34,415 nucleotides of DNA, from positions 1 to 34,415 of the forward strand of contig JAUWTM010000022.1 in NCBI GenBank assembly GCA_030614715.1, in the 5' to 3' direction. The DNA comes from Planctomycetota bacterium. GTDB lineage: Bacteria > JAJVIF01 > JAPKYR01. This document shows positions 1 through 34,415 of this stretch, in pieces (position 1 is the stretch's first letter; the number at the start of each line of letters is the position of its first letter). Position numbers and translations under genes: made by a program. Below the pieces are notes generated by a model. The model was not told the origin of the DNA, ran no database searches, and saw nothing but the letters and a program-made list of their open reading frames with translations.

Positions 1-419
1 CTGAATTCACCCAGCGTTGCAGGACAATCACCGAAATGCGGGTAGCTTTCGAGCACGATTACCCAGTCGAAGGTTCCATTATCGAACGGTACCGCGTGAC
101 AGTCCCCGACATGGACCTCCAATGCTCCCCCCGCAGTCTCCGGACGGATTTCCCGGGCCTTTTCAATCATCCCGGGTGTCAGGTCCATCCCGACCACACG
201 GCTGCCGTTCCCCAGACGATCAGCGATAAGCTCGGTCGACCGACCCGTACCGCACCCGCAGTCGAAAACAGTCAACGGTTCGTTTTCCGGGAAATTAACG
301 TCATCAAGGAGGTGATGGACATGCGCTGCGTCGGCCTCGGTGTATGAATCAAACATGCCGTTCTTCGCGTGTACAGCGAAGAAGTCGATCAGCTCCTGCT
401 TGTGCTCGTTTAGCTTCAT
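1..419 (-). CDS. class I SAM-dependent methyltransferase, 5' part (runs off the window)
   Basis: The reverse strand from an ATG at 419 stays open to the window edge (139 codons), so the C-terminus is missing. The translation carries the class I methyltransferase motif I (VFDCGCGTGRST, residues 51-62), which forms the SAM-binding glycine-rich loop. An acidic residue ending the next strand follows (VVGMD, Asp79), then a DWVIVLES stretch typical of the post-II region. This fits the UbiE/Methyltransf_11 class that methylates small molecules. The substrate cannot be told from the fragment. There is no strong Shine-Dalgarno upstream of the ATG. A decayed copy of codons 4-21 of this gene lies 240 bp upstream at 597-650. 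The gene is divergent from the zinc-ribbon/radical SAM trio. Confidence 0.85.
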   Translation of the reverse strand, partial: MKLNEHKQELIDFFAVHAKNGMFDSYTEADAAHVHHLLDDVNFPENEPLTVFDCGCGTGRSTELIADRLGNGSRVVGMDLTPGMIEKAREIRPETAGGALEVHVGDCHAVPFDNGTFDWVIVLESYPHFGDCPATLGEF

Positions 420-437
420 TTCTAAATCTGCGGACGA

Positions 438-475
438 GACGTCCACCAGACAGCCGTCGGGACGACCGCGCTACG
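438..475. repeat. repeat A, copy 1 (38 bp)
   Basis: This 38-bp stretch recurs at 3022-3059 with one mismatch. It contains nested complementary segments (GACG with CGTC, TCC with GGA), so it could fold into a short hairpin. It lies just upstream of the methyltransferase start and outside any gene. No coding function is apparent. Confidence 0.8.
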
Positions 476-486
476 TGAAAAATCTA

Positions 487-514
487 AGGTTAACGGGGAC
501 TGTCACCTTTTTGC
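487..514 (+). repeat. repeat B, copy 1
   Basis: The unit has a GGTTAACGGGGACTG core and ends in a T-tract with TTTTTGC. It is an imperfect inverted partner of the copy at 553-582, separated by about 38 bp, so 487-582 could form a long imperfect hairpin or be a REP/MITE-like element. No transposase is nearby. Confidence 0.7.
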
Positions 515-552
515 GTCAATCAATCTTTCCAGTACGCCCACTTTTTCTGGAG

Positions 553-582
553 CAAAAAGGATGCCTGTCCCCTTTAACCGTA
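553..582 (-). repeat. repeat B, copy 2 (inverted)
   Basis: Read on the minus strand this has the same GGTTAAAGGGGACAG core and T-tract as the copy at 487-514. It matches the copy at 3062-3090 with one mismatch over 29 bp. It is non-coding. Confidence 0.75.
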
Positions 583-596
583 TTATCGCTGAATTC

Positions 597-650
597 ACCG
601 TTCTTCGCATGTACAGCGAAGGAGTCAATCAGGTCCTGCTTGTGTGTGTT
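597..650 (-). pseudogene. decayed fragment of the methyltransferase 5' end
   Basis: On the minus strand these 54 bases match 357-410, which are codons 4-21 of the methyltransferase, at 46 of 54 positions and with no gap. Several differences are third-base changes that leave the residue unchanged, for example in the Ile, His and Gly codons. That suggests the segment was once read as protein. There is no start codon and the similarity stops abruptly on both sides, so it is a relic of a partial duplication. It sits between copies of repeat B, which may have mediated the duplication. Confidence 0.65.
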
Positions 651-663
651 TCTACAAGTGCAC

Positions 664-695
664 GGTTAAAGTGACAGTCACGGATTGCGCATTTT
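664..695 (+). repeat. repeat B, degenerate copy 3
   Basis: It begins GGTTAAAGTGACAGTCA and ends in a run of five T, resembling the repeat B core with several substitutions and a small insertion. This is the weakest of the four copies. Apart from this copy, the palindrome at 784-797 and the promoter, I see nothing in 660-877. Confidence 0.45.
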
Positions 696-783
696 TAAGC
701 ATGCAAGGCCTCTATTCTAGCGATCCAGTGCGGTTTTGTCAGCAGGGAGTAAATATTTTTGTCGTCGCAATTTCAGAATGTCC

Positions 784-797
784 ACTTTGTGCAAAGT
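784..797. promoter_or_regulatory. short palindrome, possible operator
   Basis: ACTTTG-TG-CAAAGT is a perfect 6-bp inverted repeat with a 2-bp centre, about 80 bp upstream of the predicted promoter of the zinc-ribbon gene. It is short enough to arise by chance, and no regulator gene is nearby. Confidence 0.2.
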
Positions 798-859
798 AGA
801 AATGTCTACATACTATGCGGATGGAAAAGAGGACAATCGCCGTCATCTACAATTACCAG

Positions 860-886
860 TTGCGTAAATATTATTTATGATACAAT
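860..886 (+). promoter_or_regulatory. predicted promoter for the zinc-ribbon / radical SAM / MBL operon
   Basis: An extended -10 element, TGATACAAT (878-886), is preceded by TTGCGT at 860-865 with a short 15-bp spacer. The surroundings are AT-rich. Transcription would begin near 893, leaving a leader of about 28 nt that contains the strong Shine-Dalgarno at 906-913. Confidence 0.5.
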
Positions 887-905
887 CATAATAAAACAAG
901 TATCT

Positions 906-913
906 AAAGGGGG
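906..913 (+). promoter_or_regulatory. ribosome binding site fixing the start of the zinc-ribbon gene
   Basis: AAAGGGGG lies 7 nt before the ATG at 921. It settles that start over in-frame upstream starts as far back as 759, which would lie upstream of the predicted promoter. Confidence 0.75.
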
Positions 914-920
914 AATTAAA

Positions 921-1142
921 ATGTCCAGAGGAGACGGAACGGGTCCCGGTGGTCAGGGAGGCGGAACCGGAAGTGGACAGGGTCGTGGCGGACGTCAGGG
1001 TCGAATGGGAGGTAGCTCACAGGGGCTGGGTGGAAACTGCGTCTGTCCGGCATGTGGCCATACAGTACCCCACCAGACTGGTCAGCCCTGCAACCAGATG
1101 AAATGTCCCAAATGCGGTGCAGTAATGATGCGTCAGACCTAG
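921..1142 (+). CDS. Gly-rich zinc-ribbon miniprotein (73 aa)
   Basis: Residues 1-38 are dominated by Gly, Arg, Gln and Ser and begin with SRGDGTGP, like the N-termini of DUF5320-type small proteins. Residues 40-65 form a zinc ribbon: CPAC (42-45) and CPKC (62-65), with further Cys at 40 and 57. Proteins of this kind are often found beside radical SAM, NifX-like or Mrp-like genes, but their biochemical role is not established. The start is set by a strong Shine-Dalgarno. The stop lies only 12 nt before the GTG of the radical SAM gene, in the same reading frame, suggesting one operon and coupled translation. A metal- or cluster-handling partner of the next gene is inference. The family name is from memory of the motif. 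Confidence 0.8.
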   Translation: MSRGDGTGPGGQGGGTGSGQGRGGRQGRMGGSSQGLGGNCVCPACGHTVPHQTGQPCNQMKCPKCGAVMMRQT

Positions 1143-1154
1143 GTCGGTCCAATA

Positions 1155-2093
1155 GTGAGTCAGGCTGAACGACAGGCGAAACGGGTATTTGGGCCGGTAC
1201 CGTCAAGGCGACTTGGACGGTCGCTCGGTGTTGATCTCGTACCCTTCAAGACATGTACATTTGATTGTATTTACTGCCAGTTGGGACCGACCACCTGCAA
1301 GACGTCGCTAATAAAGGAATGGGTTCCAACCACAGAGGTGATCGATGATGTCAGGGATGTGCTGCCTCGAACGTCACCGGACTATGTGACCATCAGCGGT
1401 TCGGGCGAACCTACTCTGCATTCCGGCCTTGGGGAGATCATCGACGCAATAAAATCACTAACCGATACTCCCGTCGCGCTGCTCACGAACGGATCGATTT
1501 TCTGGAAACCCGACGTGAGGGCAGCAGCGTCAATGGTAGATCTCGTAATTCCGTCACTTGATGCAGGCACCGAAGATGGTTTCAGAAAGGTCAACCGTCC
1601 GCATGAATCCCTGTCTTTAGCCCAGGTTGTCGACGGGCTGAACGTCTTCTGCCGGGAATTTACAGGCGAGGTGTGGCTCGAGGTGTTTCTTGTCGATGGA
1701 GTCAACGCAAATGAGGTTGAAGTTCCGGAAATGGTACGGCTTGTCGAGGGGATGAATCCCGATAAGGTTCAGCTTAACACCGTAAGCCGTCCGCCCTGCG
1801 AATCTTTTGCACGTCCGGTCCCGAAGGATGAACTTTCCAGTTATGCAGAACGATTCGGGCCGAATTGCGAGGTCATAGCGGACTTTCAGGGCGTGCATGA
1901 ACTTGCGGAATTTACAGCGCGACGCGACGATGTACTTGTTCTCCTGAAACACCGCCCATGCACGATTGAAGGAATCGCGGCTGGCCTTGGGATCCATGTG
2001 AACGAAGTTGTTAAGTATGTAGAGGAGCTGCTTGATAGGAAAGAGATAGTTGCGGCAGAACAGTCGGGTGAGGTTTACTACACTCCGTATTGA
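1155..2093 (+). CDS. radical SAM protein, COG0731-like
   Basis: The 312-aa protein opens with VFGPVPSRRLGRSLG followed by the radical SAM cluster motif C34-x3-C38-x2-C41, which binds a 4Fe-4S cluster and SAM. An ISGSGEPTLH segment near residue 80 matches the GEPT motif of the same fold. This opening is typical of COG0731-type proteins, which are related to wyosine synthase but mostly of unknown substrate. The last 60 or so residues (RRDDVLVLLKH onward) look like a winged helix, so nucleic-acid or protein binding is possible. The start is GTG at 1155, with AGGTCGG about 7 nt upstream. It follows the zinc-ribbon gene by 12 nt and precedes the MBL gene by 21 nt. Confidence 0.88.
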   Translation: MSQAERQAKRVFGPVPSRRLGRSLGVDLVPFKTCTFDCIYCQLGPTTCKTSLIKEWVPTTEVIDDVRDVLPRTSPDYVTISGSGEPTLHSGLGEIIDAIKSLTDTPVALLTNGSIFWKPDVRAAASMVDLVIPSLDAGTEDGFRKVNRPHESLSLAQVVDGLNVFCREFTGEVWLEVFLVDGVNANEVEVPEMVRLVEGMNPDKVQLNTVSRPPCESFARPVPKDELSSYAERFGPNCEVIADFQGVHELAEFTARRDDVLVLLKHRPCTIEGIAAGLGIHVNEVVKYVEELLDRKEIVAAEQSGEVYYTPY

Positions 2094-2114
2094 ATTCAAC
2101 GGATTTGAACTCAA

Positions 2115-2945
2115 ATGCATGTCTCGATAACAATACTGGTCGATAACAATGTGATCGGCCCGCGTGTAAAGTCCGAGCATGGATTTTCGATTTTCATCGA
2201 GGCCGATGGTCGTGCAATGCTGTTCGACACCGGGCAATCCGATATCCTGATTCACAACGCGAGAGCACTGGGTATCGACCTGACCCGTACGGAGGCCATA
2301 GTTCTGAGTCACGGGCACTACGATCACGTCGGTGGATTGTTGCCCGTTCTGGAAATCATTCCCGGCCCATGCCCTGTATACGCTCATCCCGACATCTTCG
2401 TCGAGAGGTACTCGCACTCAACCGGCAAGCCCCGAAAAGCCGGTTCCAAGTTCACAGTCGAAGAACTGGATCTGGCTGGGGCAACTCTGAAGCTGAGTAA
2501 GGAATCACGGGAGATTTTCACGGGTGTTTACACAACAGGTGAAATTCCGAGGGTGACCGACTTCGAGGATGTCGGGGGTAAATTCTACCTCGACCCAGAG
2601 GGGACAATACCTGATGTCATCAGGGATGACCAGTCGCTTGTCATCGATGCACAGCGGAGGCTCATATTACTCTGCGGATGCTGTCACAGCGGTCTTGTGA
2701 ACACAATGCTGCACGTGCATGAATTATTCCCCGACAAGCGTATCGATACGGTCATCGGAGGACTGCATCTGAAGAACGCTTCAAAGGAACGCATGGATAC
2801 GACCATTGAGAACCTGAGAGAATTTGGAGTCACGATGGTTATGGGCGGACATTGTACTGGGAAACGTCAGGCTCAGAGGCTGGCAGAATCGGTAGAAGTG
2901 GAAGCTCCGCCCTGCAATGCAGGGCTTCGTCTGGAGTTCGGATAA
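2115..2945 (+). CDS. metallo-beta-lactamase-fold hydrolase, COG1237-like
   Basis: The 276-aa protein has the MBL metal motif SHGHYDH (His66, His68, Asp70, His71), further candidate ligands in CGCCHSG, and a later GGHCTG. The opening ITILVDNNV and the overall order match COG1237 proteins, which include enzymes annotated as acting in methanopterin-type ribofuranosylaminobenzene phosphate synthesis. In bacteria the substrate is generally unknown. It is the last gene of the trio and has no clear Shine-Dalgarno, so it may depend on coupling. MBL proteins of this group often sit with Gly-rich small proteins and iron-cluster genes. A function shared by the three genes is inferred from context. Confidence 0.87.
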   Translation: MHVSITILVDNNVIGPRVKSEHGFSIFIEADGRAMLFDTGQSDILIHNARALGIDLTRTEAIVLSHGHYDHVGGLLPVLEIIPGPCPVYAHPDIFVERYSHSTGKPRKAGSKFTVEELDLAGATLKLSKESREIFTGVYTTGEIPRVTDFEDVGGKFYLDPEGTIPDVIRDDQSLVIDAQRRLILLCGCCHSGLVNTMLHVHELFPDKRIDTVIGGLHLKNASKERMDTTIENLREFGVTMVMGGHCTGKRQAQRLAESVEVEAPPCNAGLRLEFG

Positions 2946-3021
2946 CGAAATTAAATCGGCAACGACTCAACGCCAGACAATATATATTGTACTGGATCGA
3001 ACCGTATCTCACAGCGGTCGG

Positions 3022-3059
3022 GACGTCCACCGGACAGCCGTCGGGACGACCGCGCTACG
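3022..3059. repeat. repeat A, copy 2
   Basis: It is identical to 438-475 except for one base. Here repeat B follows at once, whereas at the first site 11 bp and an extra inverted repeat B copy intervene. It lies between the convergent MBL and tricorn genes. Confidence 0.8.
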
Positions 3060-3061
3060 AT

Positions 3062-3090
3062 AAAAAGGATGCTTGTCCCCTTTAACCGTA
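3062..3090 (-). repeat. repeat B, copy 4
   Basis: It matches 554-582 over 29 bp with one mismatch, in the same orientation. Together with repeat A it forms a 69-bp block, 3022-3090, placed between the two converging genes. Confidence 0.75.
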
Positions 3091-3103
3091 TGTCACAGTT
3101 CAA

Positions 3104-6100
3104 CTACAACTCACCCAGCAGATACCTGATCGCTGCATTCAGCTGGTCATCAATACCATCCCTTAAGTGATTCAGATCCTGCTCGATCCTGATATCCGGC
3201 ACGACACCCGTGTTCTCCATGTTTTCACCAGCAAGCGTGTACCAGCCGACCCTCGGGACCCGTATTCTCGTCTGGTTGTCGACCAGGCTGATATTCCACG
3301 TTCCGATGACTCCACCAAACGTCGTTTCACCTATCAGTACACCAAGTCCCACGTCGCGGAATGCCGACGGGAAAATCTCGGCGTCCGAAAAACTCCGCTC
3401 GTTGATCATGACGACTGTCGGACGGTTCCACTGGAAGTACGGCATCGGTATACGGTGCACGTCGCGCGAGTAATTCCACCCGAACTGCGGACGCGAGAGG
3501 ATGTCGATAAGCTGTTCGTGCGTGTTCCCGCCCCCGTTGAAGCGGACATCGATAATTATCGCTTCCTTGTCAAGGTTCTCCGTGAAGAGCTCCTGTGCGA
3601 ACCTTTCAAGCTGCGTACCCGACATCCCGCTTATGTGTACATAGCCGATACGCCCGTCCGTTGCTGTCTCGACAAGCTCACGGTTTCTTTCGACCCAGTC
3701 GAAGTAAATACACTCGTAATGCGAATAAGAAAGTGGATTCCGGCTGTACCAGACCACCGGTGCAATCTCGACCTCACGGAATTCCTCCGTGTACTGGCCG
3801 CTCGCGACAGTCAGGATGGTCGTACGGGCGACCGCGTCATCCAGGAGTTCCCAGTAATTGCGACCGGTCGAGACCGGCTCACCGTTGATCTCCTGCACCC
3901 AGTCACCAACCTCGATGTCCACTGATTCGTATTCCGCGGGTCCCCTTGGCCATACCCTTGTGACCTGAAGTCCCGGACCTTCGGTGAACGGGTTGAACTC
4001 GACACCGAGAAAACCGGGATTCGAAGCGATCCCTTCACGGCTGGATGCCGCGTAGCACGAGAGATGGCTCGCATCGAGCTCACCGAACAGCATCCTCATC
4101 AGAAGCTGGAATTCCTCGGGTGCCGCGGCCTCACGTACGAACGGCGTGTAGAATTCGATCGCCTGTGCCCAGTCGGTTCCATGCATGTCTTCATCGTAGA
4201 AATGATTCCTGAGAATCCTCTCGGTCTCGTTTATCATCTGAACCCGTTCGTCCGCGAGGTTGATTGTCAGGCGTCCGTTTATCGGAACCTGGTAGGTTGA
4301 TTTTGATGACTTCTCCCAGAAATAAATTCGCCCGTCGGTCTGATAGAAGACCCCGCGACCGTCGGGGAGCCATTGCAGGTAATCAATGCCGGACGGCACA
4401 TCGGTTATCCGGGTAGCGGAACCGCCCTCGAACGGAACCATGTAGAGTGTATTTACACCGAGAGGATTTGCCGTATACACAAACGTGCTTGAATCAGGCG
4501 ACAACGCAGCCCACCAGCCCCCTCCGCTTGTGGGCGAGACCAGCCGTGCGCGTTCCTCGATCCTGTTGAAGTTGATCTCCTCCTCAGGAACCTCGTCTTC
4601 TTCATCCCCGTTCTCCCCGGACTCCTCCTCATCCGGCTCTTCTTCGTCCTCTTCCTCGGGGAACTCGAGAAGGTCGCTCCTCGGCGCAGGCTCGTGTATC
4701 AGAGGCAGACAGTAAACCGCGCTTCCCCTCGACCACGACCCCCAACCGTTCATGCCCCAGTTCAGACCGCGATTGCTCATAAAGTAAATGTTTTTGCCGT
4801 CCTCTGACCATCCGCTGAAAGTATCGTAATCGTGATGAAGCGTGACATTCACAGGATCGGCACCGTCATCGACATTCACCACCCAGACCTCCTCCTCGTT
4901 GAGCTGATCCAGACCCGTGTACGCGATCCATCTGCCATCGGGTGACCATGCGTAATTTTCCGGCCACGGTGAATTCTGAAGTGACCGGTGCAGAATTACG
5001 CGTTCACGGTCCGTCTCCATATCCCTGACTATCAGTTCAGTGTTTCCTCGCCAGTATGCAAGGATGCTGCCATCGGGTGAGTACATCGGACGGTATTCCT
5101 CGACCGGTGTGTCGGTGACCTGCGTCCATTCAAACGTTCTTAAATCGACCTCGTAAACCTCGTTGTTGCCGTTCCGATCGGAAATCAGCACCACCCTGTC
5201 GCCGTCCGGATGCCACGCCACGTCGCGTTCGCGTGACACCGATTCCGTCACCCGCACCGACTCCCAGAACCGCTGGTCGCCTAACGTCGCTGTTTCGTCG
5301 GGTTCATGGAGGGTCGTAATGTACAACTCACCCCTTACGATGAGCGCAAGATGGGTACCCAGCGGGCTAACTTCAAACTCAGACACGTTCCCGGAAATAT
5401 CCAGACGTACATCCTGCGAGTGCTTGGGTTCGCTCGAGCAGTCAAGATCGACAACACGGGGCTCTTCACCGGGATCCATAACCCAGAGACGGAAATCCTG
5501 TATGAAACTGATCCGTCCATTCTCTGCAGATGATAGAAAAAGTACCGGACGGTCATCAAAAAACGTCAATTGCTCCGCCGGACCTCCCTCCGCTGGGATT
5601 TTGAAGATATTTTCCATCCCGTTCCGATCCGAAACGAAGTAAATTTCCTCGTCATTCGCCCCGTAGCACGGCCAGAAGTCGTTACCGTCGTAACCACGTT
5701 CGATCCACCTGATATCGCTGCCGTCGGAGTTCATCACGAGCAGGTCTGTGTCGCCTGAACCGTTGTACTGACGTCGTGTCCAGCCTGCGGATCCCCGGCT
5801 CGCGACAATCTGTTCGCCATCCCACGAGTAACACGCTTCGCGCTTCACTCCCGTGTCGCTTGTAACCGGCCTGGGAAGCCCTCCGTGAATGTCGACCACG
5901 AATAAATCAGGCTGGTACATCGTACGGTAGCCGCGGAACAGGATATTTTCACCGTCCGGCGTTACATCCAGCGCGATATCGTAGTTAATGTGCCACGTAT
6001 GGCGTGTCGGGATGCCTCCATTGACCCCAACGGTGTAAATGTCGTCGTTCCCGTCGCGATTCGATGTAAACGCAAGCTTTGAGTTGTCCGGGAACCATAC

Positions 6101-6334
6101 CGGATGGTAATCATGAGCCACATTATCGGTCACACGTCTGCACTGTCCTGTATCGACCTCCACAACCCAGATGTCGCCGACCCACGCAAATGCGACCATC
6201 GTTCCGTCCGGGCTGATCTTCGCATCGAACAATCCGAGGCGACCGTCCTCAAGGGCTCCTGCTGATGGAGTATTGGCAAGCAGGAACAGTGCGACAAGGT
6301 TAACGAGAAGGAATCGCGTCGTAGAAAATCTCAT
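3104..6334 (-). CDS. exported tricorn-type protease (S41 family), 1076 aa
   Basis: The length is close to archaeal tricorn (about 1070 aa) and the order is the same. Residues 1-27 are a signal peptide ending TPSAGA. Two WD40-like TolB-type propellers follow, with many SPDG and DGxxI blades (about 30-660), then a helical segment and the first protease part with Ser756-His757 (DASHLSCY). Next come a PDZ domain (about 770-860) and the catalytic serine Ser983 in RSFSDAEIF, with a Glu near 1038 in ENTGVVPD. This is the Ser-His-Ser-Glu set known for tricorn, which degrades peptides. An acidic insertion at about 555-588, nearly all Glu, Asp and Pro, sits inside the second propeller. The start at 6334 is chosen because GGAGG lies 7 nt upstream, the signal peptide begins there, and the predicted promoter excludes the Met at 6376. 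Export points to periplasmic or surface peptide degradation. Confidence 0.9.
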   Translation of the reverse strand: MRFSTTRFLLVNLVALFLLANTPSAGALEDGRLGLFDAKISPDGTMVAFAWVGDIWVVEVDTGQCRRVTDNVAHDYHPVWFPDNSKLAFTSNRDGNDDIYTVGVNGGIPTRHTWHINYDIALDVTPDGENILFRGYRTMYQPDLFVVDIHGGLPRPVTSDTGVKREACYSWDGEQIVASRGSAGWTRRQYNGSGDTDLLVMNSDGSDIRWIERGYDGNDFWPCYGANDEEIYFVSDRNGMENIFKIPAEGGPAEQLTFFDDRPVLFLSSAENGRISFIQDFRLWVMDPGEEPRVVDLDCSSEPKHSQDVRLDISGNVSEFEVSPLGTHLALIVRGELYITTLHEPDETATLGDQRFWESVRVTESVSRERDVAWHPDGDRVVLISDRNGNNEVYEVDLRTFEWTQVTDTPVEEYRPMYSPDGSILAYWRGNTELIVRDMETDRERVILHRSLQNSPWPENYAWSPDGRWIAYTGLDQLNEEEVWVVNVDDGADPVNVTLHHDYDTFSGWSEDGKNIYFMSNRGLNWGMNGWGSWSRGSAVYCLPLIHEPAPRSDLLEFPEEEDEEEPDEEESGENGDEEDEVPEEEINFNRIEERARLVSPTSGGGWWAALSPDSSTFVYTANPLGVNTLYMVPFEGGSATRITDVPSGIDYLQWLPDGRGVFYQTDGRIYFWEKSSKSTYQVPINGRLTINLADERVQMINETERILRNHFYDEDMHGTDWAQAIEFYTPFVREAAAPEEFQLLMRMLFGELDASHLSCYAASSREGIASNPGFLGVEFNPFTEGPGLQVTRVWPRGPAEYESVDIEVGDWVQEINGEPVSTGRNYWELLDDAVARTTILTVASGQYTEEFREVEIAPVVWYSRNPLSYSHYECIYFDWVERNRELVETATDGRIGYVHISGMSGTQLERFAQELFTENLDKEAIIIDVRFNGGGNTHEQLIDILSRPQFGWNYSRDVHRIPMPYFQWNRPTVVMINERSFSDAEIFPSAFRDVGLGVLIGETTFGGVIGTWNISLVDNQTRIRVPRVGWYTLAGENMENTGVVPDIRIEQDLNHLRDGIDDQLNAAIRYLLGEL

Positions 6335-6376
6335 GTGTGACCTCCGGGATGGTTCGTCATCTCGACTGAAGGGCAC

Positions 6377-6385
6377 ATTCTAGCA
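6377..6385 (-). promoter_or_regulatory. predicted extended -10 promoter of the tricorn gene
   Basis: On the minus strand the sequence reads TGCTAGAAT, an extended -10. No good -35 is visible. Transcription would start near 6370 and give a leader of about 36 nt containing the GGAGG site. This agrees with initiation at 6334 and not at the Met codon at 6376. Confidence 0.45.
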
Positions 6386-6456
6386 TGAAAATGGGTGTGT
6401 GACGGCTTGATTAAGGCTGTATGAGGGTTCGGGGCAGGCTCGTTCTGACCGTATCA

Positions 6457-6999
6457 TTAATCCTGATCTTCTTCGGGGTCGTACCCGCCATAGTCACCAA
6501 TGCCGTCGTGGTTCGGTTCAGGTTCGCTATCCGGTAATACGTCGGTAGTCTCCGGATGCTCCACCGGTGTTCTCTGGCTCATGAGAAACTGTACTATATC
6601 CGCGATGGTCGCTCCGCCGGAGTCACCGCGATACGGTGGCATGATCACTACTTCAGGACGACCTCGTCGCGGGTTATCCAGGAATATCGCAACCCACTCT
6701 GCATCGTGCTGCAGACCGGCATCATCGAGTGCATAGCCTCCTTCGAAACCTTCACCTGCCAGCGTATGGCAGGTCAGGCATCGACCCCGGTTTTCACCGT
6801 AGAAATATTCCCGTCCCAGCTCCGGGTTCCCAAGTTCGAGCCCCTCAGTGGGATCTGGAATGACATAGGGCTCATTCTCCGCGACAGATGCCGCCACGGT
6901 TTCTTCATCGCCTTCTGACGGACCTGTACCGGGTGTGCAGGCGATGTAAAATGTCGCGAAAATCAATATTGTCAGGGTTGTAGCGATGCGCAGAATCAT
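6457..6999 (-). CDS. c-type cytochrome lipoprotein, single haem
   Basis: The 180-aa protein has a short hydrophobic N-terminus ending in a lipobox-like FYIAC with Cys21, so it is probably a lipid-anchored periplasmic protein. An acidic linker follows. The haem site CLTCH is at 74-78, and the likely distal ligand is Met120 in VIMPPYRG. This is the pattern of a class I mono-haem cytochrome c domain. The tail from about 140 onward is rich in Glu, Asp and Pro and has no visible fold. It presumably carries electrons, partner unknown. ATG at 6999 is preferred, with an in-frame GTG at 7005 as the alternative. The membrane protein gene ends about 50 nt upstream, so the two may be cotranscribed. Confidence 0.85.
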   Translation of the reverse strand: MILRIATTLTILIFATFYIACTPGTGPSEGDEETVAASVAENEPYVIPDPTEGLELGNPELGREYFYGENRGRCLTCHTLAGEGFEGGYALDDAGLQHDAEWVAIFLDNPRRGRPEVVIMPPYRGDSGGATIADIVQFLMSQRTPVEHPETTDVLPDSEPEPNHDGIGDYGGYDPEEDQD

Positions 7000-7049
7000 A
7001 CTCACATGTTACCAGACAGGTGTTCATCATGAAAGATTGTGAGTCGGGT

Positions 7050-7664
7050 TCAGACCTGCTTTAGTGGAAACTGGATGTCCGTGTGCGGGTCATAATGCTT
7101 CCTGAGTTTACCGACCGCTTCGTACGGGTCGGGGCACCCAATCAGCCAGTTACCATCGGTGGTTTCGATCAGAAGCGCGGGTGCTGAATTTTCCATGGTA
7201 GCCATCAGTGCTCTCCAGCCTCTCCATTCCCCACGGCCCTTACTTCCGGGAAGATCGGTGCCTGTGCGCTCAAGGTTTTCAAACAGGCTGCAGTCGACGA
7301 ACAGTTCGGGTGCTATACGAGTGATTTTCACTGTCGGTATCCTGAGATTGTCCTGCAGGTTGGCCGGCCAGAGACCGAAGCTGATCTCTATCCGGTCGAA
7401 GTACGCTCTCAGCCTGATTCGTCCCGCTGCACGTAATTTTGGCAGTGCGATAACAAGGACCAGGAGCATCGCTGCAATTATGTAGAAATTGAAAAACCAG
7501 AAGCCAATGCCTGTGTGATCGAATTTGCGTGTAATTAAAAGGATCATGTAGAGCAGGAACGGAAATAAAATATACTGGATAAACCTTTTGGACAGGATCC
7601 ACTGAATTTCCGTGTACATCTTGTTGTTACTGTATCCCTGCGTTGATTCGTAGAAAGCTTTCAT
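7050..7664 (-). CDS. small membrane protein with PH-like C-terminal region, function unknown
   Basis: The protein is 204 aa. Two hydrophobic segments (about residues 30-47 and 57-77) are followed by a soluble region of about 125 residues. A segment near the end, LLIETTDGNWLIGCPDP, looks like a strand of a bacterial PH-like domain as in YcxB-like or bPH proteins. That is only a fold-level resemblance. The ATG at 7664 is preferred over an in-frame TTG at 7685, because a perfect TATAAT at 7685-7690 would start transcription at about 7678. There is no clear Shine-Dalgarno. The gene lies between the secF terminator and the cytochrome gene. Confidence 0.65.
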   Translation of the reverse strand: MKAFYESTQGYSNNKMYTEIQWILSKRFIQYILFPFLLYMILLITRKFDHTGIGFWFFNFYIIAAMLLVLVIALPKLRAAGRIRLRAYFDRIEISFGLWPANLQDNLRIPTVKITRIAPELFVDCSLFENLERTGTDLPGSKGRGEWRGWRALMATMENSAPALLIETTDGNWLIGCPDPYEAVGKLRKHYDPHTDIQFPLKQV

Positions 7665-7684
7665 AGAATCTGCACCGTCTGCCA

Positions 7685-7690
7685 ATTATA
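7685..7690 (-). promoter_or_regulatory. perfect TATAAT, candidate -10 for the membrane protein and cytochrome genes
   Basis: Read on the minus strand the hexamer is TATAAT, 20 nt before the ATG at 7664. No recognisable -35 is present, because the upstream bases belong to the secF terminator. The implied leader is only about 14 nt. Confidence 0.4.
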
Positions 7691-7692
7691 CC

Positions 7693-7723
7693 GAAATAAA
7701 AGGAACCCCTTTACGGGGTTCCT
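7693..7723 (-). terminator. rho-independent terminator after secF
   Basis: A perfect 9-bp stem (7701-7709 with 7715-7723, AGGAACCCC/GGGGTTCCT) and a 5-nt loop are followed on the minus strand by TTTTATTT. It lies about 28 nt past the secF stop. A T-run on the other side makes it usable in the plus direction too. Confidence 0.85.
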
Positions 7724-7750
7724 GATTTTTTTAATCTGCTGTGAAAATGG

Positions 7751-8896
7751 CTAATGGCGTCGACGGCGTTTCTTGGGCTTCTTCGGCTTCGGTTTGGCTG
7801 CTGGCCCAGGTGGTTCATCGATCGTGATGACCTCCTCATCCTCGATGCCATCGCTTGTCATGGAACTGAGATCGACAAGCCCATCCTCATCTTCATCCAT
7901 GATGAAATCGGTCGCTGACGCGGCTTTTTCATGTGTTATGACTGCGCCTTTACTCCTGAGTCTCCATGTCACGAGAAGCAGGCTTGCGACGAAGATCGAT
8001 GAGTACGTTCCGGTTAACACTCCGACACCGAGTCCCAGCATGAACGTTTTAAGGCTGATGCCGCCGAATATCAGGAGTGCCATGATTGCCAGAAGGGTGG
8101 TGAACGACGTGTTGATCGATCTTGCCATAGTCTCGAGGAGACTCTGGTTTACCAGCCGGTCGAACGGGAGGTGACGTTTCACCTTCATGTTCTCACGTAT
8201 GCGGTCATATATGACGATCGTGTCGTTGATCGAGTAGCCCACAACTGTCAGCAGGATCGCTACGAAGGGTGAATTAATCTCGATCCCGGCCAGAGCGAAG
8301 ATGCCGCACAGGATGAATACGTCGTGGAACAGCGCGACCACCGCGACCACTGCGAAGTCGAACGACAGCCTGATCGTGACGTATCCCAGGATCAGTATCA
8401 GCCCGACCAGGACACCCAGCAGGGCTTTTTGTGCGAGTTCGGCACCGATTACCGCTCCTACCTCGGTTTCCTCCAGAATTTCGAAGTCCTTTCCGCCTGC
8501 AAGCGTGCGGATTTCATCGAACAGGCCCGTCTGGGAATTCATGTTATCAATCAGGCCCGCATCAGCGCGTATCTGAAGGACAAGCCCGGGTGTTCCAGCC
8601 CCCGTTTCCTCGGCGGTTAGCTCGGTTGTAAGTACCTGCGATGCTTTCTCGGTGTACTGGTCTACCGTCTGTGCCACATCATGCGCGAACTGTGCGGTGT
8701 CGCCGGAATAATCGTTGAACTGGAGCTGGATGATGCTCCCCCCGACGAAGTCGATACCCCTGATCAGCGGGAATCCATCGGTCACCATGTTCTTGACCAT
8801 TCCGACCAGGCCAAGTGCGATGATTACGATACTGATGGTATACCAGATCTTTGCCTTTCCGATAATATTGAATTTGGATCTGCTGAAGTCCATCAT
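7751..8896 (-). CDS. secF: protein translocase subunit SecF
   Basis: SecF works with SecD and SecYEG in the inner membrane, using the proton gradient to help exported proteins leave the channel. The 381-aa sequence has TM1 at about 13-33, the periplasmic start GIDFVGG, and the signature SINDTIVIYDRIREN in the membrane half with five further helices. It is longer than usual because of a cytoplasmic tail of about 60-70 residues, first acidic (DEDEDGL) and ending in a Lys/Pro/Arg-rich stretch with RRRRH. The ATG overlaps the secD stop as ATGA, and GGAGG lies 9 nt upstream, within secD. It is cotranscribed with secD and ends before the terminator at 7693-7723. Confidence 0.97.
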   Translation of the reverse strand: MMDFSRSKFNIIGKAKIWYTISIVIIALGLVGMVKNMVTDGFPLIRGIDFVGGSIIQLQFNDYSGDTAQFAHDVAQTVDQYTEKASQVLTTELTAEETGAGTPGLVLQIRADAGLIDNMNSQTGLFDEIRTLAGGKDFEILEETEVGAVIGAELAQKALLGVLVGLILILGYVTIRLSFDFAVVAVVALFHDVFILCGIFALAGIEINSPFVAILLTVVGYSINDTIVIYDRIRENMKVKRHLPFDRLVNQSLLETMARSINTSFTTLLAIMALLIFGGISLKTFMLGLGVGVLTGTYSSIFVASLLLVTWRLRSKGAVITHEKAASATDFIMDEDEDGLVDLSSMTSDGIEDEEVITIDEPPGPAAKPKPKKPKKRRRRH

Positions 8897-10752
8897 GACA
8901 CATCACCTCCAGTACCGATTCCTGCAACATCTTTTTCCTTGACCCCGAACCATGCGTACTTTTGTATAGCCTTCGAGCCAAGTGCGGTTTCGAGAAGCAG
9001 CCTTGTGAAGACCAGTGCTGAGAACATCGATACCAGGATTCCGAGGCTCAATGTGACCGCGAAACCCTTGATTGGACCGGTTCCAAGGTTGTATAGGACA
9101 AGGGCTGTAATAAGCGTTGTTACGTTTGCGTCGAAGATCGCCAGGAAAGCGCGCTTGAACGCTGCTTCTACTGCCGATCTGAACGTCTTGCCCGTTTTGA
9201 GTTCCTCCTTCAGTCGCTCGAAAATAATGACGTTCGCGTCGACCGCCATACCGACTGAAAGTATGAATCCTGCAATACCGGGTAATGTCAATGTCGCGTT
9301 AAGTACTGCCAGTGCACCGAAGAAGACGACCGCGTAATAGAGTAGTGCGATGTTCGCGGCCAATCCCGGCAGCCTGTAATAGATTAACATGAACAGGAGG
9401 ATCAGGACAGCGCCCAGAACGGCCGCTCGCTTGCTTTCAGCAATCGATTTCGCTCCGAGTGTCGGTCCAACGGTCCTGTTCTCGATTACCGTTAATTTTA
9501 CCGGCAGGCGACCGCTGTCCAGCTGCACAACCAGGTCACCGGCTTCCTGCTGGGTGAATGAACCCTCGATGACACCACGTCCGTGAAGGATGGGTTCACG
9601 TATTACCGGGCATGAGATTATGATATCGTCCAGCGCGATTGCCAGGAACTGCTGTACGTGGGTGGCCGTGTGACGTCCGAACACCTCACGTCCGCCTGCC
9701 TTGAATTCGAATCCGATTGTCGGCTGGCCGATCTGGTTGAACCTGACCTCGGCGTTTGCGAAGTCATCTCCTGTCAGGATGATCTGGTCAAGCGATACAT
9801 CGACAACATCAGGTATTCCTTCCTCGACCTCAGGTTCCTGCGCTCCAGCCATCGGGTCCCAGATTTCAACCACTGAACCCTGCACGGGAGGTGGGGGGGC
9901 CATCAATGCAACCTGCATATGCTCGAGATTCTGGTTCAGTATCGCTACATCGAATCCCTCTTCGTCAGCAAGTCCCGGGAACGAGATCTGATTCCTTGTC
10001 AGCGGGTCTGTTATTTCGTGTGCAGCTAGTACTACACCCGTCCTGAGCAGGACAAGGTAACTTCCCCGGTTCTGTGTGGTCTGGACGGCAAGGTTTGTGC
10101 CCGCGGGAATCTGTTCCAGCGCGAGTGACACCTCGAACCGGCCTTCGGGATCGGCAAGTGCTTCAGGATTCTCCGGATCTTGAAATATTGGGTTAACAAC
10201 GAAGCCGACCATGTCCACCGGGTTGAAAAGAATCTGCTCGGACATCACGACTGATCCCGGCATTTCGGGAATCGGTTCAGGTTCCTCTTCAGGCTCATCC
10301 TGTGTCAACGTAAGGCTCTGAACCGGTTCACCGGTTTCAGGATCGATAAACCTGATCCGGGTACCGGCGGGGATCTGGTCGTGTCCCGCATCGATAAACC
10401 TGAGGATTGCAGTTTCACCAATCAGGTCTCTCACCCGCTCGGGATCGTCCTCTCCGGGGATCTGGACGACAATCCGGTCGTCGCCCATTTGCTGGATGAT
10501 GATCTCCCGGACGCCCTCGGGGTCGAGACGGTTACGGACAATGTCGATTGCCCCGAGCATCATGTCCTGGGTTAGTTCTTCCTCGCCTTCCGGCACTCCC
10601 GCCTTCAGGGTAAGGTCTACACCCCCGACCAGGTCGATGCCCTGGTTAACCGCCGGCTCACCACGTGAAATCTTGTAAAGCGGTGCTGAGATCGCGATTA
10701 CCAGGACTATGATGACCAGGATCCAGTTTTGAACTCGTTTTTCGGCACTCAT
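8893..10752 (-). CDS. secD: protein translocase subunit SecD
   Basis: The 619-aa protein has TM1 at about 9-27, the GIDLVGGVDL opening of the first periplasmic domain, a long periplasmic region to about 430, and a C-terminal RND-like membrane block with GMAVDANVIIFER. The periplasmic part carries extra material, including a Glu/Pro-rich linker near residues 152-162, which makes it longer than a minimal SecD. The start at 10752 is preferred over upstream Met codons because the protein then begins MSAEKRVQNW just before TM1, and GGAGGA lies about 11 nt upstream. It is the first gene of the secDF operon, from the promoter at 10865-10894. Confidence 0.97.
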   Translation of the reverse strand: MSAEKRVQNWILVIIVLVIAISAPLYKISRGEPAVNQGIDLVGGVDLTLKAGVPEGEEELTQDMMLGAIDIVRNRLDPEGVREIIIQQMGDDRIVVQIPGEDDPERVRDLIGETAILRFIDAGHDQIPAGTRIRFIDPETGEPVQSLTLTQDEPEEEPEPIPEMPGSVVMSEQILFNPVDMVGFVVNPIFQDPENPEALADPEGRFEVSLALEQIPAGTNLAVQTTQNRGSYLVLLRTGVVLAAHEITDPLTRNQISFPGLADEEGFDVAILNQNLEHMQVALMAPPPPVQGSVVEIWDPMAGAQEPEVEEGIPDVVDVSLDQIILTGDDFANAEVRFNQIGQPTIGFEFKAGGREVFGRHTATHVQQFLAIALDDIIISCPVIREPILHGRGVIEGSFTQQEAGDLVVQLDSGRLPVKLTVIENRTVGPTLGAKSIAESKRAAVLGAVLILLFMLIYYRLPGLAANIALLYYAVVFFGALAVLNATLTLPGIAGFILSVGMAVDANVIIFERLKEELKTGKTFRSAVEAAFKRAFLAIFDANVTTLITALVLYNLGTGPIKGFAVTLSLGILVSMFSALVFTRLLLETALGSKAIQKYAWFGVKEKDVAGIGTGGDVS

Positions 10753-10864
10753 GTATTGGCCGATCCTCCAGTTACAGTTTCCCTTCCCTGAACTACCGTG
10801 CAGGCAAACTAAACCGGAGCACACAAAAACATAGCCTGCTCAGTCAGCCGGCAACGAAACGAGA

Positions 10865-10894
10865 ATTATAGTGTTTTAGTGGTACTCAAGTCAA
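10865..10894 (-). promoter_or_regulatory. sigma70-type promoter of secD-secF
   Basis: On the minus strand TTGACT (10894-10889) and TATAAT (10870-10865) are separated by 18 bp. Transcription would begin near 10858, giving a leader of about 105 nt. This is the best canonical promoter in the window. It lies in the 222-bp gap between the divergent secD and miaA. I see no equally good promoter facing miaA. Confidence 0.75.
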
Positions 10895-10974
10895 ATGGGA
10901 ACCCAATCAACATTAAACGCATTGAATCCCGTGAGCAATTGAATCCCCGTACATGTTAAACTAGCGCCGGTTCC

Positions 10975-11907
10975 ATGAACGACCGTCCGGTCATATACAC
11001 CATTGCAGGCCCGACAGCGGTCGGTAAAACCGACGTGGCCATTGCAGTCGCGAATTCGCTCGATGCAGAGATCATTTCAGCTGATTCCCGCCAGATTTAC
11101 ATCGGACTCGACATCGGTACCGCGAAACCCAGCTTCGAGGAACGAAAAAGAATCCCGCACCATCTGATTGATCTGGTCCGACCACAGGATGTCTTTACCG
11201 TAGTGGATTTTCAGAAACTGGCAACAGGTACCCTTGCTGATATAACCGGTCGCGGTGTAAACGCAGTGATAGTCGGTGGTACTGGTTTGTACATCAGGGC
11301 ACTGATCGACAATCCCAGCTATCAGGACCAGCCTTCCGATCCCACGCTCAGGGAGCAGCTTCTGGATGAGATCAATGAAAAGGGCACCGAAGGTCTCCAC
11401 AGTGAACTGGTAAAAATCGATCCTGAAGCTGCTGAGAAAATCCATCCCAACAACGTACCCAGGCTTGTCAGGGCACTCGAAGTGATCCGGTCCACCGGAC
11501 GGAAATTCTCCGATGTCGTGAGGCAGGACCGGGAGAACCGTGAAGCACTGCCGTACCGGTTCAGGCTGATCGGTCTCAACATGGAACGGGAGTTGCTGTA
11601 CGAAAGGATAAACAGGCGAGTTGTGAAGATGATCGGGGACGGTTGGCTGGACGAGGTTCGTGGAGCTCTCGATGGCGGTTGCGACGGCACCGAAAAACCC
11701 CTTACCGGCCTCGGGTATCGCGAGATCGTGAAGGTGATTCGAAACGAGTTGACACTTGACGAAGCAATCCCTCTTATCCAGAGGGACACCCGCAGGTTCG
11801 CCAAACGTCAGATGACCTTCTTCAGGGGATTTGAGAACATACAATGGCTCGACATCACCCCGGAAATGAGCCCTGAAACCATTGCCGGAGCAATTCTAAA
11901 AGGCTAA
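10975..11907 (+). CDS. miaA: tRNA dimethylallyltransferase MiaA
   Basis: MiaA transfers a dimethylallyl group to N6 of A37 in tRNAs that read UNN codons. The 310-aa protein has the P-loop GPTAVGKT (13-20), the substrate motif SADSRQIY (about 36-43), DIGTAKP and VGGTGLY, all typical of the family. RFAKRQMTFFRG near the end matches the conserved tRNA-binding region. The length is normal. The start at ATG 10975 sets the P-loop at the expected distance, but no Shine-Dalgarno is evident. The stop is followed directly by the hairpin-repeat block at 11910-12018. Confidence 0.96.
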   Translation: MNDRPVIYTIAGPTAVGKTDVAIAVANSLDAEIISADSRQIYIGLDIGTAKPSFEERKRIPHHLIDLVRPQDVFTVVDFQKLATGTLADITGRGVNAVIVGGTGLYIRALIDNPSYQDQPSDPTLREQLLDEINEKGTEGLHSELVKIDPEAAEKIHPNNVPRLVRALEVIRSTGRKFSDVVRQDRENREALPYRFRLIGLNMERELLYERINRRVVKMIGDGWLDEVRGALDGGCDGTEKPLTGLGYREIVKVIRNELTLDEAIPLIQRDTRRFAKRQMTFFRGFENIQWLDITPEMSPETIAGAILKG

Positions 11908-11909
11908 AC

Positions 11910-12018
11910 TGGAGCAGGGACCTACGGGGACTTACCGTGAGCGGGGACCTACCGGGAGTGAGGATCTACTGGGAGCGGGGACCTCCGGTCCGCGGGAGCG
12001 GCGATTTCCAATCGGCGC
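11910..12018 (+). repeat. GGGAGCGG short-repeat block with two covarying hairpins (after miaA)
   Basis: This is a run of degenerate 13-17 bp units such as GAGCGGGGACCTACC and GGGAGTGAGGATCTACT. It ends in two hairpin units: 11971-11993 (GGACC-TCC-GGTCC core) and 11994-12018 (CGATT-TCC-AATCG core). The same family occurs at 16105-16200 and 16280-16344. The block keeps the upstream frame of dapF open, but the bases behave as a repeat and not as coding sequence. Confidence 0.75.
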
Positions 12019-12038
12019 TTCTGATCAACAATAAACAC

Positions 12039-12935
12039 ATGAGTCACGACATGCACACCGACCGACCCTCAACACTACCCTTCGAGAAATGGCACGGGAC
12101 CGGAAACGATTTCATCCTCTGCTCACGTAGACTCGCGACCGGATTCACCGCCGACCTCAACCGGCTTGCACGCGACATGTGCGACCGTCACTTTGGCGTC
12201 GGTTCTGACGGCCTGATCCTGATCGGCGCGTCCAAAAAAGCCGATTTCCACATGCGCATGTGGAATCCCGACGGCAGCGAATCCGAGATGTGCGGTAACG
12301 GGCTTCGTTGTGTGGCTGCGCAGATCCTCGCTAATGGTCTGGTCTATCAATACGGCTCAGTCGATATTGAGACCACGACCCGGATAGTCAAACTCGACTT
12401 CCCCAACCGTCCCGACTGTGCAGACCCCGACCTCCCGTGGGTACGTGTCGCGCTTGGGAAACCGGTTATGGAACGGTCGGAGATACCCATCACAGGTGAC
12501 GGCCCATCACCGGTTATTAAAGAGAAACTGGAGATTCCCGGCTGCGGAGTGACGATTGAATACACCGCCGTAAATTTCGGGAACCCCCACGCCGTGATTT
12601 TTGTCGAGGATGTGGACTCAGTACCACTTGAGCAGTGGGGTCCGGCTCTTGAGAACTTCACCGACCTGTTCCCGTCGAGGGTTAATTCAGAGTTCGTGCA
12701 GGTGCTCTCAAACGACCACGTCAGGATGCGTGTCTGGGAGAGAGGTGCGGGGATTACGTTAAGCTGCGGAAGCGGTACGGCTGCGGTGCAGGTGGCCTGT
12801 CACTTGACTGGCCTGGCAGGGGATACATTGAGAGTTGATGTCCCCGGTGGATCGCTGCTGACAGAGTATAATGAGAATGGTGAGGTACACCTGTCCGGTC
12901 CTGCGGTACGCGTTTTCAAGGGCGAATGGCTGTGA
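12039..12935 (+). CDS. dapF: diaminopimelate epimerase DapF
   Basis: DapF converts LL-diaminopimelate to the meso form for lysine and peptidoglycan, without a cofactor. The 298-aa protein has the family opening WHGTGNDFIL (18-27), the first catalytic Cys85 in MCGNGLRC and the second at about Cys243 in LSCGSGTAA. ATG 12039 is chosen. An ATG at 12051 is equally possible and gives 294 aa, while earlier in-frame starts would place translated repeat sequence before the conserved core. No clear Shine-Dalgarno is visible. It pairs functionally with dapL at 14898, which makes its LL substrate in one step. Two membrane-protein genes lie between them. Confidence 0.95.
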   Translation: MSHDMHTDRPSTLPFEKWHGTGNDFILCSRRLATGFTADLNRLARDMCDRHFGVGSDGLILIGASKKADFHMRMWNPDGSESEMCGNGLRCVAAQILANGLVYQYGSVDIETTTRIVKLDFPNRPDCADPDLPWVRVALGKPVMERSEIPITGDGPSPVIKEKLEIPGCGVTIEYTAVNFGNPHAVIFVEDVDSVPLEQWGPALENFTDLFPSRVNSEFVQVLSNDHVRMRVWERGAGITLSCGSGTAAVQVACHLTGLAGDTLRVDVPGGSLLTEYNENGEVHLSGPAVRVFKGEWL

Positions 12936-12984
12936 CAGGTCTAACTTAAACCGCAGGATCAATTTATAGGTCTTATGAGGCAAG

Positions 12985-13863
12985 ATGGAAAGCGCACCCC
13001 GTCAATTTGATACCGACCACATCTATTACCAGTGGCTGAAATTCCGCGGCGCGGGAGTTCAGAAGTTCGAGCGAATCACGTGGACCATCGTGTGGATCGT
13101 CACATGGGCGCTGATTGCTCAAGGCTTGGCTCTGTATGCGATCTACCAGATAGATGAAGGTATTTTGGATCGGATTCTGGCAAATCAAACAGCCGAAGTT
13201 ATCATGTATATTATGATGATCACCGGATCGCTGATGGTCCTGGCGGTACCTCCCCTGGTTATCCTCCGGGATTTCCTTTTCTATATCCCGAGGGCAGTAC
13301 GGGCGGATGTTGAGAGTAATGTACTGAAGGGTGTTTTCATATCACCTGTGACGTCGAAGGAAATCCTCACGGACCTTTTCCGCTGGGCTGTGGGATTGAA
13401 CATGAAACATCTCGCACCGTCCATGACCCTGGGAGGTGCGGCCCTGGTTATGACGGGAATCCAATTCCTCATAGAGGGAGATCCCTTTGATGTGATTGAG
13501 GCCGCTCACACTGTCCTTCCCATTGTGGTTCTCGTATTAACTTTATGGACTTTCATTCTGGTCAGTGGTCTGGGTATGGCAGCATCGCCCGACTGGGTCA
13601 ACATACCCGGCGTGGTAATACTGGTCTGGTTTCTGCCTGCGTTATTTTTCGTATTTGGATATGGTTCCCTGATCGCTGCGGGATCGTACTCAACCCTGAC
13701 CGATATCCTGTACCTGGACACGATATATACTGGTCGACGGTTCTGGGCGCACGAAGCATTCTGGCAAATGTCAGTCTTTACATTCATGCTCGCTACCCTG
13801 ATTTTTCTTGTGTTGGGTAACCTGGTGAAAATGATGGACGCAAGACGTCGTGTCCGCCAGTGA
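12985..13863 (+). CDS. polytopic membrane protein of unknown function, paralogue 1
   Basis: The 292-aa protein has about six hydrophobic segments: roughly 33-53, 70-92, 141-159, 169-193, 204-228 and 257-280. A polar loop between the second and third begins RDFLFYIP and ends FRW...LNMKHLAP. The loop includes ISPVTSKEIL, which faintly recalls the coupling loop of ABC-2 permeases, but no ATPase gene is nearby, so I do not assign it. The next gene is a clear paralogue. The stop overlaps a possible GTG of that gene. It follows dapF by 49 nt and may share its transcript. I do not recognise the family. Confidence 0.8.
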   Translation: MESAPRQFDTDHIYYQWLKFRGAGVQKFERITWTIVWIVTWALIAQGLALYAIYQIDEGILDRILANQTAEVIMYIMMITGSLMVLAVPPLVILRDFLFYIPRAVRADVESNVLKGVFISPVTSKEILTDLFRWAVGLNMKHLAPSMTLGGAALVMTGIQFLIEGDPFDVIEAAHTVLPIVVLVLTLWTFILVSGLGMAASPDWVNIPGVVILVWFLPALFFVFGYGSLIAAGSYSTLTDILYLDTIYTGRRFWAHEAFWQMSVFTFMLATLIFLVLGNLVKMMDARRRVRQ

Positions 13864-13886
13864 TTAACAGATCTCATGCAGATAAG

Positions 13887-14768
13887 ATGAAGCACTTAAA
13901 TAAAAAATCCAGGAAGAGAAATGTCGTTGATCAATGGTTAGATCTCCGTTACCGAAGCAATTTAAAATTGGAAAGGCTGATCATGATCTCGGTATGGGCT
14001 GTTGTTGTCCTCGTGATTGTCAGTGACTCCATATTTAATACAAGTTTCAGGAATTATGATTTTTCCGAAAGAATTACGAACAGATTGATTATCTACATCA
14101 GCCTGCTCATGATTCCCAATGCTCTCGCTTTCGTTCTGATCGGTTTATTCCCGTTTATTATCATTCGAGATTTCCTGTTCGTTCCAACGAACCTGGTGAG
14201 TGCTGATCCATATGATATTCCTGCTGAGGGAAATAATGTTGAACATATAAGTACTTCTGCGTTCCTGCATGCCCTGTATCGCTGGGTGATAAGGCTGAAC
14301 ATGAAACACCTGCTTCCGCTCATGGTCCTGGTTCTGTTTTACTCTTTCATGCTCTGGAATCCACCGGTAATCTGGTCGGAAATCGCCAGCCTGGACCTGG
14401 ATAATAGATTCTATAGCGATGCATTCCCGGTGTTACTGATGATAATAACTTTCTGGTTGTTCTGTCTGACCACTGGCATAGCAACTGCTGTCTTACCTGC
14501 ATGGGCCGCGAAAGTATCAGGGGTTATATGTGGCTGGTTACTTCCGGTTGCCGGTATATCAATCATCCTGGGCTTTATGATGGGTTCAGCAATTTATGCA
14601 GCCGATGATTTACAGCCTGAACTGGATCGCCTTCTGTATTTAATGCGGCACCATTCAAATTTACTGACAACAATCCTGTGCATCCTTTTAGCCCTGTTTT
14701 TAAGCCTTGTGCTGTACATCGTCTCATTCTACCTGATGGCATTACGAAGACGTAAAAATTGGACCTGA
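13887..14768 (+). CDS. polytopic membrane protein of unknown function, paralogue 2
   Basis: The 293-aa protein has about six membrane segments and shares a pattern with the preceding gene: QWL at residues 16-18 in both, RDFLF followed by Pro after the second helix, (F/Y)RW...LNMKHL.P before the third, then a G(L/I)(G/A) helix start and a (W/G)(F/L)LP stretch. ATG 13887 is chosen because it brings QWL to exactly the same position in both proteins. A GTG at 13860, overlapping the previous stop, would add nine residues. The pair looks like a tandem duplication followed by divergence. Two short hairpins begin at the stop codon. Confidence 0.78.
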   Translation: MKHLNKKSRKRNVVDQWLDLRYRSNLKLERLIMISVWAVVVLVIVSDSIFNTSFRNYDFSERITNRLIIYISLLMIPNALAFVLIGLFPFIIIRDFLFVPTNLVSADPYDIPAEGNNVEHISTSAFLHALYRWVIRLNMKHLLPLMVLVLFYSFMLWNPPVIWSEIASLDLDNRFYSDAFPVLLMIITFWLFCLTTGIATAVLPAWAAKVSGVICGWLLPVAGISIILGFMMGSAIYAADDLQPELDRLLYLMRHHSNLLTTILCILLALFLSLVLYIVSFYLMALRRRKNWT

Positions 14769-14806
14769 TTGGTTATCAATCAGCTTGATTTCCTCCCTGA
14801 AATCAA
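14765..14806 (+). terminator. two tandem stem-loops at the end of the dapF/membrane-pair unit
   Basis: CTGATTG-5 nt-CAATCAG (14765-14783) includes the TGA stop. It is followed by TTGATTTC-CTCCCT-GAAATCAA (14785-14806), an 8-bp perfect stem. A T5 run follows only about 10 nt later (14817-14821), so this is not a textbook intrinsic terminator. It may be a weak terminator or a 3'-end stabiliser. Confidence 0.45.
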
Positions 14807-14883
14807 CGAGAATCTCTTTTTCCCTTCCCCATAACGCCATATATCCGGCGGATCGGGTCGGGACCATGAATCAGGTTTAAAAA

Positions 14884-14890
14884 AAGGGGA
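14884..14890 (+). promoter_or_regulatory. ribosome binding site of dapL
   Basis: AAGGGGA lies 7 nt before the ATG at 14898, following a run of A. It fixes the start. Confidence 0.6.
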
Positions 14891-14897
14891 TTTTACT

Positions 14898-16088
14898 ATG
14901 GCTGATGCTGACACGAAAACACTCAAACTTGCGAAAAGACTGGACGACATTCCGCCCTACCTTTTTCAGCGGATCGATGACATGAAAGCCGCTGCGAAGG
15001 CTAAGGGTATCGAGGTTATCAGTCTTGGAATTGGTGATCCGGACCTTCCCACTCCCGATGAATTTGTCGAGGAGCTTCATAAATACGCCCAAATGAACGC
15101 GATGCAGAAGTATCCCGCGTACAAGGGCATTCCCGAACTGCACAAGGCCATCGCGGATTTCTATCACAGGCGATTCGGCATCGACCTTAACCCCGGATCC
15201 GAGACACTGGCCCTGATCGGCAGCAAGGAGGGCATCGCAAACCTGGGTCTCGCCGTACTCGATCCCGGAGACATCGTGCTCGTGCCCGATCCCGGATACC
15301 CGGTCTACGCGATGCTGTCAGTGTTCAATAGCTGCGATAAGCACTTTGTTCCGCTCCTCAGGGAGAACGATTTCCTGATCGATTTCAGTGCGATTCCCGA
15401 CGAGGTCTGCGAGCGCGCCAAGCTGCTCTTTATGAACTACCCGAACAACCCGACAAGTGCTGTCGCACCTCTCGAGTTCTTCGATGAAGCTGTCGCATGG
15501 GCGAAGAAATGGGGAGTCGTAATCGCGCACGACAACCCGTACAGCCAGATCTACCAGTCCGACGATCCCCCGCCCAGCATTCTTAACGCGAAGGGTGCGA
15601 TGGATGTTGCGATCGAGTTTAACACTCTCTCGAAAACCTTCAACATGACCGGATGGCGTATCGGCATGGCTGTCGGCAATCCTGAAGTAATACAGGCACT
15701 CGGACGGGTCAAGTCAAACATCGATTCCGGTGTCTTCCTCCCGATCCAGCATGTAGCGGTCAAGGCTCTCGGTAAGCCTCTCAGCTACTGCGACGGGCTC
15801 AGGAGTGAGTATGCCGACCGCCGCAAGGCAGTCGAGGAGGTCCTCGAAACCGGCGGTTACGAGGTCTATCACGGCAAGGGAACCTTCTACACATGGGTCC
15901 GTGTCCCGGAGGGCTATACAAGCTTCGAATTCGTAAGCGCCGTGATCAATGAGACTGGAATAGTTGTCGGACCCGGCTCCGGATGGGGTCCGAGCGGTGA
16001 AGGCTTCTTCAGAATCTGCCTTACACGCCCAACTGCTGAACTTCGAGGACTCGTCCAGAAGATAGTCGATAAATTCCCGGTGAAGTAA
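14898..16088 (+). CDS. dapL: LL-diaminopimelate aminotransferase DapL
   Basis: This is a fold-type I PLP aminotransferase of 396 aa. DapL turns tetrahydrodipicolinate into LL-diaminopimelate with glutamate as amino donor, bypassing the acyl routes. The PLP lysine is Lys246 in LSKTFNMTGWRIG, with MNYPNNPT and the AHDNPY strand upstream, and GIGDPDLPTP near residue 50 as in LL-DAP aminotransferases. Assignment as DapL and not another class I aminotransferase rests on these motifs and on dapF lying 2 kb upstream. A good Shine-Dalgarno is present. The stop is followed by 355 bp without a gene, much of it filled by the short-repeat family. Confidence 0.88.
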   Translation: MADADTKTLKLAKRLDDIPPYLFQRIDDMKAAAKAKGIEVISLGIGDPDLPTPDEFVEELHKYAQMNAMQKYPAYKGIPELHKAIADFYHRRFGIDLNPGSETLALIGSKEGIANLGLAVLDPGDIVLVPDPGYPVYAMLSVFNSCDKHFVPLLRENDFLIDFSAIPDEVCERAKLLFMNYPNNPTSAVAPLEFFDEAVAWAKKWGVVIAHDNPYSQIYQSDDPPPSILNAKGAMDVAIEFNTLSKTFNMTGWRIGMAVGNPEVIQALGRVKSNIDSGVFLPIQHVAVKALGKPLSYCDGLRSEYADRRKAVEEVLETGGYEVYHGKGTFYTWVRVPEGYTSFEFVSAVINETGIVVGPGSGWGPSGEGFFRICLTRPTAELRGLVQKIVDKFPVK

Positions 16089-16104
16089 TCTAACTCAATC
16101 CACC

Positions 16105-16200
16105 GGGATCGAGAACTGGGATCGGAAATCTGGGATCGGCAATCCGGGATCGGCAATCTGGGAGCGAGTACTGGGAGCGGCGACATCCTGTCGGCGCATT
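16105..16200 (+). repeat. tandem 13-14 bp GGGATCGGCAATCT units ending in a hairpin unit (after dapL)
   Basis: Five head-to-tail units (16105, 16118, 16132, 16146 and 16160) share the core GGGA(T/G)CG. They are followed by the hairpin unit 16173-16200, with stem CGACA-TCC-TGTCG extended by a flanking GCG/CGC after one G-G mismatch. The units have no spacers, so this is not a CRISPR array. Confidence 0.8.
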
Positions 16201-16208
16201 AATCTTTC

Positions 16209-16264
16209 ATATACAACCATGACCGGGGCGGTCATGCGACAGGTACTCACGCGCGAGTCGCGCA
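16209..16264. repeat. palindrome-rich segment between repeat blocks
   Basis: It contains CATGACC-GGGGC-GGTCATG (7-bp stem) and GCGCGA-G-TCGCGC. The part around ACAACCATGACC recurs in degenerate form at 16356-16380. Together with the preceding hairpin unit, about 60 bp is repeated directly (16173-16235 and 16317-16380). Confidence 0.6.
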
Positions 16265-16279
16265 TGATACTTATAAACC

Positions 16280-16344
16280 GGGAGCGGCAATCTGGGAGCG
16301 GGGCCCTACGGTCCGCGGGAGCGGCGACATCCTGTCGGCGCATT
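16280..16344 (+). repeat. second GGGAGCGG block after dapL with two hairpin units
   Basis: A 14-bp unit (16280-16293) is followed by hairpin unit 16294-16316 (GGCCC-TAC-GGTCC) and hairpin unit 16317-16344, which is identical over 28 bp to 16173-16200. The order, a G/C-stem unit then a CGA-stem unit, is the same as at 11971-12018. Confidence 0.8.
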
Positions 16345-16417
16345 TTCCTTTCTTTTGCAACCATGACCAGGACAGTCACTCGTGATTCTTAATTTGAGTG
16401 CTTAGATCGATACTAGA

Positions 16418-16426
16418 TGGTAGAAT
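16418..16426 (+). promoter_or_regulatory. predicted extended -10 promoter of the glycan operon
   Basis: TGGTAGAAT is an extended -10, with no good -35 at 17 bp. Transcription would start near 16433, only about 11 nt before the first ATG, and no Shine-Dalgarno is visible. It is the only plausible promoter seen before 16444. Confidence 0.45.
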
Positions 16427-16443
16427 AGTGCGACAGTTTAACT

Positions 16444-17451
16444 ATGGATGAACTTCCGGAAAAAATTAACCCGCTTCTGGCACAAAACCTCGTTCCACCC
16501 GATCCCGCCACAGATCCCGATGCGCTGATTTCGGTCATCGTCCCCCTCAAGAACGAGGAAGGCACCCTGATCATGCTTTTCGACAAGGTCTGGGATGTTT
16601 TCAGGAAGATCGAGCGTGAATACGAGATCGTTTTCATCGACGATGGGAGCACGGACGGCAGTTATGGGGTGCTGCAGGACCTTTACAGGCAGCATCCGGA
16701 CATCGTAAGGGTTATAAAATTCCGGATGAACAAGGGGAAGGCTGCCGCGCTGGCTGCCGGTTTCAAACTTGCCGAGGGCGAGATAATAATCACGATGGAT
16801 GCCGACCTCCAGGACGACCCATCGGAGATCCCGCGATTCCTCGAAGCCCTTGCTAAAGGCGCGGACCTGATCTCAGGCTGGAAGAAGGTCCGTCACGATC
16901 CCCTTCACAAGGTAATTTTCTCGAGGTTCTGGAACTGGATAGTCAGCACTGCGGCCGGACTTCGGCTCCACGATTACAACTGCGGATTCAAGGCATACAG
17001 GAAGGAAGTTCTTAACGAGCTGCACATCTACGGCGATCTTCACAGGTACATCCCGTTCCTCGCGAAAGCAAGCGGCTACGTGGTCAGTGAAATAGTGGTC
17101 GAGCACCACCCACGGAAGTCCGGAGTCAGCAAGTACGGATTCGGACGGGTGTTCAGGGGTTTTTTCGACCTGTTCACTGTCATCATGCTCACGAGGTTCC
17201 GGCGTAACCCGCTCCATCTCTTCGGCTGGATCGGCTCTGTTCTTTTCATATCGGGAGTAATCATCAACGTGTGGCTGACATGGATCTGGATGCACGGTGC
17301 ATCGATCGGAAGCCGTCCACTACTCATCATGGGTGTGCTCCTGATGGTTGTCGGTGTCCAGATATTCACAATCGGACTGATAGGTGAGATGATTAACTCG
17401 CTCAAGCCCAGCGATCAGTCCGACCATCCAATAAAGACAATTCTGAAATGA
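16444..17451 (+). CDS. membrane-anchored family 2 glycosyltransferase (polyprenyl-phosphate glycosyltransferase type)
   Basis: The 335-aa protein has a GT-A domain opening SVIVPLKNEEGTL, then FIDDGSTDGS and the metal-binding DAD in MDADLQDD (about 119-126). Two C-terminal helices (257-282 and 292-317) anchor it. This is the layout of DPM1/GtrB/ArnC-like enzymes, which move a sugar from a nucleotide donor to a polyprenyl phosphate on the cytoplasmic face. It is the first gene of the glycan cluster. Its product could feed the GT39-like membrane enzyme at 29274, which would use such a lipid-linked sugar. That link is inference. The stop overlaps the next start as ATGA. Confidence 0.9.
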   Translation: MDELPEKINPLLAQNLVPPDPATDPDALISVIVPLKNEEGTLIMLFDKVWDVFRKIEREYEIVFIDDGSTDGSYGVLQDLYRQHPDIVRVIKFRMNKGKAAALAAGFKLAEGEIIITMDADLQDDPSEIPRFLEALAKGADLISGWKKVRHDPLHKVIFSRFWNWIVSTAAGLRLHDYNCGFKAYRKEVLNELHIYGDLHRYIPFLAKASGYVVSEIVVEHHPRKSGVSKYGFGRVFRGFFDLFTVIMLTRFRRNPLHLFGWIGSVLFISGVIINVWLTWIWMHGASIGSRPLLIMGVLLMVVGVQIFTIGLIGEMINSLKPSDQSDHPIKTILK

Positions 17452-18305
17452 GCGCTGCATCCGAGGATAACAGCCCGGGAAAATGCGGAATAGTTGTGCT
17501 CAACTACAACGGTCGGGACGTGCTCCCGGGACTTCTGGCATCTCTTGAGAAAATTGACTATCCCGATTTCAGGGTCTTTCTGATTGATAATGCATCGACC
17601 GATAACTCGGCCGATCTCACCGATGATTGGGTTGATAAATTTCCGATCAAGATCATACGCAACGACGAGAACCTGCTTTTCAGCCGCGGTAACAATGTCG
17701 GGATAGAACTGGCACTCGAGTGGGGAGCTGAGTACGTCTTTCTCCTGAACAATGACACGATTGTCCCCCCGGGCATCCTGACTGAACTGATTAATTACAT
17801 GGACGGGAAAGACAAGGTCGGAATAGCGGGACCGATGATCCATTTCGGTGCACCTGCAAGTACAATCTGGGGTGCCGGTGGGAACGTATCCACGTGGTGG
17901 GGACTTGTCAGGCATCGTGGAATACGCGAGAAAGACCAGGGGCAATTCGGTAAACCCGCGAAGGTCGATTACATCTCCGGCGCTGCGATGATGATCGGGA
18001 AGGAAGTTATTAACGCCATCGGCATGCTCGATCCTGATTTTCCAATGTACTTCGAAGACACTGATTTCTGCTTTCGCGCCCGGAAAGCCGGTTACGAAAG
18101 CTGGTACGTTCCAACGAAACCGATGATTCACCTCGTGAGTGTCGCTGCGGGCGGACAGGCGTCGAAGTTTAAAATTCAGCGACGGTTTTCGTCCGGGATG
18201 AAGTTTTTCGCACGACATGCTTCGTGGTATCAATGGCCTACGATAATTCTCGGACAGGTTTACGAGGCGATCAGGGTCGGACTGATGGTCGCGAGGGGAA
18301 TGTGA
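17448..18305 (+). CDS. family 2 glycosyltransferase, rhamnosyltransferase-like
   Basis: The 285-aa protein has the GT2 pattern IVVLNYNGRD, LIDNASTDNS and FLLNNDT, and the late motif MYFEDTDFCFRARKAGY that is common in glycan-assembly enzymes annotated as rhamnosyl- or galactofuranosyltransferases. No membrane segment is seen. It probably adds a sugar to a lipid-linked glycan in the cytoplasm. The sugar cannot be told. The start overlaps the previous stop by 4 nt and the stop abuts the next ATG, so translation is coupled. Residue 1 is set by the ATGA overlap. Confidence 0.88.
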   Translation: MSAASEDNSPGKCGIVVLNYNGRDVLPGLLASLEKIDYPDFRVFLIDNASTDNSADLTDDWVDKFPIKIIRNDENLLFSRGNNVGIELALEWGAEYVFLLNNDTIVPPGILTELINYMDGKDKVGIAGPMIHFGAPASTIWGAGGNVSTWWGLVRHRGIREKDQGQFGKPAKVDYISGAAMMIGKEVINAIGMLDPDFPMYFEDTDFCFRARKAGYESWYVPTKPMIHLVSVAAGGQASKFKIQRRFSSGMKFFARHASWYQWPTIILGQVYEAIRVGLMVARGM

Positions 18306-19607
18306 ATGCGCAAGGTCCTCTGCATAGCATATCTTTTTCCACCCCGTGCCGGAGTGGGTGTCCAGCGCATCACAAAATTCGTACGATACCTCCCCGATCA
18401 CGGCTGGCTGCCGGTTGTTCTAACTCCTGAAAAACCAGCGGGAAGTTTTCCCATCGATGAAGGCTACCAGCGTGAAATTCCGGACTCGGTAAAGGTCTGC
18501 ACGGCTGTAAGTTACGAGCCTTACCATTTCTACAGGTCGCTTGGCGGAACGAAACGTCAGGATGCGGCAGATTTCCGGGGTGTGCTCGAGGGTGGGAAGC
18601 GTCTCGGACTCATGGGACGTCTCTATTCGTCCTTTCAGGCTGCGTTCTTAATTCCCGATCCGAAGATCGGCTGGTTCCGTCCCGCCTTGAGTAAAGCAAG
18701 AGAGCTGATCGAGTCTGAAAAGATCGAAATGATCCTGTCGACGAGTCCGGAGGCCACCGACCACGTAATTGCACGGGCTGTCGCGCGTGAGACCGGCCTT
18801 CCATGGGTCATGGACTTCCGCGACCCGTGGACGACAAGCCTGTACGCTACAAAACGGCCGGAATGGGCGCGGCGCAGGGAAGAAGCACTCGAACTGAGCT
18901 GCCTTGTGGAATCATCCGCAATATCAGTTGTGCAGAAGCGATATCGGGATGAGTACCTGGGTAAATATCCCCCGTTATCGAGCGACTTTGATAAATTCCA
19001 CATCCTGCCGAATGGTTTCGATCCCAGCGACTTCGATGGAATCAAGCCGCGGAATTTCGACCTCTGGACCGTCGTTTATACAGGCTCCATAAGCTATCCA
19101 AGGGACCCGGAACCGTTCTTCAAAGGATGGAAAATCGCCTGCGAAAAGTGCGATGAGTTCCGTACGGGTGCGGGATGCCTGTTCATGGGCGAGTTCGACA
19201 GCCGCTTCCACGAGCTTGCGCCGAAGTATATAATTGACAACATTAAAATTGAGGGTTTCCAGGATCGAGATGCCGTATACTCGTCGCAGCTTGGTGCCGG
19301 GGCGCTCCTGCTGATCGCAGAGGGATACGTGACCGGTAAGGCCTACGAGTACCTTGCATCAGGCATGATCTCCGGACGTCCTGTATTATCAATTACAGAG
19401 GGTGGCGACCTGATCGAACTCATTGATAAGGCCCGTGCCGGACGTTGCCTGAAGCCGTCCGACCCTGACGGTATCGCTGAAGCCCTCATTGGGATGTACA
19501 AATCGAGGAATGATTCATTGAACATCGACAGGGAATTCCTCGCACGATACGACCGCCGGCGCATCACCGGCGAACTGGCGAAACTATTCGATGACATCAT
19601 CGCCTGA
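18306..19607 (+). CDS. family 4-like glycosyltransferase, paralogue of the gene at 26794
   Basis: The 433-aa GT-B protein opens VLCIAYLFPPRAGVGVQR, a typical GT4 N-terminus. Near residue 170 it has WVMDFRDPWT, and in the donor-binding half KAYEYLASG and PVLSITEGGDL. The gene at 26794 shares the same landmarks, including FRDPWT, NGFD and YEYLASG, so both belong to one subfamily. The ATG directly follows the previous TGA, and the end overlaps the next gene by 17 nt. Its role is adding a sugar to the lipid-linked glycan. Donor and acceptor are unknown. Confidence 0.87.
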   Translation: MRKVLCIAYLFPPRAGVGVQRITKFVRYLPDHGWLPVVLTPEKPAGSFPIDEGYQREIPDSVKVCTAVSYEPYHFYRSLGGTKRQDAADFRGVLEGGKRLGLMGRLYSSFQAAFLIPDPKIGWFRPALSKARELIESEKIEMILSTSPEATDHVIARAVARETGLPWVMDFRDPWTTSLYATKRPEWARRREEALELSCLVESSAISVVQKRYRDEYLGKYPPLSSDFDKFHILPNGFDPSDFDGIKPRNFDLWTVVYTGSISYPRDPEPFFKGWKIACEKCDEFRTGAGCLFMGEFDSRFHELAPKYIIDNIKIEGFQDRDAVYSSQLGAGALLLIAEGYVTGKAYEYLASGMISGRPVLSITEGGDLIELIDKARAGRCLKPSDPDGIAEALIGMYKSRNDSLNIDREFLARYDRRRITGELAKLFDDIIA

Positions 19608-20994
19608 TAATCCCCGGGAAACCGAAAAGTCCCTTGCACGCGACAGCGTTGGCACGACACTGACCAACGTCGTCCTTTTCATCGTCGGAGTTGTGATCTG
19701 GATCGCCATTGCGCGCCTGCTGGGACCAACCTGGCGTGGAGCACTGGCACTCGTGATGATCGCGCCAGCGATTGTCATTAAGACCGGTACGTTCGGATTC
19801 GATTACGGCATTGTTGTACTCGGTGGGAAAACACGGGAATCCCTTGACGTCCTGACACGGACAGGAATCGTGTTCGGCCTGATCGTAGGTCTCCTTTTTA
19901 TCGGGCTCCTGATGATTTTTATGTACGGTTTTCCCGTTGCGTTCTGGCGGTTGACCCAGGAGGTCTGGCTGCGCCCGCAGTACATCCTGATCGCGACCAT
20001 CTTTCCAATCCACCTGATGACCCTGATGTACGATGCCGCGATTTACGCCGAGGACAGAATCGCTGCACGTAACACGAAGGAACTGGTCGTAAATGCGGCA
20101 ATGCTGGCACTGATCCTGATCGTGGTTTTCGTTTTCAACATGCGACTTGTGGGGGTTATAGGTGCGTACATACTGGCAAATGTTATCAGCCTTGCGTACG
20201 CATGGAAACTGGTCCGGGGGCATGTTTCTCTTGGGGGAAACATCGATATCGCACTCGGGAAGAAAGCCGTTAAACTTGGATTCCCTGTCTACCTTGCTAA
20301 CATGGCCAGCTTCCTGATGCTCCCTGTGATGATGCTCACACTGTCATACGCACTCCCCGGTACGTCCGGCGACAACCTTGCCAGGATCGCATTCTTCACG
20401 ATGGCTTACCAGATGATCGACCGTACCCTGCCCGTTACTCGGTCGATTGCCTTCGCACTGCTCCCGAAAATCACCGGTGCATCCGATGCGCAGGCGGGAG
20501 AGCTTGCGGCGAAGGCATCAAGACATACGCTACTGGTGTCGCTCGCAATTTTTATAATTCTCGTGCTTTTAATGCACCCGATAGTTGAGATACTGCTCGG
20601 TAAAAGATATCTTGCTGTTGTCGGGGCGTTCATGATAATGGCTCCCGCAGGCGTTGCGATGTCTGTTACGGGTGTCTGGTCGACCCACCTGCTCGCCAGG
20701 TCCAGGCCGCTGATGGTCGCACGGGCAGGCATCATTGGCGTTGTGACAGCTCTAATACTAGCCGCACTGGGATTCAGTTATTATGAATCCGGCAGGGAAG
20801 TACTGGTTGCATCGGTTGCGGTAGTCGTTGGAGCCCTGGTGAATGCCGCGATGCTGCTGCCGTCGTTCTGCAGGGAAGGAGACCTGTCCCCGGCAAGGGT
20901 GCTGATCCCGACCGGAGAGGATTTAAGGGACTGGCAGCGGGTACCGGGTTTCGTACGGGAGTTATTTTCCGGAAGGCGCAGGGGACACAATTAG
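19591..20994 (+). CDS. polysaccharide flippase, Wzx type, copy 1
   Basis: The 467-aa protein is almost entirely hydrophobic, with about 12-14 helices. It opens with a short polar N-terminus followed by IARLLGPTWRGALAL, the usual first-loop LGP..G..AL pattern of the MOP/Wzx superfamily, and then GTFGFDYG. Such proteins move undecaprenyl-linked glycans across the inner membrane. A second flippase of the same type at 25409 shares the (R)LGP..(R/K)G and GTFGF features. Its ATG lies 17 nt inside the preceding gene. The C-terminal 40 residues are polar and Arg-rich. Confidence 0.87.
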   Translation: MTSSPDNPRETEKSLARDSVGTTLTNVVLFIVGVVIWIAIARLLGPTWRGALALVMIAPAIVIKTGTFGFDYGIVVLGGKTRESLDVLTRTGIVFGLIVGLLFIGLLMIFMYGFPVAFWRLTQEVWLRPQYILIATIFPIHLMTLMYDAAIYAEDRIAARNTKELVVNAAMLALILIVVFVFNMRLVGVIGAYILANVISLAYAWKLVRGHVSLGGNIDIALGKKAVKLGFPVYLANMASFLMLPVMMLTLSYALPGTSGDNLARIAFFTMAYQMIDRTLPVTRSIAFALLPKITGASDAQAGELAAKASRHTLLVSLAIFIILVLLMHPIVEILLGKRYLAVVGAFMIMAPAGVAMSVTGVWSTHLLARSRPLMVARAGIIGVVTALILAALGFSYYESGREVLVASVAVVVGALVNAAMLLPSFCREGDLSPARVLIPTGEDLRDWQRVPGFVRELFSGRRRGHN

Positions 20995-21006
20995 AATTTG
21001 TGCACA

Positions 21007-22140
21007 ATGAACGATGAGAAACTGACAATCGATGGACGTCCGCTGAGGCTTACCTATGTAGCTGATGCCTGGAACACTCATACCCATAGATGGGTCGGGT
21101 ATTTCAGGGATCTCGGCTGCGAAGTGAAGGTAATCAGCTACCGCGAGTGGGATATCCCTGGTGTCGAGGTCTACGTCCATTCACCGGTACCGCAGGGACT
21201 GATGACCATCCCACCCCTTAAACAGCTGCACACATTGACAGACTACATGCATGTCAAATCCATGATCAACTGGGCTGACATTGTCCACGTACATTTTATA
21301 TACCGCTACCGCTTCAACATGGTGTTTAAAGGCGTGCACAAGCTTGTTGTCAGCACGTGGGGAAAGGACATCATCACGGATTCGGATGAGCGGGAGCCCA
21401 GGAACGAGGTGTACTGGAAGAAGTACGTCCTCAAACAGGCCGCTGTACTCACCGCCACGACTCATTTTCTTGCGGACGCAACACGTAAATACTCTCCCGG
21501 GGGAAAGGAAATCCACGTAATTCCATTCGGCGTCGACCTTGATGTTTTTGATCCGGAAAAATTCCCCCGGAAAAATCCCGACGACCAGCCGTACAGGATC
21601 GGTTTCCTCAAGCACCTCCGGACAAAGTACGGTCCGGATACCCTGATCGAGGCGACAAGGCTGATTCGCGACCGCGGTCACAACATCAGGACCATCCTCG
21701 CGGGCGTGGGTGACGATGAGGACGAGTTGAGGAAGCTGGCTCGCGACCTTGGCGTCCACCGCATCATTGATTTCGTGGGTAGAATTCCACACGAGGAGGT
21801 CCCGGCGTTCATGGCCAGCCTCGACATCTTCTGCATGCCCTCGAGATGGGAATCGGAGACCTTCGGGGTCGCTGCGGTTGAAGCGGAGGCAATGGAAATT
21901 CCGGTTGTCGCGACCGCTGTCGGAGGCGTGCCGGAAGCCGTGGACGACGGCGTTACGGGGATACTTGTAAAGCCGAATGATCCCGTGGCAATCACTAACT
22001 CGATCAGTGACCTGCTCGAGGAGCCGTTAGTACGTGTCGAGATGGGTAAAGCCGGACGGAAATATGTTGCTGAGCACTACGACTGGCAGGAAAATGCCGC
22101 CCGTATGAAAAAGATCTACCTTGACCTCGTCCAATCATAG
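21007..22140 (+). CDS. family 4 glycosyltransferase, paralogue of the gene at 28105
   Basis: The 377-aa GT-B enzyme has ADAWNTHTHRWVGYF near the N-terminus, STWGKDI (about 111-117), the donor-site stretch IPFGVDL.VFDPEKF, and the C-terminal ESETFGVAAVEAEAM with the conserved E-x7-E. The gene at 28105 repeats the same landmarks: HTWKWVGWF, SPWGSDI, HYGVDT.VFDPDK and EELGVAALEASAM. ATG 21007 is chosen because the only earlier in-frame start is a TTG at 20998 with no support. The 12-nt spacing from the flippase stop suggests cotranscription. A 72-bp gap follows before the first FapA gene. Confidence 0.87.
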   Translation: MNDEKLTIDGRPLRLTYVADAWNTHTHRWVGYFRDLGCEVKVISYREWDIPGVEVYVHSPVPQGLMTIPPLKQLHTLTDYMHVKSMINWADIVHVHFIYRYRFNMVFKGVHKLVVSTWGKDIITDSDEREPRNEVYWKKYVLKQAAVLTATTHFLADATRKYSPGGKEIHVIPFGVDLDVFDPEKFPRKNPDDQPYRIGFLKHLRTKYGPDTLIEATRLIRDRGHNIRTILAGVGDDEDELRKLARDLGVHRIIDFVGRIPHEEVPAFMASLDIFCMPSRWESETFGVAAVEAEAMEIPVVATAVGGVPEAVDDGVTGILVKPNDPVAITNSISDLLEEPLVRVEMGKAGRKYVAEHYDWQENAARMKKIYLDLVQS

Positions 22141-22212
22141 TATTCACCTTTGTTAATGTTATAACTCAATGTAATTTCCCGTGCTATTAAGGATATTAAT
22201 AGTTGAAAGCCC

Positions 22213-23724
22213 ATGGTGGATACCAGCAAGAAATATTACATATTCCAGGAAGGGACCGATGTCATGTTCGTCAGCAACGTCCCCCCTGAAGAGCTTGATG
22301 GAGCCATTATTCAGGCGTTCAAGGAGGAGGTCAAAACCCGTGGGCTGGACAGGATTATCTTCCCCCATGTTGAGGACCTCATACTGAAGGCGAATCAGGG
22401 TGACGTAGTTAAAATCGGTGGTATTGACGCGATCACCCAAAGGGAGGCAGAGGAAGAAGCAGAGGAAGAGCCGGTCGAGGAGATCGATCCCGAGAACCTT
22501 CCTTTCAGTATTAAAGTTAACCCTGACGGCATGGCGGCGGTACTTGAAATAGATCAACCGACTGATTCCATCACGCGGGAACATATCGATGCAGCACTCG
22601 AATTCAACGGTATAAAAACCGGCCTGATCGAGGAGAACATAGAGAGGGTAATCAGGGAATGGCCGAAGGTCTTCAACTCGATCATAGCAAAGGGCGAACA
22701 ACCGGTCGATGGCGAGGATGCCGAGTTGGTGATGGTCAAGGACTTCAAGGATGACCTCATCCCCGAGGTAACAGAGGACGGGTTGGTTGACTTCAAGGAG
22801 CTTAACCTGATCTCCCCGATCTCAGTCAGTGAAATTCTACAGATACGAACACCTCCGACTCCGGGGACAGCCGGTATCACTGTATTCGGTAAGGAAATTC
22901 CAGCGACTCCGGGTAAGGACCTTAAATTACAGAAAGGCCAGAATACCGAGGAAACTAACGAGGGAACGAGACTTGTTGCACAGCTTGAGGGATTCCTACA
23001 CAGGGGTAACAGGGGTGAGTTGAACGTCAGGCCGGTCTACACCGTTAACGGTGACGTCGATTACTCCATCGGTAACATAAAATACAAGTCAGACGTGCTG
23101 GTCAGGGGTGATGTGCGTGGTGGATTCGAAATCGAGGCGGGCGGGGATGTGCGAATAATCGGAGCGGTGGAGGACGCTACGATTCATGCTGGCGGTAGTA
23201 TCGTCATTAACGGAGGTATCGTCTCGTCTGGCGATGCTCATATAAAGGCCGAAGGCGACGTTAGTGTCGGATTTATTCAGAACGGCACAATTGAAGCCGG
23301 TGGAAGCGTCTACGTGAAAATCGAGGCTATAGGCGCAACGATACATGCCGGGCGCGACATGGAAGTGGCACGTCGCGATGGAAGGATAATCGGCTGTGAT
23401 ATAACCGTCGGGGGATGGGTCGTGACGCAGGAAGTCGGATCGGAAAATTGTCCAACCCTGAAAATTATGTTCAAGGGACGGAAAGGGCAGTGGGAGAATC
23501 CGGATGACAGGTTTGTCTACAATTTCCTGTCAACCCGATCGATCAAAGCCCCGGTACGTGTTGTCTTTGGTTCGATAGCAACCGAGATCTTTGGAATAGA
23601 TCCGCCGCTTACTATTTCGATAAAGGACAGTAATATCTCGCTCGAAAATAAATTTGTCGGTGCGAAGGAAATCAAGCAGTTGCGACGTCTCCGTGAAGCA
23701 ACGGAGATGGATGAAGAGCAATAA
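22213..23724 (+). CDS. FapA-like DUF342 polymer-scaffold protein, copy 1
   Basis: The 503-aa protein matches FapA/DUF342, named from a flagellar assembly protein. Residues 1-75 form a domain shared with the next gene, IFQEGTD.MFV..VPPEELD. A Glu-rich linker (about 78-92), the N-terminal FapA domain and the hinge RTPPTPGTAG (about 214-223) follow. Residues about 275-420 are a right-handed beta-helix-like region rich in Gly, Asp and Ile/Val turns: GDVRGG, EAGGDV, GAVEDATI, GGIVSSGDA. These families make stiff rods or scaffolds. No flagellar gene is near, and the genes on both sides are flippase or transferase genes, so a role in glycan export or cell-surface scaffolding is inferred. No Shine-Dalgarno is clear. 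Confidence 0.9.
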   Translation: MVDTSKKYYIFQEGTDVMFVSNVPPEELDGAIIQAFKEEVKTRGLDRIIFPHVEDLILKANQGDVVKIGGIDAITQREAEEEAEEEPVEEIDPENLPFSIKVNPDGMAAVLEIDQPTDSITREHIDAALEFNGIKTGLIEENIERVIREWPKVFNSIIAKGEQPVDGEDAELVMVKDFKDDLIPEVTEDGLVDFKELNLISPISVSEILQIRTPPTPGTAGITVFGKEIPATPGKDLKLQKGQNTEETNEGTRLVAQLEGFLHRGNRGELNVRPVYTVNGDVDYSIGNIKYKSDVLVRGDVRGGFEIEAGGDVRIIGAVEDATIHAGGSIVINGGIVSSGDAHIKAEGDVSVGFIQNGTIEAGGSVYVKIEAIGATIHAGRDMEVARRDGRIIGCDITVGGWVVTQEVGSENCPTLKIMFKGRKGQWENPDDRFVYNFLSTRSIKAPVRVVFGSIATEIFGIDPPLTISIKDSNISLENKFVGAKEIKQLRRLREATEMDEEQ

Positions 23725-23792
23725 CATAACTGAATACATGCAATCTGTAAAAAATATTAATGATGGACTAACTATGCAGGGCCGGGTATATT

Positions 23793-23818
23793 GTTGATTC
23801 TAATTAGATTTAATCAAC
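23793..23818. promoter_or_regulatory. inverted repeat just before the second FapA start
   Basis: GTTGATT and AATCAAC are separated by 12 bp and end 6 nt before the ATG at 23825. The region could be an operator or a small leader hairpin over the initiation site. The 100-bp gap (23725-23824) has no Shine-Dalgarno and no clear promoter. Confidence 0.35.
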
Positions 23819-23824
23819 CTTTGA

Positions 23825-25342
23825 ATGGCTGACAAAAAAAGGAAATACCAGATTTTTCACGAGGGCACGGACATCATGTTCGTCGCATACGTCCCGCCCG
23901 AAGAGCTTGATGAGGATTTAATTACCTCCTTCAAGATTGAGGTCGAGAACCGGAAGCTTCAGGATGTCATTTTCCCCAATGTAGAGGAAATAATTCATAA
24001 TGCAGTCCCCAAGGAGCCGGTTAAGATCGGCGGTATGCAGCTGGCTCAGCAGTCCGTTGAAACGGAAGCACCTCCTGTTGAAGAAAAAGTTGTGATCGAC
24101 CCTGATGCCCTGCCTTTCAAGGTCGAGGTTTCAGCTGACGGTCTCCAGGCTCACTTGCAGGTTGAGGACATGGTCGGGACGATCACTGAAGAACACGTCA
24201 GGATCGGCCTTAAAAAAGCGGGTATAGTGTTTGGCATTATCGATGAAAACATGGAGACTTTTATCACGAAGTGGCCGCGGGAAGCGCACATCCTGATTGC
24301 GGAGGGCCATCCGTCTCTCGACGGTGAAGACGCGGTTGTCGAAACGATGAAGGTGATCAAGGAAGACCTGATCCCCGAGGTTGACGAGGACGGTCAGGTT
24401 GATTTCAAGCACCTCAACCTCATCTCACCGGTCGAGGAGGGTGAAGTCCTGCAGACCAGGATTCCCCCGACTCCGGGAACTCCGGGCAAAGATGTGTACG
24501 GAAAAATCCATCGGCAGAAACCCGGAAAGGATCAATCACTTAACAAGGGTGCGAATACTGTTGTAAACGAGGCGAAAACTGAGTTGACCGCATCATCCGG
24601 TGGGTTCATCCACAAGGGCAGGAACAACGCTATCGACGTTCACCCGGTTTATACTGTTAAAAAGAACGTCGATTATTCAACTGGAAATATCGATTACAAT
24701 GCGGACGTTCTGGTTAACGGTGATGTGAGAGCCGGATTCTCGGTGACCTCAGGCGGCGATATCCACATTAAGGGTGCTGTCGAGGACGCAACCATCGAGG
24801 CTGCAGGCAACGTGATTATCAACGGTGGCGTTGTTTCATCCGGCGAAGCTGTAATTAAAGCCGGTGGTGACGTCAGCGTGGGCTTCATTCAGCATGCGAC
24901 CATTGAAGCGGGCGGCAGCGTATTTATTAAGATCGCCTCGATGGGCTCGACAATCAGGGCTCACAGGGATGTTGAGATAATGAAGAAAGAGGGACGCATC
25001 TATGGTGGTGACATCGAGGTGGGCGGTTGGGTCGATGCGCAGATTATCGGTTGCGAATCGTGCGACACTCTTGTGATAAGGTTCCACGGTATGGACGGCG
25101 CGTGGGATGATCCCAATGACAGGTATAAATTCTCATTCGTGTCCACCAAGATGCTTGAATCCCCCATGAAGGTCGTGTACGGAGCACGTTCACATACCGT
25201 ACCTGCAGCTCATAAGGAAATTACCGTCCTTTTCGACGAGAAACGCATTGTCACCGAGCGTGAATTTATCAATCCCGACAGCCTGACCAAGCTTCGCGAG
25301 GAACGCGAATTAATGGAGCGTACTGCGGGTAAATCGCTGTAA
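23825..25342 (+). CDS. FapA-like DUF342 polymer-scaffold protein, copy 2
   Basis: The 505-aa paralogue of the preceding gene has the same order: a conserved N-terminal block IFHEGTDIMFVAYVPPEELD, KIGG at about 70, the FapA N domain, the hinge RIPPTPGTPG, and the beta-helix region with GAVEDATIEA, INGGVVSSGEA and GDVSVGFIQHATIEAGGSV. The two are clearly similar along their whole length, most strongly in the beta-helix. The last 80 residues differ more. Both copies keep the repeats, so neither looks decayed. Two scaffolds could form a hetero-polymer. That is inference. Confidence 0.9.
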   Translation: MADKKRKYQIFHEGTDIMFVAYVPPEELDEDLITSFKIEVENRKLQDVIFPNVEEIIHNAVPKEPVKIGGMQLAQQSVETEAPPVEEKVVIDPDALPFKVEVSADGLQAHLQVEDMVGTITEEHVRIGLKKAGIVFGIIDENMETFITKWPREAHILIAEGHPSLDGEDAVVETMKVIKEDLIPEVDEDGQVDFKHLNLISPVEEGEVLQTRIPPTPGTPGKDVYGKIHRQKPGKDQSLNKGANTVVNEAKTELTASSGGFIHKGRNNAIDVHPVYTVKKNVDYSTGNIDYNADVLVNGDVRAGFSVTSGGDIHIKGAVEDATIEAAGNVIINGGVVSSGEAVIKAGGDVSVGFIQHATIEAGGSVFIKIASMGSTIRAHRDVEIMKKEGRIYGGDIEVGGWVDAQIIGCESCDTLVIRFHGMDGAWDDPNDRYKFSFVSTKMLESPMKVVYGARSHTVPAAHKEITVLFDEKRIVTEREFINPDSLTKLREERELMERTAGKSL

Positions 25343-25389
25343 CGCTCCATCCCCAGACACCATGAGAGCAATCTCCGAACTGTATACTG

Positions 25390-25395
25390 TATAAT
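25390..25395 (+). promoter_or_regulatory. perfect TATAAT before the second flippase gene
   Basis: TATAAT sits 14 bp before the GTG at 25409, in a 66-bp gap. No -35 is recognisable. If used, the leader would be about 7 nt. It could provide an internal promoter for the second glycan module. Confidence 0.35.
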
Positions 25396-25408
25396 TACAG
25401 GTTCGACT

Positions 25409-26794
25409 GTGATTAAGGACTCCCTCTATACACTTTTTACGCGAATCTTCTATATTATCGGGAAGATAATTTACTCCGTCGTTATCAACCGTACACTCGG
25501 TCCGGAAGGTAAGGGTCTATTCGAGCTTATCCAACTCGGTCCGAACGTGTTGAGCAGCTTTGGAACCTTCGGATTTAACGAGTCCAACACCTATTTCAGC
25601 GGCAAAAAACCTGAGAAAATCCCAAACATTATCGGTAACTCCTACAGGCTGGCAGGGATTTTCTCGATCATCGCTATCATACTCGGTGCCGGATTCCTGT
25701 TCTTAAAAGTTAATCGGGGACTGTTTACAGAGATCCCGATGTGGGTCGGATTCCTCGCACTGCTTGTAATTCCGATAATTCTCCTCGACCTCTTTCTCGA
25801 ATGTATTCTCTACGGTGAAAATCGTATATGGGTCCGCAACTGGCACGAGATCCTGCGAATCGTTTCGGGCATCCTGTTCATGGGCTTTTTCGTAATCATC
25901 CTTAACTGGTACGTGCAGGGTGCGGTTTACGGGTACCTTCTTATCCACACGGTGCTTCTGATCTTCACTTTTGTAATTTTAAGCCGTTTCCATAAACCAG
26001 CTGGTGGAAAACTCGATAAACCGTTGGTTAAGGAAAGCTGGATGTTTGCCCGGTTCAGCTGGGGTGCGAATTTCGCCCAGTATCTGCTGTTGAACATCGA
26101 TAGGTGGCTCATTTTCCTTCTTGTTGCAGAGAACATAAGGACTCAGCAGGTCGGACTTTATTCAACCGCTGCCAATGTCATGGTGAACATCTGGATCATA
26201 CCGGCTTCCATTCAGACAGCATTGATCCCGAAGATAACTCAGAAGGGTGAATCGGAAAGAAAGAAACTCGTCCCGCCAAGCCTGAGGATTGTTACCATAC
26301 TCGTAATCCTCGCGATTGCTATTCTTGTCCTTATTGGTAAACCCGCACTCGACATCCTGTACAACAGACCTGACAAGACTTGGGACTTTACCATGGCTTA
26401 CATTCCAATGATGCTCCTGATTCCCGGTATCTTCTCAATGTCGTTCGCCAAGGTCTTCGCCGCCGACTTTTTCAGCCGGGGCAAGCCTTACATCTCGATG
26501 TGGGTGTCCATATTCGCGCTGTTCAACAACGTCTGGATCAACCTCGTCCTGATCCCGAGCGACTGGACGATCGGCAGCCTCTATATTGGTGGAATGAACG
26601 GCGCAGCGATCGCGTCGAGTATCGCCTACACACTGAGCTTCATCCTGTTCCTGTACCTGTACGTGAAGGAGTCCGGTGAAAAATCAAGAGACCTCTTCAT
26701 ACCCAAAAAGGTCGACTTTGAAACTATCTGGGCGTGGGTTGTTATCTCGCTGCGCAATCTCTCGAAGAAAAATACCGACGGGGGGGACGCGTAA
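25409..26794 (+). CDS. polysaccharide flippase, Wzx type, copy 2
   Basis: The 461-aa polytopic protein has about 12-14 helices. The first loop NRTLGPEGKGLFEL and GTFGFNESN match the MOP/Wzx flippase pattern, like the first copy at 19591. The two are divergent relatives and not recent duplicates. The start is GTG at 25409. The stop codon overlaps the next ATG by 1 nt (TAATG). With two flippases the locus may export two glycans, or one may act on a different lipid-linked substrate. Confidence 0.85.
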   Translation: MIKDSLYTLFTRIFYIIGKIIYSVVINRTLGPEGKGLFELIQLGPNVLSSFGTFGFNESNTYFSGKKPEKIPNIIGNSYRLAGIFSIIAIILGAGFLFLKVNRGLFTEIPMWVGFLALLVIPIILLDLFLECILYGENRIWVRNWHEILRIVSGILFMGFFVIILNWYVQGAVYGYLLIHTVLLIFTFVILSRFHKPAGGKLDKPLVKESWMFARFSWGANFAQYLLLNIDRWLIFLLVAENIRTQQVGLYSTAANVMVNIWIIPASIQTALIPKITQKGESERKKLVPPSLRIVTILVILAIAILVLIGKPALDILYNRPDKTWDFTMAYIPMMLLIPGIFSMSFAKVFAADFFSRGKPYISMWVSIFALFNNVWINLVLIPSDWTIGSLYIGGMNGAAIASSIAYTLSFILFLYLYVKESGEKSRDLFIPKKVDFETIWAWVVISLRNLSKKNTDGGDA

Positions 26795-28101
26795 TGCCGG
26801 GGAAACGTAAGCGCCGACCAGTAAGCTCTCGTCCGTCGGTCGGAAAAATCCTCTTCGTAAGCTACTTCATGCCTCCGACCGTTGGTGGCGGGACCTTCCG
26901 TCCACTGGCAATGGTGAAATACCTCTCACGTCTGGGCTGGGATATCACCGTAATCACCGCGACAACACCGGCACATTATCCTACTGACCCGGAACTCGAA
27001 AAGCAGATCCCTGAGAGTGTGAAGGTCATCAGAATTCCAGTGGTCTGGGAGGGAAGCACGTTCCGGAGGATTCTCGGACGGCTTAAACTCGACTGGATAC
27101 CTGAGAACCTGATCACCCCGGACGAACGGGTCTTCTGGGTCGAAAAAGCTGATAATCGCGCGAAAAAGCTGCTTAAAGAGACAAATTTCGACGTTCTCTA
27201 CACTACCGGACCACCGTTCTCGATTCTCATGGGCGGTCTCTGGCTGAAACGTGATAAAAAGATCGACATTCCCTGGCTTGCTGAGTTCCGGGACCCGTGG
27301 ACACTCGCACCGTACCTGTCGATCGCAAACGCGCATCACAGACGGGTTGCTAACGACACCGAATCCGACCTTATGAACCTCGCTGACAAGGTAGTGATGG
27401 TTACACCGACCTTTGCGCGCCTGTTGAAGGAAAAATATCCTGACCATGCTGTGAAAGTGAAGTGCGTACCCAATGGTTTCGACGGAGAGGACTTCAGGGA
27501 CCTTCCAGTCCGGGCCGAATGGCACAACGAGACCTGCGAGATTGCCGCGTCGGGCACCGTGTTCGGTCGGTATAACATGGATGAATTCCTCAAGGGCCTC
27601 GAAAAACTCAGGACAACTGAGCCCGGGTACTACGGTAAAATATTTGTGAAATTTCAGGGTCTTCCAAACTACAAACTGAATCAAAGACTGCTTGAGTCTG
27701 GGCTTAATGACCGCTGCGCATCGAGGGGCTTCGTGCCTCATTCAGAAAACATACGTGACCTCTGGGCATCCGATCTCCTTGTGCTTCCGCTTGCGGAAGT
27801 TGGTAACTGCGAGGGGCACATACCGAGCAGGACCTATGAATATCTCGCGAGTGGAACGCCGGTTCTGGCGATCTGCCCTGACGGTGATCTGTCCGATCTG
27901 CTTTCCGATTATCCGCAGGTCAACATTGTCAAACCGGGGGATACAGATGGTATTGTTAACGCATTAAAGGACGCAGTCTCAGGCTGGGAGCGTAACGACC
28001 CTCTTTTTGAACCGGACCCGAACGCCCTGAGAACGCTGACCCGCAAGGCTCGTGCCGCTGAACTGGATGTAATTTTCAAGGAGCTGTTGAGCAAAGGCTG
28101 A
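26794..28101 (+). CDS. family 4-like glycosyltransferase, paralogue of the gene at 18306
   Basis: The 435-aa GT-B protein starts with a basic stretch (PGKRKRRPVSSR), then KILFVSYFMPPTVGGGTFR. It shares PESVKV, EFRDPWT, VPNGFDG and RTYEYLASGTPVLAI with the gene at 18306. ATG 26794 overlaps the stop of the flippase gene and has a G-rich stretch upstream. An ATG at 26734 would add 20 residues that are flippase sequence read in another frame. It is a cytoplasmic glycan-assembly enzyme with unknown donor and acceptor. Confidence 0.86.
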   Translation: MPGKRKRRPVSSRPSVGKILFVSYFMPPTVGGGTFRPLAMVKYLSRLGWDITVITATTPAHYPTDPELEKQIPESVKVIRIPVVWEGSTFRRILGRLKLDWIPENLITPDERVFWVEKADNRAKKLLKETNFDVLYTTGPPFSILMGGLWLKRDKKIDIPWLAEFRDPWTLAPYLSIANAHHRRVANDTESDLMNLADKVVMVTPTFARLLKEKYPDHAVKVKCVPNGFDGEDFRDLPVRAEWHNETCEIAASGTVFGRYNMDEFLKGLEKLRTTEPGYYGKIFVKFQGLPNYKLNQRLLESGLNDRCASRGFVPHSENIRDLWASDLLVLPLAEVGNCEGHIPSRTYEYLASGTPVLAICPDGDLSDLLSDYPQVNIVKPGDTDGIVNALKDAVSGWERNDPLFEPDPNALRTLTRKARAAELDVIFKELLSKG

Positions 28102-28104
28102 CCA

Positions 28105-29244
28105 ATGACACGAATTCTCTTCATAGCACCGGGTGACAATTCCCACACGTGGAAGTGGGTAGGGTGGTTCGGTAAAAAGTATCCGGGTGAGATCGCGCTG
28201 CTGCCGTACCAGGCACCGGCCCCGAAAGATATGCTTCCGGGGGTCGAGATACTCAAACCATTCATTCCCCCGTTCAAAATTGCATCGATCGGATCGTGGA
28301 CCCTGTTCGGTAAGATAAAGAAACGCGTCCATGAACTGAAGCCGAAGCTCCTCCACGTGCTCTGGGCGTACGGTGCAGGATCGTACGGCGCGAGATCGGC
28401 TTATAAACCGACGATTTTGAGCCCGTGGGGCAGCGACATCACGATCTTCCCGAAAAATCCCGGTGTGAAGGGTGCCATCCAGAAACTTCTTATCGTGGAA
28501 GCGTTGGAGAAAGCCGATTACCTCACAGCTACGAGCAAATTTCTGCAGGACGCCATTCATGAACTGGTGCCGTCAAGGCCTGTCCCGGACCTGTTCCACT
28601 ACGGTGTCGACACATCGGTGTTCGACCCCGACAAGGTGGACGTCCCGATGAAATTTCCGTGGCCTGACGGTGCTCCGCTGGGCGACAGGGCTATCACGGT
28701 CGGATTCTTCAAAGCGCTGAAACCCAAGTACGGTCCGGATTTCCTCATTGATTCACTGGCGATGGCAGCGAGGAAGGTTCCCGGAATCAGGCTGATCATG
28801 GCCGGTACGGGTGAGATGAAGGATCAGCTCGTGGAGAAGGCGAATTCACTCGAGATCGACAACAGGATCGTATTTCCGGGACGGATTCCGTACGAGGAAA
28901 TGCCGAGGGCACTTGCGGCAGTCGACATCTTCACAATGCCCAGCCGTTACGAGGAACTCGGCGTTGCGGCACTTGAGGCGTCCGCAATGCGAAAACCGGT
29001 CGTTCTCACAAAGAGATGGGGCATGAGCGAGGTTGCACTCGAGGGTGAGACCGGGCTGTACATCGCACCGGGTGACATCGACCTCCTCAGGGATCATATC
29101 GTTAAACTTTCACACGATATCCAGTTCAGGACCAGGCTCGGGAATGCCGGACGGGAATTCGTGCAGGGGAAGTTCGAGTTCGAAAAAATCATGCAGGACG
29201 CAGATAGATACTGCACTGATATCATCGATAAGTTTTCGGCTTAG
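28105..29244 (+). CDS. family 4 glycosyltransferase, paralogue of the gene at 21007
   Basis: The 379-aa GT-B enzyme has RILFIAPGDNSHTWKWVGWF at the start, SPWGSDI (about 111-117), HYGVDTSVFDPDK, GFFKALKPKYGPDFL and the E-x7-E pattern in EELGVAALEASAM. The gene at 21007 has the same landmarks, including KYGPD.LI after GFLKHL. It starts 3 nt after the previous stop and ends 29 nt before the GT39-like gene. It probably forms one assembly line with the 26794 gene. The linkage made is unknown. Confidence 0.87.
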   Translation: MTRILFIAPGDNSHTWKWVGWFGKKYPGEIALLPYQAPAPKDMLPGVEILKPFIPPFKIASIGSWTLFGKIKKRVHELKPKLLHVLWAYGAGSYGARSAYKPTILSPWGSDITIFPKNPGVKGAIQKLLIVEALEKADYLTATSKFLQDAIHELVPSRPVPDLFHYGVDTSVFDPDKVDVPMKFPWPDGAPLGDRAITVGFFKALKPKYGPDFLIDSLAMAARKVPGIRLIMAGTGEMKDQLVEKANSLEIDNRIVFPGRIPYEEMPRALAAVDIFTMPSRYEELGVAALEASAMRKPVVLTKRWGMSEVALEGETGLYIAPGDIDLLRDHIVKLSHDIQFRTRLGNAGREFVQGKFEFEKIMQDADRYCTDIIDKFSA

Positions 29245-29273
29245 AAATCTGTTAACATCGCGAAATCAGCGAA

Positions 29274-30887
29274 ATGGCGACTGGAAATAAAAATAAACCT
29301 GCGAATGGTGACTTATCAGCCAGCACCGGGCTTCCTCCCGAACCTCCCGGTTTAAGGCGAACGCTCTGGTGGATTTTCATCCTCACGATCGCGGTGTACC
29401 TGATCCCATCCCCTCTCGGTCCCGGACATTTCATTGTCACCAAGTCAGGTGCTGCATCATGGAACGACCAGGCCCGTATCGCGACTGTCGAGAGCATTAC
29501 CGAGCGCGGAACGATGGCTATCGACTACTCAAAATGGGGATGGTTTACCGGCGACAAGGTCCTCCTGCGCGAACATTTTTACTCAACCAAGCCCCCGATG
29601 CTGAGCACAGTCGGTGCGGCAAGCTACATGGTCCTTCGCGCCGGCGTCAAAGCCGTCACGGGTCACGAGATCACCTATATTAGAAATGAGGACATCATTT
29701 ATCCCTGGGTGACCCTGACAACGGTCGTGCTTGCGTTCGCCCTGCTGCTGGTCTATTTCTACAGGGCCCTACACCTCGTGGACCTTTCAAAGGGAACGAG
29801 GTGGCTCCTGTTCTGGGCACTGGCCATCGGCAGCCTGTATCCTGCGTATTCAAGCGTACTGAACAACCATACTGTAGCGGGAGCCGGGATTTTCATCGCC
29901 TTCTACTACGTGGTGAAATACCGTCTCGGCGGTCAGGTCAGGTGGTGGGAGGCACTTTTCGCGGGAATTGCAGTCGGATTCGCGGGAGTGAACGATTTTA
30001 CCGGTGCACTGCCCTTTGTCGCGTTCCTGTTCATTCTGCTTGCCGTTCATGACATCCCGAGAGCTGATTTCTGGCCTGTCACGGCACACCAGCGGGGATT
30101 CATGGCAGTCTCGGTGGTTCTCATGGTCGCTGCAGTGGCTTCGCTTGCACTGGGGATCGGAACACGGGGCGTCGCGATCCTGATGATCACACCCCTTGCC
30201 ATCGGTTTGCTGATCGGTGCAGCACTTGCGATCAGGCGTTACCCGACAACCTTCCTGTATTTCCTTGGAGTGATGATCCCGGTTGCTGCGCATCTTTTCC
30301 TTAACTCGAGGATTACCGGCAACTGGATGCCGACTTACATACAATCGGACGTTTACATAGCCGTCCCACCGGGGTATTTCGGCGAGGTCCTGTCACCTGA
30401 GGAAGCTGGAGCGCTTTACTGGGCCAGGTGGAAATACGCAGGTATCGCGCTGTTCGGAATCAGGGGAGTATTCCTTTACACTCCCGCGATTCTCCTCGGG
30501 CTTGTCGCAGCGTTCATGATCGCGTTCAGGAAGGGATTAAAGCTGCGACTGGACGCCGTTCTGACAATCCTGGCTGTTATCGCGGGATGGGGATGGGTGC
30601 TGTTTTTCGCGTCACCGAATTTCGGAGGCACAAGCTACGGTTTCCGTTACGCCATCGCGGCAACACCGGTTCTCATTTTCTTCAGCCACTACCTGCTGCA
30701 GGTGATAGATAAAACCTGGATGCACCCGATTTACCGTAACGCCGTATACTGGGGCGCGATAGTGGGCATCATCGCTATTCCCTATCCATGGGGAATGTTC
30801 GGTAACCTTCCCCAGACCCAGTGCAGCATTGTCGGTAACCTCGAGTACATCGCGTTCAACACGATGCTGACCTTCTCCCAGTTATAA
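29274..30887 (+). CDS. polytopic GT39/ArnT-like membrane glycosyltransferase
   Basis: The 537-aa protein has about 11-13 hydrophobic segments. After the first helix (about 25-45) a long loop carries ERGTMAIDYSK and FYSTKPPMLS. This TKPP-type loop with acidic residues is typical of GT-C enzymes that use a polyprenyl-phosphate sugar donor on the outer face of the inner membrane. The lipid-linked donor could come from the GT2 enzyme at 16444, which opens the same cluster. That connection is inference. It is the last plus-strand gene. Its stop codon overlaps the U-run of the terminator of the converging lipoprotein gene. Confidence 0.75.
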   Translation: MATGNKNKPANGDLSASTGLPPEPPGLRRTLWWIFILTIAVYLIPSPLGPGHFIVTKSGAASWNDQARIATVESITERGTMAIDYSKWGWFTGDKVLLREHFYSTKPPMLSTVGAASYMVLRAGVKAVTGHEITYIRNEDIIYPWVTLTTVVLAFALLLVYFYRALHLVDLSKGTRWLLFWALAIGSLYPAYSSVLNNHTVAGAGIFIAFYYVVKYRLGGQVRWWEALFAGIAVGFAGVNDFTGALPFVAFLFILLAVHDIPRADFWPVTAHQRGFMAVSVVLMVAAVASLALGIGTRGVAILMITPLAIGLLIGAALAIRRYPTTFLYFLGVMIPVAAHLFLNSRITGNWMPTYIQSDVYIAVPPGYFGEVLSPEEAGALYWARWKYAGIALFGIRGVFLYTPAILLGLVAAFMIAFRKGLKLRLDAVLTILAVIAGWGWVLFFASPNFGGTSYGFRYAIAATPVLIFFSHYLLQVIDKTWMHPIYRNAVYWGAIVGIIAIPYPWGMFGNLPQTQCSIVGNLEYIAFNTMLTFSQL

Positions 30888-30910
30888 AAAAATCCGCCTG
30901 ACAGGCGGAT
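30886..30910 (-). terminator. rho-independent terminator of the small lipoprotein gene
   Basis: On the minus strand the stem ATCCGCCT/AGGCGGAT (8 bp, 3-nt loop) is followed by a run of seven T (30892-30886). The run overlaps the TAA stop of the converging plus-strand gene. It terminates only the minus transcript, because the plus side has no T-run. Confidence 0.85.
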
Positions 30911-30935
30911 CAATTGATCTCAGATATGATCACGT

Positions 30936-31448
30936 TTAGTTGCGCGACCGGCTTGGGTTGTACTCTTCGACCGATATTCTATCGTTCCGGTTGGCGAATG
31001 CGATATCCGCGATTAAGAAATTGTCCCTTTCATCGTTGACTGTTGCAAAGATCCGTATCTCGGTAAGGTACTGTGTTTCAAGGTAGCTTGCATCGCGGCA
31101 TGCGTGCGCGAACGCTCGTGTTGTCTTCCTGCCAAGCTTGTCCACGAGTCCCTGGTCAGAGCCCTCGACCATCTGGATCTTCAGGATGTTCCTGTAAATC
31201 TGGATATCTTCAATTGTCGCTCTTTCCTGTGCGGTTAAATAATGTTCATAGAAAAGGTTGGATGGCACGCCTTCGACCGGTCTTATTTCCATTGCCTGTG
31301 TTTCCGTATATTCAACCTCGGGTGCATCGATGAATATCTGGACTGCTGCCTGGATCATGTCATCGGTAATGCTTTTCCTCAGGCAACCACAGTTGGCCGA
31401 AACCAGGATCACAAGAATAATTGCCACCAATATGCGGATATGGAACAT
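30936..31448 (-). CDS. small lipoprotein, function unknown
   Basis: The 170-aa protein has a signal helix (about 5-18) and Cys residues at 20 and 22 in SANCGCL, a plausible lipobox. The rest is soluble with mixed helix and strand propensity and no motif I recognise. The start is strongly supported: AAGGAGG at 31464-31458, about 10 nt before the ATG, behind a good promoter. It is a single-gene unit with promoter and terminator. Nothing links it to the glycan cluster except position. Confidence 0.75.
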   Translation of the reverse strand: MFHIRILVAIILVILVSANCGCLRKSITDDMIQAAVQIFIDAPEVEYTETQAMEIRPVEGVPSNLFYEHYLTAQERATIEDIQIYRNILKIQMVEGSDQGLVDKLGRKTTRAFAHACRDASYLETQYLTEIRIFATVNDERDNFLIADIAFANRNDRISVEEYNPSRSRN

Positions 31449-31477
31449 TGTCAGGTTCCTCCTTGGATGATAAGGGG

Positions 31478-31506
31478 ATTTTAGCAGAGTGATGCTGCTG
31501 GAGCAA
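31478..31506 (-). promoter_or_regulatory. promoter of the small lipoprotein gene
   Basis: On the minus strand TTGCTC (31506-31501) lies 17 bp before TAAAAT (31483-31478), and the -10 is extended as TGCTAAAAT. Transcription would start near 31471. The spacer holds a short AGCAG/CTGCT hairpin that is too weak to be a terminator for the gene upstream. Confidence 0.6.
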
Positions 31507-31523
31507 ATTGGAATTCTGATGGT

Positions 31524-32132
31524 TCAGACAATGAATTCAGTGCTGCGGTTATGAACGGCTTCTTCCGGTTTATGCAGATAATACTTGATAACCCTCAAAA
31601 GGGTCCTTGCATCGACAGGTTTCGTTATGTACTCGCTTGCACCGGCCTGCAGAGCTTTTACTACAGTTCCCTTCTCATTATCCGCGGTCAGAATCAGCAC
31701 CTTGGCGTCGCTGTCATGGTCCAGAATTCTCTTCGTGGCTTCAATTCCATCCATGATCGGCATGTATAGGTCCATCAGGGTGAGTCCGGGCCTGTGACGT
31801 TTGAAGAGTTCCACCGCGTCCAATCCATTATCCGCTACACCCAGTATGTTGATCCCATGCCTGGTGAGAATCTTCTGGAGCATGTGCTGCACGATCTCGC
31901 AGTCCTCAGCGATAATGATGCTCTTCATGGGATCGGGGCTTGCATGGATTTTTTTCGGGGTGCTTTTTTTCTTATTCTTCGTGATATCTTTTTCAATTAA
32001 CTGTGATTCTACTGCTGCAAGGTTCGATTCGAGGGAACTGATCCGCTTCTCTCTCACGGAGCACAGGTCAAGGAGTTTCTCGATTATCTCGATGTATTCT
32101 TCACCCTCAAGATTTGCCAGTATTTTTTTCAT
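31524..32132 (-). CDS. stand-alone receiver-domain response regulator with N-terminal helical module
   Basis: The 202-aa protein has a helical module at 1-50 (EYIEIIEKLLDLCSVREKRI, then a short coiled coil), a basic linker, and a receiver domain from about 70. The receiver is complete: acidic pair Glu76-Asp77, phosphoacceptor Asp121 in MDLYMP, Thr149 and Lys171. There is no output domain, as in CheY/Spo0F-type proteins. No histidine kinase is in the window. The gene at 32187 is its paralogue with the same N-terminal module, 54 nt upstream in the operon. AAGGA lies about 9 nt before the ATG. Confidence 0.9.
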   Translation of the reverse strand: MKKILANLEGEEYIEIIEKLLDLCSVREKRISSLESNLAAVESQLIEKDITKNKKKSTPKKIHASPDPMKSIIIAEDCEIVQHMLQKILTRHGINILGVADNGLDAVELFKRHRPGLTLMDLYMPIMDGIEATKRILDHDSDAKVLILTADNEKGTVVKALQAGASEYITKPVDARTLLRVIKYYLHKPEEAVHNRSTEFIV

Positions 32133-32186
32133 TGCATTCTATCCTTGCCGCGTACTGCCTGATGAGATTATCAGCAACCGCTGCCC

Positions 32187-32879
32187 CTATTCCAGGAGCC
32201 TTGACATATCAAGCACTGCATTTCCAAACTGATCGATTTCCACCTGACGGTATCCGTAGACAACGTACTCCTTGATTACTTTCAGAAGATGCTTGGAGTT
32301 GATCGGTTTGGTGAAAAACTCATCTGCTCCGCATTGCTGGGCCTTTCGAACCAGCTCACGTCCGCCTTCCATGCTGAACAGGATCACCTTTATTTCAGGA
32401 TACCTGTCCTTGATCTCCATGGTCAGTTCGAAGCCGTTCATTCCCGGCATGTCAACCTCTACTGTCACAATTACCGGCTTGCACTTGGTGAACGCCCTCA
32501 GTGCCTGCTCGGCATCGCTGACCGTACCCACGACCTCGAGCCGATGTGCCACGAGGAATCCGCGCAGGAGTACCTTCATGATATCGCTGTGTTCCACGAT
32601 CAGGATTCCCTGCGGTGTTTCTTTGTCTGGGCTGTCTTCACGAAGCAGTCGTTCCCTTCTGGCTCTCGGACTGTTATCCCCGCGGTTCTTCGCGGATTCA
32701 AGCACCTTTACACGTGTTTCGAGCTGCCTGATTCTCTGCTCCTTCTCGGAGCACTGCTCGAGCAGCCCTACGATAATTTCCAGGACCTCGGGGTTTTCAG
32801 CTATGTCGTTCTTCTTGACCATTTCCCGGCAATTGTACCCAGTCCGCCCAATGAGCGGCATGGGCACATAATCACCCAT
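32187..32879 (-). CDS. receiver-domain protein with degenerate active site
   Basis: The 230-aa protein has the same plan as its paralogue at 31524: a helical module (EVLEIIVGLLEQCSEKEQRI), a basic linker, then a receiver. The Lys191 and Ser169 positions are kept. However, the residue aligning with the phosphoacceptor Asp is Glu141 in VEVDMPGMNG, and the acidic pair is Glu96-His97. Spacing between these positions is identical in the two proteins, so the alignment is sure. It is probably not phosphorylated in the normal way. ATG 32879, with AGGTG about 9 nt upstream, is used. An ATG at 32822 would align the N-terminal module exactly with the paralogue but lacks a good Shine-Dalgarno. Confidence 0.88.
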   Translation of the reverse strand: MGDYVPMPLIGRTGYNCREMVKKNDIAENPEVLEIIVGLLEQCSEKEQRIRQLETRVKVLESAKNRGDNSPRARRERLLREDSPDKETPQGILIVEHSDIMKVLLRGFLVAHRLEVVGTVSDAEQALRAFTKCKPVIVTVEVDMPGMNGFELTMEIKDRYPEIKVILFSMEGGRELVRKAQQCGADEFFTKPINSKHLLKVIKEYVVYGYRQVEIDQFGNAVLDMSRLLE

Positions 32880-32973
32880 AATAATTTCACCTTCACGTTG
32901 AGCATCATTATTAATCAGGGTTAACTACGCCGCATTAATGAATTGCTGCGACCTGATCCACTCTAATACAATT

Positions 32974-33006
32974 AAAAAAAATCCAGCCCCGGGATTAAGG
33001 CTGGAT
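32974..33006 (-). terminator. rho-independent terminator of the aminotransferase gene
   Basis: On the minus strand the stem ATCCAGCC/GGCTGGAT (32981-32988 with 32999-33006; 8 bp, 10-nt loop) is followed by a run of eight T. It lies about 34 nt past the aminotransferase stop and separates it from the receiver operon. Confidence 0.9.
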
Positions 33007-33039
33007 AATATCTATCAATTAAGATTGTGCCTGCAGGGC

Positions 33040-34344
33040 TTATTCTGTGAACACTTTTTCAATCATGCCGAGAGCACAATCGAGGTCCTCGATTGTAGCC
33101 ACGATCGGTGGCGTGAACCTAAGCACCCATCCATGTGTATCTTTCATTATCATGCCTTCGTCGTAAAGCTTCTCGGCTAGATCGTGTCCGTTCGGACCAT
33201 CCTGCTTCAACTCAATGCCTATCATCATGCCCTTCCCGCGGATTTCAGCGACATATTTGCTTTTTGCAGCGATCGCCACCAGCTTTTCCATCACGTATTT
33301 CCCTTTTTCTGAGGCCTGTGACGGAAGGTCCTCGATTTCTATGGCTGTCAGCGCCGCGAGTGCTATCGCCGATGAGATCGGGCATCCGCCGAATGTGCTG
33401 CCGTGCGACCCGGGATCGAACAACTGCATCAGCTCGTTATCGGCAAGGATTCCCGCAACTGGTGCGTAACCTGCCGAGAGCGATTTCCCAACGCAGAGGA
33501 TATCCGGCCTGCACTCTCGTCCGTAGTGCTCCCACGCGAACAGCTTCCCGGTCCGACCCCATCCTGTCTGGACTTCGTCGTATATCACGAGAACATTGTT
33601 CTCTTTGGCCAGTTTGTGAAGCGCGGGAAGGTAATCGTCGGGCGGGATGTTGATGCCGCCTTCGCCCTGTACAGGTTCGATCATTATGGCGATTGTGTTC
33701 TCGTTGATTGTGCGTTTCAGCGATTCGATATCGCCGAATTCAGCTTTTACAAAGCCCTCCACAAAAGGTCCGTACCCGTCCAGCGCGACTTCATCCTCCA
33801 GTACCTGCGTGACCGTCAGCGTGCGGCCGTGAAAACAGCCGTCGAAATATATGATCTCGGGTGTGCCCTTCACCTTTTTAACGCGATGTCCCCAGCGCCT
33901 CACCAGCTTGATTGCAGCCTCGGGTGCCTCGACCCCGCCGTTTGCCGGGAGGAAGCTGTCGTAACCGGTCATCTCTGTAATTTTTTTTCCCAGTAGACCC
34001 AGGAAAGGGTCGGGGAGAAACCGTCCTAGCACCGTGGGTGATTCATGCGCCAGGAAATGCATGAGCATTTCCCTGACAAGCGGGTGGTTATGCCCGAGAT
34101 TTGCTGCGGAATACGCTGCCACGCCATCGAAAATTTTACGTCCGGTGCGAGTGTAGAGCCATGGTCCCTCCGCACGGACTATCGGGTCCCTTGTAAGCAG
34201 CCCGTAGTTGTGGGCCACGTGTTTATCTAAAAGCTCGATCGCATCTTCAGCACTGATATTTAATCCTTCCAGGTACAGCTTCTCAGCTATCGCCTGTGCC
34301 CTGATCGGATCGAGCCGGGTACCTGTCGTTCCTGTATCGGTCAT
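33040..34344 (-). CDS. class III PLP aminotransferase, ornithine/acetylornithine aminotransferase-like
   Basis: The 434-aa protein belongs to the fold type I class III aminotransferases. Landmarks are NGGVEAPEAAIKL, the substrate loop DGCFHGRTL, EPVQGEGG, the PLP phosphate and ring region YDEVQTGWGRTG, and the PLP lysine Lys287 in VGKSLSAG. Ornithine aminotransferase (RocD) and acetylornithine, putrescine or other omega-aminotransferases share this plan, and I cannot choose between them. An ATG at 34371 is in frame, but ATG 34344 has AAGGAG 9 nt upstream and a predicted transcription start at about 34371, so the shorter form is preferred. It has its own promoter and terminator. Confidence 0.88.
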   Translation of the reverse strand: MTDTGTTGTRLDPIRAQAIAEKLYLEGLNISAEDAIELLDKHVAHNYGLLTRDPIVRAEGPWLYTRTGRKIFDGVAAYSAANLGHNHPLVREMLMHFLAHESPTVLGRFLPDPFLGLLGKKITEMTGYDSFLPANGGVEAPEAAIKLVRRWGHRVKKVKGTPEIIYFDGCFHGRTLTVTQVLEDEVALDGYGPFVEGFVKAEFGDIESLKRTINENTIAIMIEPVQGEGGINIPPDDYLPALHKLAKENNVLVIYDEVQTGWGRTGKLFAWEHYGRECRPDILCVGKSLSAGYAPVAGILADNELMQLFDPGSHGSTFGGCPISSAIALAALTAIEIEDLPSQASEKGKYVMEKLVAIAAKSKYVAEIRGKGMMIGIELKQDGPNGHDLAEKLYDEGMIMKDTHGWVLRFTPPIVATIEDLDCALGMIEKVFTE

Positions 34345-34377
34345 TGCATTATGCTCCTTGTTGGCGTCCATACTGGT

Positions 34378-34405
34378 AGTATATGAAACTATGTCCCCAT
34401 GTGAA
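34378..34405 (-). promoter_or_regulatory. predicted promoter of the aminotransferase gene
   Basis: On the minus strand TTCACA (34405-34400) is followed after 16 bp by TATACT (34383-34378). The start would be near 34371, which argues against translation from the ATG at 34371 and for the one at 34344. Confidence 0.5.
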
Positions 34406-34415
34406 GGGAAAAATC

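Follow-up and report, generated by a model that had tools for sequence, protein, structure and literature searches.

Two Wzx and GT4 gene cassettes around a tandem FapA pair in a Planctomycetota bacterium

Organization of the gene cluster

The window (the whole stretch of DNA that was analysed, 34,415 nucleotides) harbours, between positions 16444 and 30887, a cluster of 11 co-directional ORFs, all on the + strand, in the order GT2-GT2-GT4a-Wzx-GT4b-FapA-FapA-Wzx-GT4a-GT4b-GT39-like (Table 1). The ORF list and blastp comparisons confirmed this order and the four pairs of genes recognised by the initial annotation, including the swap in the order of Wzx and GT4a between the two halves, hereafter designated as module 1 (GT2a-GT2b-GT4a1-Wzx1-GT4b1) and module 2 (Wzx2-GT4a2-GT4b2-GT39-like). 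The intergenic distances do not exceed 100 bases, and several neighbours overlap. The window is devoid of ambiguous bases (N), and the GC3 of the eleven genes ranges from 0.57 to 0.68, on both sides of the FapA pair.

Table 1. Genes of the cluster, their positions in the window and the profile matches of their products.
Gene	Positions	Strand	Matches and remarks
GT2a	16444..17451	+	PF00535 E 3e-28; C-terminal hydrophobic stretches; polyprenyl-phosphate glycosyltransferase type
GT2b	17448..18305	+	PF00535 E 4e-19; TIGR01556 E 1e-18, below cut-off; rhamnosyltransferase-like
GT4a1 (module 1)	18306..19607	+	PF13579 and PF13439 (GT4 N-terminal domains), both below cut-off
Wzx1, MOP-type flippase (module 1)	19591..20994	+	PF01943 (Polysacc_synt) 24.5 bits (E 2e-5), cut-off 28.2
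GT4b1 (module 1)	20998..22140	+	PF00534 E 2e-40; alternative ATG at 21007 (start in the initial annotation) possible
FapA1	22213..23724	+	PF03961 139 bits and PF20250 125 bits, both over cut-off
FapA2	23825..25342	+	PF03961 156 bits and PF20250 122 bits, both over cut-off; 50% identical to FapA1, its tandem paralogue
Wzx2, MOP-type flippase (module 2)	25409..26794	+	PF01554 (MatE) 23.0 bits (E 7e-5), cut-off 24.9; TIGR00797 E 2e-11, below cut-off
GT4a2 (module 2)	26794..28101	+	PF13439 E 6e-13, over cut-off; longest ORF starts at 26734
GT4b2 (module 2)	28105..29244	+	PF00534 E 6e-32
GT39-like polytopic protein (module 2)	29274..30887	+	NF047440 E 3e-7, below cut-off; GT-C-like at best

No + strand terminator-like site was called in any of the gaps before, between and after the two FapA genes, and a + strand promoter-like site was noticed at 23764, within the FapA1-FapA2 gap; the numbers of terminator-like (18 versus 13.8, sd 3.7) and promoter-like (15 versus 14.7, sd 4.0) sites are near the shuffle level. 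The spacing of the FapA pair, which is tight, co-directional and without a called + strand terminator, is operon-like, and counts against a reading in terms of separate cassettes.

Proteins encoded by the cluster

Wzx-dependent clusters direct the production of polysaccharides and glycans of the O-antigen, capsule and exopolysaccharide types. The present cluster resembles them in combining MOP/MatE-type flippases with several GT2 and GT4 genes in one co-directional run, but differs in possessing two flippases and, inside the run, a FapA pair. The Pfam scan of the 20 window ORFs revealed no initiating phosphoglycosyl transferase, polymerase or ligase. Two GT2 and three GT4 proteins exceed their Pfam cut-offs, GT4a1 being below, and GT2a also matches the NCBIfam family NF007986 (PRK10714, undecaprenyl-phosphate 4-deoxy-4-formamido-L-arabinose transferase; E 7e-52, below cut-off). 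Wzx1 and Wzx2, whose profile matches are each slightly under the curated Pfam cut-off and which match each other (E 9e-23), are likely homologues of Wzx-like flippases.

The label “GT39-like” did not hold as a sequence match, since the protein has no believable Pfam family and none of GT39 (PMT) at E≤1. The only glycosyltransferase hint is NF047440 (LA_3751/LA_3752 putative glycosyltransferase), found in all three homologues scanned (best 2e-14), a weak profile match far under the curated cut-off. The structure model of the protein was unusable (mean pLDDT 45), and a PDB sequence search with its profile returned no meaningful match.

FapA is, by family, a cytoplasmic β-solenoid protein tied elsewhere to flagellar assembly. 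Both FapA copies comprise the FapA_N and FapA β-solenoid domains, as does the flagellar assembly protein A of Vibrio vulnificus and Borrelia burgdorferi, and their length (503-505 aa) is like that of most FapA proteins of other phyla (460-540 aa). They differ from flagellar FapA in matching the solenoid model over about 150 of its 272 positions. No flagellar gene family was recognised by Pfam among the window ORFs scanned; the source genome encodes FlhA and flagellin, as well as a long FapA of about 610 aa on another contig (C77). One search of genome contigs with FapA2 found no relative, and a PDB sequence search gave no meaningful match. The FapA2 structure model was too poor for use (mean pLDDT 50), and a Foldseek search with it gave no match at E≤0.001 and otherwise weak rows, of which several were MinC. 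Within the paper collection searched, nothing linked FapA with DUF342; passages were retrieved from PMC11607428, PMC5182065 and PMC12918733, and the DUF passages obtained for a DUF342-bactofilin link concerned DUF3426 instead.

Relatedness and relative age of the pairs

Using all-against-all blastp of the 14 window proteins, we found identities of 50% (E 4e-170) for the FapA pair, 33% (E 3e-51) for GT4b, 28% (E 7e-34) for GT4a and 25% (E 9e-23) for Wzx. Within the cluster, the partner is the sole strong match of each paired protein, and the pairing is far beyond chance because the best cross-family match (GT4a1-GT4b1) has an E-value of only 0.006.

The tree path lengths revealed that the four pairs are not equally deep. 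The FapA1-FapA2 path is 1.26, versus 1.01 and 1.18 to the copy of the sister-genus genome G002, so that the divergence of the pair is 1.1-1.25 times that to the sister-genus FapA. The paths between the Wzx, GT4b and GT4a partners are 3.67, 2.83 and 3.58, versus sister-genus distances of 0.62-0.99, 0.46-0.72 and 0.28-0.67, respectively, i.e. about 4-13 times larger. The earlier view of real and clearly divergent pairs, without recent tandem duplication, is thus borne out, three of them (Wzx, GT4a and GT4b) being old. These three pairs appear to have split before the class radiated, through either an old co-duplication or separate recruitment, and the much younger FapA pair probably arose shortly before the split between the genus and its sister genus.

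As regards the expectation that the two copies of each gene are mutual closest relatives, it held for Wzx and nearly so for GT4b. In the Wzx tree (29 rows: 28 of the 33 collected plus a G003 ORF), all eight Wzx rows from the two modules make up a single clade (100/99). The Wzx proteins of G003 and G004 lie closer to Wzx2 (paths of 3.01 and 2.85) than to Wzx1 (3.37 and 3.21, nearly the 3.67 of Wzx2), and their grouping with module 2 was not rejected (AU p 0.169). In the GT4b tree (44 of 61 rows), the proteins of both modules fall in a clade of nine (97/93) that also contains a G055 protein of another phylum; the pair is nearly joined (AU p 0.296 for a single clade, not rejected), and the best matches of GT4b2 are near-mutual (G013, 2e-48; GT4b1, 2e-46). 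In the GT4a tree (65 of 125 rows), the two copies rather fall apart: GT4a1 joins a 23-row, mainly Bacteroidota clade apart from GT4a2 (94/82), although a single clade was not rejected (AU p 0.272), and GT4a2 scores 122 bits against GT4a1, versus 161-177 against proteins of G005, G004 and G124 and 201 against that of the Chloroflexi L095. This tree is enriched in close relatives of GT4a1, because a scan with a profile whose first sequence is GT4a1 retained the best 80 of the 592 hits confirmed. In the FapA tree (the two window rows plus 17 rows from 16 loci), the pair is interrupted by the G002 copy, which groups with FapA1 and leaves FapA2 outside. The trees leave out incomplete and duplicate ORFs as well as relatives of lower rank. 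Single placements are unsure because long branches were flagged in all four trees and come together in those of GT4a, Wzx and FapA.

Positions of the modules in other genomes

The comparison set consists of five genomes of the phylum, four of which are split into hundreds of contigs. In G001 and G002, the two other genomes of the family (sister genus), modules 1 and 2 lie on separate contigs (C253 and C156 in G001; C403 and C588 in G002). Neither FapA nor the other module occurs 3' of GT4b1 over 6.1 kb (G001) and 1.2 kb (G002), or upstream of Wzx2 over 4.7 kb (G001) and 10.6 kb (G002), where both genomes share a gene (60% identity) without a match in the window. Given the fragmented contigs, the modules could still be some tens of kb apart in these genomes. 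The FapA gene of G002 is on a third contig, adjoining a divergent 1075-aa ORF; this contig stops 78 bases past the gene, so that a second copy is possible there. No FapA of this kind was found in the G001 assembly, which is 92% complete.

GT4a1 has matches in all four other genomes of the phylum (G002, 78%; G001, 79% and 76% in two pieces; G004, 44%; G003, 37%). Orthologues were found in G001 and G002 for Wzx1 (58% and 62%), Wzx2 (53% and 55%), GT4a2 (62% in both), GT4b2 (70% and 69%) and GT4b1 (58% and 60%, with 40% in G004). The orthologue of GT2a (51%) in G003 lies in a miaA-dapF-aminotransferase locus, and module 1 is followed in both G003 and G004 by a convergent GT2-like gene (34% identical mutually). 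The GT39-like gene has an orthologue (63%) after GT4b2 in G001 and a relative (30%) beside a GT4a-like gene in G003; it was not found on the module 2 contig of G002.

When flanking sequence of up to 10 kb was examined around the best 80 of the 592 GT4a relatives, Wzx was found near 31, a GT4b-like gene near 18, both near 13 and FapA near none. The trio occurs in other orders in other phyla: GT4b-Wzx-GT4a in the Firestonebacteria L134, Wzx-GT4a with GT4b 2.7 kb further in the Chloroflexi L095, and Wzx followed by GT4b-GT4a in G062. Hence, sets of GT4a and Wzx, with or without GT4b, recur across phyla. None of the 16 FapA loci outside the window (17 of 38 match rows; several loci are short, 3.9-7.7 kb) contains Wzx, GT4a or GT4b.

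Origin of the cluster

From these data, we propose as quite probable that two separately conserved glycan-assembly cassettes of the common Wzx and GT4 kind came to lie next to each other in this lineage, on either side of a tandem FapA pair of different origin. Module 1 would belong to the miaA-dapF-aminotransferase locus shared with G003, and module 2 would have its own place in the sister genus. The initial annotation had viewed the mirror-like layout as the old duplication, as a block, of one Wzx-GT4-GT4-FapA module around the FapA pair. What stands of this proposal is the three old divergent pairs. The membership of FapA is not supported, given its far younger duplication, a mismatch in depth that largely refutes the block, and the absence of FapA linkage to Wzx or GT4 genes in the 16 FapA loci and the 80 GT4a loci. 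The in-place duplication disagrees with the sister genus, where the halves are unlinked as far as the contigs reach, an arrangement that the annotation itself had taken as grounds for giving up its reading. We therefore regard a block duplication as very unlikely; a mirror-like cluster can stand without one, its pairs differing in age and its halves lying apart in relatives. A joining of unrelated contigs at the FapA genes through assembly or binning likewise seems very unlikely: the source assembly is fragmented (254 contigs, 87% complete) and the joint is absent from all contigs of the relatives, but the sequence has no N, GC3 is alike on both sides, and the best relatives of the genes on either side belong to one and the same family.

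How the two cassettes came to resemble each other is less clear-cut. It is quite possible, if somewhat short of an even chance, that they were assembled separately by drawing Wzx, GT4a and GT4b genes from a widespread pool, partly by horizontal transfer. The trios of L134, L095 and G062 and the GT4a tree speak for it, the Wzx clade of the phylum and the near-mutual best match of GT4b against it. We consider only tentatively that a three-gene Wzx-GT4a-GT4b set, without FapA, was duplicated in the class ancestor, its copies being later separated. The Wzx and GT4b clades, the AU tests of GT4a and GT4b and the broadly similar relative depth of the three glycan pairs argue for such a co-duplication; against it stand the Bacteroidota affinity of GT4a1, the higher scores of GT4a2 with proteins of other genomes, the G055 protein within the GT4b group, and the G003 and G004 Wzx proteins, nearly as distant from Wzx1 as Wzx2 is. 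Within the paper collection searched, no paper on the duplication of Wzx flippase and glycosyltransferase gene clusters was found.

Proposed functions and the FapA pair

By analogy with the known members of these families, the GT4 and GT2 enzymes would assemble a lipid-linked oligosaccharide at the cytoplasmic face, GT2a would charge polyprenyl phosphate with a sugar, each Wzx would flip its own product, and the GT39-like protein may use a polyprenyl-phosphate sugar donor on the outer face. It is more likely that FapA1 and FapA2 are co-located with the glycan genes than part of glycan synthesis.

It is very improbable that the two β-solenoid proteins of the FapA pair form a cytoplasmic scaffold bringing both Wzx cassettes to a single site, perhaps the flagellated pole, where two glycans would be made and exported together. 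If true, FapA would act in glycan assembly and the role of the family would be widened, but nothing points strongly there. The pointers to it are the tight co-directional spacing in the window and two places in other genomes: in G003 (L078), a flagellin gene has a GT4b homologue at 0.4 kb, the only such place, and in G004, flhA has a GT4a-GT4 pair at about 4 kb. No linkage between FapA and glycan genes was observed in 96 loci (the 16 FapA loci and the best 80 of the 592 GT4a relatives), and the window profiles detected GT4a, GT4b, Wzx, GT39-like and FapA genes in none of 11 other flagellin/flhA regions of the five genomes. A GT2b-like gene is present in one of the 11 regions (contig C20 of G000), and the region on contig C148 of G004 contains an ORF that is GT2-like by eye.

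Structure of the glycan cluster

We consider it quite probable that the cluster brings together two glycan cassettes of an ordinary kind and a tandem FapA pair of younger age, juxtaposed in a lineage-specific manner. The old module duplication proposed in the initial annotation is supported in part: the divergent pairs proved real, but the FapA pair is younger and the halves lie on separate contigs in the sister genus.

All eleven genes are on the plus strand in the order claimed, and domain scans back GT2, GT2, GT4, Wzx, GT4, FapA, FapA, Wzx, GT4 and GT4 (GT4a1, Wzx1 and Wzx2 through matches below curated cut-offs). For the last gene, GT39-like, the Pfam search gave no believable family, its sole match being a sub-threshold one to a family of putative glycosyltransferases. 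When 14 window proteins were compared all against all, the four pairs (GT4a, GT4b, Wzx, FapA) were verified, each cluster member's only strong match being its partner; overall, the observation is confirmed.

Judging from family knowledge, cytoplasmic glycosyltransferases would assemble lipid-linked oligosaccharides, each Wzx would flip one, GT2a (nearest family, undecaprenyl-phosphate aminoarabinose-type transferases) would load polyprenyl phosphate, a donor that the GT39-like protein may take on the outside. Scans of 20 window ORFs revealed neither an initiating transferase nor a polymerase or ligase. The hairpin past the cluster is a possible terminator of the convergent transcript, and perhaps of the cluster transcript too.

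Coordinates of the features in the window and in relatives' loci (G, genome; C, contig; L, fetched locus)
Sequence	Positions	Strand	Feature
Window	12985-13863, 13860-14768		Tandem paralogue pair just upstream of the cluster (26% identical, E 4e-19); hydrophobic products, no Pfam family in domain search
Window	16444-22140	+	Module 1: GT2a-GT2b-GT4a1-Wzx1-GT4b1
Window	22213-23724	+	FapA1
Window	23825-25342	+	FapA2
Window	25409-30887	+	Module 2: Wzx2-GT4a2-GT4b2-GT39-like
Window	30891-30911	-	Nine-pair hairpin and T run, between cluster end and convergent gene
Window	31524-32132, 32187-32879	-	Tandem receiver-domain (PF00072) pair, convergent with the cluster (32% identical, E 3e-29)
L076 (G004)	2629-12569		flhA about 4 kb from a GT4a-GT4 pair
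L078 (G003)	6224-10354		GT4b homologue and flagellin ORF 0.4 kb apart
L079 (G003:C1)	11187-13604		Wzx-like ORF, 805 aa, single open frame

Module layout in relatives

We compared five genomes of the phylum: the window's (G000), G001 and G002 (same family, different genus), and G003 and G004 (same class). Four assemblies are in hundreds of contigs; G003 has four contigs. G001 and G002 carry orthologues of both modules on different contigs, which, as far as these contigs extend, speaks against an in-place block duplication. FapA and module 2 are absent from the 6.1 kb (G001) and 1.2 kb (G002) downstream of GT4b1, as are FapA and module 1 from the 4.7 kb (G001) and 10.6 kb (G002) upstream of Wzx2. 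These genomes share a gene 5' of Wzx2 (60% identity), for which matching found no window counterpart. GT4b2 is followed by the GT39-like gene in G001; this gene was not found on the G002 contig, which stops 0.7 kb past GT4b2.

G003 clusters miaA, dapF, an aminotransferase, GT2a, GT2b, GT4a and Wzx in the window's order, with 2.6 kb between aminotransferase and GT2a and no match in this locus to the two window genes upstream of the cluster. Its nearest GT4b1 homologue lies 1.2 Mb off on the same contig; a different one carries its GT39-like gene and a second GT4a. A convergent GT2-like gene stands 3' of module 1 in both G003 and G004, and the module 2 counterpart of G004 (C20) is a distant GT4a-GT4 pair only. 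Since in none of the four relatives does the available contig DNA place FapA and module 2 after module 1, the window's layout is most simply a derived state.

Age and relationships of the pairs

Path lengths from maximum-likelihood trees, comparing paralogue with sister-genus orthologue distances, were 1.26 versus 1.01 (FapA1) and 1.18 (FapA2); 3.67 versus 0.62-0.99 for Wzx; 2.83 versus 0.46-0.72 for GT4b; and 3.58 versus 0.28-0.67 for GT4a. The FapA ratio of 1.1-1.25, as against about 3.7-5.9 (Wzx), 3.9-6.2 (GT4b) and 5.3-12.8 (GT4a), speaks against pairs of similar depth with FapA inside the old module. Because FapA1 groups with the G002 FapA (98/81, branch supports), the FapA duplication predates the genus split, probably only shortly.

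Wzx, GT4a and GT4b may have been duplicated together as a three-gene set, or each module may have recruited them separately. The expectation that pair members be mutual best relatives was borne out in part. Both Wzx fall in a single clade of 8 (100/99; tree of 29 rows), where G003 and G004 join module 1 weakly (92/85), the alternative with module 2 not being rejected (AU p 0.169). Both GT4b fall in a clade of 9 (97/93) that includes G055 and a G003 gene; forcing one two-module clade costs 4.8 log units (AU p 0.296, not rejected). In the GT4a tree, whose sampling is biased toward GT4a1 relatives (best 80 of 592 confirmed), GT4a1 lies within a clade of 23 rows (94/82), most of them Bacteroidota, along with Balneolota, KSB1 and Calditrichota, and GT4a2 falls elsewhere among long-branched rows; their union costs 11.7 log units (AU p 0.272, not rejected). 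Search scores are in line with the trees: GT4a2 scores 122 bits against GT4a1, 161-177 against G005, G004 and G124 proteins and 201 against Chloroflexi L095; GT4b1 finds G013, G129, G055 and G003 (3e-56 to 1e-54) above GT4b2 (3e-47), and GT4b2 finds G013 (2e-48) with GT4b1 directly next (2e-46).

Distribution and role of FapA

Window-type FapA was found in two of the five genomes (G000, G002); the search yielded only a long FapA (about 610 aa) in G001 and G004 and no match in G003. None of 16 fetched FapA loci (11 from other phyla, 4 from the window's phylum, and L034 of G002) has Wzx, GT4a or GT4b nearby; three have a GT2b-like gene, all with the long FapA of the window genome's family. Neighbours in L303, L306, L307 and L308 look flagellar or chemotactic on by-eye N-terminal reading. 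In published work, fapA (bb0267) of Borrelia burgdorferi adjoins flgV (bb0268) in an operon with flagellar genes (PMC11607428), and FapA of Vibrio vulnificus is brought to the cell pole by HubP (PMC12918733). Together, these loci and published roles suggest that the window FapA is a flagellum-related protein, or a general scaffold, whose position here is probably fortuitous. FlhA and flagellin matches occur in all five genomes; the phylum's nine best flagellin matches fall within open frames of 864-992 aa.

Wzx-GT4 cassettes in other phyla

The Wzx and GT4 cassette is common. Of the loci of 80 GT4a relatives, the best 80 among 592 confirmed, 31 have Wzx within flanks of up to 10 kb, 18 a GT4b-like gene and 13 both; FapA and GT39-like occur in none. 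The genes are not always arranged alike: Firestonebacteria L134 has GT4b-Wzx-GT4a, Chloroflexi L095 has Wzx-GT4a and GT4b 2.7 kb further, and G062 has Wzx, then GT4b-GT4a. The N-terminal part of the L079 ORF matches Wzx2 residues 1-98, before a long insert that matches PDZ families (PF17820, 30.1 bits, cut-off 27; PF00595, 26.6, cut-off 23.2); from its sequence, it reads as a putative flippase carrying an inserted PDZ region.
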